A stretch of 48,505 bases of DNA, taken from positions 1 through 48,505 of the forward strand of contig JAFLVI010000005.1 in assembly GCA_022508405.1 (NCBI GenBank). The letters are read 5' to 3'. This DNA comes from Clostridiales bacterium (lineage in GTDB: Bacteria; Bacillota; Clostridia; Christensenellales; Pumilibacteraceae). Below are positions 1 through 48,505 of this stretch, piece after piece. The notes beneath the pieces were generated by a model. That model saw only the letters and a program-made list of their open reading frames with translations. It made no database searches and was not told where the DNA came from. Position 1 is the first letter of the stretch; each line of letters opens with the position of its first letter. The translations under genes and the position numbers were made by a program.

Positions 1-319
1 GCTTTTCGTGGACTTCGCGCGTTTCGATAAACGGAGTGGTTATCGTAACATACTCTATGTGTGCACCGATCTTTTCGTTGATCGCATTCAGCTCTTTTTG
101 GAACAGTCCGGCATTGACCGCACTGTTGCCCTCCACATCGGTTTTGCTAAGCAGTACGATTTTAACGTCATCTTCTTTCTTCAGTGTGCGAGCCAGCACG
201 GCATTTATAGGAAAAGCGACAACTCCCTCGTATTCCAAAGCCTTGTTGCCGTCGACACGGTAACGTAGATCGAACAATTGCTTTTTCATCGGCAAATCGC
301 TAAAAATTATTTTTTTCAT
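1..319 (-). CDS. Hypothetical protein, N-terminal part, cut by window edge
   Basis: The frame is open from an ATG at 319 to the window edge (106 codons, no stop). An AGGTGA ribosome-binding site lies 5 bases upstream. The visible part begins MKKIIFSDLPMKKQLFDL and is a soluble, mixed alpha/beta-looking sequence rich in Val and Lys, with no signal peptide or membrane helix. It follows the 341-757 gene by 21 bases in the same direction, so the two are probably one transcript. I do not recognise the family. Its pairing with another unknown small protein at the edge of the housekeeping block suggests an accessory region, but I see no integrase or phage gene. Confidence 0.75.
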   Translation of the reverse strand, partial: MKKIIFSDLPMKKQLFDLRYRVDGNKALEYEGVVAFPINAVLARTLKKEDDVKIVLLSKTDVEGNSAVNAGLFQKELNAINEKIGAHIEYVTITTPFIETREVHEK

Positions 320-340
320 TTTTTTCACCTCGCTATGCTG

Positions 341-757
341 CTAGCCGGCAAACGCCATTTCCGCAGCGGCGTATTTTTGCAACAGCTTGTTTTTTATGTT
401 GTTAAGGCGGATGCGTGCCTGCCTCTTTTTGGCCATTTCGCCGCGGTTCATTTCCGGCCTGATCTCATTCTCTATATACTTCTCAATTTGATCGAGACAT
501 TCTCGTTGTTGTTGAATGTTGACGCACGAGTAAAACATATTTTGGCGGCGCTCTATCCGGCCTGCATCATATTTCTCTTTGTCAATCCGCCTAACCGAGA
601 ATATAGCGTCCTTGTGGTCGTGCTTGACACGCGGCAACCGTCTTACAATAGCAGCCGCCTCTCTGCCTGTATATGCGCGAACATAAAACGTTCCCCTAAA
701 GAATCGGCCCCTACCGACATGTCCGCACTTTGCTTGTACTTCGTAAAAATTCTTCAT
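341..757 (-). CDS. Hypothetical basic protein with CGHVGRG motif
   Basis: This is a 138-residue protein. I chose the ATG at 757 because an AAGGAG site lies 7 bases upstream; an in-frame ATG at 787 has no such site. The N-terminal third has the pattern KNFYEVQAKCGHVGRG, then a Lys/Arg/His-rich stretch (RLPRVKHDHKDA), which looks like a small conserved domain with a possible Cys/His metal or nucleic-acid site. The C-terminal half is a charged helix. There is no signal peptide. It probably heads a two-gene unit with the partial gene at 1-319. The function is unknown to me. Confidence 0.75.
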   Translation of the reverse strand: MKNFYEVQAKCGHVGRGRFFRGTFYVRAYTGREAAAIVRRLPRVKHDHKDAIFSVRRIDKEKYDAGRIERRQNMFYSCVNIQQQRECLDQIEKYIENEIRPEMNRGEMAKKRQARIRLNNIKNKLLQKYAAAEMAFAG

Positions 758-865
758 TGATGTTGCTCCTTTTTGTTTGATACTCATATATAGAGCCCAT
801 TTAATCGGGAGTTAACACTTTATATAAATTTTTTCAAAGAATTTTTCGCATCATGCTCTGACAAT

Positions 866-894
866 ATTATATCATTCTCATGCAACAAAAGCAA
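866..894 (-). promoter_or_regulatory. Probable promoter of the 341-757 gene
   Basis: On the minus strand a TATAAT at 871-866 is preceded by TTGCTT at 894-889 with 17-base spacing. Transcription would start near 859, giving a leader of about 100 bases. Confidence 0.45.
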
Positions 895-1002
895 GGAGGT
901 TGACTGTCTAACACAAAAACCTGTTTCATTTAAGTCTAAGTTTTAAGATAGTCAAATTAAATGTGTGCCATCGATTATCCGGACACAAACTTGCTATACT
1001 TT

Positions 1003-1105
1003 GAATTTGGGAGTGAGCTGGAAAAGAACAATAAAAAATTACGGGCTTATGGCGGATAAAAACCGACTAAATAGCCCGCTATTTTATTTGGGAGAATTTG
1101 GGAGT
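1003..1105. repeat. Short direct repeats flanking a hairpin
   Basis: GAATTTGGGAGT occurs at 1003-1014 and again at 1094-1105, with a shorter copy (ATTTGGGAG) at 1086-1094. Between the outer copies is a hairpin with the 6-base stem CGGGCT/AGCCCG (1042-1047, 1073-1078) and a smaller CGG/CCG stem inside its loop. The arrangement resembles a recombination or protein-binding site, but its function cannot be told from sequence. Confidence 0.4.
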
Positions 1106-1243
1106 AAAAGGCTAAAAATCGTCGAAATTTACAATATATTTAGGTACTTACTTGAATGCCTACACTGTATTTTGTGTTTCCCCTGCTCCTCTGACTACGT
1201 CATGTTTTTTTGATTCATATTTCTGAGTTTTTTATATAATTAT

Positions 1244-1738
1244 TTACTTTATGAAACAGTTTTGACTGACAAAGGTTTGTCCGTCGTATGTGACGATTGC
1301 GTAGGAGCCGTTGCAAAGTGCTCCCGAGTTGATGAAGTGTATTCCGCTATGTATCACATCCGTATACTTATGCGTATGGCCGAAAAAAACTATCTTATAG
1401 TCGTTTAGTTTTGCCATTTCAAGTAATGTTGTTATGCCCTGTCTTGCGCCGTACTTATGTCCGTGTGTTACCAGCGCTTTGGCGCCACCAAATGTTACGG
1501 TGGCGGAGTCGTTCAACTGCTCTTTTAACCAAAAGTCGTTATTCCCTTTAACGCAAACGATTGGCACGGTAATGCGCCCGCGCAGCCGCATTACATCCGC
1601 TGCGCCGTCGCCGCAGAACACAAAGTAATCGGCAGAATTGATAATGGGCAAAAGCCGCTCTAGCCGCGATGTATCACCATGCGAGTCCGAAACGACAACT
1701 ATCTTGTATTGTTTATTTTTGTTTTCTATATCATCCAT
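1244..1738 (-). CDS. YfcE/MJ0936-type metallophosphodiesterase
   Basis: This 164-residue protein has all the metal-binding motifs of the small calcineurin-like phosphodiesterases in order: SDSHGD near residue 18, GDG near 44, GNND near 66, THGHKYG near 91 and GHTH near 119. Members are Mn-dependent phosphodiesterases of uncertain natural substrate and act in the cytoplasm. It starts 12 bases after the rdgB stop, an arrangement seen in many Firmicutes, so it is co-transcribed with rdgB. There is only a weak ribosome-binding site before the ATG at 1738, consistent with translational coupling. Length is normal for the family. Confidence 0.9.
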   Translation of the reverse strand: MDDIENKNKQYKIVVVSDSHGDTSRLERLLPIINSADYFVFCGDGAADVMRLRGRITVPIVCVKGNNDFWLKEQLNDSATVTFGGAKALVTHGHKYGARQGITTLLEMAKLNDYKIVFFGHTHKYTDVIHSGIHFINSGALCNGSYAIVTYDGQTFVSQNCFIK

Positions 1739-1750
1739 AACCGCGATGAC

Positions 1751-2320
1751 TTAACCTAACAACAGGCTGTCTTTAAGCGCTTGCAACGCGCGCGCCCTAT
1801 GGCTTACCGCATTCTTTTCCGCTTCGCTCGCCTGCCCGAATGTCTTTTGCAGATCATCGCTGAAGAACACCGGATCGTAACCGAAGCCGCCGTTTCCCAC
1901 TCTTTCTTGCGTAATATATCCATACGCCTTGCCTGTAGCGGAGATTATGTCATTTCCGTCATAGTAGACAATACAGCACTCAAAATGCGCGGTGCGTTTT
2001 TTTACGCCGCTTAATTCCGCAAGAAGTTTATCTATATTATCGGCATCACTTCCGCCGCTGTACCGTGCCGAAAACACCCCCGGGTCGCCGCCAAGTGCGT
2101 CTACGCACAGTCCGCTGTCGTCCGCTATAGCAGGCTTTCCGCATAGTTCATAAAGAGCGCGAGCCTTAATCAGTGCGTTATCATAAAACGTATCGCTGGT
2201 TTCTTCAACGTCCAAAACTATTTTCATATCTTTGGGCGAAATCACGCGATAATCGCTTAACATAGCGCGAAATTCGGCCAGCTTACCGGCATTGCCGCTT
2301 GCCAAAACAATTTCTTTCAA
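1751..2320 (-). CDS. rdgB: RdgB/HAM1 dITP/XTP pyrophosphatase
   Basis: This 189-residue enzyme removes pyrophosphate from non-canonical purine triphosphates (ITP, XTP, dITP), keeping them out of nucleic acids. The N-terminal SGNAGKLAEF motif, ADDSGLCVDAL in the middle and the C-terminal SHRARAL motif are the family signatures. The start is taken as TTG at 2320: it places the conserved LKEIVLASGN at the N terminus as in other family members, with GGTGGTG 4 bases upstream. The frame stays open upstream into the tRNA gene, but that part cannot be coding. It is the first gene of a pair with the phosphodiesterase at 1244-1738, and it sits 68 bases downstream of tRNA-Leu. Confidence 0.92.
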   Translation of the reverse strand: MKEIVLASGNAGKLAEFRAMLSDYRVISPKDMKIVLDVEETSDTFYDNALIKARALYELCGKPAIADDSGLCVDALGGDPGVFSARYSGGSDADNIDKLLAELSGVKKRTAHFECCIVYYDGNDIISATGKAYGYITQERVGNGGFGYDPVFFSDDLQKTFGQASEAEKNAVSHRARALQALKDSLLLG

Positions 2321-2388
2321 GATACACCACCGATGGCTATAGATTATATTTTTACAAACAAAACACGCCGCAAGGGCGTTTTTGCTGA

Positions 2389-2471
2389 TGGTGCGGTTAA
2401 CAGGACTTGAACCTGCACGGTTTCCCACCGGATCCTAAGTCCGGCGCGTCTGCCAATTTCGCCATAACCGC
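2389..2471 (-). tRNA. tRNA-Leu (anticodon UAG)
   Basis: The minus strand folds as a class II tRNA. The acceptor stem is GCGGTTA/TAACCGC, the D stem GCG/CGC, the anticodon stem CCGGA/TCCGG around loop CTTAGGA (anticodon TAG), then a long variable arm and a T stem GCAGG/CCTGT around TTCAAGT. The CCA end is encoded (2389-2391). The long variable arm and anticodon agree on leucine, reading CUN codons. Confidence 0.96.
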
Positions 2472-2488
2472 ATAATTATATTAAGAAG

Positions 2489-2517
2489 ATTATATCATAT
2501 GTTAGTTTGTTTTGCAA
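2489..2517 (-). promoter_or_regulatory. Promoter of tRNA-Leu
   Basis: TTGCAA at 2517-2512 and TATAAT at 2494-2489 on the minus strand, 17 bases apart, place the transcription start near 2482, about 11 bases before the tRNA. Reading on would also transcribe rdgB and the phosphodiesterase. Confidence 0.8.
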
Positions 2518-2587
2518 GTATTTGGTTAGCGAAAAATATTCAAGAAAAATGCCGTCACTACTTCTATTCATTTAAGGTTAAAAAAAA

Positions 2588-2636
2588 TTATCGAAAAACG
2601 ATAAAATTTTTATTAAAAATTATTGACAAACGATAA
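2588..2636 (+). promoter_or_regulatory. Palindromic operator candidate upstream of DUF2975-HTH pair
   Basis: A perfect palindrome TTATCG-AAAAA-CGATAA lies at 2588-2604. The same half-site CGATAA recurs at 2631-2636, directly after the -35 box. This is the layout expected of autorepression by the small HTH protein encoded at 3172-3375; the link to that protein is inference. Confidence 0.55.
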
Positions 2637-2651
2637 TTTTTGTGCTATTCT
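2623..2651 (+). promoter_or_regulatory. Promoter of the DUF2975-HTH operon
   Basis: A perfect TTGACA (2623-2628) and TATTCT (2646-2651) are separated by 17 bases, giving a start near 2658 and a leader of about 25 bases. The -10/-35 region carries a CGATAA half-site that could bind the operon's own regulator. Confidence 0.8.
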
Positions 2652-2683
2652 TCTAATATACTAAATTGTACGGATGTTTTATT

Positions 2684-3175
2684 ATGGAAACAAAGAACAA
2701 AGTCGTAAAGTTGGCAAAGATTTGCCACATCACCGCAAAGGTTTTATATTGCATCGCTTGTGCGGCATGTTTGACCTTTATCGTTTTGGCGATTGTACTG
2801 CCTATCAACAAAGTTATAAGCTCTATGACTGCCAAAGAAACAGCTGTTTTGTTCAGCACATTGGCCTTGTACGCATTTATCTGCATAGGGCTGCTGTGGA
2901 ACATCGAAGGCTTATTTAAGTCGGTCGCGGCGGAACAAACGCCATTTACTGAAAGAGTGAGCCACTATCTGAAAAAGATTGCCATATTTGTACTGGTTTT
3001 AGCGACAGTGCCTGCGATTGTCGGTTCGATTTTGTTGCATTCCATCTGCCCCGAAACAGAACTTTCCTTCCCCGTCGACCTTGGCGGCATTATTGCAGGC
3101 ATTGTGTTGTTTTTACTCGGCTGGTTCTTTAATTATGGCAATGAACTGCAAAAACAAGACGACGAGACATTATGA
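2684..3175 (+). CDS. DUF2975-like four-helix membrane protein
   Basis: This is a 163-residue integral membrane protein with four hydrophobic helices, roughly residues 15-40, 55-75, 95-120 and 130-150, and a short charged C-terminal tail. Size, helix pattern and its partnership with a tiny Cro/CI-like regulator match the DUF2975 family, whose biochemical role is not known. The ATG at 2684 is taken as the start; an in-frame TTG at 2666 is also possible, and the ribosome-binding site is weak for both. The stop overlaps the regulator's ATG (ATGA at 3172-3175), so the two are translationally coupled. Confidence 0.8.
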   Translation: METKNKVVKLAKICHITAKVLYCIACAACLTFIVLAIVLPINKVISSMTAKETAVLFSTLALYAFICIGLLWNIEGLFKSVAAEQTPFTERVSHYLKKIAIFVLVLATVPAIVGSILLHSICPETELSFPVDLGGIIAGIVLFLLGWFFNYGNELQKQDDETL

Positions 3176-3375
3176 TAGTATTGAATCTTAAAAAAATCAT
3201 GAAGGAACGCGGGGTTAAGCTTAAAGACCTTGCCGCAAAAATCGGACTTACCGACGCGAATTTATCCAACATAAAAACGGGCAAAATATCCGCCATACGC
3301 TTTTCCACTTTGAATGCGTTATGCAAAGAGCTGAATTGCCAACCTGCGGATATTTTGGAGTATGTAGAAGATTAG
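3172..3375 (+). CDS. Small Cro/CI-family (YozG-like) transcription regulator
   Basis: This is a 67-residue protein that is almost entirely one helix-turn-helix domain: KDLAAKIGLTDANLSNIKTGKISAIRFSTLNALCKELNC, ending with PADILEYVED as in the YozG-like group. It overlaps the upstream DUF2975 gene by 4 bases. This pair is a common module in Firmicutes. I infer that it represses its own operon through the TTATCG/CGATAA sites upstream of the promoter. Confidence 0.9.
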   Translation: MIVLNLKKIMKERGVKLKDLAAKIGLTDANLSNIKTGKISAIRFSTLNALCKELNCQPADILEYVED

Positions 3376-3397
3376 ATTTATCCAAACGCATAAACGG

Positions 3398-3428
3398 ACG
3401 GACTGTCGCAAATTAGGCAGTCCGTTTT
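3398..3428 (+). terminator. Intrinsic terminator after the HTH gene
   Basis: ACGGACTG (3398-3405) pairs with CAGTCCGT (3418-3425), followed by a short T run. The T run contains the stop codon of the convergent mntP gene, so the two genes end back to back. Confidence 0.8.
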
Positions 3429-3999
3429 ATATTGCGCCGATAATAATATCGACCGCGATTGCTATAAACGCCAAGCCGCCGATTACCGACGCCGCGCGGC
3501 CGAGTTTTACTCCGAAGTGTTTACCGATGATATGCCCTGCCACGTACACCGAAAAAGTTACAGCAGCTATCAGTCCGGAGCATATTATAGCAGAAACATA
3601 TCCGTACTCTTCTATTGTAAACCCGACCGTGAGCGCGTCCGTCGACGCCGCGCCGCACTGAATGACAAGCGAAAGAATGCCGCATTGTTCGCCCGCAGTC
3701 GCATTGTTATTGCGCGCGGCAGATACAAACATCTTTACGCTCATGAACAAAAACACTATTGCGGCTATCCAAGAAAAAACCTTTTTGATCCACCCGCAAT
3801 ACGCATACGTCGTATACGCCACTGCCCAGCCCGACATTACGGCGGAAAACTGAAATACGGCAAGAAGTATCGCCGCCGTCAAACACTTTTTTCTGCCGAT
3901 ACCGTTCATGCCGTTGCTGAGCGCGATTATAAACGCGTCTACCGCAAGACCTATGCCAAGCAGTATACTATTTGCGTAAAATATTCCGTCCGCGTGCAT
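3427..3999 (-). CDS. mntP: MntP-type manganese efflux pump
   Basis: This 190-residue, six-helix membrane protein has the two repeated motifs of the MntP (DUF204) family: GLAVDAFIIALSNGM near residue 16 and ASTDALTVGF near residue 117, each with the conserved Asp-Ala. Members export Mn2+ across the cytoplasmic membrane. AGGA lies 8 bases before the ATG at 3999. The gene stands alone between two terminators. I looked for a yybP-ykoY manganese riboswitch in the 50-base leader and the space is too short for one, so regulation is not visible. Confidence 0.88.
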   Translation of the reverse strand: MHADGIFYANSILLGIGLAVDAFIIALSNGMNGIGRKKCLTAAILLAVFQFSAVMSGWAVAYTTYAYCGWIKKVFSWIAAIVFLFMSVKMFVSAARNNNATAGEQCGILSLVIQCGAASTDALTVGFTIEEYGYVSAIICSGLIAAVTFSVYVAGHIIGKHFGVKLGRAASVIGGLAFIAIAVDIIIGAI

Positions 4000-4051
4000 A
4001 TGCCGTCCTACTAGTCGGTATATGCGTACGAAAAGTGTTACGTTCTATATG

Positions 4052-4083
4052 AAAAACGGCAGAGCCCATTACCCTGCCGTCTT
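4052..4083 (-). terminator. Intrinsic terminator of the ABC exporter operon
   Basis: ACGGCAG (4056-4062) pairs with CTGCCGT (4074-4080). On the minus strand it is followed by TTTTT, and on the plus strand by CTTTTT. It lies 2 bases after the ABC exporter stop codon. Confidence 0.85.
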
Positions 4084-4084
4084 T

Positions 4085-6022
4085 TTATTCTAATTCGAAT
4101 GCGCCGGTGTACAGTCTGAAATACTGTCCTTTTTGCGCGATCAAATCTTCGTGACTGCCGCGCTCGATTATTCTGCCGTGGTCAAGTACGATAATTACGT
4201 CCGAATTTTTTACAGTAGACAGGCGGTGCGCTATAACGAACACCGTTCTGCCCTGCATGAGCGCGTCCATGCCGCGCGACACTATCGCTTCGGTACGCGT
4301 GTCGATTGACGAAGTCGCCTCGTCCAGTATCATTACCGGAGGATCGGCTACCGCGGCTCGCGCAATGGACACAAGCTGCCTTTGTCCTTGCGACAGGTTT
4401 GCGCCGTTACCGGTAAGCATGGTGTTGTAGCCGTCCGGCAAACGACTGATAAAGTCGTCCGCGCCGGCAAGACGCGCCGCCGCTATACATTCTTCGTCCG
4501 TAGCGTCCAGCTTGCCGTAGCGGATATTTTCCATAACCGTGCCGGTAAACAGATTGGTGTCCTGCAAAACTATGCCCAAGCTTCTTCTTAGGTCGGCTTT
4601 TTTAATCTTGTTAATGTTTATTCCGTCGTACCGTATCTTTCCGTCCGCAATGTCGTAAAAGCGGTTTATAAGATTGGTGATTGTGGTTTTGCCAGCGCCG
4701 GTTGCGCCGACAAACGCCACCTTTTGCCCGGGCTTGGCAAAAATGGAGACGTCCTGCAAGACGGGTTTGCCCTGTTCGTATTCGAAGTCCACTTCCGTCA
4801 GCACCACGTCGCCGCGCAGCTTTGTGTACGTGACGGTGCCGTCGCCGTGCGGGTGCTTCCATGCCCAAACGTTGGTGCGCTCCTCGCACTCGGTTATTAC
4901 GCCGTCCACATCACGCGCATTGACAAGCGTGACGTAGCCGTCGTCCACTTCCGGTTTTTGGTCTATAAGGTCGAACACGCGCTTTGAGCCTGCTACGCCC
5001 ATAACGACCGAGTTAATTTGGTTGGATACCTGATTGATATTATTGCAGAATTGCCGCGTCATTTGAAGAAAAGCGACCACAAGCGCAACGTTAAACGTGG
5101 TGAGCGCCGCGCCGGCGGCTACGCCTATGGAGATGTTTGACACCGAACTAAGAATGAACGCACCGCCAACGAGCGCGACAATGACATACAGCACATGTCC
5201 GATATTGCCGAGTATGGGCATGAGCATATTTGCGTAACGGTTGGCGCGGTTAGACTGGTCGTACAAATAATCGTTGACCTTATCAAAATCGGCTTTTGCG
5301 GCAGACTCGTGGCAGAACACCTTGACGACCTTTTGCCCGTTCATCATCTCTTCGATAAAACCTTCGGTCTTGCCCATTGCACGCTGCTGACCTATAAAGT
5401 ACTTGCCGGCGCCGCCGCCCACAATTTTGGTGACTAGGACTATAAACACCACTCCGCCAAGCACAATCAGCGTGAGCCACAGGCTGTACCACAGCATGAT
5501 AAACAACAGCGTAAGCACCATTATTGAAGAAGTGAGAAGCTGCGGAAGCGACTGCGAAATCATTTGCCGAAGCGCGTCGATATCGTTGGTGTAGTAGCTC
5601 ATTATGTCGCCGTGGCTGTTGGAATCGAAATACTTTATAGGCAAATTTTGCATGCCGTTAAACATTTGCTCACGCATTTTTTTGAGAAAGCCCTGAGTGA
5701 TAATAGCCATCAACTGCTTATCTACCGCGCCCATCGTGAGCGAAACAACATACAAGCCGATGAGTATAAGCATATCCTTGATTATCTCGCCGCCGTATTC
5801 CGCCCAGCCCGCGCCTTCGAGCAACGCCTTTTCCACAACGGAGAAAATACGCTCCATAAACACGGACGGAATGGCGCTTATTACCGCATTTGCTATAATG
5901 AAAATAAGCGTAAACGTCATCATTTTGGGATAGCTTTTAAATAACGCCTTGATGGCGCGTCCCATTACGCCCTTTTCCATCCTTCTCTTGGGAGGTTTTC
6001 CGGTCATGGTAGGTCTACTCAT
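4085..6022 (-). CDS. ABC exporter half-transporter, consensus ATPase site
   Basis: This 645-residue type IV ABC exporter subunit has a six-helix membrane domain (about residues 30-330) and an ATPase domain with Walker A GATGAGKTT near 438, signature LSQGQ near 541, Walker B VMILDEATS near 560 and a His switch in AHRLS. A segment of about 45 residues (around 370-415, including WAWKHPHGDGTVTYT) sits between the two domains; this insert is typical of one subunit of certain Firmicute heterodimers. The start is the ATG at 6022, with GGAGGTG 6 bases before it; an upstream GTG lies inside that site. It overlaps the preceding subunit gene by 8 bases. The substrate is likely a drug, lipid or peptide, but the sequence does not tell which. 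Confidence 0.9.
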   Translation of the reverse strand: MSRPTMTGKPPKRRMEKGVMGRAIKALFKSYPKMMTFTLIFIIANAVISAIPSVFMERIFSVVEKALLEGAGWAEYGGEIIKDMLILIGLYVVSLTMGAVDKQLMAIITQGFLKKMREQMFNGMQNLPIKYFDSNSHGDIMSYYTNDIDALRQMISQSLPQLLTSSIMVLTLLFIMLWYSLWLTLIVLGGVVFIVLVTKIVGGGAGKYFIGQQRAMGKTEGFIEEMMNGQKVVKVFCHESAAKADFDKVNDYLYDQSNRANRYANMLMPILGNIGHVLYVIVALVGGAFILSSVSNISIGVAAGAALTTFNVALVVAFLQMTRQFCNNINQVSNQINSVVMGVAGSKRVFDLIDQKPEVDDGYVTLVNARDVDGVITECEERTNVWAWKHPHGDGTVTYTKLRGDVVLTEVDFEYEQGKPVLQDVSIFAKPGQKVAFVGATGAGKTTITNLINRFYDIADGKIRYDGININKIKKADLRRSLGIVLQDTNLFTGTVMENIRYGKLDATDEECIAAARLAGADDFISRLPDGYNTMLTGNGANLSQGQRQLVSIARAAVADPPVMILDEATSSIDTRTEAIVSRGMDALMQGRTVFVIAHRLSTVKNSDVIIVLDHGRIIERGSHEDLIAQKGQYFRLYTGAFELE

Positions 6023-7793
6023 TGCCTTCACCTCCGTCTATAATCGTACTATCGTTTGACGCCTTGTTTTGCGTTGTGTACACTTCGGTGTAGATGCGAT
6101 TTTTGCCCAATAGCTCCTTGTGCGTGCCGATTGCGTTTATCCTGCCGCCGTCCATAATGACGATGCGGTCGGCGTCTTCCACCGACGAAGTGCGTTGCGC
6201 GATTATAATCTTGGTGGTTTCGGGAATATACTCTCTAAACGCCTTGCGAATGAGCGCGTCGGTGTGAGTATCCACCGCGCTGGTGGAGTCGTCAAGAATA
6301 AGCACCTTGGGCTTTTTTAAGAGTGCGCGCGCAATGCAAAGCCGCTGCTTTTGACCGCCCGAAACATTGGCGCCGCCCTGCTCAATAAAAGTATCGTAGC
6401 CGTTGGGGAAGCCTTGAATAAACTCGTCCGCCTGCGCGAGCTTGCACGCTTCGATGAGCTGTTCGTCCGTGGCGTTTGGATCGCCCCAGCGCAAATTCTC
6501 CTTAATCGTGCCCGAAAACAGTTCGTTTTTTTGCAGCACGACCGACACCGAATTGCGGAGCGCCGTAAGGTCGTATTCCTTTACGGCATGCCCGCCCACG
6601 CTGACAGAGCCGTCCGTAGCGTCGTACAGCCGCGAAATGAGATTGACAAGCGTTGTCTTGCTGGAACCGGTTCCGCCTATTATACCTATTGTTTCGCCCG
6701 ATTTTATGTGCAAATCAACATCCGCCAAAGCGTAGCGCTCGGCGGCCGCCGAATACTTAAAGCACACGGAGTCAAAATCTATATCGCCGTTTTGCACCTC
6801 GGTGATAGCGTTTTCCGGATTTTTGATTGTGCTCTCTTCGCCAAGCACTTCGCAAATACGGCGCGCGCTTTCCAGCGACATGACGATCATGGCAAACACC
6901 ATAGAGAACATCATTAGCGACATGAGTATTTGCATGCCGTACACAATAAGCTGGGACACTTCGCCCACGCTTGTAACACCGTTTGATTTAAGTATAAAGT
7001 ACGAGCCCAAAAACAGCACTGTGGAAAGCACGCCGTAAAAGAAAAACTGCATAATCGGGTTGTTCCACGCAAGTATGCGTTCCGCCTTGGTAAAGTCCAT
7101 TTGCACGTCCGTAGCCGCCTTATCGAACTTTTCCTTTTCGTATTCTTCGCGCACAAACGACTTTACGACGCGCATGCCGCGCACGTTCTCCTGTATGGAT
7201 TCGTTAAGATTATCGTACTTTTTGAACACGCGGTGGAACAGCGGCATCGCCTTTTTCATTATAAAAAACAGCAAAAAAGCGAGCGGCGGTATGACGGCAA
7301 CGAATATCCAACCCAAGCTCCCGCCCATAACAAACGTCATGACAAGCGAAAAAATCATCATAAGCGGGCTTCGCACCGCCACGCGTATTATCATCATGTA
7401 CGCAAACTGAACGTTGGTTACGTCCGTCGTCATGCGCGTAACCAAAGACGGCGTGGAAAACTTATCTATATTTTCAAACGAAAAATCCTGAACCTTGTAG
7501 TATAAATCCTTGCGCAGATTTTTGGCATAGCCCGCCGACGCCTTTGCGCAAAACGCGCCCGCAAGCGCGCCGAACAACAGCGAAGCAAACGACATGCCGA
7601 TGAGTATGCCGCCGTACATCCAAATTTCGCTCATCTTTATAACCGTGCCGGCGGTAACGTCTATTGCGTTAACAAGCTTTGCGATTACAAACGGAATCAA
7701 GCACTCCAAGACTACTTCGAGCGCGACAAAAACGGGTGACAATATAGACGCGGTTTTATACTCTCTTACGCTTTTGATTAAAACTTTAACCAC
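6015..7793 (-). CDS. ABC exporter half-transporter, degenerate ATPase site
   Basis: This 592-residue partner has a membrane domain (about residues 15-300) and an ATPase domain with Walker A GGTGSSKTT near 372 and signature VSGGQKQR near 475. Its Walker B is LILDDSTSAVD near 498, where the catalytic Glu after the Walker Asp is replaced by Asp, and its switch region reads AQRTSS, with Gln in place of the His. Both changes mark the degenerate site of heterodimeric exporters, so this subunit works with the product of 4085-6022. The start is a GTG at 7793 with only a weak upstream site. A strong promoter lies at 7873-7845. Confidence 0.9.
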   Translation of the reverse strand: MVKVLIKSVREYKTASILSPVFVALEVVLECLIPFVIAKLVNAIDVTAGTVIKMSEIWMYGGILIGMSFASLLFGALAGAFCAKASAGYAKNLRKDLYYKVQDFSFENIDKFSTPSLVTRMTTDVTNVQFAYMMIIRVAVRSPLMMIFSLVMTFVMGGSLGWIFVAVIPPLAFLLFFIMKKAMPLFHRVFKKYDNLNESIQENVRGMRVVKSFVREEYEKEKFDKAATDVQMDFTKAERILAWNNPIMQFFFYGVLSTVLFLGSYFILKSNGVTSVGEVSQLIVYGMQILMSLMMFSMVFAMIVMSLESARRICEVLGEESTIKNPENAITEVQNGDIDFDSVCFKYSAAAERYALADVDLHIKSGETIGIIGGTGSSKTTLVNLISRLYDATDGSVSVGGHAVKEYDLTALRNSVSVVLQKNELFSGTIKENLRWGDPNATDEQLIEACKLAQADEFIQGFPNGYDTFIEQGGANVSGGQKQRLCIARALLKKPKVLILDDSTSAVDTHTDALIRKAFREYIPETTKIIIAQRTSSVEDADRIVIMDGGRINAIGTHKELLGKNRIYTEVYTTQNKASNDSTIIDGGEGNE

Positions 7794-7844
7794 TATATTC
7801 TACTCTTATCCTTTATATGCGTTACTTATTTATGTTTATGTATA

Positions 7845-7873
7845 ATTTTACCACCGGCAATTTTTTTTGTCAA
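7845..7873 (-). promoter_or_regulatory. Promoter of the ABC exporter operon
   Basis: A perfect TTGACA at 7873-7868 and TAAAAT at 7850-7845 are 17 bases apart on the minus strand. The spacer begins with a run of A residues. The leader is about 45 bases. Confidence 0.8.
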
Positions 7874-7916
7874 TAAAAATCGTGTGTACGAACAATAAAG
7901 AATTTGTGAAAACTCA

Positions 7917-7945
7917 TTGACTTATATCTACATATATGATAGTAT
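7917..7945 (+). promoter_or_regulatory. Promoter of the first four-helix paralogue
   Basis: TTGACT at 7917-7922 and TAGTAT at 7940-7945 are 17 bases apart, in the same position relative to the start codon as the promoter of the second copy. Confidence 0.55.
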
Positions 7946-7977
7946 ATTTTTGTATAATTACGAAGGAGCTGTTTATT

Positions 7978-8772
7978 GTGGAAAACAAAAACTCAAAAAT
8001 CCTCGCCTATATTTTTGTTTGCATGGTCGGTTTTGGAATCGGTCTTATTGTCGTTTCGCTGTTTATAGGCGTAGTGAAAATCAAAGTGAATATGTCTATG
8101 GCGGGCGCATACGGCGCAGTTTCAAGCCAACAGCTTACATTGTTTGACGACGATTGGGAGATGTTGGGTGTTTCACCCGCGTTTATGATTATCTCTTTTT
8201 TGGTGTTGCTTATCGGACTTGCAATGGTGGCAGTGGACGCGTCCGTCAGGCAAAAATTTAATAAAAAGACAAAAGGGCTTAACTATATTGCGCTTGCCAT
8301 ATCTGCTATCGGTTTTATTCTGCTGATAGTTTCCGCTATTTACACAAAAGACAAAGTGGAAGATGGCATGAATAATTGGCTTTTGGCATACTTAAAACTG
8401 CAAATGGCAGAAACCGACACTTATGTAACCGACCAACAGCTGATGCTTATTATAAAGATGATGATAAGCTATAAATTGGGTATAGGATCGGTAATGGCAA
8501 TTATCGGCGGCGTTATTGCTCTATTGGGAAGCGTTTTGCTGGCAATACCCGCTCTTGACCCCCTTAAGACAGCCAAACCTGCCGCAACCCAACCGACCGG
8601 ACTTGCGTCCGTTCAGCCCTTTGCCGTCAATCCTTCAAATACGCCTGCGTCTGCGGACAACACAACACAACCTTCCGGACTTTCGTCTGTGCGACCTTTT
8701 GCCGCCGAACCCGAGACTACAGTGAACACAAATACCACAGATACAAACAACAATAACGACACGATCGCGTAG
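7978..8772 (+). CDS. Four-helix membrane protein of unknown function, copy 1
   Basis: This is a 264-residue membrane protein with four hydrophobic segments: near residues 8-34, 61-83, 98-120 and about 165-193. A short loop with ALSVDAS-like VAVDASVRQKF follows helix 2. The tail of about 70 residues is Pro/Thr/Asn-rich and ends NNNNDTIA; it contains two copies of (T/P)QP(T/S)GL(A/S)SV(Q/R)PFA. The start is GTG at 7978 with AAGGAG 11 bases upstream. It is paralogous to the next gene. I do not recognise the family. The tail is longer than in copy 2, apparently because that repeat unit was added or lost. Confidence 0.85.
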   Translation: MENKNSKILAYIFVCMVGFGIGLIVVSLFIGVVKIKVNMSMAGAYGAVSSQQLTLFDDDWEMLGVSPAFMIISFLVLLIGLAMVAVDASVRQKFNKKTKGLNYIALAISAIGFILLIVSAIYTKDKVEDGMNNWLLAYLKLQMAETDTYVTDQQLMLIIKMMISYKLGIGSVMAIIGGVIALLGSVLLAIPALDPLKTAKPAATQPTGLASVQPFAVNPSNTPASADNTTQPSGLSSVRPFAAEPETTVNTNTTDTNNNNDTIA

Positions 8773-8793
8773 TAACTTAAACTTACATACAAA

Positions 8794-8820
8794 ACGGAGT
8801 GAAAGCTCACTCCGTTTTTT
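8794..8820 (+). terminator. Terminator after copy 1
   Basis: ACGGAGTGA (8794-8802) pairs with TCACTCCGT (8807-8815) around loop AAGC, followed by a run of T. The same hairpin is repeated after copy 2. Confidence 0.92.
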
Positions 8821-8916
8821 GTTTGCGTTTTTTTCGATATATGCCCATGCATAATTTTGCCGCCGTTATTTCTGCAAAATCATGTGTACAAAAAATAAAT
8901 AATTTGTGTTAATTAC

Positions 8917-8945
8917 TTGACAATACCCCCCCCCCGTGCGATAAT
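8917..8945 (+). promoter_or_regulatory. Promoter of copy 2 with a ten-C spacer tract
   Basis: TTGACA (8917-8922) and GATAAT (8940-8945) are exactly 17 bases apart, and ten of those spacer bases (8926-8935) are C. A homopolymer at this place lets strand slippage change the spacing and switch the promoter on or off. In the state seen here the spacing is optimal. Confidence 0.75.
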
Positions 8946-8977
8946 ATGCCTATAGAAAAACACAAAGGAGAAAAACT

Positions 8978-9670
8978 GTGGAAAACAAAACCTTAAAAAC
9001 ACTCATCTACATCTTTGTTGGCATGGTCGGCTTTGGAATCGGGCTTATTGCTGTCTCGATGTTCATAAGCGTAGTCGACTTTACTTCAAAGGTTCCTATG
9101 CCCAGCGGCAAAGGTACATACGGCGCGTCGCTCAGCTTGTTCGACGCCGACTGGGACTCCATGGACGCTTCGCCTGCGTTTTTAATAGTATCATTTTTGG
9201 TACTGCTTATCGGGCTTGTAATGATGGCCGTTGACGCGTCCGTAAGACAAAAGCTTAAAAAGAAAGTAAAGGGACTTAACTTTGTTGCGCTTGCCATATC
9301 CGTTATCGGACTTATAATGTTGATAATGGCTGCCGTCTACACCAGAAACGACGTAGAAGACAGCATGATGAAAATAATGGTTGCTTCGGCAAAAGCCGAG
9401 ACAGGCGGAGAACTATCCGATCAGCAAATTACACTTATGCTTAAAATGATGGTCAACTTTGAAATGGGCACAGGCGCAGTCATGGCGATTGTAGGCGGCG
9501 TGATTGCGGTATTAGGAAGCATTATGCTTATTATACCCGCGCTTGACCCCATAAAGCTTGCCGCGGCGCCCGCACAACCTGCCACGCCTACGCAGCCCAC
9601 TTCGCCTGCGCAACCTACTGCCGAAAATCCCACTACCTATAACAATAACAATAACGACACGATTGCGTAA
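8978..9670 (+). CDS. Four-helix membrane protein of unknown function, copy 2
   Basis: This 230-residue paralogue of the 7978-8772 product shares the IYIFVGMVGFGIGLI first helix, an SPAFLIVSFLVLLIGL second helix, VDASVRQKLKKKVKGLN after it, a third helix and a C-terminal GAVMAIVGGVIAVLGS helix. Its Pro/Thr/Gln tail is shorter and also ends NNNNDTIA. The start is GTG at 8978 with AAAGGAG 9 bases before it. Its promoter has a ten-C tract (8926-8935), so expression may be phase-variable. The family and function are not recognised; the charged, low-complexity tail suggests interaction rather than catalysis. Confidence 0.85.
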   Translation: MENKTLKTLIYIFVGMVGFGIGLIAVSMFISVVDFTSKVPMPSGKGTYGASLSLFDADWDSMDASPAFLIVSFLVLLIGLVMMAVDASVRQKLKKKVKGLNFVALAISVIGLIMLIMAAVYTRNDVEDSMMKIMVASAKAETGGELSDQQITLMLKMMVNFEMGTGAVMAIVGGVIAVLGSIMLIIPALDPIKLAAAPAQPATPTQPTSPAQPTAENPTTYNNNNNDTIA

Positions 9671-9691
9671 TAAATTAAACTTATAAACAAA

Positions 9692-9718
9692 ACGGAGTGA
9701 AAGCTCACTCCGTTTTTT
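9692..9718. terminator. Terminator shared by copy 2 and spoIVA
   Basis: ACGGAGTGA (9692-9700) pairs with TCACTCCGT (9705-9713), with TTTTTT on the plus side. On the minus side the stem is followed by TTTTGTTT, so it can also end the convergent spoIVA transcript. Confidence 0.88.
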
Positions 9719-9747
9719 ATTTGCGTTTTTTAGATTTATCATTTTGC

Positions 9748-11223
9748 CTACAACAGTATGCAGATTATTCCGCCCCTGCCCTCGTTGATTATGCGCGTTA
9801 AAGTCTTTCTCATTTTCTTTTGCGTTTCTACCGGCATAGCGGAAAGCTTGTTATTGAGCCCTTCGTTAACTAAACAGTCAAGCGACTTTCCAAACATGTT
9901 TGTCTGCCAAATGCCTTTGGGATTCTGCTCGAATTCACTCAACAGATAGTGCACCAAATCTTCGCTTTGCTGTTCGGTGCCGACCACCGGACACACTTCG
10001 GTTTCTATATCCACGCGCATTATGTGAAGGCTGGGTGCGGACGCCTTTAGCTTTACGCCGAACCTTGAACCCTGCTTAAAGATTTGCGGCTCGTCAAGCG
10101 ACATCTCGTCTATTGTGGGCGTTACAACGCCGTAACCCGTTTCCGCAACGTCGTTTAACGCTTTGCTCAGCTTGTCAAACTGGCGCTTGGCCTTTACCAA
10201 ATCTCCGAGCATTGCCATAAGGTCGAACTCGTCCTTTATTTCCAGACCGGTCTCTTCCTGCAACGCGCGGTAGAACAAGCCGTCCTTTTCCTTTACGGTG
10301 TACACCGCCCTGCCCTTGTCAAGCTCGATGCTTTTAAGTTCGACAGAATCAAAGAACTCGCTGTCAAGTGCAGTCTCGCCGCTTGCGCAATCGCGCATTT
10401 TGGTCTTGCCCTCGCACACACCAAAGGACCGCTCCAGCAGCTCGCCCACTATGGGGTTTTTGCCGTCCAGCGCTCTTATCCAGTTTGCCGACTGAATGTA
10501 TATGTCGCGCAGCGGGAATTCGTACAACACCGACTCAAACAGCTTTACCACATCCGCTTTGTTCAGTTCACTTACGTTAAGCGGAATGACTGCGTTGCCG
10601 TACTTTTCGGCAAGCGCTTTAGCAAGCTTTTTGGTCTCCGCAGAGTTGGGAACGGACGAATTGAGCACAATAACAAACGGCTTGCCAAGGGCTTTAAGCT
10701 CGTTTACGGTGCGCTCTTCCGCCGCCACATACGCTTCTCTGGGCAACTCCGTCTTGATAGATCCGTCGCACGTCATTACAACGCCTATCGTGGAGTGGTC
10801 GCATATAACCTTTTTTGTGCCGATTTCCGCGGCGCGCTCAAACGGCATGGGAGCATCGCTCCACGGCGTTTTTACCATGCGTTCGTCATCGCCGTCCTTG
10901 TGACCGGTGGCGCCGTCCACCATGTAGCCTACGCAGTCCACAAGCCGCACCGATATTTTGGCGGTGTCGCTGAGCGTTACCGTAACCGCTTCCGCAGGTA
11001 CAAACTTGGGTTGGGTGGTCATAACCGCTTTACCTTCGGCGCTTTGCGGCAGCTCGTCGCGCATACGTTCCAGTTCGTACCCGCTTGCAGACGGCAAAAC
11101 AAAGGTGTTCATAAAGTTGGTTATGAACGTGGATTTACCCGAACGCACCGGACCTACGACGCCGATATAAATATCTCCGCCGGTGCGCTCCTTGATATCG
11201 TTATAAACGTCGTACTCTTCCAT
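9748..11223 (-). CDS. spoIVA: Stage IV sporulation protein A, spore coat ATPase
   Basis: This 491-residue protein polymerises on the outer forespore membrane in the mother cell and forms the base of the spore coat, using ATP. The N-terminal Walker-type loop GPVRSGKST is at residues 24-32, followed by DCVGYMVDGA in the switch region. The middle and C-terminal domains have full length, and the C terminus ends GRGGIICILL as in known SpoIVA. Length matches the Bacillus protein closely. GGAGGTAAT precedes the ATG at 11223. Next upstream are plsY and der. In Bacillus subtilis spoIVA is near gpsA and der, so the neighbourhood is conserved except that plsY takes the place of gpsA. Confidence 0.96.
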   Translation of the reverse strand: MEEYDVYNDIKERTGGDIYIGVVGPVRSGKSTFITNFMNTFVLPSASGYELERMRDELPQSAEGKAVMTTQPKFVPAEAVTVTLSDTAKISVRLVDCVGYMVDGATGHKDGDDERMVKTPWSDAPMPFERAAEIGTKKVICDHSTIGVVMTCDGSIKTELPREAYVAAEERTVNELKALGKPFVIVLNSSVPNSAETKKLAKALAEKYGNAVIPLNVSELNKADVVKLFESVLYEFPLRDIYIQSANWIRALDGKNPIVGELLERSFGVCEGKTKMRDCASGETALDSEFFDSVELKSIELDKGRAVYTVKEKDGLFYRALQEETGLEIKDEFDLMAMLGDLVKAKRQFDKLSKALNDVAETGYGVVTPTIDEMSLDEPQIFKQGSRFGVKLKASAPSLHIMRVDIETEVCPVVGTEQQSEDLVHYLLSEFEQNPKGIWQTNMFGKSLDCLVNEGLNNKLSAMPVETQKKMRKTLTRIINEGRGGIICILL

Positions 11224-11254
11224 ATTACCTCCATGGGCGTGATTACTAATCTTA

Positions 11255-11283
11255 CATATATGTTGCGACCGTGCGTATTATGC
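11255..11283 (-). promoter_or_regulatory. Possible sigma-E-type promoter of spoIVA
   Basis: On the minus strand GCATAAT (11283-11277) and CATATATG (11262-11255) are 14 bases apart, close to the sigma-E pattern. A better -10 match, CATACATT at 11314-11307, lacks a good -35. spoIVA is sigma-E-controlled in known spore formers; which of the two sites works is uncertain. Confidence 0.3.
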
Positions 11284-11356
11284 CGTCCCGCAATAGATTA
11301 CGGTTTAATGTATGCAAGCTTTTTTTCCAAAAGAACAGTAAAATAATATTGCACGC

Positions 11357-11383
11357 AAAAAAGCCGCGTGGGTAACGCGGCTT
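11357..11383 (-). terminator. Intrinsic terminator of the der-plsY operon
   Basis: AAGCCGCGT and ACGCGGCTT (11361-11369 and 11375-11383) form a 9-base stem, followed on the minus strand by TTTTTTG. This separates plsY from spoIVA. Confidence 0.92.
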
Positions 11384-11406
11384 AACGTTAAATTATAAGT
11401 TAGCTA

Positions 11407-12120
11407 TTATTCGGCAATGATATAGTCTTCGTACACAAACGAGCGGTCGGGCTGAAGCTTTGATTTTCGCTTTACAAGCACTACCCGCGCTTCGTTGCCG
11501 TAAAACAGCTTATATACGTTTTTGCGGTGCGCAAAAAGGCTGAGCAGATACATGGCAAACAGTATTACCGATGCGTATATACCTATCGGGTTTTGCGCGG
11601 CGCTCAGCCCTTCCACCGCAAGCGGCACGCTTATTATTATAAACGAAGTAAGCGATCCCACCTGCGTTATGAACAAAAACGCTACGCCAAACGCGAATGT
11701 GCAAATCGTGTATAACGGCTGTAATGTCAAACATACGCCTATTATCGTGGCGGCGCCTTTGCCGCCGTTAAACTTCATTAGCGCGGGATAAATGTGCCCG
11801 AGTACGGCGCAAATGCCCGCAACATACATGCCCAATCTATCCGACCCAAACCGCAAGAACTGTCCGTTGCCCATAAACAGCCAACCGAGCAAACAAGGCA
11901 CAACGCCTTTGAGCACGTCCAAAATGAGCGTGACCACACCCAATATCTTGCCGTATGTACGCAGCATGTTCATTGTCCCTGGGTTGCCGCTGCCGCATTC
12001 CCTTATATCCTTGCCTTTTAGCCTGCTTATTACTATGGCGTTGTTTACATTGCCTATAAAGTACGAGCCAATCGCAACAAGCGAGCCCGCTAGGATTTGC
12101 ATTTGTAAAGAAATCGTCAT
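11407..12120 (-). CDS. plsY: Glycerol-3-phosphate acyltransferase PlsY
   Basis: This 237-residue membrane enzyme transfers the acyl group from acyl-phosphate to glycerol-3-phosphate, the first step of phospholipid synthesis. The three catalytic motifs are visible: [11 protein letters not shown] near residue 44, [18 protein letters not shown] near 108, and AHRKN near 197. It has about seven hydrophobic helices. A C-terminal extension of about 30 residues ([17 protein letters not shown]) goes beyond the usual end. Its ATG overlaps the der stop (ATGA), so the two are translated together. Confidence 0.95.
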
Positions 12121-13427
12121 TTTTCTTCCCTGCCTATAAACTTAAGCACTACGGGCGTGCCCGTAAAATCAAACGCACGGCGCAAAGCGTTTTCCAAATA
12201 CCGCTCGTAGGAAAAGTGGATGAGTTTTGCGTCGTTTACCTTAAACACAAACAGCGGCGGCGCTACGCTCGGTTGCGAAACGTACAGTATTTTGGCTTTT
12301 CTGCCTTTGCGCGCCGTCGGCTCGGTCATTGATACCGCTTGTCCCACAAGCTCGTTGAGTAAACCCGTTGATATTCTGCGCGACGCGTTTTGCCATACGT
12401 AATCGGCTGTCTGTAAAATCTTTTCCACGCGCTGTCCGGTGAGCGCCGAAACCGACACGCTTGTAAAATAACTCATAAACGCAAGGTGTTCTTTAAGCTC
12501 GTCAGTCTTTTCCTTTAACGTGTTTGTGGACTTTTCCACCGCGTCCCACTTGTTTAACACTACCACGGACGGCTTGCCCGATTCGTGCACAAGCCCGGCT
12601 ATCTTCTCATCCTGTTCGGATACGGGAAGCGACGCGTCCACAACTATTAGCACAACGTCCGCACGCTTGATTGCCGCTATCGCGCGCATTACCGAATACC
12701 GCTCAATCGACTTGTCTTCTATATCGCGCTTTCTGCGCATTCCCGCCGTGTCGATTAGTATATAGTCCTTGCCGCCAACCGTTATAGGCGTGTCTATTGC
12801 GTCGCGCGTGGTACCGGCAACGTCGGACACTATACTACGTTCATAACCGAGTAGCCTGTTTACAAGCGAAGACTTACCCACATTGGGCTTGCCCACAACC
12901 GCAACCTTTAGCGGGGCGTTGTCGCCGTCTTCTTCCGCACGGTCAAACTGCTTGCACACCTCGTCCAATAGATCGCCCACGCCCGATCCGTGCTCGGCGG
13001 AAATGAGTATAGGCTCGCCCAGTCCAAGACCGTAAAAGTCGTACACACTGTCACGGTTTACCGCGTCCGCCTTGTTTACTGCAAGCACTATCTGCTTTTT
13101 GCTCTTGCGAAGCACTTCCGCAATATCGCTGTCGCCCGCAAGCACGCCCTGTTTGGCATCGGTCAAAAACAAAACGACCGACGCTATTTCCACCGCGTCA
13201 AACGCCTGACGTTTTACCGAGCGCGAAATATCGTCGTCGCTTTCGTCTATGCCGCCCGTATCGATTAGCGTAAACTCCTTGCCGCACCACTCGCAATCGG
13301 CGTAAATTCGGTCGCGCGTAACCCCGGGCATGTCGTCTACAATGGCGACGCGCCGTCCGCTTATTCTGTTTATAAGTGTGGATTTGCCGACGTTGGGTCG
13401 TCCGACAATGGCTACAATGGGCTTCAT
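12117..13427 (-). CDS. der: Ribosome-assembly GTPase Der (EngA)
   Basis: This 436-residue GTPase matures the 50S ribosomal subunit. It has two G domains in tandem: GRPNVGKST at residues 9-17 with DTGG and NKAD, and GKPNVGKSS near 180 with DTAGMRRK and NKWD. A KH-like C-terminal domain follows. The ATG at 13427 matches the family N terminus (MKPIVAIVG); an in-frame TTG at 13457 is possible but would add residues not seen in relatives. No clear ribosome-binding site precedes it. It heads a der-plsY operon ending at the terminator near 11370. Confidence 0.96.
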
Positions 13428-13501
13428 GATACAGTGATAGTTTATCACAGTCGTCAAAAAAAGTAAAACAATTTTTTAATATAAAATAGAATGATGTTGA
13501 T

Positions 13502-13539
13502 ATTCTTCACTGCGTGCTTGCGCACTTGTTCAGAATGAC
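13502..13539. repeat. Intergenic short palindromic repeat
   Basis: ATTCT at 13502 and AGAAT at 13532 frame a small hairpin, GTGC-TTGC-GCAC (13514-13525). On the minus strand it reads GTCATTCTGAAC ... GAAGAAT, a shape like the dispersed intergenic repeats known in many bacterial genomes. Only one copy is in this window, so its repeat nature cannot be confirmed here. Confidence 0.4.
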
Positions 13540-13589
13540 AAAGCCGTATCAATAATCATTCTTCATTCTTAATTGTGCATTTGATAAGT

Positions 13590-14255
13590 TTACTTGTCAA
13601 AGTATTTTTTGTACTCGTTGGGATCGAATTCTTCGCCGACTTCCATTGACTGCGCCCTTGTTTTGGCACGATGATTCATAGTGCGCTTGATTGCCGCCAC
13701 GCTCTCGAAAATCACCACGGCTGTGACTGCAGCAAGGATAATTGCGTCAAACGTGGCGGGAGAACCAAACCTTAGCGGCGTACCGTATACATACAGCCCT
13801 ACGGCAGACGCAATTACGTCCCCTATCGGCATACCCGCAAATATACCGCACAGCGCGGCAATCTTGGTTTTGCCCACCAAGTAATCCACAGCACCGCACA
13901 AAAAGCCGATTATTATCACGCATACCGTTGCAGACGTTATGGGCGCGACAAGCAGCCATACGGAAATAAAAAGCGCCGCCGTGACCGCCGTTACCACCAA
14001 GCCCTTGCGCACTTCTCGCAGTCTAAACGCCAGTGCAAAAAACACGGCGGCAAACAACAGCGGCGCAAAAAAGCCCGCTACGTTAAACTCCACCGCACCG
14101 ACGGTGAACGTGGGAATAAACGCGCACCCGATGAGCACGCCTATCATTACAAACGCCAGCCACACAGCCACGCCGAAGCTTTTGAATACGCGTTCGGCTA
14201 TGCCGAAAAACAACAATACGGCTACTAGCCCCAACAATACAAGTCCTATAATCAT
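13590..14255 (-). CDS. DUF1614-like multispan membrane protein
   Basis: This is a 221-residue membrane protein with six to seven hydrophobic segments covering residues 1-190, followed by a charged cytoplasmic tail (KTRAQSMEVGEEFDPNEYKKYFDK). The alternation GAVEFNVAGFFAPLLFA and GFLCGAVDYLVGKTKIAAL...GMPIGDVIAS resembles the DUF1614 family of Clostridia, of unknown role. The start is an ATG at 14255 with no good ribosome-binding site. It stands between a terminator (14297-14325) and the der operon. Confidence 0.65.
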   Translation of the reverse strand: MIIGLVLLGLVAVLLFFGIAERVFKSFGVAVWLAFVMIGVLIGCAFIPTFTVGAVEFNVAGFFAPLLFAAVFFALAFRLREVRKGLVVTAVTAALFISVWLLVAPITSATVCVIIIGFLCGAVDYLVGKTKIAALCGIFAGMPIGDVIASAVGLYVYGTPLRFGSPATFDAIILAAVTAVVIFESVAAIKRTMNHRAKTRAQSMEVGEEFDPNEYKKYFDK

Positions 14256-14296
14256 ACACTTGATTATTGCCGGTTCCGCCGCAAACTATACACAAC

Positions 14297-14325
14297 AAAA
14301 AGGCACGGAAGTTTCATTCCGTGCC
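14297..14325 (-). terminator. Intrinsic terminator after the cyclophilin-like gene
   Basis: GGCACGGAA (14302-14310) pairs with TTCCGTGCC (14317-14325), and the minus strand continues with TTTTTG. Confidence 0.92.
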
Positions 14326-14335
14326 GATTATTTTA

Positions 14336-15331
14336 CTAATTCTTTCCGTACCAACTTATATAGCGCTGGTTGCCGTTTTTATCTTTGCCGCTCAAGTATT
14401 TTAAAAAGTCAAAATTAGCCCACTTTGAATTGTCAAGATTGTATATCCTTACGCTTTCTATCCTTATATTGGGCGTAGGCGGTTTCCACAAATATCCGTC
14501 CGAGCTGAGATGAGTATTAAGCGCCGCAGTCGAACGGATGGACATAATGTTTTTTATAGTCTTGTCGTTTAACGCATGACCAAGCCTTGCGCAGGTCAGA
14601 TTGTTGATGTTGTTTGGTACGGTCTCTTCATAGTCTCCGTAAAAGAACTGGAACTCCGTAGACGTGTCCGTCCTAAACGTGAGCGTGCCTAATTGCCGTA
14701 CAAGAGTTTCCGCCGTGTCTTTAGTGTCCACGCGCAACCTGTACCCAAACTTATCCGTCGCGTTGTTAAAACGATTGTTGGGCAGTGCGGAAAATTTTTT
14801 GCAATAATCGACACTGTCTCCGCGATGATTGGTTCTGTCAAACGACGAAACGCTGGTGGATAACGGCTGATCTACGTATCCGCCAAACCTGAGCCAGCCG
14901 CCCTGAGCGTCGTAAAACACGGTGTTGTCAAAATATTTATTGTTCGCCAAAAAAATAAAGTTGGTTGCTACGGTGTCGTACTCGTCTTCTTCTATTACAA
15001 ACTCCAACTCCATTCCGTTGGACAGTCGGAATCTTGCTATTACGTCATCGTAACCGCGGTAAGGGTTGATAGTGTACATGATTACCGGCGCAATCAGCGC
15101 GGCAATAATGAGTATTATTGCAACGGCAATAACGCACCCTACTATAATTGCAGAGCGCTTAAACCGCTTTTGCGACCGTACCATTTGCGCTTCCGCACTC
15201 AACACCGGCTTTGCTTCGTTTTTCGGCATTGACTTTGAAACCGATGAATCGGACGCTCTTTTGTTTTGTTCCGCCATGCGCTTTTGCTTGCGTTCTTTGG
15301 CGGTTAGTGAATAACTACGCTTGTTCTTCAA
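14336..15331 (-). CDS. Membrane-anchored, degenerate cyclophilin-like protein
   Basis: This 331-residue protein has a basic cytoplasmic N terminus, one membrane helix near residues 60-86 and an outside domain. Residues 95-250 follow the cyclophilin fold pattern: NGMELEFVIEEDEYDTVATNFIFLANNKYFDNTVFYDAQGG is like the region ending FHRVIPGFMIQGGD in true enzymes. The catalytic Arg and Gln of that motif are not conserved, so prolyl isomerase activity is doubtful. The start is TTG at 15331 with GTAGG about 8 bases upstream. It is 14 bases downstream of the DUF975 gene and ends at a strong terminator, so the two form an operon. It may act as an extracytoplasmic binding or folding factor; that is inference. 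Confidence 0.75.
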   Translation of the reverse strand: MKNKRSYSLTAKERKQKRMAEQNKRASDSSVSKSMPKNEAKPVLSAEAQMVRSQKRFKRSAIIVGCVIAVAIILIIAALIAPVIMYTINPYRGYDDVIARFRLSNGMELEFVIEEDEYDTVATNFIFLANNKYFDNTVFYDAQGGWLRFGGYVDQPLSTSVSSFDRTNHRGDSVDYCKKFSALPNNRFNNATDKFGYRLRVDTKDTAETLVRQLGTLTFRTDTSTEFQFFYGDYEETVPNNINNLTCARLGHALNDKTIKNIMSIRSTAALNTHLSSDGYLWKPPTPNIRIESVRIYNLDNSKWANFDFLKYLSGKDKNGNQRYISWYGKN

Positions 15332-15345
15332 AATTACCTACTCTA

Positions 15346-16974
15346 CTAATTCTTGGGATTTTGGTTTTTCAGACGTTCTTCGCGCTCCCGCCTTATGCGT
15401 TCCGCGCGCTCGGATAAATCGCTTGTACTGTGCGGGCGTTGATTTGCCAATCTATCCGCCGCCGCACGGCGATCGCGTTCGATTCGCTCTTCCGCAGCCT
15501 TGCGCCTGTCCGCCGCGCTTTGAGGTGTAGCGGAAGCGGCAGATGTAGTATCTGCTTTTTGCGCGTTATTTAACGGTTCATCGTCCAAAGGAATAACTTC
15601 CGGTTGAAACTCGTCCGGAATAACTTCGGGCTGAAACTCATCGTGAATAACTTCCGGTTGAAATTCGTCCGGAATAATCTCCGGCTTGAATTCGTCATCC
15701 GAAATTCCACCCTGCGCGCCCGAATCGAAATCGCGCAAAAACTCGTCAAACTCGCTGTCGCTGATTACCTGTTCAGCATTGGCTTCTTGCACAATAGGTT
15801 GGGCTTGAGCTGTCCCGTCGTCAACCGTAATCGGCGTTACTCCAAAGTCGTCGTCAAAGTCGGACACGCCGCCATCGGAATTTATATCAAAATAATTGAC
15901 TTGCGCACCTTGCCCGACGGAGTTGATCTCCTGAGTGGACAGTATGCGCTCGGTCTCCACAATACCGCCGTCTTTATGCGACTTGGCATCCTGTTTGGCT
16001 GCTTCCTTGGCGAGCTTCTTTTCCTCGCGCGTCAATTTGCCTTTGTCCTTTTTGCCGGTGGGAGTCGAAAGCGGAACTTCCGGCACGTCCGTCACGTCCC
16101 CGCCAAAATCATGTATGGCGGCGTTCATATCCATAACGTCGTCTTGCGCCAAAGCGTCGATCGGCGCGGGCCCTGCGGGCTCCTGCGGGATTTGTTGCTG
16201 CATAGCTTGCTGTTGCATAGCCTGTTGCTGCATGGCTTGCTGACCCATGCCCTGTTGCTGCATGCCCATGGGGGCTTGCGCATAAGGCGCGGCCGTAGCC
16301 TGAGGCTGCACTGCATATACACCCTTGTCGCCTTGCAGGTTGCGCTTGTAATATTCGGTCTTTACCATATTGAGATAGGGCGAAATAAATATAAAGCCCA
16401 GTCCCAGCGTTATTATGCCCAAAAGATACCAGCCGAAAAGCGACATGCACAGCGAAAAATATGTGCCCGTCTTGCCGCTCATTACCTTGCCGGACGCGGT
16501 CAGCGCGGCGGAAGGCTTCATCTTGGGATTTGCTATCAAAAGGAAGGACGCCATAGACGTGCGGATAAGATAAATCACCCCCGGCACTATCAGGCACAAC
16601 AACAGCAAAAGGCCCAAAAGCGTGCGTTTTAGGCTAATTAGCAAAACTTTGGTTATATTACTGCGTGCAATAGTCTCGCCAAGCCGCCTTATGTTATACG
16701 GCTGACACCTGTACGAAACCAAGTAAAAATCGGTCATGGCAAAGTTGACCATGCCGGCGCCCACAATAGCTATAATGAGCAAAATCGAACCGTAACAAAT
16801 CATCACAATAGCCGCGACATTGCTTATTGCCGCGCCCATCGTGACGCATGACATTACCACGAGTGCGATTAAAGTAATAAAAATCGTAAACTCTACTGTG
16901 TATACGATTATCGCTTGGTGCATATTGAGCGCGAGTTTTCTACGTGCCTCGCCTTTTATGTCTTTTGCTATCAT
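15346..16974 (-). CDS. DUF975-like membrane protein with long low-complexity tail
   Basis: This is a 542-residue protein. The first 215 residues contain about six hydrophobic helices with the DUF975 pattern (KGEARRKLALNMHQAIIVY at the N terminus, LIVPGVIYLIRTSMASFLL in the middle). The remaining 325 residues are a cytoplasmic, disordered-looking tail. The tail has five 5-residue Gln/Met units (such as AMQQQ) near 236-261, a Lys-rich stretch, four 9-residue units of the form DEFQPEVIP near 427-462, and a charged C-terminal helix rich in Arg and Glu. No ribosome-binding site precedes the ATG; a strong promoter ends 6 bases before it. It is co-transcribed with the cyclophilin-like gene. The tail is much longer than usual for DUF975 proteins. 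Confidence 0.85.
   Translation of the reverse strand: MIAKDIKGEARRKLALNMHQAIIVYTVEFTIFITLIALVVMSCVTMGAAISNVAAIVMICYGSILLIIAIVGAGMVNFAMTDFYLVSYRCQPYNIRRLGETIARSNITKVLLISLKRTLLGLLLLLCLIVPGVIYLIRTSMASFLLIANPKMKPSAALTASGKVMSGKTGTYFSLCMSLFGWYLLGIITLGLGFIFISPYLNMVKTEYYKRNLQGDKGVYAVQPQATAAPYAQAPMGMQQQGMGQQAMQQQAMQQQAMQQQIPQEPAGPAPIDALAQDDVMDMNAAIHDFGGDVTDVPEVPLSTPTGKKDKGKLTREEKKLAKEAAKQDAKSHKDGGIVETERILSTQEINSVGQGAQVNYFDINSDGGVSDFDDDFGVTPITVDDGTAQAQPIVQEANAEQVISDSEFDEFLRDFDSGAQGGISDDEFKPEIIPDEFQPEVIHDEFQPEVIPDEFQPEVIPLDDEPLNNAQKADTTSAASATPQSAADRRKAAEERIERDRRAAADRLANQRPHSTSDLSERAERIRREREERLKNQNPKN
15589..15696 (-). repeat. Four 27-base tandem repeats inside the DUF975 gene
   Basis: Four in-frame 27-base units encode DEFKPEIIP, DEFQPEVIH, DEFQPEVIP and DEFQPEVIP. 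The units differ by only a few bases, so copy number may vary between strains. Confidence 0.85.
16192..16270 (-). repeat. 15-base Met-Gln repeats inside the DUF975 gene
   Basis: Five 15-base units encode GMQQQ, GMGQQ and three AMQQQ. They form a Gln-rich flexible segment just after the membrane domain. Confidence 0.8.
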
Positions 16975-16980
16975 AATAAC

Positions 16981-17009
16981 ATTTTACAGCATTTGTCGCG
17001 ATTTGTCAA
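16981..17009 (-). promoter_or_regulatory. Promoter of the DUF975 operon, probably leaderless
   Basis: A perfect TTGACA (17009-17004), 17-base spacer and TAAAAT (16986-16981) are followed by only 6 bases before the ATG. Transcription should start at or within a base or two of the start codon, and no ribosome-binding site is present. Confidence 0.8.
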
Positions 17010-17028
17010 TACATTTTAGGCGGTACTT

Positions 17029-17886
17029 TTAGCAATATGCGCTTAGCAAAAACGTTACGTCAAACCCGCTGCTTACCGTAAACGTTTTTTCGTTAAGATA
17101 TTCCAGTCCGCCTTTAAGTCCCGTAAACTCAAGTTCGACCGCGGCAAGCATTTGTGTGTCGGGCGCGCCTTGCAACGCAGCGTTGCCTTTAATGCCGTAC
17201 TTGTGCTCGCCGATTATCGGACAGCCTATAAAGCTTAGGTGTGCGCGTATCTGGTGCGTCCTGCCCGTGTGCGGAAAAACCCTTAATATCGCCGCGTCGC
17301 CTATCCGCCTAATGACGGTGTATTCGGTTATCATCGTTTTGTAACCGTTTTTGGGCTTGTCCGACACAAGCGCGAGATTGCGGTCGTTCAATAACTTTGT
17401 GTAAGCGGTAAGCGTTTCGCCGTCCGATTCGGGCGCGGGAAGCACCGCCGCTTCGTACACCTTTTTAACCCGCCGCTCCTTAAAGGCGTCGGACAGTTCC
17501 TTCATGGCTTTTTCAGTTTTGGCAAAAACAATCAATCCCGTCGTGTTAGTGTCCAGTCTGTGCACGGCAAAAAGCGGCGCATTGTATAACTGCGGAAGCG
17601 CGTCGTAAGCGGTGCGCTTGGGCTTATCGAAAATCACTATATTATCGTCTTCGTAAACGACAGGCACCGCTACGGCGTTTTTATTTACTGCGTCCGGCAC
17701 GAAAATACTCACCGTATCTCCGCAAGCAAGCAGTGCATTAGCTTTGGTTTTAACCCCATTTACGCGCACCTCACCGCATTTTATAAGCATATCCGCCTTG
17801 GACGAAGAAAGCGCGGGGACGTTGCTCGCCAAAAATGCGGAAAGCCGCTCTGTCTTGCTTGCCTTAAACTCGTATTTCTTTCCCAT
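17029..17886 (-). CDS. RluA-family pseudouridine synthase
   Basis: This 285-residue RNA-modifying enzyme has an N-terminal S4 RNA-binding domain (about residues 10-65) and a catalytic domain with the motif HRLDTNTTG, where Asp112 is the nucleophile. The later RTHQIRAHLSFIGCPIIGEHKYG motif is also intact. It converts uridine to pseudouridine in rRNA or tRNA; the exact site cannot be told. GGAG lies 8 bases before the ATG at 17886. It begins 18 bases after feoB and is the last gene of the nrdR-feoA-feoB operon. I see no terminator between it and the next promoter. Confidence 0.93.
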   Translation of the reverse strand: MGKKYEFKASKTERLSAFLASNVPALSSSKADMLIKCGEVRVNGVKTKANALLACGDTVSIFVPDAVNKNAVAVPVVYEDDNIVIFDKPKRTAYDALPQLYNAPLFAVHRLDTNTTGLIVFAKTEKAMKELSDAFKERRVKKVYEAAVLPAPESDGETLTAYTKLLNDRNLALVSDKPKNGYKTMITEYTVIRRIGDAAILRVFPHTGRTHQIRAHLSFIGCPIIGEHKYGIKGNAALQGAPDTQMLAAVELEFTGLKGGLEYLNEKTFTVSSGFDVTFLLSAYC

Positions 17887-17904
17887 GTGTTTTTCTCCGA
17901 TTGA

Positions 17905-19902
17905 TTATGTTTTAACACGCCTAGACCCAGTGCGGCGAACCTTGATTATATGCACTGCCGCCACCACTGCAATTACTGCCGCAACGCACGCCCATACCGT
18001 AAATAGCCAAAATTTGTCCGCCGCATACCATAACGCCGATCGGTAGTACAAAAATGACGCTAGGTACGCCACAAGCGTGTGGACGGCAACGGATAGCATT
18101 GCGCTTTTTACCCCGTTTTCCTTTGCGATTGCGGAAAGCGTAGCAACGCACGGCACATAAAGGCTTGTGAATATCATAAACGATACCGATGCGGCAGTGC
18201 TGTCAAATACCGCGGTCATGCCGCCGAGCGAGCCTATTACCGATACCACCGTTTCCTTTGCCGCAACGCCGGACATAAGCGCCGCAGTCGCACGCCACGA
18301 CCCGAATCCCAGCGGAGTAAATACCGGCGCTATAATCGAACACAGCGTGCACATAATGCTGTTTTCCACCCCGCCGGTAAACCCGCTCGAAACCGAAAAG
18401 TTGCATAGCACCCACATTATTATGCCGACGCCCAGTACAACCGACCCTACGCGCGACAGAAACGAAAGGACATTGTGCCACACCACGCTCAGCACACGCT
18501 TTGCGCGCGGCACGCGGTACGGCGGCATTTCCATAATAAACTCGTCGTCGCAACGCTCATGCCGAAAAGCTTGCATCACCTTTAGCACGACGAGCGCCGC
18601 GCCCAAGCCCAAAATGTACATGGCCGCCACCGCAAATCCTGACAGTCCGAAGTACGCCGAAATCGCGGTGAATACGGCAAGCCGCGCACTGCACGGACAA
18701 AACGGAGTTGCTAGAGCGGCTCTGCGGCGCACGCCTTCGCCCGATATTCCGCGAGTGGACAGCACCGCTGTTGCGGAGCACCCCAGTCCCAGCACTACCG
18801 AAAACGCCGCCCTGCCGTTTAGCCCGAACTTTTTGAAAAAACCGTCCGTAAGGAAGGCAACGCGGCTCATATATCCGCTGTCCTGCAACAGCGCGGTCAG
18901 CAAAAATATAAGCACCACCTGCGGCAAAAACGCGAGCACTGCGCCCACGCCGCCTACAATGCCGTCCGCCAAAAGCGAACTGACCCACGGCGACATGTCG
19001 GCCTGCAAAACCAAGCCTTGCGCTCGCTCGATAAGGCTTGACAAAAGATTGGATATAGGCTTGCCCAGCTCAAACGTAATGACAAACACCGCCGACATTA
19101 CCAGCAAAAACACCGGCAAAGCAAAACGCCCGAGCGCAACTTTATCTATTTTTAATGTGCTTTGCGGAACAGACGTTCTTTCCACCACTCCGGAAAGTAT
19201 TTTATCTATATATCCGTACCGCAGTCTTGCGGGTAAATCGGTATTGCATGAACACCCGACGCACGCATTGCATTCCGGTTGATTGTACCCTGCCTTTTCC
19301 GCTATAAACTCATCGCGCTCCATAATCTTGAGCGCGACAAATGCTTCGGTTAGCTCCGATACTTTTTTGCCGCGCATATCCGCTACGGCTTTTTTGACTG
19401 CAGGATCGTTTACGTAATCGGGGGCAAACGGCTTTTTGCTTATCGCCTTCTCCGCCGCACCGATCAAAGCCGCTTTTTGGTTTTTGTCCTTTACTGACGT
19501 ACCGACGACCGGCACGCCCAACCGCTTCGACAATAAGTTTAAATCAACCTTTCCACGCGCCTCGTCCATCATGTTGACGACAAGCGCTACGTTTTTGTTC
19601 AGCTCCGCAAGCTGCATAAACATATACAGGTTGCGCCGCAAGTTGTTCACTTCCGCAACGTAAACAATAACGTCGTAGTCGCCGAACAGAATATTATCGC
19701 GCGTAATCTCTTCCTCCGCCGTGCGCGCGGAAAGCGAATACGCCCCGGGGAGATCTGATATATACACGCCGCGCCCCGACTTTTTGGTGCGCACGTCCAC
19801 AGTAACACCGTGCCAGTTGCCTACAGGCTCGTCCGACCGAGTTAACCTGTTAAACAGCGTTGTTTTGCCTACGTTCGGATTGCCGCATAACGCAAGTCTC
19901 AT
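17905..19902 (-). CDS. feoB: Ferrous iron transporter FeoB
   Basis: This 665-residue Fe2+ uptake protein has an N-terminal G domain with GNPNVGKTT at residues 8-16, DLPG at 50-53 and NMMD at 110-113, then a helical linker and a polytopic membrane domain from about 265 with GLGCSATAVLSTR and FCPCSARLAVF, matching the two gate motifs with their conserved cysteines. A four-Cys cluster (Cys211, 214, 217, 219 in CNACVGCSCN) lies between G domain and membrane, an unusual addition that could sense or relay iron. AGGTGAT precedes the ATG at 19902; one base separates it from the feoA stop. It works with FeoA at the cytoplasmic membrane. Confidence 0.96.
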   Translation of the reverse strand: MRLALCGNPNVGKTTLFNRLTRSDEPVGNWHGVTVDVRTKKSGRGVYISDLPGAYSLSARTAEEEITRDNILFGDYDVIVYVAEVNNLRRNLYMFMQLAELNKNVALVVNMMDEARGKVDLNLLSKRLGVPVVGTSVKDKNQKAALIGAAEKAISKKPFAPDYVNDPAVKKAVADMRGKKVSELTEAFVALKIMERDEFIAEKAGYNQPECNACVGCSCNTDLPARLRYGYIDKILSGVVERTSVPQSTLKIDKVALGRFALPVFLLVMSAVFVITFELGKPISNLLSSLIERAQGLVLQADMSPWVSSLLADGIVGGVGAVLAFLPQVVLIFLLTALLQDSGYMSRVAFLTDGFFKKFGLNGRAAFSVVLGLGCSATAVLSTRGISGEGVRRRAALATPFCPCSARLAVFTAISAYFGLSGFAVAAMYILGLGAALVVLKVMQAFRHERCDDEFIMEMPPYRVPRAKRVLSVVWHNVLSFLSRVGSVVLGVGIIMWVLCNFSVSSGFTGGVENSIMCTLCSIIAPVFTPLGFGSWRATAALMSGVAAKETVVSVIGSLGGMTAVFDSTAASVSFMIFTSLYVPCVATLSAIAKENGVKSAMLSVAVHTLVAYLASFLYYRSALWYAADKFWLFTVWACVAAVIAVVAAVHIIKVRRTGSRRVKT

Positions 19903-19903
19903 A

Positions 19904-20119
19904 TCACCTTTCGAGTATCTTTATATTTGCGGCAATGTCCGACCGAATTACGCAGGATACCGACCCGAAATCCACAAGCACGGAATTTGCGTTTCTTGCC
20001 CGAACGCGGTAGGACGCACCCGTTAGCCCCAAATCGACAAGCCGCCTATGCGTGTAAGCCGAACCGCCTATCTGAACAACCGTGCCGCTACTACCCACCG
20101 AGCAATCGAAAAGCGTCAT
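19904..20119 (-). CDS. feoA: FeoA domain protein
   Basis: This 71-residue SH3-like protein supports FeoB-dependent iron uptake. The pattern GSSGTVVQIGG...RRLVDLGLTGASYRVR...VLVDFGSVSCVIRSDIAANIKI is typical. AGGGAGT precedes the ATG at 20119. It lies between nrdR (5 bases upstream) and feoB (1 base downstream), so iron uptake is transcribed with the ribonucleotide reductase repressor. Confidence 0.94.
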   Translation of the reverse strand: MTLFDCSVGSSGTVVQIGGSAYTHRRLVDLGLTGASYRVRARNANSVLVDFGSVSCVIRSDIAANIKILER

Positions 20120-20124
20120 ACTCC

Positions 20125-20571
20125 CTACTTGAATGCGTTGATAAATTCGATAAACGAGGTTACGTCGCGGAAGTCACGGTACACCGAAGCAAACCGCACA
20201 TAAGCGATTTGGTCGAGTTCCTTAAGTCCTTCCATAACAAGCTCGCCTATCTTTTTGGACGAGATTTCCTGTTCGAGCGAGTTGTAAACCTGCTTTTCCA
20301 CCGAGGTGACCAAAGCGTCGATATCGCGTATGGCAACGGGGCGCTTTTCGCAAGCCTTGATAATGCCCGCCTTGATCTTGTGCGAATCAAACTGCTGACG
20401 CGTTCCGTCATGCTTGACAACAAGCACCGGCGTGGATTCTATCACCTCGTATGTTGTAAAACGCTTGCCGCACTGCAAACATTCGCGGCGGCGGCGGATG
20501 CTGTTGCCCTCATCGGTGGAGCGCGAATCTACAACCTTGCTTTCGGCGTTTCCGCAATAGATACACTTCAT
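20125..20571 (-). CDS. nrdR: Ribonucleotide reductase repressor NrdR
   Basis: This 148-residue zinc/ATP-cone repressor binds NrdR boxes before ribonucleotide reductase genes. The N terminus has the zinc ribbon CIYCGNAESKVVDSR...RRRECLQCGKRFTTYE (Cys pairs at 3/6 and 31/34), followed by the ATP-cone (VVKHDGTRQQFDSHKIKAGIIKACEKRPV). Length is normal. GAGGAA lies 9 bases before the ATG at 20571. It heads an operon with feoA, feoB and a pseudouridine synthase, behind a leader of about 175 bases. Confidence 0.96.
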   Translation of the reverse strand: MKCIYCGNAESKVVDSRSTDEGNSIRRRRECLQCGKRFTTYEVIESTPVLVVKHDGTRQQFDSHKIKAGIIKACEKRPVAIRDIDALVTSVEKQVYNSLEQEISSKKIGELVMEGLKELDQIAYVRFASVYRDFRDVTSFIEFINAFK

Positions 20572-20597
20572 AATACGTATTTCCTCTTGTAAATATG

Positions 20598-20628
20598 CAA
20601 TCACAGATTGGCTCTTCGATTTCTCAGC
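20598..20628. repeat. 31-base direct repeat, copy 1, in the nrdR leader
   Basis: The segment matches 20680-20710 at all but two positions. On the transcribed minus strand it ends with a small hairpin, CAATC-TGT-GATTG. The copies are 82 bases apart. Confidence 0.85.
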
Positions 20629-20679
20629 TATTAGCTAATATCAAAAAATTCTTTCCGTAATTGCGATTGGTTATTATCA

Positions 20680-20710
20680 CAATCACAGATTGGTTCTTCG
20701 ATTTCTAAGC
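20680..20710. repeat. 31-base direct repeat, copy 2, in the nrdR leader
   Basis: This is the second copy of the 20598-20628 repeat with two differences. Its AAATCGAA can also pair with TTCGATTT just upstream in the transcript (8 bases, 13-base loop), so the leader can fold in more than one way. Confidence 0.85.
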
Positions 20711-20752
20711 CATAGTCAAAATCGAAAATTTATTTCTGCGCTTGCTTATTTA

Positions 20753-20781
20753 ATTATATCACACTTTTGCCGTATTGTCCA
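20753..20781 (-). promoter_or_regulatory. Promoter of nrdR-feoA-feoB-rluA
   Basis: TGGACA (20781-20776) and a perfect TATAAT (20758-20753) are 17 bases apart. The start near 20746 gives a leader of about 175 bases carrying two 31-base repeats. Confidence 0.78.
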
Positions 20782-20805
20782 GTTGTTGAGCGCAATATTA
20801 TACGT

Positions 20806-21192
20806 TTATGTGGCAGGCTCGGCGGCGCCCCAGCGTTCGGCACAGTCAAACAGCATGCACTTTTCGCACTGTCCGTCACAGCCTTTGCCGTTGCCGCCCT
20901 TCTTTTTGGGCGAAGGCAAACATTCGGGCTTTGGCGCGGGCACGCAAGTTGGCGCACCGCCGGACAGATCGTGAATTTCCACAAGTATCACGTCCTCGCC
21001 GATCTTTTGGATGCACTGCCACGGCACAAACAAATCCTGAGATTTGCCAAAAATGCCACGCTTGCCGTACGGCAGGATAATACCTTTGATCTTGCCGCTT
21101 TCCACCGAAAAAATAAGGTCTATAATATGCCCCATTCTTCGTCCGTCACTGCCGTTTATAACCTCGCGGCGCTTGAGTTCGCAATATGTCAT
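20806..21192 (-). CDS. YlmC/YmxH family PRC-barrel sporulation protein with Cys-rich tail
   Basis: This is a 128-residue protein. Residues 1-75 are a PRC-barrel of the YlmC/YmxH family (MTYCELKRREVINGSDGRRMG...VPWQCIQKIGEDVILVEI), a group tied to sporulation genes in Firmicutes. The rest is a Lys/Pro-rich linker and a cysteine cluster (Cys105, 109, 112, 117), a tail not usual in the family. The start at 21192 fits the family N terminus; ATGs at 21204 and 21255 in the same frame also lack good ribosome-binding sites. It lies between sigG and nrdR, a position where this family is often found. Confidence 0.82.
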   Translation of the reverse strand: MTYCELKRREVINGSDGRRMGHIIDLIFSVESGKIKGIILPYGKRGIFGKSQDLFVPWQCIQKIGEDVILVEIHDLSGGAPTCVPAPKPECLPSPKKKGGNGKGCDGQCEKCMLFDCAERWGAAEPAT

Positions 21193-21303
21193 TTCGTTTT
21201 CCATAGCATTTGTATATGCGGTTACGGCGCGTTTTGCTATTACTTTTTTGTGCATGAATTATTTTTTCGACCGAGCGCGACACTATTCGCGCACTCCGAA
21301 ATC

Positions 21304-21334
21304 AAAAAAGCGCATACCGCATAGACTAATGCGC
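21304..21334 (-). terminator. Terminator-like hairpin upstream of sigG, minus strand
   Basis: GCGCAT (21310-21315) pairs with ATGCGC (21329-21334), and on the minus strand a run of TTTTTT follows. It lies between sigG and the ylmC-like gene. No minus-strand gene ends here, so the most likely transcript to be stopped is read-through from sigE across sigG. Confidence 0.5.
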
Positions 21335-21373
21335 CAAACTTACATTTGACACGATAACAAATGAGGTGCACCT

Positions 21374-22141
21374 ATGAAAACACGCGTTGATATTTGCGGA
21401 CTTGACACTTCCACCCTGCCAAAGCTCAAACACGAAGAAATGATGGAGCTCATAGTAAAGGCACAAAACGGCGACGAAAGTGCAAGAGATATGTTTGTAA
21501 TGGCAAACCTTAGGCTTGTCCTTTCGGTAACACAGCGGTTTGCGGCAAAAAAACAGAGCGTGGACGACATCTTTCAAGTCGGCTGTATCGGTCTGATTAA
21601 AGCTATGGAAAACTTTAACGTATCGTACAACCTACGCTTTTCCACCTACGCCGTGCCCATGATTATAGGCGAAATACGAAGATACTTGCGTGACTGCTCG
21701 CCCCTTCGCGTTTCGCGGTCGGTGCGCGACACCGCATACCACGCCCTGCAGGCGCGCCAACAAATAGAACACGAAACCGGCGACACCGCAACCTTAGACG
21801 ACATTGCCGCCGCGCTTAACATACCGGTGTCCGACGTAGTTTACGCGCTTGACGGAATTTCCGATCCCGTATCGTTGTTTGAGCCTGTGTACCACGACGG
21901 CGAAGATACCGTTTTGGTAATGGATCAGCTTTCGGACAGCACGGACGAAAACAGACTTAGCAAAATAGATATAGACGACGCCATAGAGCATTTATCCGAG
22001 CGCGAGCGCAAAATATTGATGATGCGCTTTTACGACGGTAAAACGCAAATGGAAGTGAGCAAGGAAATAGGCATTTCTCAAGCGCAAGTATCCCGCCTTG
22101 AAAAAACCGCCATTGCCGCCATTCACAACAAAGTGACGTGA
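21374..22141 (+). CDS. sigG: Forespore sigma factor SigG
   Basis: This 255-residue sigma-70-type factor drives late forespore genes. The N terminus VDICGLDTSTLPKLKHEEMMELI is the diagnostic SigG segment. Region 2 reads NLRLVLSVTQRF...FQVGCIGLIKAMENF and the region 3/4 helix-turn-helix reads MEVSKEIGISQAQVSRLEKTAI. GAGGTG lies 6 bases before the ATG at 21374. Unlike the usual tandem arrangement, it is on the opposite strand from sigE and ends 9 bases from the sigE stop. No terminator is visible between the two. Two GCATA motifs upstream (21312, 21319) could be part of a sigma-F/sigma-G promoter, but no convincing -10 accompanies them. Confidence 0.96.
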   Translation: MKTRVDICGLDTSTLPKLKHEEMMELIVKAQNGDESARDMFVMANLRLVLSVTQRFAAKKQSVDDIFQVGCIGLIKAMENFNVSYNLRFSTYAVPMIIGEIRRYLRDCSPLRVSRSVRDTAYHALQARQQIEHETGDTATLDDIAAALNIPVSDVVYALDGISDPVSLFEPVYHDGEDTVLVMDQLSDSTDENRLSKIDIDDAIEHLSERERKILMMRFYDGKTQMEVSKEIGISQAQVSRLEKTAIAAIHNKVT

Positions 22142-22150
22142 CGCTGACTA

Positions 22151-22858
22151 CTATATTTGCAATGCTTTGGAAATATCCTTTTTAAGCCTGTAGATTATCT
22201 TTTTTTCCAGACGCGATATATATGACTGCGATATGCCCAAAAGGTCGGCGACTTCCTTTTGGGTCTTTTCGCTTTTTCCGCCCAGCCCGAAACGCATTTG
22301 CATAATTACGCGCTCGCGGCTGTTAAGCCGCTGTAACGCTTCGTTAAGCAGTCTGCATTCCGCTTCGTTTTCCAGCTCCTTGCCCACCGAGTCGGGGTCG
22401 GTGCCCAAGATGTCCGCCATTACAAGCTCGTTGCCGTCTGCGTCCACGTTTAAAGGCTCGTCCAGCGACACTTCGGAGCGAAGCCGCACAACGCGCCTTA
22501 GGTGCATGAGTATCTCGTTTTCTATGCATCGTGAAGCATACGTGGCAAGTTTGATATTCTTGTCCGAGTCAAACGAGTTGACCGCCTTTATAAGCCCCAC
22601 AGTGCCTATAGAAATCAAATCTTCCAAATCCACGCCGGTGTTGTCAAACTTGCGCGCAATGTACACCACAAGCCTTAGATTATGCTCTATGAGCAGTGCT
22701 TTTACGGTCGGGTCGGTCTTTAGCCGAGCGATGGCGTCCGCCTCCTCCTGCGGCAAAAGCGGGTGCGGAAGCCCGTCGCCGGAAGTTATGTACTCCAGAT
22801 CGCAGTCGGTGCGCTGCAATGCGCGCTTTATTGCCGCAAGTATCGCATTTAATATCAT
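22151..22858 (-). CDS. sigE: Mother-cell sigma factor SigE (pro-form)
   Basis: This 235-residue sigma-70-type factor is made as an inactive precursor and activated by SpoIIGA in the mother cell. The first 25 to 30 residues (hydrophobic [16 protein letters not shown]) are the likely membrane-bound pro-sequence. Region 2 ([14 protein letters not shown]...[17 protein letters not shown]) and region 4 ([23 protein letters not shown]) are intact. GGAGGTAGT precedes the ATG at 22858, which overlaps the spoIIGA stop by 4 bases (ATGA). No terminator follows before the convergent sigG gene. Confidence 0.96.
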
Positions 22859-23676
22859 ACTACCTCCGTCATTGCCGCAGGACACAACAGCATTTCGTGC
22901 GTATCGGAAAAACGCCTGCCGTCGCCGATAAGTCCTACCATTGCATTTATTTTATGCCACTGCCTGTCCGAATAGACCGTTATCTCATTCGGTTGCACCA
23001 AGTAAATCACCGCCGTGCCCGCCGGCGTAGACGCTGTTATCGTGCGAAGCGTGGGCAACACTTTGGCAAATTTTACCGCCGCCATTCCGTCCAGCTTGTC
23101 CGTAAAACGTTCTATATCGGTTATGATTACGGGAAGGCCGCTCCGCGCGTCGAATACGCAGTTGCCCGTATCCAGAAACGCCGCAAACTTGATTGTTGTG
23201 TCAAAAACCGAAACTTCCGTTCCGTACTCGTACGGCGCCCTTACGCGCGGCACGCGAAGCCGCCTTATGCAATACCGCCCGCCTATGTACACGATTACGC
23301 CGCACGACATCACCAAAAATATCGGGTACTTCATTACAAACTCGGTCACGTTTTTTCCGCCGCACAAGCACAGCTCCACGGCATAACATGCGCCGCCGAG
23401 TGCAAACGTGCAGCCTAAAAACACCACCGCCGATACACAACAGCGCGGCGTTTTTATATACATGATAATGCTCAAAATCACCCACAAGCCCAGCTTGACG
23501 GCAAGCGATAGCCATATGCTGACGATAAACGGATAAAACACCGCAACCGCAGTGCCCACTGTAGACGCCACAATAAGCCGCCATACCCTTGCTTTAATGT
23601 GGCACAGTCTTGCCGCGAGCGCGCCGGCAAGATATGTCAGCATAAAATTATCGACAATGACAAACTCGATATACAT
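22855..23676 (-). CDS. spoIIGA: SpoIIGA, aspartic protease activating pro-sigma-E
   Basis: This 273-residue protein has an N-terminal membrane domain (about five helices, residues 1-130) and a C-terminal retroviral-like aspartic protease half with the catalytic motif FLDTGN (Asp169). It cleaves the SigE precursor at the sporulation septum after a forespore signal. The N terminus [16 protein letters not shown] is typical. The ATG at 23676 is chosen; a GTG two codons upstream is possible. There is no ribosome-binding site, and a -10 box ends only 6 bases upstream, so the mRNA may lack a leader. It overlaps sigE by 4 bases. Confidence 0.92.
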
Positions 23677-23682
23677 GCCCAC

Positions 23683-23726
23683 ATTGTAGCAAATACTTTT
23701 TGCGTTGTCTTTACCATTATGTCGAA
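23683..23726 (-). promoter_or_regulatory. spoIIGA promoter with Spo0A box
   Basis: On the minus strand TTCGACA (23726-23720), the complement of the Spo0A box TGTCGAA, lies 8 bases upstream of a weak -35 (AAGACA, 23711-23706). A 17-base spacer and TACAAT (23688-23683) follow. A box just ahead of a poor -35 is how the Bacillus spoIIG operon is activated by Spo0A. Confidence 0.6.
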
Positions 23727-23791
23727 TCGGTTTACGCTTTTTAACAATTTAAAGGCTTTTTTGTCAAAAGGAAATTTGCTATTTTTCGCAC

Positions 23792-23821
23792 AAAAAAAGA
23801 CTGCCACTTTGAGCGACAGTC
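23792..23821. terminator. Intrinsic terminator after ftsZ
   Basis: GACTGCCACT (23799-23808) and AGCGACAGTC (23812-23821) form a 10-base stem with two G-T pairs and a 3-base loop. The minus strand then reads TTTTTTT. The plus side also carries TTTTT. Confidence 0.88.
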
Positions 23822-23861
23822 GTTTTTGTACTATATTTGTTTTAATAAAAATCTATTCTTG

Positions 23862-25085
23862 TTATTTGCGTTTTCTCAGTCTGTCCAGCCAAGTCTGTTC
23901 GCTGTCGTCGTCTAAGCTGACGTAGCCGTCGTCCGCGGCGGACGGCGCAGTCTGACGGTACTGCTGAGCAAACAGCGGCGGCACATTGTTTTGCCCTTGC
24001 GGCGGTTGCGCGGGTGCGGAGTGTTGCATCGGCTGCTGCATGGCAGGCTGTTGCGGCGGTTGCATTGTGGGCTGAATGGGCACTATGGTCTGCGGCTGAG
24101 GCTGTTGCTGACGTGCCGTCTTGTTAAAACCCGTTGCTATAATGGTAACCTGAAGCTGATCCTTAAGTTCGGGCACTATAGCATGGCCGAATACTATATT
24201 GGCTTCCTTGGCGCAAATGTCGCGCACAAGCTCCACGGCCTGCGACACCTCGTTCATCTTTACTTCTCTGCCTTCTACCTGAACAATCGCACGGGTCGCG
24301 CCTTCTATGGAAGTGTCGAGCACGGTGTTGTTTACGGCGCGCTTAACAGCTTCTACGGCGCGGTTGGTGCCGCTGGCTCTGCCTATTGCCATAATAGCGT
24401 CGCCGCCGTTTTCCAGTATTGTATGTATATCGGCAAAGTCGACGTTGATTTTGCCGGGGTTGACGATGATATCGGTCAATGCCTGAACGCCCTGACGCAA
24501 GATGTCGTCCGCATACTTAAACGCTTCCTGCGTTGTCAAGTCTTTTGCAACGGACGCAAGCCGCTCGTTGGGCACTATAATAATAGAGTCCACAAACTTG
24601 CGCAGGTTGGCAATCCCTTCCATTGCGTTGCGCATGCGCACTTCGCCTTCAAACTTGAAAGGAGTTGTCACAAACGCCACTACGAGCTTGTCCAAGTTAT
24701 GCGCGATTTCCGCAATTACCGGCGCGGCACCTGTACCCGTTCCGCCGCCCATACCTGCGGTAATAAACACCAAATCCATGTCTTTGATGAGTTTAGTCAG
24801 CGTTTCGCGGCATTCTTCCGCGGCAAGTCTGCCTTTTTCGGGATTTGCACCCGCGCCGTAACCCTTTGTTATGGTAGAGCCGATCTGCACTCTGCGCGTA
24901 GCCTTGGATATGCGAAGCGCCTGCTTATCGGTGTTAATCGCCATAAACACGTTGACTTTTACATTCGCTTCAATCATATTATCAACAGCGTTGCTGCCAC
25001 CGCCGCCAACGCCGACTATCATTACCTTTACAGGCGAATTGACATCACCGTCCATAAAATTCGCGCCGTTTTGAAAGTCTTGCAT
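23862..25085 (-). CDS. ftsZ: Cell division GTPase FtsZ
   Basis: This 407-residue tubulin homologue forms the division ring. The tubulin signature GGGTGTG is at residues 113-119, preceded by VGVGGGGSNAV, and the T7 loop region NVDFADI is intact. After about residue 315 comes a Gln/Pro/Met-rich linker of about 70 residues and a C-terminal peptide TWLDRLRKRK, which stands for the conserved tail that binds FtsA but lacks the usual Pro-hydrophobic core. AAAGGAG lies 9 bases before the ATG, overlapping the ftsA end. It is co-transcribed with ftsA and stops before a strong terminator. Confidence 0.97.
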   Translation of the reverse strand: MQDFQNGANFMDGDVNSPVKVMIVGVGGGGSNAVDNMIEANVKVNVFMAINTDKQALRISKATRRVQIGSTITKGYGAGANPEKGRLAAEECRETLTKLIKDMDLVFITAGMGGGTGTGAAPVIAEIAHNLDKLVVAFVTTPFKFEGEVRMRNAMEGIANLRKFVDSIIIVPNERLASVAKDLTTQEAFKYADDILRQGVQALTDIIVNPGKINVDFADIHTILENGGDAIMAIGRASGTNRAVEAVKRAVNNTVLDTSIEGATRAIVQVEGREVKMNEVSQAVELVRDICAKEANIVFGHAIVPELKDQLQVTIIATGFNKTARQQQPQPQTIVPIQPTMQPPQQPAMQQPMQHSAPAQPPQGQNNVPPLFAQQYRQTAPSAADDGYVSLDDDSEQTWLDRLRKRK

Positions 25086-25091
25086 AATCCG

Positions 25092-26303
25092 TTACTCCTT
25101 TTGTTTACGTTTTGAAAACCAACGTTTAAATCTGTTTATCATGCCGCCGTCTATCGGGTTGCTTAATAGTACCATGTTGAGTATGCCGAGCGCGGATTGC
25201 AGCTGCGGACTGTCCAGCATTGGCTGAATGGGCTTAACCGCTTCCACCTCGTGCGCAAGACATTCCGACAAATATTCCACGGCGCCGCGCATTGTCATAA
25301 GTCCGCCGCCGGTGACGGAAAGCGGCGTATATTCGGGATAGTCGTATCCGCACATTTTAAGCGCTTTTTGCACGTATCTAGCAAAGCTTTCTATCTCCAG
25401 CCGCACCACCAAGTTTGTTTCCGCAACGTCAAAGCGCTTTATCTCGTTGTTTACTTCTATCTCGTATTCGGTCTGAACTACGGGCGGCAACTCTTCGTCG
25501 GCGGGCGGAACAAAATCGGGCTCCAGCGATAAAATCACCTTGCGTTTAAGGAGTTCCGCCTGCTTTGTGGGGATACCGAACTTTTGCGAGAGCGCGTCGG
25601 TAATTCGCATTCCACCCCACGGAAAATAGTTTTGCACACAAATGCCGTCGCCCCTGCCTATGGTTAGCGCCGTGCCGAGTGCGCCCACGTCCGCGAGCAT
25701 AACGCATTTATCGCGCTTAAAGTCGTCAAACAACAATATAAGCTCCGCAAGGCTTGTCGAAAGGAATTCCACGTCGTCGATTTCCGCAAGGCTTGCCGCA
25801 GCGGTTACGTCCGATATAAAGTCGTTACGCGCCAGTATGTACGATATGCTGCCGTTCAGCTTAGTGGACATCATGCCCACAGGCTCTATCAGCTTGTGCT
25901 CGTTGTCCAAGGTGTAGTATATGGGCTGCATATTTATGACCGTTCTTTCTGGATCGTCAAACGTATTACCCGTATCCAAAAGCGCCTGTACGTCCTTTTC
26001 CGTCACCCTGCGCTTTTTGTTGAGAGAAATACTCACATCCGCAACATAGCATTTGGAAAAATCATTGGGCACGCCTACATACAGCTTGTCTATTTTATGC
26101 CGCGCACGCGAACAAGCGCTGTCGATAGCTTGTCCGATGCAGTGCGACAGCTTTTCTCTATCCAACCATTGTCCGCACGCAAAACCGGCATACTCGCAAA
26201 CACCGATACCGTCAAGGTTTATCGTGTCGTTTATGCCGCGGCTACCGATAAGTACAGTTATCTTGCTTGTGCCGAAATCTAAAATTGCAACGCTTTGTTT
26301 CAA
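25092..26303 (-). CDS. ftsA: Cell division protein FtsA
   Basis: This 403-residue actin-like protein tethers FtsZ to the membrane. The N-terminal phosphate loop AILDFGTSKI, the second phosphate region MLADVGALGTALTI and the adenosine motif SVTGGGLMTM are visible. The C terminus, MINRFKRWFSKRKQKE, is the amphipathic membrane-targeting helix. The start is TTG at 26303 with AGGGG 8 bases upstream; no ATG is available nearby. A consensus promoter lies just upstream, so ftsA-ftsZ can be expressed apart from ftsQ. Confidence 0.95.
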   Translation of the reverse strand: MKQSVAILDFGTSKITVLIGSRGINDTINLDGIGVCEYAGFACGQWLDREKLSHCIGQAIDSACSRARHKIDKLYVGVPNDFSKCYVADVSISLNKKRRVTEKDVQALLDTGNTFDDPERTVINMQPIYYTLDNEHKLIEPVGMMSTKLNGSISYILARNDFISDVTAAASLAEIDDVEFLSTSLAELILLFDDFKRDKCVMLADVGALGTALTIGRGDGICVQNYFPWGGMRITDALSQKFGIPTKQAELLKRKVILSLEPDFVPPADEELPPVVQTEYEIEVNNEIKRFDVAETNLVVRLEIESFARYVQKALKMCGYDYPEYTPLSVTGGGLMTMRGAVEYLSECLAHEVEAVKPIQPMLDSPQLQSALGILNMVLLSNPIDGGMINRFKRWFSKRKQKE

Positions 26304-26334
26304 GACATAACCCCTATTTTATACTACCATTGTG

Positions 26335-26363
26335 ATTATACACTACATATGGTAGCTTGTCAA
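26335..26363 (-). promoter_or_regulatory. Consensus promoter of ftsA-ftsZ
   Basis: A perfect TTGACA (26363-26358), 17-base spacer and perfect TATAAT (26340-26335). The start near 26328 gives a leader of about 25 bases. Confidence 0.92.
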
Positions 26364-26387
26364 GTGTACAGTATAAAAATCGTTGAT

Positions 26388-27248
26388 TTACGCGCCTTGC
26401 GTTACGGCGTCGTAATGCCGTGCGTAATAGCCGTCGTCGGTGTAGATGTTGCCTTCGTCCTTCGACTCGTTGGGCTTAAGATAAACACTGCGAACAGGGT
26501 CGGTCGCACCTTGACTGAGATTGGGATAGACCTTTATAAGTCCGCACGTTTGCGTTACGCTGGCAAGCTCGGGCTGAGCATACACGGCAAATCCGCGCTC
26601 TAACATATCGGTAAAGCTTGCACCGTTATCATGTATCTCGATAGAACAGCCCGCATTGGTGCGAATGTAAACATAGCCCGCACGCCTGAAATCTATAAAG
26701 TTTATAAACTGGACAATCTGAAAATCAATCATGCCCTTTTGGCGCAAAAACTTGATAATTGTATCTACGTATTTACGGTCCTTGCCGTTGCTGTTTTGGA
26801 AGTAATCGCCTATTTTTTCGGAAGTCGCCGCGGCGGGCTTGACGGTGAAATACCCCGCAAGCTGCGTGTCGGACACACTGCCTATCCTGCCTGACGAATA
26901 ACATTGATAATACTTATCGCCGCTTTTGTACTGGAACGATTTTTCGTAAATAACGTAGTTTATTGTAACTTTGTCGGGGAAACTGCGCTTAATATTGATA
27001 ACACCTACGTCGGGATACGCCTTTTCCACCTTTCGCTTGATTTCCGCCTCGTCCACAAAGAACATGGAACTGTTTTTCTTTACGCCTGCCGCTTTAATCA
27101 CGTTTTTGTCGTACTGCTCTATCTGCGGATGGTCGTAGTAACTGTATGCGTCCACATGCCTAACAAGAAAAGTGGCGCCGCAAGTAATAACCAGTAATAC
27201 CAGCACCAACACCACTATCAATAATACAATCAACTTTTTGTTACGCAT
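26388..27248 (-). CDS. ftsQ: Cell division protein FtsQ/DivIB
   Basis: This 286-residue bitopic division protein has a short basic N terminus, one membrane helix (residues 5-28) and an outside POTRA-type region from about 50 (VIKAAGVKKNSSMFFVDEAEIKRKVEKAYPDVGVINIKRSFPDKVTINYVIYEK). Identity rests on this pattern and on its place before ftsA, as in other Clostridia. The ATG at 27248 has no ribosome-binding site, but a -10 box ends 8 bases upstream. It is separated from murA by a lipoprotein gene. Confidence 0.88.
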   Translation of the reverse strand: MRNKKLIVLLIVVLVLVLLVITCGATFLVRHVDAYSYYDHPQIEQYDKNVIKAAGVKKNSSMFFVDEAEIKRKVEKAYPDVGVINIKRSFPDKVTINYVIYEKSFQYKSGDKYYQCYSSGRIGSVSDTQLAGYFTVKPAAATSEKIGDYFQNSNGKDRKYVDTIIKFLRQKGMIDFQIVQFINFIDFRRAGYVYIRTNAGCSIEIHDNGASFTDMLERGFAVYAQPELASVTQTCGLIKVYPNLSQGATDPVRSVYLKPNESKDEGNIYTDDGYYARHYDAVTQGA

Positions 27249-27256
27249 ACACAATA

Positions 27257-27285
27257 AGTATAACAAACAATATCACAAAAATCAA
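27257..27285 (-). promoter_or_regulatory. ftsQ promoter, probably leaderless
   Basis: TTGATT (27285-27280), a 17-base spacer and TATACT (27262-27257) on the minus strand are followed by only 8 bases before the ATG. The transcript should begin at or within two bases of the start codon. Confidence 0.65.
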
Positions 27286-27381
27286 GTACTTACTTATTTT
27301 AAAAAAGAAGTTAGTAAGAAAATTTTAATTCGATTTCCGTTTTTGTGATTGTTGTATGCAACCACGATTTTCAATCTCAGT

Positions 27382-27416
27382 AAAAAGCGCGGTAGATTGA
27401 TTTCTACCGCGCTTTT
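27382..27416 (-). terminator. Terminator of the LRR lipoprotein gene
   Basis: A 14-base perfect stem (27383-27396 with 27403-27416, core AGCGCGGTAGA) has a 6-base loop and ends in a T run on the minus strand. Confidence 0.93.
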
Positions 27417-27435
27417 AGTTTAATCGATTTGTAAA

Positions 27436-28926
27436 TCAGTTTTCGCCTTTTGCAATAGTGCCGTCAGTGCAAGTAATAGTGTATTCGCCTGAGTTCCGGT
27501 CCCAACCGTCCTCTTTGTCAATAGCCAACCACTCTTCCTTTGTGCCTCCAAATACGATATCGGTTAAACTACCACATTCACCCAACGCTTTATACCAAAT
27601 AGTCGTCACGCTTTTCGGTATGGTTATGCTTACTAAGTTTTCGCACCCTTCAAAAACCTCATTACCAATTCTCGTCAGCCCGTTTGATATGACTATGCTT
27701 GTTAAGCCGCTGCAATGGTAAAATGTGCGAGTGTCGATATGATGTACACCGCTTGGTATCGTTATGCTCGTTAGGCTTTTGCAGTTTTCAAATGCGTAAG
27801 CGCCTATGTATGTGACCGTATCGGGTATCTCAACAGTCTTTAAGTTGAGACAATTATGGAATGCTTGACGCCCTATGCTCGTCACGCCGTCAGGTATGAC
27901 TATACTTTCCATTTTATCAAAGAAGTAAAATACGTCGTCGGCGATGATTGCAATACTGCCGTCGGTAGGCAAAACAAAGTTTTTCTCGGCGACTGCAATA
28001 AGAGTTTTGCTGTCTGTTTCTATCAAGCAATTACCGCTGCTGTGATAGAAGGTGTTCCCGCTTTGGACGGTAATGCTCTCCACCGAAGGGAAATCAATGA
28101 ATGCACCCCAGTCAATGCTTTTAACGCTTTTCGGTATTTCCAAGCTTTTTACACGTCCGCAATGAGCAAAAGCTCTTTCCCCGATAAACTTGAGCGAATC
28201 GGACAGTTTTATGCTAGTGAAGCTACAACTCGAAAGCGCCCAAGACGCCAATCCGACAGTATCTGTACGCAATTCGACCGCGTCAACCGAATTGTCACAA
28301 CCTATAACCCATTTGTCTACATATTGCACACTGTTTTCAGTTTGTATAAGCTTTGTACAGCCCGAAAACGCGTCAGATTGCACACGTTCCACACCGCTGC
28401 CTATTGTAATGCTTGTCAAACCGCTGCAATCGGCAAAAGCATCATACTTTATAACCGTGACCGAATCGGGTATCACAACGCTTGTCAAACCGGTGCAACC
28501 GCGAAAAACCTCGCGCTCGATAGCCGTTAAAGAATTTGGCAACACTATGCTTTCCAAGCTGCTGCAACCGCGAAATGCACTTTCTCCGATTTCCGTGACC
28601 GTATCCGGTATCACTATGCTTGTTAAACTGCTGCAATCCCTGAATGCACTTCCTGCGATGCGCGTCACAGGCTTCTTTTTGTAGTATGCGGGTATTACAA
28701 TATCGTTGTCTTGCGCTTTGCCAATATTGACTGAATACGCAACGACAGTTTCGTCTTCATAAATCTCAAAGAATTGCAGACCGGCCGTGAATGTGCTGTC
28801 ATCGTCGTCGTTATCGCTGTCTGTATTATCATCCGAACAAGCCGACAGCGCAAATGCTCCAAACGCAAATATCACTATTGCGGCCATAATCAGCAACAGT
28901 TTTTTCCAAGACTTTTTTTCTTCCAT
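27436..28926 (-). CDS. BspA-like leucine-rich-repeat lipoprotein
   Basis: This is a 496-residue surface protein. A basic start and hydrophobic stretch end in the lipobox LSAC (Cys30), then an Asp-rich linker. From about residue 80 to 470 there are repeats of about 23 residues of the LRR_5 (BspA) type, for example SIVIPDTVTEIGESAFRGC, with a variant middle block near 190-340. Such proteins sit on the cell surface and bind other cells or host surfaces; the ligand cannot be told. GGAGATAAA precedes the ATG. It has its own promoter and terminator and interrupts the murA-ftsQ order, so it looks like an inserted, independently expressed gene. Confidence 0.92.
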   Translation of the reverse strand: MEEKKSWKKLLLIMAAIVIFAFGAFALSACSDDNTDSDNDDDDSTFTAGLQFFEIYEDETVVAYSVNIGKAQDNDIVIPAYYKKKPVTRIAGSAFRDCSSLTSIVIPDTVTEIGESAFRGCSSLESIVLPNSLTAIEREVFRGCTGLTSVVIPDSVTVIKYDAFADCSGLTSITIGSGVERVQSDAFSGCTKLIQTENSVQYVDKWVIGCDNSVDAVELRTDTVGLASWALSSCSFTSIKLSDSLKFIGERAFAHCGRVKSLEIPKSVKSIDWGAFIDFPSVESITVQSGNTFYHSSGNCLIETDSKTLIAVAEKNFVLPTDGSIAIIADDVFYFFDKMESIVIPDGVTSIGRQAFHNCLNLKTVEIPDTVTYIGAYAFENCKSLTSITIPSGVHHIDTRTFYHCSGLTSIVISNGLTRIGNEVFEGCENLVSITIPKSVTTIWYKALGECGSLTDIVFGGTKEEWLAIDKEDGWDRNSGEYTITCTDGTIAKGEN

Positions 28927-28958
28927 TTTATCTCCAAAAAATAAAAAGATATATGTTT

Positions 28959-28987
28959 TTTATATCATATATAACTATTTTTGTCAA
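28959..28987 (-). promoter_or_regulatory. Promoter of the LRR lipoprotein gene
   Basis: TTGACA (28987-28982), a 17-base spacer and TATAAA (28964-28959). The -35 box lies right after the hairpin that ends murA. Confidence 0.85.
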
Positions 28988-28989
28988 TA

Positions 28990-29021
28990 AAACGAATTAC
29001 TTCTTTTAACGAAGAAGTAAT
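28990..29021 (-). terminator. Weak terminator after murA
   Basis: ATTACTTCTT (28996-29005) pairs with AAGAAGTAAT (29012-29021). The minus strand continues TCGTTTTATT. The stem is AT-rich, so read-through is likely. Confidence 0.5.
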
Positions 29022-29042
29022 GTCATCATTTGTAATTTTTAA

Positions 29043-30302
29043 TTATTCGACTTCCGTTCTGATTATATTTCCGCCCAGTGCGGCAAAAGATCGTTCTATA
29101 TTTTCGTAACCGCGGTCGATATGCTCCGTGCCGTATATTTCAGTCTTGCCTTCGGCGGACAATGCGGCAATAACAAGCGCCGCACCGCCGCGAAGATCGC
29201 ATGCCTTTACCGCCGCGCCGTGAAGCTTTGGTACGCCCGCCACAACCGCTATCCTATCCTTGACCGTAATGTTGGCGCCCATCTTGACAAGCTCGGTAGT
29301 ATAACCGAATCGATTTTCAAACAGGTTTTCCACTATTACGGAACTGCCGTTGGCGCGCGCCAGCATTGCGCAAAACTGCGGCTGCATATCCGTCGGGAAT
29401 GCGGGATAGACGTTTGTCTCCAGCTTATGTATGGCCTTTGGTCTGCCGACCGCGCAAATGCGCACCGAGCCGCCCTTTAAGTAAAGTTTTGCACCCGTCT
29501 TTTTTAATCGTTCCGTTATTCCGAATAGATGCTCGGGTACAATATTTTTTACGCTGACGCAACCGCCGGTAGCCGCAACTGCGGCAAGGTAAGTCCCTGC
29601 GCAAATCCTGTCCGGTATTGGCGTATACGTACAGCCGTGAAGTTTTTTTACGCCGGTAACGCGAATGATCGATCCGCCTGCGCCCGACACCTTGCCACCC
29701 ATGGCGTTTATAAATCCGGCAAGATCGACAATTTCCGGCTCCCTTGCGGCGTTTACAATTACTGTTTCACCATCCAAAAGTGCGCCTGCCATCATCAAAT
29801 TTTCGGTTGCGCCCACGGACGCAAAGTCAAGGTTGACAACGGCGCTTTTCATGTCGGTGCCGTCGCAACATATGACTCCGCTCTCGTCTTCTATTTTTAC
29901 CGACAAACCTTTCAGTCCGGAAATATGTAAATCTATGGGGCGAAGTCCTATCTCACATCCCCCGGGATGGCTTATGTATGCCCGTCTGCAACGCGAAAGA
30001 ATGGACCCCAGTATAAATATGGACGAACGCAGTTTGCCCGTTAAATCGGCGTTTATGACGTTTAACGAGACGTCATGGCAACAGACATGAAGATTGTCGC
30101 CTTCAAACTCCGCACTGCAACCTAAATGTCGCATAATATTTAGCATTGCGTCAATGTCCTTTAAGTGCGGACACTTTTTTATGATTATAGGTTCATCCGT
30201 GAGTATACACGCCGCAATTATAGGGAGCGCCGCGTTCTTTGCCGTCTGAACGGTGACTTCCCCGTTGAGCGGAACACCGCCTTGTACTGTTAGTTTTTGC
30301 AT
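29043..30302 (-). CDS. murA: UDP-GlcNAc 1-carboxyvinyltransferase MurA
   Basis: This 419-residue enzyme adds enolpyruvate to UDP-GlcNAc in the first committed step of peptidoglycan synthesis. The catalytic Cys116 (HPGGCEIGLRPIDLH) and substrate-binding Lys22-Asn23 (AKNAALP) are present. The Cys is the residue attacked by fosfomycin, so sensitivity is expected from sequence. Length is normal. GAGGGT lies 6 bases before the ATG. It stands ahead of ftsQ-ftsA-ftsZ, as in many Clostridia. Confidence 0.96.
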   Translation of the reverse strand: MQKLTVQGGVPLNGEVTVQTAKNAALPIIAACILTDEPIIIKKCPHLKDIDAMLNIMRHLGCSAEFEGDNLHVCCHDVSLNVINADLTGKLRSSIFILGSILSRCRRAYISHPGGCEIGLRPIDLHISGLKGLSVKIEDESGVICCDGTDMKSAVVNLDFASVGATENLMMAGALLDGETVIVNAAREPEIVDLAGFINAMGGKVSGAGGSIIRVTGVKKLHGCTYTPIPDRICAGTYLAAVAATGGCVSVKNIVPEHLFGITERLKKTGAKLYLKGGSVRICAVGRPKAIHKLETNVYPAFPTDMQPQFCAMLARANGSSVIVENLFENRFGYTTELVKMGANITVKDRIAVVAGVPKLHGAAVKACDLRGGAALVIAALSAEGKTEIYGTEHIDRGYENIERSFAALGGNIIRTEVE

Positions 30303-30477
30303 ACACTACCCTCTGACTTCTTTTTTAGTATATGTGTACGCAAGCTCCGGCGTGCAAGTGCTTTGCCGCTGTTATCAAGATATTATTTCTGTATTATCTA
30401 TTCCGCGCAAACAGAAAAGGTGCAAAAATGATTTACATAATTGCACTGATTTTTCGTTTAATTTTTTCTTTTACTTT
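30303..30477. other. murA upstream region
   Basis: A weak promoter candidate on the minus strand has TTGCAC and TATACT 19 bases apart, ending near 30330. A loose hairpin (GTGCAA at 30420-30425, TTGCAC at 30441-30446) followed by a T-rich run may end the flavin reductase transcript. No gene is visible. Confidence 0.35.
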
Positions 30478-31044
30478 TTAGTCGGACGACAAAGCTTTTT
30501 CCAGTTCGATAATTTGTTTGATCACGTCACAGTGGTTGGTTGTTAAGTCGTCTAATGTATCGGTTTGCGTTACGGAAATACGTTTTACCGTATTTATACC
30601 TAAATGCCCGAAGTAGTGTTCTATGGAGTTTAAAATAAGTTCATTCTCTTGCTCCCTTACACCTGCACGCACGGCTATTGCTATCCCCTTAATGCTTTTT
30701 TGCGCCGACATAATCCTGTTTTTGTTGGTGTCCCCGTACGGCGTTGTTCTGTCAAACAGCGTTTTGATTTGCGCGGGTACGTCTGCCCAATAAGACGGGC
30801 AAGCAATAACTACTATGTCGGACGATAAAATATCAGTAACTATATTCTTTACATCGTCGTCCTGTATGCATTGCCCGTCGACATAGCACATTTTACAGCC
30901 CTTACAAAAATGCAAATCGACTTCGCCCACGTTATATTTTACAACATCGGCATTATTGCAATTTAATCCTTTTATAAAGCTGTCAATTAAGTAGGCGCAA
31001 CTCCCGTTGTTGCGCGCACTGCCGTTAATGCACGTTACTTTCAT
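30478..31044 (-). CDS. NAD(P)H-dependent FMN reductase-like flavoprotein
   Basis: This 188-residue protein has a flavodoxin-like fold. The N-terminal phosphate-binding loop INGSARNNGS, a Cys cluster FCKGCKMCYVDGQC and CPSYWADVPAQIKTLFDR are typical of the NADPH-dependent FMN reductase group that includes iron-sulfur flavoproteins. The Cys spacing could hold an Fe-S cluster or be redox-active. GGGAG lies 8 bases before the ATG at 31044. It stands alone after the terminator of the giant-gene operon. Substrate unknown. Confidence 0.85.
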   Translation of the reverse strand: MKVTCINGSARNNGSCAYLIDSFIKGLNCNNADVVKYNVGEVDLHFCKGCKMCYVDGQCIQDDDVKNIVTDILSSDIVVIACPSYWADVPAQIKTLFDRTTPYGDTNKNRIMSAQKSIKGIAIAVRAGVREQENELILNSIEHYFGHLGINTVKRISVTQTDTLDDLTTNHCDVIKQIIELEKALSSD

Positions 31045-31072
31045 AACGACAACTCCCAAAAAATTGTATAAG

Positions 31073-31100
31073 AAAAAGCGCGATATAATATCGCGCTTTT
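31073..31100 (-). terminator. Terminator of the giant-gene operon
   Basis: AAAAGCGCGATA (31074-31085) pairs with TATCGCGCTTTT (31089-31100) around a 3-base loop, and the minus strand continues with T. It lies 10 bases after the third giant gene. Confidence 0.93.
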
Positions 31101-31109
31101 TTATTTTGA

Positions 31110-34100
31110 TTATTCGTCGTCGTCCGACCTGTTGCCGTTCAGCCTTGAGCGAAGCTTGTTAAGCACAAGCTGGTTGGCAAGTCTGCGCACCTTATCGGAA
31201 GCTTCCGTTTCCGCTATGGTGGTGAACTCTTGCGGCAATATATCGCGCAAAATCTCGTCCACTCTTTCTTCGCTTACACCGCCGTCACCCAACTGTTCCA
31301 CAAGCTGTTCCATTATCAGCTTGTTGGCAACCTGTTTGGCAAGCTTATCAGCCAAATCCATTGCGTCCGCCGTCATCATGGGATTTAAATCCATTTCGCC
31401 GTCGCCGCCGAGTAATCCCGCCTGCTGTTCGATAAGCTCTTCCAAATCACTGTACTGGGGTTCTTCAGCGGGTGCTTTAACTTTGACTACGGGTACGACT
31501 TTGGGTTCGGGCTTGGCATTTTTCTTTGTGGATTTACCGCCCTTTTTGCCCTTTCCTGTGCCGGCGCTAGCCGTGCTCGTTCCGCCCGTCTTAGCGGAGT
31601 TTTTTTGCGTTGCGGGCTTTCTGCCGCGTTTTTTTCCTTCATTAGCCGCGGGCTTCTTTGCGGGAGCGGGCTGTTCGGGTTCCACAATACCCGCTATCTC
31701 GTTAAGCTGTTCCTTCAAATCGGACAGCGAGCCTGCAAGGTCGGCATCGGAATTTATATCGCGCGTTTCTTCGCGTTCCGCAAGCATTGTTATTTCTTCA
31801 CGGAGCCGCGCAATGGCGTCGAGTATAAGCGCGTTTTCTTGACTGGGTTTTTCTCTGCCGAGTTCTTCCCTGAGATCGGCAAGCTCGGCAAGGATTGTTT
31901 CGTTATCCGAAGCGTGACCCGACTGCATCATTACTTCGCGAAGCTTAGCTACTTCTTCCGCCACTGCATCACTGGAGGCGATTTCCGCCTTAAGCTTTTC
32001 CAGTTCGTCGGTGATCTTAGTATCTGCGTTTTGATTGGACTGGTTTTGACGTTCCAACAGGTGCGTCATCTCCGAAATATAGTTGAGCGTGGAAATATCC
32101 GCTTCGCGCTGTTTTACCATGTCTTCACGCAACGCGGCAAGTTCGTCCAAAACTCTGTCGTTGCCGTCCGTATCCAACAAGGACACTCTATCCGAAAGCG
32201 CGTCCAACGCCGCTTCGCGCTTGTCAAGCGCGGCCCTGAGTCCGGCGACTTCTTCCGCTATCATTTCGATATCGTTTGCCGAACCGGCGGTGGCTATCTG
32301 GTCGCGGAGCGAAGCAAGCTCGTCCAAAATAATATTGTTGTAGCTTTCGTAATTTGACTCGCCGGAAGCCGGATCGTTGACATTTGCCATGCTTATGGCA
32401 AACAGCTGATCGCGGAGCGATTGAACTTCCGTCATGATAGAGTCGTTGGATTCGCTGTCCGCCTTGCCGGCTATGCGTTTTACGTCCTCTATCTGTTCGC
32501 GCAACGACTGGAACTCGTCGCGCAATGCCAAAATCTCGCTCATTACGCCGAGATCGGGTTCATCCTTTAACGTCTGAACATCGGCTTTGATTGTGGTTAC
32601 GTCCTCGGCTACGCCAAACAGGCTGTCGGGCGAAGAAAGCATTGCTTTGATTTCCGCCAGCTCGTCACGCAAAGCCTGAACTTCCACATTGCCGCCGCTT
32701 TCTTGCGCAACGGTAGTGAGTGAGCGAAGCTGAGCAATTTCGTCGCGGATGTCGCTGAGCTCTCCTGCCAGCAAGTGTTGTTCGGTCTGAGCGGCAAGCA
32801 TATCGCGGATTTCCTGCATCGTCTGTTCGTCGAGACCGGCAGTGGTCTGCACGGAGCCGACCGCCGCAACTTGCTCTTTAAGCTCGCGGATTTCGTCTAT
32901 AAACGCAGTATACGAAGCGTCGCCTTCCGCCTTAGCCATAGGCGTTACTGCCATCATCTCGCGTATAGTATCCTTAAGATCGTCGATCTGCGCGGAAAGA
33001 ATATCCGTACTGTCCGCCCTGAGCTGTGCGTTTTCGGCGCGAAGCGCTTCGATCTCCGCACGCATTTGCTCCATTTCCGCCGCGTAATCTACGGGCGCAA
33101 TGCCTGCAAGTGCGGTTTTGATTTCGGCTATTTCGGCGTTTAGTCCGTCAAGGCGTTCCCCGAGCAAACCCGAAACTTCGCCGCCGTTTTCCGCTACGAC
33201 AACACTTTGCGCAAGACGAATATCTTCCAGCGCGTCGTTAACCGTTTGCAACTGCTCCATTACGGGCGCAAGGTCTACAACAGCTTCGGTAGCCGCAACA
33301 GTTGCGGTCTCGGTTTCGCCGCCGGATACCGCGCGTTCTTCCAAGACGGCGCGAATCTCTTCCACCTGTTCGGCAATGGCATTAAGCCTATCGCCGCCCA
33401 GAACTTCTTCTATGCGGTCTATGTCGTTTTTAAGATTGATTATTTCGTCGAGAACAACGTTTATCTCGGAGCTTGCGGGCACGGCTTCGCCGTCTGCGCT
33501 AGCTATGGTTGTTCTGCGGCTGACAAGCTCTTTAAGCTCGTCTATATTTTCGCTGAGCGCGTTCTGATCGGCGCGCAATCCGGTAATCTCGTCCAATACC
33601 GACATGTATTCTTCGGGGTTTTCCTGAGAATCGGACTGTACGGGCGCACGCTCTACACCGGAAGTAACATTGAGCACTTCGTCCTTGAACGCAAACACCT
33701 CGTCGCGCAACGAAACAATCTCGTTGAGCACAAGATTGACCTCGCCGTCTGTCGCCTGAACACCGCCTTCTCCTGTGGGAAGATTGGCAATATCCTCGCG
33801 AAGAGCGCGAATCTCGTCAAGTATGTTGCCTGACGAAATAGCGGCAAGTTCGTTCTTTATGGATTCAAGCTCGCCGGAAACCTCGTCCTGATCTACAATG
33901 CGCGCGGCCTTTATATCGTCACGCAAGGACAGGATTTCCTCGACCGTATCGTATTCGGACGGAGCGTCCAGTTTTTCCTTAATTGCAGTCAGCTCGGAAA
34001 TAAGCACCTGCATGGTTTCCGGATCTAACTGAGCTGTTTCGCTCTCGGCTACCGCACCGCCTGCAAGTCCGGACTCAAGCGCCGTCTGCAAGTCGGCAAT

Positions 34101-37100
34101 CTGCGCCGAAACGTTTTCTATAGCGGCGACACTTACGTCGTTGACAGACTGAGTGGCGTTTTCTATATTGCTCAAACGCTCGCGAATCTCGGCGATTTCG
34201 CCCAAAAGCGCATCGCGAGTTTCCGCATCTATGCCCGAAGCGGACATATCTTCGTCAAGCGTGTTGATGTGAATCTCTTCGCGTATTCCGCTGACGGTAT
34301 CTATAATCTCTTGCTTGTTGGCAATAGCCGTCTGCTCGTACTGCTCTATTCTGTCCAGCAACAGCTTAAGGTCCTCGACCGCGCCGTCCACTGTCTCGTG
34401 CAGAACGGTTATTTCGTCTGCTACCGCCTGACTGTTGTCCGATTCGGGAGCCGAAGCCGACATACTTTCCGTAAGTGCATTGACCGACTCAAGCAATGCG
34501 TTTACGTTATCGCGGATGAGCATAACGTCTTCCGACAAAGGTAACAACGCAATAGCGTCGAGTATGGAAAGCGTATTGTCGCGCGCGGCAACAACGTCTT
34601 CCGATAACGGCATTTGCGAAAGAGTATCGAGTATTGCGCTTATATTTTCGCGCATGCCGGCAAGGTCGTCGGCGACATAGCTGTTGTCAACCTCTACGGA
34701 TTCTTCTACGGTTGCCGGAGTATCCAGCTTTTCAAGAATGTTGTTTAACTGCTCGGTTATGGGCGACAACGCTTCAACAGCGGAATAAGCGGCATCACGT
34801 GCTTCGACCACGCTTTCGCTCATTGCGGTTATATTGTCGTTGATTACAGTAAAGTTGTCGTTGACGGCGACAAAATTGTCGTTGATAGCGGCTATACTGT
34901 CGCTTGCGGCGGCTATACTGTCGCCCATTGCCGCAACAGCGTCCTTTGTTACGGCAGCGTTGTCCGCGATGTCGTTGATAAGCGACACACGCATCGCTAT
35001 TTCGTCAAGATATTGTATTACCTTTTCGTTTTCCTGCGCCGCTGCCGCGTCTTCGGGAGCCTGATCTTCCGAAAGCGCAAGCTCCGCCTGTTCGCGCAAG
35101 AACGCAATATCGTCCAGCAAACGCTGTCTGTCTGCAGCTGCGGCATCGGTATTTGCCGCCGTTAAATCCATAAACGAATTTACGTCGGTGCGAAGCTGTT
35201 CCAAAGCTTCGGTTATGGGCGACATCACTACGGAATCGGACACAACGGCAAGCGAATCCTTGATTGCCTGAGTTTCGGCAAGGATGTCCGCCTTGGCGAC
35301 TTCAATAACATCGGCCATGCCGGCGCCGTCGCCCATTTTGCCTATGATATTAGCTTCCGATTCGAGTATTACATTGGTGACGTCTTCGTACAGCTTATCA
35401 AGCTGTGAAGTTACGTCAGCAAGAAGAGTGCTGGTCTGCTCCGCCAACTCCTGTGAAACTTCCGCACTGCCGCCTACGTCTGCCGTAGCCAAATCGGTGC
35501 GCAAATCGGCAATATTGTTAAGTAAAGCCTCGTAATCGTCCAGCTTGGCGCGGATGTATCCGAGGTCGTCCAGCATTATCTGGCGCTCGTCTTCCGACAT
35601 TTCGGCGCCGCCGGTCTCGCCGCTCTGTTCCGCAACGGCAGGCTCTTGCAATTTTTCAGAAATATCAACCAAGCGATTGGCTATTTCCAAATAATTGTTG
35701 CGCAATTCCTCGAGCGCTTCGGGCACGTCGGAATTGCCGGTAGATTCTTCCAGCTTGTTCTTTAAGTTATCTACCGCATACAGTATTTGCTGCAGTGCGG
35801 CCTCGTCCATGGACAATTCGCCGTCACCCGATGTAGGAATAATCGTAGGCGGTCTGTCCATGACGGCTGTTTTAAGGTCGGCAAGCTTTGAGAAAATCGT
35901 TTCGTCGTTGGCAGAACGCGCGGGCTTGTATGCCTTGGGCATTTCCGCTTCGGGCAAATCCAACACGTCGGCAACGGTGATTTCCACAAGCCGTTCTACC
36001 ATATCCTTAACGGCGGCTTTATCGCTCTTTTCGTTGAGTAAAGCCGTAGTAATCTCGCCCACTGCGGCGGCGTTTTCCGCCTCGTACTTGTTGTTTTGCA
36101 GAGTGTTGATTTCCGCAACAAGATCGGGCAAGTAATCGCCGTACGAATCGACATTGGCGTCCGAAATCTTTTTTACCAAACCGAAGAAACGGTCGGCGCT
36201 TTCGCGCATTGCCGAAGTGACGGTGGTCATGCCGCGCTCGGCACAGAATTCCGCAACGGCGTTGAACGACTGCTTATTGAGCGGCTTGGCGCCCAATTCG
36301 TCTATCAAGGCGTTGGTCGCGTCTATTAAATCAATAGCGTCCGGCTCGTTGCTGTCCGAAAGGCGCTTAACAAATGCGTAAACCGAATTAAGCTTGTCTT
36401 TGTATGATGCGGATTGCGAGTGAACATCATAAGTGACCTTTTTATAATCGTTTACAAGTTCGGAAATAGTTTGCGCACGCTTAACCGCCGCAGACGAAGC
36501 ATTACCGATTGCCGTCTTAATTTCGTACAGCTGACGCAAAAGCTCGGCGGCGCTGATTTCCGAAACAGTGTTTACAACGGGAGCAATCTGCTGTACGGCG
36601 GGAGAAGCGGCAACCGGAGCCCCTTCCATAACGCCTTTTAATGAAGCGATTGCGCCTGAAAGCTCGGAAAGATCAATGCCTTCGATACTGCCGGCAACTT
36701 TTTTCATAGACGAAACCGCGCCGTTAAGTTCCTTAACGGACGGCATTTCGTCCAGCTGCTTTTTAAGCTGGCCTAAATCGTTCTGTATGCGCGCGTCATT
36801 CTCGCGCATAGCACGCAAGATAGCCTCGTTGATCGAGAGTAATTTATCAAAGTTTAACGAAGATTTGCCGCCCTCAAGGTGTGCCGCCGGCTGTTCGCCT
36901 TCCGGCAATTCACTTTGAGGGCTTGACCCGTTTTTTAGTAGGTCGTCGATTTTACTCTGCAACCGTTGGATTTCCGCATTGTACTGAGCTTCCGCAAACT
37001 TCTGATCTCGCTGCATATCTTCCTTGATACGCGTGAGCTCTTTCTGCATTTCCAGACTGTTCTGGTTGCGGGAAAGCTCGTCACGCAAGCGCGAAATTTC

Positions 37101-37448
37101 GTTGTACATTACAACCTCGCTGCCCGCAGGCGGCGCAGTGGGTTGATAGATATACTGAGGCGGCATAGGCATCTGCGGCTGTTGCATAGCAGGTACCATT
37201 CCCCTCTTAAGTTCGGCAAGCTCGTCAAGGACCTTGGTCAGACGGTCATCGTAATAATCATCGTTGTAACCGTCGTCGCCGTAGTCGTCGTACTCTTCAT
37301 CGTACTCCTCGTCGCCGTAGTCATCGTACTCATCGTCGTACTCTTCGTCATCGTAGCCGTCATCGTATTCTTCGTCACGATCGATAACTTCCTCTTCTAC
37401 GATTTCCTCATCGTCCAACGAAAAAGTCGTCTTGTCTTGGTTGTCCAT
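31110..37448 (-). CDS. Giant cytoplasmic coiled-coil repeat protein (2112 residues)
   Basis: The protein has no signal peptide or membrane helix. Residues 12-69 are almost only Asp, Glu, Tyr and Gly. A short Pro/Met/Gln linker (84-108) follows. Residues 110-1920 are predicted helical with about 18 recognisable copies of a motif like ILDELASLRDQI at irregular spacing, and one run of 7-residue units (DSIAAIN, DNFVAVN and others). Residues 1927-1996 are a Lys/Pro/Ala/Gly-rich basic linker with KKRGRKPA at 1939-1946, like an AT-hook. A final helical domain (1998-2107) is followed by DDDE. GAGGAA lies 7 bases before the ATG at 37448. It is the third of three giant genes, and I know no close named relative. 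Inference: a cytoplasmic scaffold or filament, perhaps touching DNA. Confidence 0.9.
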   Translation of the reverse strand: MDNQDKTTFSLDDEEIVEEEVIDRDEEYDDGYDDEEYDDEYDDYGDEEYDEEYDDYGDDGYNDDYYDDRLTKVLDELAELKRGMVPAMQQPQMPMPPQYIYQPTAPPAGSEVVMYNEISRLRDELSRNQNSLEMQKELTRIKEDMQRDQKFAEAQYNAEIQRLQSKIDDLLKNGSSPQSELPEGEQPAAHLEGGKSSLNFDKLLSINEAILRAMRENDARIQNDLGQLKKQLDEMPSVKELNGAVSSMKKVAGSIEGIDLSELSGAIASLKGVMEGAPVAASPAVQQIAPVVNTVSEISAAELLRQLYEIKTAIGNASSAAVKRAQTISELVNDYKKVTYDVHSQSASYKDKLNSVYAFVKRLSDSNEPDAIDLIDATNALIDELGAKPLNKQSFNAVAEFCAERGMTTVTSAMRESADRFFGLVKKISDANVDSYGDYLPDLVAEINTLQNNKYEAENAAAVGEITTALLNEKSDKAAVKDMVERLVEITVADVLDLPEAEMPKAYKPARSANDETIFSKLADLKTAVMDRPPTIIPTSGDGELSMDEAALQQILYAVDNLKNKLEESTGNSDVPEALEELRNNYLEIANRLVDISEKLQEPAVAEQSGETGGAEMSEDERQIMLDDLGYIRAKLDDYEALLNNIADLRTDLATADVGGSAEVSQELAEQTSTLLADVTSQLDKLYEDVTNVILESEANIIGKMGDGAGMADVIEVAKADILAETQAIKDSLAVVSDSVVMSPITEALEQLRTDVNSFMDLTAANTDAAAADRQRLLDDIAFLREQAELALSEDQAPEDAAAAQENEKVIQYLDEIAMRVSLINDIADNAAVTKDAVAAMGDSIAAASDSIAAINDNFVAVNDNFTVINDNITAMSESVVEARDAAYSAVEALSPITEQLNNILEKLDTPATVEESVEVDNSYVADDLAGMRENISAILDTLSQMPLSEDVVAARDNTLSILDAIALLPLSEDVMLIRDNVNALLESVNALTESMSASAPESDNSQAVADEITVLHETVDGAVEDLKLLLDRIEQYEQTAIANKQEIIDTVSGIREEIHINTLDEDMSASGIDAETRDALLGEIAEIRERLSNIENATQSVNDVSVAAIENVSAQIADLQTALESGLAGGAVAESETAQLDPETMQVLISELTAIKEKLDAPSEYDTVEEILSLRDDIKAARIVDQDEVSGELESIKNELAAISSGNILDEIRALREDIANLPTGEGGVQATDGEVNLVLNEIVSLRDEVFAFKDEVLNVTSGVERAPVQSDSQENPEEYMSVLDEITGLRADQNALSENIDELKELVSRRTTIASADGEAVPASSEINVVLDEIINLKNDIDRIEEVLGGDRLNAIAEQVEEIRAVLEERAVSGGETETATVAATEAVVDLAPVMEQLQTVNDALEDIRLAQSVVVAENGGEVSGLLGERLDGLNAEIAEIKTALAGIAPVDYAAEMEQMRAEIEALRAENAQLRADSTDILSAQIDDLKDTIREMMAVTPMAKAEGDASYTAFIDEIRELKEQVAAVGSVQTTAGLDEQTMQEIRDMLAAQTEQHLLAGELSDIRDEIAQLRSLTTVAQESGGNVEVQALRDELAEIKAMLSSPDSLFGVAEDVTTIKADVQTLKDEPDLGVMSEILALRDEFQSLREQIEDVKRIAGKADSESNDSIMTEVQSLRDQLFAISMANVNDPASGESNYESYNNIILDELASLRDQIATAGSANDIEMIAEEVAGLRAALDKREAALDALSDRVSLLDTDGNDRVLDELAALREDMVKQREADISTLNYISEMTHLLERQNQSNQNADTKITDELEKLKAEIASSDAVAEEVAKLREVMMQSGHASDNETILAELADLREELGREKPSQENALILDAIARLREEITMLAEREETRDINSDADLAGSLSDLKEQLNEIAGIVEPEQPAPAKKPAANEGKKRGRKPATQKNSAKTGGTSTASAGTGKGKKGGKSTKKNAKPEPKVVPVVKVKAPAEEPQYSDLEELIEQQAGLLGGDGEMDLNPMMTADAMDLADKLAKQVANKLIMEQLVEQLGDGGVSEERVDEILRDILPQEFTTIAETEASDKVRRLANQLVLNKLRSRLNGNRSDDDE

Positions 37449-37485
37449 AAATGTTCCTCGCATTTGTTATTTGTTTTACACTTAT

Positions 37486-37561
37486 TCCTACCGCTATTTA
37501 AGCGGAATTGAATCATTGGAGTTGCGTAGCGGCATAAAGATTACGCCTTTTTTCCGCTACT
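37486..37561 (-). other. Hairpins between giant genes 2 and 3
   Basis: In the 111-base gap GTAGCGG and CCGCTAC form a 7-base stem (about 37529-37561), and CCGCT/AGCGG forms a second one nearer the third gene. Neither is followed by a T run and no clear promoter is seen. The third gene is therefore probably co-transcribed, with possible RNA processing here. Confidence 0.4.
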
Positions 37562-40500
37562 ATCTGGGTCTTTTAGGTCCGCCGCTCGGGCCGCCGGGAC
37601 GTGCCCCGGGTCTTGCTCCGGGACGTGCACCTTGCGGTCTTGCGCCTGCCGGTCTTGCTCCGGGACGTGCGCCTTGCGGTCTTGCGCCTGCCGGTCTTGC
37701 TCCGGGACGTGCACCAGGTCTTGCTCCGGGACGTGCGCCGGGACGTGCACCGGGTCTTGCGCCCGCTTTACGCTTGGGTATGCGGTTGACGCGTTCGGTC
37801 ACCTTGCGGACTATGCGCTGCGGCTTTTTAGCGTTTTCAGCCTTTAACCGCGCAATCTCGCCGCTGTTTTGGATATCGTCCATGGTCTTGTTGTAGAAGT
37901 CCATGAGCTCGCTTGAACCGTGTTCGTCTTCGTCGAAAGTGAGTTGCAGGTTGTACAACCGTTCACGCAACAACTTGGCATCTTCATCGCCCTTAAGTTC
38001 TTTCATCTCGTTGCGAATGGCAATAATCTGATCTTTACGCAACGCGACCTTTTTGGCGATAGCGTCGGCACGCTCGGCGTCTGCCTTTTGGCGTTCTTCC
38101 TCTTCCTTGCGCTTGTTCTCTTCTTCCAAGCGTTTGGCTTCGGCTTCTTCCTCGGCTTTGCGGCGCATTTCCTCAATCTCTTCCTGAGCCTTGCGCTTAG
38201 CTTCTTCCGCTTCCGCTTCTGCTTGACGTTTAGCTTCTTCCGCTTGCTCTTCCGCCAAACGCTTAGCTTCTTCCGCTTCCGCTTCTGCTTGACGTTTAGC
38301 TTCTTCTGCCTGTTCTTCTGCAAGACGCTTTGCTTCTTCCGCTTCCGCTTCGGCTTTGCGGCGAGCTTCTTCGGCCTCGGCCGCCATAGCTTCCTCGGCT
38401 TCTCTACGCGCTTGCTCGGCGGCTTCTACGTCCGCTCTTGCCTTTTCTTCGGCTTCTAAGCGAGCTTTTTCCGCTTGCTCGATTGCTTCCTGAGCAGTAC
38501 GTTCCGCTTCCAGACGTGCGGCTTCGGCTTCTTCTTGCGCCTTGCGGCGATCTGCTTCCGCTTGCTCCTGCGCCTGTTGCGCGGCAAGGCGGGCCTGTTC
38601 GGCTTCCAGCTTGGCACGCTCGAGATGCTTCTTAAGATTTTCCGCCTCGATCTTGGCTTGGTCTTTACTGATTACACCGCTACCCGAAGTGATAAGGTCA
38701 AGCGGATTGGTGTTGGTGACAAAGTCGTCAAACGACCTGCACGCTTCTTCAAACTCGTCGTTGGTTCTGTCAAGGTCAAGACGCGCGCGCTCGAGTTGCT
38801 CGTCGTGTTCGGCCTGAGCTTCCATCTTGCGCTTGGTGCCGTCGATATTGGTTTGCTCGAGTCTTGCCTTGAGCTCTTCAAGTTTGTCGTTGGTTTCGCC
38901 CTGAGCGACCATAAGCTCAAGCTTTTCGTCCTCTGACGCGGCTTCCATTTGCGCGTTGATTTCATCAAGCTGGGTTTGGACGGAAGCGATTTCTTCTTCC
39001 AGCTCGGAAACGGCGGAAGCCACATCCATGGCGATCATTGTTACATCGTTGGCGGATGCGGACAAGTCCTCGTAAACCGCTTGCGCGTTTGCAACTGCCT
39101 GTTCGGCTTCGTTCTTTTCCTTTTCGCGTCTTGCTTTGACAATCTCGAACTCTATTGCGCCTAGAACTTGGTCGTCCGCTTTGATGACTTCTTCCAGCGG
39201 TATCTCGTTTTTGCCGATAAAGTCGTTTGCCTTGCGGCGCTGAGCATTGAACTCGATATTGAGATCTGCCTTTTGCTTTGTTGTTTTGGTTATTTCGCGT
39301 TCAAGCTCGGACAGGCGCGCATTGGCGTCGGAAATTTGAGCATTGAGATCTGCGATAATGCCGAAGTCGGTTGCACCCAAAATCTGAGATTTGGCTTGAG
39401 CGACTGCCGATTTGAGCGATTCGCGCTCCTTGGCTTGGTCTTGCTCCAACTGCTCGATACGTTTCAACTCGTAATCGGTGTTGTTGACAGCCTGAAGGAG
39501 AGGTTCCAGCTCGGTAACCTTTGCTTCCAATTCCTGACGCTTGCGCAATGTTTCCATGCGCTCCACATACGCGTTGTATTCCGCTTTGGCTTTTTCTAGT
39601 TCGGCTACGGCAGCCTCCAACTCGCCGCTCTTTTGCTGTTGCAAATCGTTTAGCTTGGTGTAAATGCCGTTTATGCGATCGCTGTTGCCCAAAAGCTTTT
39701 CCAACTCTTGACGAAGTCTTTCCAGTTCGTCGCTGTTACGCTTTTTCTTTTCTTCTTTAATGCCGATATCGCGAGTGATGGTCGGTTTATCCTTGTTCTT
39801 AGCGGAAGCAAGCTTAAACTCGAGCTCTTCGATATCTTTTGCGTACTGCGCGTCGTCTTGTTCGGCTTTGGCAATCTTTTCACGCAATTCGTCTTCCATG
39901 GTCTTGGCTTTATCGACCTCGGTCTGAACCTTATCCAAACGTGCTTTGAGCTCGGCAAGTTCTTTGTTGAGAATTTCGTTTTGATGCTCGATTGCGCGCA
40001 GTCTGCTCTCTTCCGGCGAAGTATCGATGTCGATCTTCTCCTCTGAGAACTCGTCCGCCTTTTTCTCCGGCTCGACGTACAGCGGCGAATCAGGATCGAA
40101 GTCGAGTACAAACAGTTCTTCGGTGACGGATTCTGTTGCAGTAGGCTCGGACGAAGCGGCGGGTCTGGACGAAGCGCCGGTTGTTTTGGCTTCCGTTTCG
40201 CTCATAACAGCCTCGTCCATAGGCATGGGCGATTTGTACCGTTCGATTATGCGCTTCTTTTCCTTATCCAGCTCGCGCGCCTGCAAATCCTTGGACTTGA
40301 AGAACGTGCGGCGAACCATGCCCTTGGGTTCGTACTTTTCGGTGAAAATGCGCTCCAAAAGCTCGTCGTCCGAAATGTATTTGGCGATAAGCGCGTAAAG
40401 CTCTTCTTCCTCGGACGGTGCGGGCGCGGCCGGTTGCTCTCCTGTAGACGGAGTGGACGGTGTGGAAGCATTGGGCGACGAACCGGTGGCAAGCTGCAAG

Positions 40501-42650
40501 GTGTCCGGATTGGGCGTTGCGCCCGAAGCGGGGCCTGCGCCCAAAAGCATTTGATTACCTGCTTGCGACATTACCGGATTTTGCGCCGCAGTGCGCTGTG
40601 CCTGCGTTGCCGCTATTGTCGAATTAAGCTTGACTATATAGGACGACACGGGCGCCTGCATAGCAAGTTCGTCCTGCTTGCGCTTGGAAAGCGCGCGAAG
40701 GAACAACCAAACTATAATAAGTATAATGATTATTCCGCCGAGTATGGCAGCCGAGATAATAAGCCATGCCTGCCAGTCGTCGAACCGAGCAAATATACTG
40801 CCGGCGTCTACGTTGATATCTATAACTTCGGAATCGAATGTTATAACCTGTCTGTTGTTGTTGGTAAACTCAAGCTTGACCTTTGCCGTGGTCTGACCCT
40901 TTATGTTGTCCACTTTGGGGTCGAGTTTGAGCACGTTATTGCTAAACGTAACGGCAAGCTGCTTCTCGTTGAGCGACCATGCATTGGTAAGCAGATAACC
41001 GCGGTCGCGCATATCGGCAAACACGGCGGCATTAAGCGCATTGTACGAAACCGCCTTTTTGCCTTCTATAGGCTGGAACTTAATGGAATATCCACCGTAA
41101 GTGGTTACAATAATGCTTGTTGTATAGTCCTTACTGTCCAGCGTAGTAGGTCCGTCGTAATAGCGAATGGTAAAGCTTATAATAAACGTGCTGTTTGCAA
41201 GAGAACTCTTTTTGCCGGTTATCTTATAAATCGTGGGCCAGTATTTTTCCTCATCGGACAAGTCGAACACGTACTCGCCGCCATCGACTTTTACAGGGTC
41301 GATAGAAAGACCTTCCGGCTTTAAATTTTCACTTCCGTTTACTGTGGTTTTAAGATGGTTGAAGGCGGCAGGATTGTAGGTACTGGGCGCGCCGTAGTTC
41401 ATTATGTCGTCGGGACGAATATAGATTGCGCTGTAGTCGGACGAATCATCGTCTTCGGCGCTGTCCACAGGTCTTATTATGGTCTTACTGTTGTGGTAAT
41501 CCATAATATTTTTGGAAGTCACGTTAAGGCTAAGATATGACGTATCTATTTGCTTTTCCTGCGGGTTTGCAGGCAGGAATGTAAACGGAATGTAAATATA
41601 ATAGCTCTCGTTGGCATGACCGGTAACGTGGCTGATTTTAACAAGCATTGTTTGGATTTTTTCAAAGAACGTATCGCTGTTTAACGATTTGATTTGTTCG
41701 TCGGAAAGCTCCACCCATCCGGAAATATACGGCGCAATGCGGACATAGGAATTGCCCGTGGTCGTGGCGGGAGTGGAGTTTTTGATCTCGTTCTTTAAAG
41801 TCAAGCCCGAAATTTCGGGGAAGGAAACCTCATCTATTTGCAGATTGGTAACCGAGTTGACAGTCCACATGGAAGTGGAGCCGTCCATGCGCGGCTGATG
41901 GGATGTTGAGTACAGAGCGCGGCCCTGCAACAATTCGCTAAGGTCAATAGTGACCTTGGAATAGTTTTGGACACCTTTCGTGCCTTTTTTATCTTCATAA
42001 ATAGGCTGATGAACGGTGCCGGTGCACGAACTGGCCTCTTTCCTACTGTTGCCGTCCATGACGTATTCCTTGCCGTTGCTGTCAACTTTGTAACCGACAT
42101 AAAGCGTTTCGTTAGGTGCGCATTGCACAAACGAGTCGTTGACCGTTACCGCAAAATAAATCGTTCTTTCATCATCATTCGTGTCAACCTTAACTTTAAC
42201 CGAAAAGTACCCGATAGTATTTCCCTCGGTCATGGAAAGCGCGTCTATGGTAAAAGTTTGCGCTTGTCCTTCGTACTCATTGTTAAACGTTACTTTAAAG
42301 TTGGGATTGTCCCCGTTTATCAACGTATCTGTTGCAAAAGCGTATGAATTGATATCACCTGTTCCGGTTTTACCCACAGCGTTAGCCGATATAGTGCGCC
42401 TACGGTAATTTTCACCGTTGAATTCGGGAACTTGAGATGATTGAGATTCGGTTGTCTGGCTAAGCTTGCCGTTTACGTCCAGCGTAAGATTAACAGAAGA
42501 CTGCGCGGTGCTACCGGCATTGTTACCTTCCGTAAGTTCATACGCCAAAGCTGATTTGTTTGGCAATAACAGTGCTGCAAAAAGAGCAAGAAAAGCTGTA
42601 ATGAGGACTGTAAAAAGCAGTACGTTGCGTTTTATTGATGTTTTTTGCAT
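37560..42650 (-). CDS. Giant bitopic membrane protein with coiled-coil tail and GARP repeats (1696 residues)
   Basis: A signal peptide (residues 1-36, ending KSALA) is followed by an outside domain (37-625) rich in beta-type sequence and without recognisable family. One membrane helix lies at 628-652 and a stop-transfer LRALSKRKQ follows. The cytoplasmic part has a Pro/Ser/Thr linker, a small helical domain (747-806), a long coiled coil (880-1370), and a highly charged helix (about 1380-1510) built of 11-residue units such as EEAKRLAEEQA and EEAKRQAEAEA. It ends in a basic tail with 13 GARP tetrapeptides (1628-1685). The start follows the first giant gene by 15 bases, with AGGGGGTG overlapping that stop. 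Function unknown; the shape suggests an envelope anchor for a cytoplasmic scaffold. Confidence 0.9.
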   Translation of the reverse strand: MQKTSIKRNVLLFTVLITAFLALFAALLLPNKSALAYELTEGNNAGSTAQSSVNLTLDVNGKLSQTTESQSSQVPEFNGENYRRRTISANAVGKTGTGDINSYAFATDTLINGDNPNFKVTFNNEYEGQAQTFTIDALSMTEGNTIGYFSVKVKVDTNDDERTIYFAVTVNDSFVQCAPNETLYVGYKVDSNGKEYVMDGNSRKEASSCTGTVHQPIYEDKKGTKGVQNYSKVTIDLSELLQGRALYSTSHQPRMDGSTSMWTVNSVTNLQIDEVSFPEISGLTLKNEIKNSTPATTTGNSYVRIAPYISGWVELSDEQIKSLNSDTFFEKIQTMLVKISHVTGHANESYYIYIPFTFLPANPQEKQIDTSYLSLNVTSKNIMDYHNSKTIIRPVDSAEDDDSSDYSAIYIRPDDIMNYGAPSTYNPAAFNHLKTTVNGSENLKPEGLSIDPVKVDGGEYVFDLSDEEKYWPTIYKITGKKSSLANSTFIISFTIRYYDGPTTLDSKDYTTSIIVTTYGGYSIKFQPIEGKKAVSYNALNAAVFADMRDRGYLLTNAWSLNEKQLAVTFSNNVLKLDPKVDNIKGQTTAKVKLEFTNNNRQVITFDSEVIDINVDAGSIFARFDDWQAWLIISAAILGGIIIILIIVWLFLRALSKRKQDELAMQAPVSSYIVKLNSTIAATQAQRTAAQNPVMSQAGNQMLLGAGPASGATPNPDTLQLATGSSPNASTPSTPSTGEQPAAPAPSEEEELYALIAKYISDDELLERIFTEKYEPKGMVRRTFFKSKDLQARELDKEKKRIIERYKSPMPMDEAVMSETEAKTTGASSRPAASSEPTATESVTEELFVLDFDPDSPLYVEPEKKADEFSEEKIDIDTSPEESRLRAIEHQNEILNKELAELKARLDKVQTEVDKAKTMEDELREKIAKAEQDDAQYAKDIEELEFKLASAKNKDKPTITRDIGIKEEKKKRNSDELERLRQELEKLLGNSDRINGIYTKLNDLQQQKSGELEAAVAELEKAKAEYNAYVERMETLRKRQELEAKVTELEPLLQAVNNTDYELKRIEQLEQDQAKERESLKSAVAQAKSQILGATDFGIIADLNAQISDANARLSELEREITKTTKQKADLNIEFNAQRRKANDFIGKNEIPLEEVIKADDQVLGAIEFEIVKARREKEKNEAEQAVANAQAVYEDLSASANDVTMIAMDVASAVSELEEEIASVQTQLDEINAQMEAASEDEKLELMVAQGETNDKLEELKARLEQTNIDGTKRKMEAQAEHDEQLERARLDLDRTNDEFEEACRSFDDFVTNTNPLDLITSGSGVISKDQAKIEAENLKKHLERAKLEAEQARLAAQQAQEQAEADRRKAQEEAEAARLEAERTAQEAIEQAEKARLEAEEKARADVEAAEQARREAEEAMAAEAEEARRKAEAEAEEAKRLAEEQAEEAKRQAEAEAEEAKRLAEEQAEEAKRQAEAEAEEAKRKAQEEIEEMRRKAEEEAEAKRLEEENKRKEEEERQKADAERADAIAKKVALRKDQIIAIRNEMKELKGDEDAKLLRERLYNLQLTFDEDEHGSSELMDFYNKTMDDIQNSGEIARLKAENAKKPQRIVRKVTERVNRIPKRKAGARPGARPGARPGARPGARPGARPAGARPQGARPGARPAGARPQGARPGARPGARPGGPSGGPKRPR
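37596..37763 (-). repeat. 12-base GARP-coding tandem repeats
   Basis: The 3' end of giant gene 2 encodes 13 Gly-Ala-Arg-Pro units, some with an extra Ala or Gln between them. The codons are near-identical (GCACGTCCC, GCAAGACCG), so the array could expand or shrink by slippage. Confidence 0.9.
38190..38350 (-). repeat. 33-base repeats coding 11-residue helical units
   Basis: At least five in-frame 33-base units encode alternating EEAKRLAEEQA and EEAKRQAEAEA. Eleven-residue periodicity in charged sequence is typical of a right-handed coiled coil or a single stable helix. Confidence 0.85.
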
Positions 42651-42665
42651 GTCTTTCGCACCCCC

Positions 42666-45600
42666 TTACATATTTCCGTCGCCCATTTCGGACGCGTCGA
42701 ATATAATAGTGTTTCCGTCTATGTCTTGCGGTGCACCGTAGCCGGCGTCTTGAGCGCCAAAGCCATCCGTGGCGCCGAAGCCGTCCGTGGCACCAAAGCC
42801 GTCAGGAGCACCGAATCCGGCTTGGTCGCCAAAGCCGCCGCCCTGTGCGCCGAAGCCACCGTCCGGAGCGCCGAAACCGCCGTCGATGGGAACATCGGTG
42901 GCAAACGGTGTAACGGGCGGTACATTGCCCGATTGCGCGGCGGCAAACGCTGCCTTTTTGGCCTCCAATTCCGCCTTTAACTCGGCAACGGATTTTTTGC
43001 CGCCCTTCTTTTTCTTTTTAGTCTTTTTGTCGGCGGTTGCGGCAAGATCGGAGTTGACAAGAGCTACGCCGCTTTCGTCCTCCTTATCCTTGCGCATTTC
43101 GTTAAACATTTTTGCGTACTTGGGATCTTCCATTTTAAGCTTGGACTTGACAAGCTGCTCACGCGAAGCGGCATTTGCCTTGCCGTGCATACGGTCGCGC
43201 AGACGAATAAGTTCCTGATTGCGCTTGATGATAGCACGCTGTTTGGATCTGCGACGAATATATACGATATAGCGAATCAAGAATATGATAAAGAGTACGC
43301 CAAACACCATGGCAAACGAATACAGCCAGATATTGCCGTAGCCGATAAGTCCGTCGTCGTCCTCCATTACGGGCAATGTATCTATAATGCCGGATATCGA
43401 TACTTCAAATGAAAGCACCTTAGTATCGTTTACGTCGTTTTCGTTAAATACGGAAACGTTCAAATCGAAGTTTCGTTTGGTATTGAGTTTGGGCGTGATA
43501 ACTATTTCCCTTGCCGCAGAGCCCGTGTCGTACTGGAAGTACTTGGCTGCAGCGGTTTCCGCCGACAGAAGGAAAATCTTGTATCTGTCAGGATTTTCCG
43601 TTTCGTTAAGATTGAGCAAATCCACGACCTTAATCGTCACTCGCGTATTCAATCCCGAGCCGTTTGTAGTCCACAAGCCCTCCTTGTTTTCCGACTTACG
43701 GCAATTTACCTTGACAATCAAGTCGCCGCCCTCGCTGCTTTGCAGCTTGATCTTGCCGGATACAACGGGGACGATTACTTCTATTATAGAATCGGACGAA
43801 GCAGATTCGTACGTGGTGGCGCTTGCGTCACGGGTAAATCTTACGTGCATGGAGAACTTATCGTTTGTCTGCGCCGTGCTGTTGCTGGAGATTATGCGTA
43901 TCGTGGGATCGGACTGAACATTCTCGAACACAACATTCTTTACGAACGGAGGCATACCTGTATCGCCGTTTTGATTTGTAAAGTAAATGGCGCGGTAAAC
44001 CTTTTCGTTATTTTTGACCGAGTTGTCCACAACGTCGCCGTACAAAATTTTATATTTGCCGTTTACGGCGTCGGAGTTAAAGCTGTTGGCTTTGCGCAAA
44101 ACTTCGTCCAACTTGGAGACCGGAATGTACTGGTCGTCTATTACGGTAACGGTACTGTTGCTTGTGGTTACCTTGGAAATATTGACAGTAAGCTCAAAAG
44201 CCACGCTCTTGTCGTACACGTTGACCGAGAATTGAACTGTGCCCGTGCCCGACCGCTTGGGAATGATTGTAAACTTTGTTTTGTTGGCGGCATTTTTACT
44301 TGTGGAGAACAGCTTGTCGTTTTCGTTTTTGCTGTCTTCCGAACTGAACAAGTTGAAGATTTGCACATTGGACATCAACTCGTTATATGCCTTTTGCGCC
44401 GTGTTATTGTTTGCCAAATCGGCGTGGTCGCCTTCCCTGACAAGTTTGATATACTGCCTTTGAGGGTTGAACAAGTCGATTTCGGTATCTTCGGTAATCA
44501 AATAGTTAAAGTCGGTTATTGTTTTTTCTATTTCAAATCCGACGATATTTGTAAAGTTGAATGTTATATAAAGCTTTTCCGTAGGCTTCCTTTGAGCGTC
44601 GGGAGCATCGCTTCCGCCTACCGCATAAGTAAAGTAACGCTCGTGCTCGGAATCGGCAAAGCGCTGCACCGCCACCGTAAAGTTGATATCCTTGCTGGTG
44701 GTGGGATGGACCTTTATCTTATCGCCGCTTAGGGTAACAACAGGCATGTTTTGACCTGTGTAATCTGTAAACTGAGAATTGTAGTTTGTAAATGCTACGT
44801 CCTTAGTGGAGTTGCCGTACGAAAAGCTGATGTTGGCATTTCTCGCATGAAGGACATAATCGTCAAGCAAAATTTCTTGGGTGTGCCCGACGTAAATTTC
44901 TTGTTCGTAGTTTACGGTATGTTTGTTTTTGGTACCCTCGGTATTGCCGTTGATGTCCAACGAGGAAGAATTCAACCTAAGAGTGGGCTGTGAAAAGATA
45001 AAAGCGACGTTTGACGCGGGTACTCTTGTGGCAAGGGTGTTTGTTTCTTTGTAACCTTCTTCATCGTCGTAATCGTATTTGTTTATTGTGAATTCGTTAA
45101 GACTGGCATTGGCGAAAACGCTTCCGCTCGTTCTGCCGGTAAGATAATCTTTTACTCCTACATTGTTGCCCTGTTTGTACCTGATTGATCCGGTAGCGTC
45201 GCTTGCGGTAAACGTGATTACGTCGTACGTGAACTGAAGATTGTTACCTTCCACCTTAAAGTCGTACATGCCGTAAACGTTTTTAAACTCCGTATTTATG
45301 GCTTTTACAACTTTATCGGCGGTAAGAGCGGACTTAAGCGCGTATCCGCTGCCCGAAAGCGCAACCGTAACGGTAATATTGTTTATTTTGGCGCTTACGC
45401 CGGCGCCGAGAATAGCAGACGATTCCTGACCTGTCGTGGGATATGCAAGCGTCGCCCTATCGCCGTCGCGGTCGGTAAACAGGAATTTATATTCGTTATT
45501 GTACTTTGCAAGATCTATGTCGTTTAAGTAGTACGACAAATCGCCGGCCGCTCTTTTATTGAAATCGGGGAAGCCGCCGTCCTTTTCTCGCATGGAATTA

Positions 45601-48308
45601 AGTATTGCGGTTTTAAAGCCGTCGTTGACATTATCCGTTACGCCGGTAAGGAACTTAATAAGCTCGTCCACGCCGGTGGATACGTCCTGCACCGCAACCG
45701 AGAATTTATTGTTATGACTGTTGTTGGGGTCCAAAAGCGGAATGTTGCTGTTGGCATCGCCGGATGTGAATGCGTCAAATGTCAACACGGACGGAGTATC
45801 CGCTATGGAGAAGGTTATACTGCATTTTTCGTAATCGTAGTATATTGCGTTGTCGTTGCTGCTTCCCTTGTACAGATTGTAGTCGTTGTACCGCGCAACA
45901 TAAAAGTCGACGCGAATATTTTGACCTTTGGACGACCGCAACGGATGAATGCGTATACCCACGCCCTTTTCCGCGTCGTACACAACGCTGAATTCAAACA
46001 TTAAGCTCTGCTGGACAGGCGTCATAAGCTTGTCGTTAAAGTAGAACTTGGGCGCATAATACGTGGCTGCTTCGAGATCTGTTATTGTGTCATTGCCGGA
46101 TGAATTGCCGGTTAGATTGTCTCTTAAGAGATATGTTACGTTTAAATCTGCGCTCTTTACACCTATAATGCGGTATGCGTCGCCTATGTTGTTTACGTTT
46201 ACAAGCGGCTTGTACACACCGGTCGCGCCGTTGATTGTTGTGTGAGCGACAGGATCGTCTTCTTCGATATTAAGATCGTAGTCCCATACGTAGAATGTTG
46301 CGGTATCAAAGTCGGGAGCGGTGTTGTTTTTGTCAGCCGTTGCAGACGGTCTGAAGGCAATTACATTGCCGCTGTCTACTCCCCAGTTTTTAATCTTTTC
46401 GCCGCCTATAGAGGGATAGAACTCGTCAAAAAGCTGTTGCTTGAAAGTACTTCCTTCTTTGATAATGCGTACAAGCTTACCCCTTTCGGTAATTGCATAA
46501 AGGTTGTTGCCGTAGCCGGAATAGATTGCGTTAAACTTTTCCAGTTTGCCGCCTGTTGCGTTCTGGTACGAAAGCTCTTGTACGCTCAGTCCGTTTGCCC
46601 AAGCGTAAATCTTGCCGTCGGAGCCAAGCGCGGCGCTGATATAATTGGGATCGTTTTTAACGGCGTCCGTAAAGTTGCTGCCGCTCAAGGTATCCGACGG
46701 GGTTGTGCCGAAAAACGCTCTTTTTTGTCCAGATTTTTGTTTGCCTGCGGCGACCGATATGAATGTTGTGCTTTTGCCGGTTAACAGTTGCGTAGGCGTT
46801 GCAACATTTGCAGCGGACGTACCGGTAGTGGAAATCTGGCCGTAAGCGTTGTCGCCCCAGCCGTAAAGCTTGCCCGATGCGTCTATGCCGTACCCTATAT
46901 CGTTGCCCAAAGCAACGGGATAGCGCACAGGGGTAGCTGCGGTTTCTTCGCCGTATTGACGTATTTCGCCGTTGTTGGCGGCGGCGCCGTTGTTGCCCTT
47001 TACATAGTAAGGATAATCGGAACCGCGAGTGTAATTGTAAACGATTGAGGAACCCTTTTGCCGCGCGTAGTACTGTTCCGTATCCACGCCGTAAAGCTCG
47101 CCGTTGGGCTGATTGCTGCCTCGGCCGCCGGCTATGGCGTTGGCAATGGCTCCGCTACTCCAGCTTATTCCGGTAACAGCGGGCTTATCCGTAGAAGTAA
47201 TTACGTCCGTTGTCATTGTAATCGTGCTTCCGCCGGATGATGTTATAAAGTTTTTACCGCGAAGAAGCAACGACGTTCCGCCGGTGCCGGTACTGCCGGG
47301 ATTGTTTATACCAACCGTATAACCGCCTGCCACTACTGAGACATTAGGCACGGTTTCCGGCGCATTCTGAGACGCCGATATAAACGTATTGAATACCTTT
47401 CGAGCATTAGTCTCTACGCCTATGTTGGATGAAGTATTATAGGTACGGTTTTCCGTTGTGGTTCTGGTGTGTACGGCATTATACAGCATCGAGCCCCATA
47501 CATAAGTATGGTAATAATAGCCGGTGGTGGTAGAACTCCACGAGCCTTGCGTGCCGTAGTTTCTTACAAACATAAATATATAATTGAACTCACCCGCCGC
47601 CAATGACGTAAATCTATTACTGGCCGAAGGGATAAGCTGCTCGGTGGGATATGCCGTTACCCCCGTAGCGTTGGAAGGAGCTTGGTAATAATAATAGTCT
47701 ATAATATCCGGCGTGTTCCACGGATAGTGGGAATTGGTTGTCGGGCGCAAAAGCAAATAGTTGACGCCACCGTCGCCGCCGGCGCCGCTTTCATCATGCG
47801 GTACATCATAATATGCCGATCCGTCCGCACCCCAAGTGTACAAATAACCTTGTTCGGTTACAAACGCGGCGGTTGTGCCCGTGCAGGCAATGCTTTTTAT
47901 TTTGTCTTTGGTCTCCGTATGATAGTGTTCACCCGATTGAGGTTCGGTACCCCATCTGTAATCTCCTTTCGGTCCGACACGGAATTTAACCGGAATCTCG
48001 GTGGGTTTTTCGGTATAGTAATCCCCCAGAGTATTGCCGCCCTGAATGCGGTCTTCCTTTGTGCTCCAGCCGTAAAGCTTGCCGTCGTATGTAAGACCTA
48101 TGGCAAAGTCGTATCCTGCCGCAACCTGAACAAACCTGATGCCGTTTTCTACCTTTGCGGCAGGAACGGTAGGTTGCGTCTCATCGGCGCGCACCATCGG
48201 CGGCTTAATAAATCCCAACAATATTACCGCGCATAACAAAAGCGCGACTATCGCGGATAACGAAACTATACGTGATTTGTTTTTATTAGAATGCTTTGTC
48301 AATTTCAT
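42666..48308 (-). CDS. Giant RCC1-like surface protein with membrane anchor and GFG tail (1880 residues)
   Basis: The start is the ATG at 48308, with GAAGGG 5 bases upstream; the frame is open further up but overlaps the promoter. A signal peptide ends VRA at residue 41. Residues 58-680 hold RCC1-type propeller units (clearest GKLYGWGDNAYGQ at 479-491, with ISVAAG and YTWGADG elsewhere). Residues about 680-1650 are beta-rich, Asn/Thr-rich and resemble a chain of Ig-like or cadherin-like domains. The membrane helix is at 1658-1683. The cytoplasmic tail has a basic helix, a KKTKKKKKGGKK stretch near 1761-1773, a short Ala/Lys/Glu helix, and seven GFG motifs plus one GYG at 1810-1860. It is first in a three-gene operon. 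Role unknown; likely surface contact linked to a cytoplasmic partner. Confidence 0.9.
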   Translation of the reverse strand: MKLTKHSNKNKSRIVSLSAIVALLLCAVILLGFIKPPMVRADETQPTVPAAKVENGIRFVQVAAGYDFAIGLTYDGKLYGWSTKEDRIQGGNTLGDYYTEKPTEIPVKFRVGPKGDYRWGTEPQSGEHYHTETKDKIKSIACTGTTAAFVTEQGYLYTWGADGSAYYDVPHDESGAGGDGGVNYLLLRPTTNSHYPWNTPDIIDYYYYQAPSNATGVTAYPTEQLIPSASNRFTSLAAGEFNYIFMFVRNYGTQGSWSSTTTGYYYHTYVWGSMLYNAVHTRTTTENRTYNTSSNIGVETNARKVFNTFISASQNAPETVPNVSVVAGGYTVGINNPGSTGTGGTSLLLRGKNFITSSGGSTITMTTDVITSTDKPAVTGISWSSGAIANAIAGGRGSNQPNGELYGVDTEQYYARQKGSSIVYNYTRGSDYPYYVKGNNGAAANNGEIRQYGEETAATPVRYPVALGNDIGYGIDASGKLYGWGDNAYGQISTTGTSAANVATPTQLLTGKSTTFISVAAGKQKSGQKRAFFGTTPSDTLSGSNFTDAVKNDPNYISAALGSDGKIYAWANGLSVQELSYQNATGGKLEKFNAIYSGYGNNLYAITERGKLVRIIKEGSTFKQQLFDEFYPSIGGEKIKNWGVDSGNVIAFRPSATADKNNTAPDFDTATFYVWDYDLNIEEDDPVAHTTINGATGVYKPLVNVNNIGDAYRIIGVKSADLNVTYLLRDNLTGNSSGNDTITDLEAATYYAPKFYFNDKLMTPVQQSLMFEFSVVYDAEKGVGIRIHPLRSSKGQNIRVDFYVARYNDYNLYKGSSNDNAIYYDYEKCSITFSIADTPSVLTFDAFTSGDANSNIPLLDPNNSHNNKFSVAVQDVSTGVDELIKFLTGVTDNVNDGFKTAILNSMREKDGGFPDFNKRAAGDLSYYLNDIDLAKYNNEYKFLFTDRDGDRATLAYPTTGQESSAILGAGVSAKINNITVTVALSGSGYALKSALTADKVVKAINTEFKNVYGMYDFKVEGNNLQFTYDVITFTASDATGSIRYKQGNNVGVKDYLTGRTSGSVFANASLNEFTINKYDYDDEEGYKETNTLATRVPASNVAFIFSQPTLRLNSSSLDINGNTEGTKNKHTVNYEQEIYVGHTQEILLDDYVLHARNANISFSYGNSTKDVAFTNYNSQFTDYTGQNMPVVTLSGDKIKVHPTTSKDINFTVAVQRFADSEHERYFTYAVGGSDAPDAQRKPTEKLYITFNFTNIVGFEIEKTITDFNYLITEDTEIDLFNPQRQYIKLVREGDHADLANNNTAQKAYNELMSNVQIFNLFSSEDSKNENDKLFSTSKNAANKTKFTIIPKRSGTGTVQFSVNVYDKSVAFELTVNISKVTTSNSTVTVIDDQYIPVSKLDEVLRKANSFNSDAVNGKYKILYGDVVDNSVKNNEKVYRAIYFTNQNGDTGMPPFVKNVVFENVQSDPTIRIISSNSTAQTNDKFSMHVRFTRDASATTYESASSDSIIEVIVPVVSGKIKLQSSEGGDLIVKVNCRKSENKEGLWTTNGSGLNTRVTIKVVDLLNLNETENPDRYKIFLLSAETAAAKYFQYDTGSAAREIVITPKLNTKRNFDLNVSVFNENDVNDTKVLSFEVSISGIIDTLPVMEDDDGLIGYGNIWLYSFAMVFGVLFIIFLIRYIVYIRRRSKQRAIIKRNQELIRLRDRMHGKANAASREQLVKSKLKMEDPKYAKMFNEMRKDKEDESGVALVNSDLAATADKKTKKKKKGGKKSVAELKAELEAKKAAFAAAQSGNVPPVTPFATDVPIDGGFGAPDGGFGAQGGGFGDQAGFGAPDGFGATDGFGATDGFGAQDAGYGAPQDIDGNTIIFDASEMGDGNM
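42728..42881 (-). repeat. GFG-coding repeats in giant gene 1 tail
   Basis: Units of 18-21 bases encode GGFGAPD, GGFGAQG, GFGATD and similar. Low-complexity Phe-Gly repeats like these are known from proteins that self-associate. Confidence 0.85.
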
Positions 48309-48323
48309 AAGACCCTTCTTATG
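48306..48323 (-). promoter_or_regulatory. Hairpin enclosing ribosome-binding site and start codon of giant gene 1
   Basis: On the minus strand CATAAG-AAGGGT-CTTATG is a perfect 6-base stem with a 6-base loop. The ribosome-binding AAGGG is in the loop and the ATG is the end of the 3' strand. It may limit translation in a temperature- or factor-dependent way. Confidence 0.6.
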
Positions 48324-48337
48324 ACCGTATTGCCCCT

Positions 48338-48360
48338 TAAAAAGTCGGCTATAACGCCGA
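48338..48360 (-). promoter_or_regulatory. Leader hairpin resembling an attenuator
   Basis: TCGGC-GTTATA-GCCGA (48360-48345) on the minus strand is followed by C and TTTTT. It lies between the promoter and the start codon of giant gene 1 and could end some transcripts early. Confidence 0.4.
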
Positions 48361-48393
48361 ATATGTATACTATTCGACATTATCCATTTAATA

Positions 48394-48422
48394 AGTATAA
48401 TACATTTGTGTGGGGATGTCAA
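48394..48422 (-). promoter_or_regulatory. Promoter of the giant-gene operon
   Basis: A perfect TTGACA (48422-48417), a 17-base spacer and TATACT (48399-48394). The start near 48387 gives a leader of about 80 bases with two hairpins. Confidence 0.85.
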
Positions 48423-48425
48423 TAT

Positions 48426-48456
48426 AAAAAACTCAAAAAATACGCAAATTTTTGAG
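48426..48456 (-). terminator. Terminator of an upstream gene outside the window
   Basis: CTCAAAAA (48432-48439) pairs with TTTTTGAG (48449-48456), followed by TTTTTTAT on the minus strand. It directly precedes the giant-operon promoter and separates it from whatever lies upstream. Confidence 0.6.
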
Positions 48457-48459
48457 CGA

Positions 48460-48478
48460 TATTCATAGTTTATTCATA
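48460..48478. repeat. Paired TATTCATA direct repeats upstream of the giant-operon promoter
   Basis: TATTCATA occurs at 48460-48467 and 48471-48478, exactly 11 bases apart, or one helical turn. The copies lie about 38 to 56 bases upstream of the -35 box. They could be a regulator site or belong to the end of the upstream gene. Confidence 0.35.
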
Positions 48479-48505
48479 TTTTGGGACATTTATAAAGGCA
48501 AAAAT

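Follow-up and report, generated by a model that had tools for sequence, protein, structure and literature searches.

Three giant genes in the division and cell-wall cluster of a clostridial family form a conserved unit that may encode an envelope-spanning scaffold

What do three giant genes that follow one another in a clostridial genome encode, and do they belong together? The question is raised by a stretch of 48,505 nt from a Clostridiales bacterium (GCA_022508405.1, contig JAFLVI010000005.1), which is called the window here. The three genes are named A, B and C (Table 1). A sequence-only reading of the window had described them as one machine that links the cell surface to an internal scaffold.

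The layout of the trio is confirmed. Three consecutive minus-strand giants of 1880 (A), 1696 (B) and 2112 (C) amino acids are borne out as open reading frames, with a single promoter and a single terminator. In A, the mechanically called frame opens at a TTG and encodes 1918 residues; the ATG start gives the 1880-residue form. In C, the mechanical start yields 2117 residues, and an ATG five codons later, preceded by GAGG, yields 2112. The gap of 15 bases between A and B was reproduced. The gap between B and C is 96 bases from the mechanical start of C, or 111, as first read, from the ATG of the 2112-residue form. The terminator, first placed at 31073-31100, was recovered as a stem of 14 pairs.

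Table 1. Features of the trio and of the downstream cluster in the window, all on the minus strand.
Feature	Coordinates	Strand	Description
Promoter TTGACA-17-TATACT	48394-48422	-	5' of A; top-scoring minus-strand site
Gene A	42666-48308	-	1880 aa from ATG; predicted signal peptide, RCC1-repeat and further outside region, predicted membrane helix, conserved inside tail
A residues 45-530	46719-48176	-	RCC1-repeat (propeller-type) region, middle poorly conserved
A residues 1660-1678	43275-43331	-	membrane helix (hydropathy)
A residues 1683-1800	42909-43262	-	inside juxtamembrane tail, best-conserved part of A
Gene B	37560-42650	-	1696 aa; predicted signal peptide, outside domain, one predicted membrane helix, inside tail of ~1050 aa
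B residues 37-625	40776-42542	-	outside domain, modelled as mostly beta-strand domains, Ig/cadherin-like matches
B residues 629-647	40710-40766	-	membrane helix (hydropathy)
B residues 756-805	40236-40385	-	inside KYEPKGM segment; 25 of 50 columns invariant (6 sequences, 5 genera)
B residues 1346-1535	38046-38615	-	Glu/Ala/Lys/Arg-rich helix-forming stretch
B residues 1611-1696	37563-37820	-	Arg/Pro-rich GARP tail, net ~+20
Gene C	31110-37463	-	2112-2117 aa; acidic head, helical core, long helix-rich region, conserved C-terminal domain
C residues 1-75	37239-37463	-	acidic head, net -34
C residues 297-620	35604-36575	-	conserved core, used as search query
C residues 2029-2113	31125-31379	-	strongly conserved C-terminal domain
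Terminator-like stem, 14 pairs, and T-run	31072-31102	-	3' of C; sequence scan
Downstream cluster	22151-30302	-	murA, LRR gene, ftsQ, ftsA, ftsZ, spoIIGA, sigE
murA	29043-30302	-	downstream of C
LRR gene	27436-28926	-	BspA-type; between murA and ftsQ
ftsQ	26388-27266	-	downstream cluster
ftsA	25092-26303	-	downstream cluster
ftsZ	23862-25085	-	downstream cluster

Promoter-like sites over the whole region are at chance level (18 found, 16.8 expected). The site ahead of A, to which the whole trio had been assigned, is the best on the minus strand and is kept in relatives. In 19 of 21 genomes, a TTGACA-17-TATAAT-type site that matches the consensus at 11 or more of 12 positions stands 65-108 bases ahead of the A start, where base shuffles expect 0.2; because the genomes share ancestry, this count measures conservation, not independent events. 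A genes that were incomplete or partly fetched were left out. The two exceptions are G023, where only 138 bases were available, and G035. Ahead of B, a site of that quality occurs in 0 of 17 genomes. The codon bias of the trio is slightly above that of neighbouring genes.

Co-occurrence in order had been set beforehand as the test of whether the genes belong together. Wherever both members of a pair lie on one fetched contig, B comes directly after A (24 of 24 genomes) and C directly after B (33 of 33), with constant strand and order; negative gaps among these stem from the mechanical choice of start. Coordinates in G340 and G433 fit the order A-B-C too. Layouts that are irregular within the unit are seen in G035, which has a 206-aa C-like ORF between B and C, and in G007, where B is split. 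That A, B and C are one conserved gene unit is well supported.

Both irregular cases can be located. In G007 (G007:C28:46245-51348, L106), B is read in two overlapping ORFs, owing to a frameshift or an assembly error. The additional ORF of G035 (G035:C4:28062-28682, L100) is similar to C's acidic head and might be a duplicate of it.

Relatives have C alone, B and C, or all three genes; the occurrence of C alone or of a shorter B-C pair had not been foreseen. Among 61 relatives searched at E 0.001, weak rows counted, A is found in 27 genomes, B in 30 and C in 30. Six named records are assemblies of uncultured Clostridia; elsewhere the sources name Clostridiales, Lachnospiraceae and Roseburia assemblies, among others. 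In a genome-by-genome search within a single order, the C-core profile matched 26 of 396 genomes drawn from that order, namely 24 of the window's family and two of family f19 (one of them weakly).

Within the window's family, 74 genomes were compared; core C is matched in 47 (E 0.001), B in 42 and A in 34 (E 1e-10). Nearly every A-bearing genome also has B (33 of 34), and 31 of 34 have core C. Of the 47 genomes with core C, 12 have no B match; ten of these belong to genus g8, and the others are G431 and G029, the latter with a 354-aa membrane-anchored ORF in place of B. In seven genomes, B is matched but core C is not: two matches are partial (G391, G031), two genomes also have A adjoining B (G306, G428), and three (G022, G024, G436) come from genera g4 and g6, where the C that was seen (G022, G024) is divergent. 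The profile lacked G022, G024, G035 and the second G020 piece, which are divergent or short, and core-C counts miss such forms. A core-C match is absent from 27 of the 74 family members (9 of 43 among the best genomes), in a few cases through divergent C. The set is therefore not needed for division in general. C may be the original core, to which A was added as an elaboration, and the existence of the three kinds of relatives opens the origin of the scaffold to comparison.

The location of the unit had not been foreseen either. The trio lies inside the division and cell-wall (dcw) cluster, between an ftsW/spoVE-type (SEDS) gene and murA-ftsQ-ftsA-ftsZ. The window's contig ends just upstream of A and shows only the downstream half of the cluster, with an FMN-reductase gene between C and murA and sigG nearby on the other strand; the upstream half was read in relatives. 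There, the unit is preceded by a divergent aminotransferase / 2-hydroxyacid dehydrogenase pair, two further genes and the SEDS gene, and farther upstream by Mur ligases, a mraY-type gene, a PBP with a PASTA domain and mraW. The genes around the unit thus comprise mraW, PBP, Mur ligases, mraY-type, ftsW/spoVE-type, murA, ftsQ, ftsA and ftsZ.

In other families, the SEDS gene and murA are -13 to 150 bases apart in 12 of 12 stretches that hold both (20 stretches, located by FtsA search, were fetched, and eight were without one of the two junction genes). In the window's family, the distance is 8.3-23.5 kb in 14 of 14 genomes with both genes on one contig; in G023, G027 and G028, murA was read and the SEDS gene was out of reach. 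Two stretches from other families, G040 and G057, lack murA at this place: after the SEDS gene come a short gene, which bears the label ftsQ in G057, and ftsA. Downstream, 31 genomes of those with C could be judged: in 25 of them, murA lies 3' of C on the same strand, at a distance of -35 to 3756 bases and in some with small genes in between; in nine more, the contigs end too soon past C. In G054, of family f19, murA is oriented the other way. Five genomes (G022, G023, G024, G028 and G035) have the unit, ABC or BC, intact but away from murA. MreB-type genes are present throughout.

The dcw insertion measures 8-23 kb, of which up to 17 kb code for three giants, in Clostridia with genomes of ~1-2.5 Mb. 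Such a large insertion with a near-consensus promoter points to a big unrecognised part of the envelope or division apparatus.

Several smaller features of the cluster were seen in passing. The LRR gene was not found at the murA-ftsQ junction of the same-genus genomes read there. The window's FtsA scores 123.6 bits, below the NCBIfam FtsA cut-off of 175.85. Between C and murA, G034 encodes a protein of 694 aa (L125:13881-15965, G034:C27:23881-25965) that is secreted, anchored in the membrane and equipped with a GDPD domain, and small Mntp-pump-like genes occupy the same interval in G034, G238 and G170 (in G170 below the cut-off). Directly behind the ftsW/spoVE-type gene, G010, G033, G029 and G238 carry two genes of 275-346 aa (L152:502-2271, L146:476-2411); those of G010 and G033 have no match in Pfam.

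A and B are each predicted by hydropathy to have a signal segment, a large outside region, a single membrane helix and an inside tail, as the sequence-only reading had it. In A, its RCC1-like part is also upheld: the repeats exceed the Pfam cut-offs for PF13540 (65 bits, cut-off 22) and PF00415 (34.2 bits, cut-off 21.7), with three stretches recognised by the former and one by the latter, and the longer RCC1-like model PF25390 scores 69.8 against a cut-off of 150. These repeats are the sole match to a known family in the profile searches of the trio. Mean pairwise identity in A (7 sequences, five genera) is 0.55 in the juxtamembrane tail, 0.19-0.35 in the outside regions and 0.31 in the Gly-rich end. 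When the membrane helix and inside tail served as query, among proteins 0.55-1.75 times the length of A, 77 were matched; 75 of them have RCC1-type Pfam domains, and the other two measure 1104 and 1352 aa.

The outside domain of B is modelled as mostly beta (pLDDT 80), with matches that include cadherins, S-layer proteins and adhesins. Its mean pairwise identity across six sequences from five genera is 0.23, compared with 0.73 in the KYEPKGM segment, 0.58 in the helix-forming stretch and 0.76 in the GARP tail, which is present as first described. Coil (0.36) and acidic linker (0.38) are the inside segments of lower identity. Five of the seven inside segments reach 0.44-0.76, against 0.19-0.35 outside in A and B, and part of this high inside identity falls in the helix-forming stretch and the GARP tail, which are of low complexity. 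Over residues 1346-1610, the hydrophobic period is 3.64, a value taken without a shuffle control. Matches of B in Pfam and NCBIfam are far below cut-off only, among them the SMC family model at 17.5 bits (cut-off 567.35), and a PHROGs scan gave none.

Shorter forms of B (636-826 aa; G022, G030, G034 and G238) consist of one helix and an inside coil, with 567-774 aa behind the helix, and their C partners have 636-841 aa. The long B adds an outside domain of 590 aa, whose profile matched 22 ORFs, every one in an A-bearing genome. G024 has long forms without A (B 1902 aa, C 1606 aa).

C is predicted to be soluble and mostly helical, with a net charge of -254. No signal segment and only one marginal hydropathy window for a membrane helix are found. 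A model of residues 290-548 is all-helical (pLDDT 78). The description of C as wholly cytoplasmic and helical therefore holds at the level of prediction, apart from that marginal window; regular coiled-coil periodicity is not above the shuffle maximum. The acidic head is present as described. In Pfam and NCBIfam, C has far-below-cut-off matches only; PADLOC gave one coiled-coil-like match and PHROGs none. The last 80 residues are strongly conserved across the long forms and in G022, and this C-terminal domain was not found in C of G024, G029, G030, G034, G238 or genus g8.

In the window, the tail of B and the head of C carry opposite charges. In 11 genomes with A, B and C, the last 100 residues of B have a net charge of +20 to +30 and the first 100 of C -34 to -44; in six others, the values are -4 to +12 and -14 to -24. 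The two charges are correlated (Spearman -0.78, n=17; -0.87, n=11, with one pair per genus), in a test of 17 hand-picked pairs in which the 354-aa ORF of G029 is counted as B. The correlation vanishes within the groups (rho -0.33, n=11, and -0.04, n=6) and so may reflect one or two evolutionary steps. The charge pattern suggests electrostatic docking of the B tail on the C head.

Is a comparable system known? The sequence-only reading knew of none by name. No named system emerged from the Pfam and NCBIfam scans, and no such set is described in the titles and abstract openings of the open-licence PMC literature searched. EzrA of Bacilli, a spectrin-like divisome scaffold for which a role in linking FtsZ to wall synthases is proposed (PMC5354558), comes closest to the short B form as a working analogue. 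In EzrA, one membrane helix at the N-terminus leads into a helical domain of ~540 aa on the inside; the short B forms are laid out in this way, the window's B is not. The likeness is one of layout and not a family match: Pfam holds an EzrA model, and no EzrA match was found for the window's B (hmmscan, E up to 1) or for the short B of G022, G030 and G034 (E up to 0.1). What sets the window's B apart from EzrA is its signal peptide, its outside domain of 590 aa, its Arg/Pro tail and its partners C and A.

Other likenesses are looser. MldABC of Clostridioides difficile is described as a set of three lineage-specific genes with an apparent importance for division, and MldA has a SPOR domain (PMC10693644). 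The trio is likewise a lineage-specific three-gene set in a clostridium; Pfam and NCBIfam scans of A, B and C at E up to 1 gave no SPOR domain. MldABC also differs from the trio in size and layout. Glp-GlpR of Corynebacteriales is described as a membrane receptor with a cytoplasmic partner in division (PMC10522489). The trio would resemble it in that pairing. The Glp-GlpR proteins are smaller than A, B and C. Proteins with RCC1 repeats, such as RCC1, UVR8, HERC2 and RPGR, have these repeats in common with A, which matches UVR8 (E 1.2e-4) and others weakly. In A, however, the repeats lie outermost in a giant that is predicted to be secreted and anchored in the membrane, and they do not imply a nuclear or GTPase role.

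The model that we favour, tentatively and as something short of probable, is a lineage-specific envelope-spanning scaffold that probably serves division or wall growth. In this model, A and B would be membrane receptors whose conserved tails collect C below the membrane; several of their inside segments are better conserved than the outside regions. C, a giant helical protein held under the membrane by A and B, would form an elongated scaffold with a strong negative charge. The Arg/Pro tail of B could plausibly dock onto C at its acidic head; other docking points may be C's conserved C-terminal domain and the conserved tail of A. The outside domains would contact the wall or surface material. 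The assembly would thereby couple the FtsZ side to the outside, which is the least certain step; a role in division is proposed because of the location and the housekeeping-type promoter. From the earlier idea of one machine linking surface and interior, the ordered unit, two predicted membrane-crossers and a predicted soluble helical protein stand, and from these we infer a single assembly and its function.

A bolder version of this model would liken the assembly to the dystroglycan-dystrophin or cadherin-plakin link of animals, as its counterpart in bacteria. C, a polyanionic rod clamped by the polycationic tail of a cadherin-like B and by an RCC1-propeller receptor A, would join the division ring to the cell surface, in a system born in the dcw cluster of one clostridial family. 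We regard this version as rather unlikely. An adhesion or surface-matrix system, doubtful though slightly easier to accept, would use the outside domains of A and B for attachment or for an S-layer-like coat and C to stiffen the cell, with the dcw site providing only strong, constant expression. It agrees with the S-layer, adhesin and cadherin matches of the B model, with the faster divergence of the outside regions relative to several inside segments, and with the strong vegetative-type promoter. Location does not prove a role in division, since dcw-encoded synthases of C. difficile act in sporulation, according to PMC10693644. The same paper indicates that dcw genes can be sporulation-specific in Clostridia, and spoIIGA, sigE and sigG lie in the same cluster, with C directly followed by spoIIGA-sigE in G023. 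A sporulation machine for the septum or for engulfment is nevertheless improbable. The promoter ahead of A is of vegetative type, and SpoIVA and a Spo0A-type domain are found in 50 and 57 of 61 relatives, including family members that give no C match, such as G025, G032 and G036. Spore genes thus occur without the set and do not track it, and the spore-related membrane work suggested earlier is disfavoured.

Even less probable is a gliding or attachment-organelle machine. The Mycoplasma attachment organelle (P1, HMW1-3), as in Mycoplasma pneumoniae, has a comparable layout, in which membrane-crossing surface proteins are combined with giant coiled-coil and acidic proteins inside the cell. The genomic setting differs, however, as the trio is located in the division cluster, and the Pfam and NCBIfam scans of A, B and C gave no match to organelle adhesin or HMW families. 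Least credible of all, and very improbable, is a chance neighbourhood of three unrelated large genes. It could appeal to genomes with C and no B, or with B-C and no A, but the order is constant in every readable genome, also away from murA, and no promoter-like site of equal quality stands 5' of B.

The trio is not the only giant coding region seen in these genomes. A fourth giant in G017 (L198, G017:C2:276002-286540) has 3512 aa within the stretch read, and its C-terminal membrane helix and inside tail resemble part of B residues 580-746 (best E 1.4e-7). Places of this fourth giant were also seen in G002, G003, G012, G015, G018, G019 and G023, with open frames of 3035-3960 aa.
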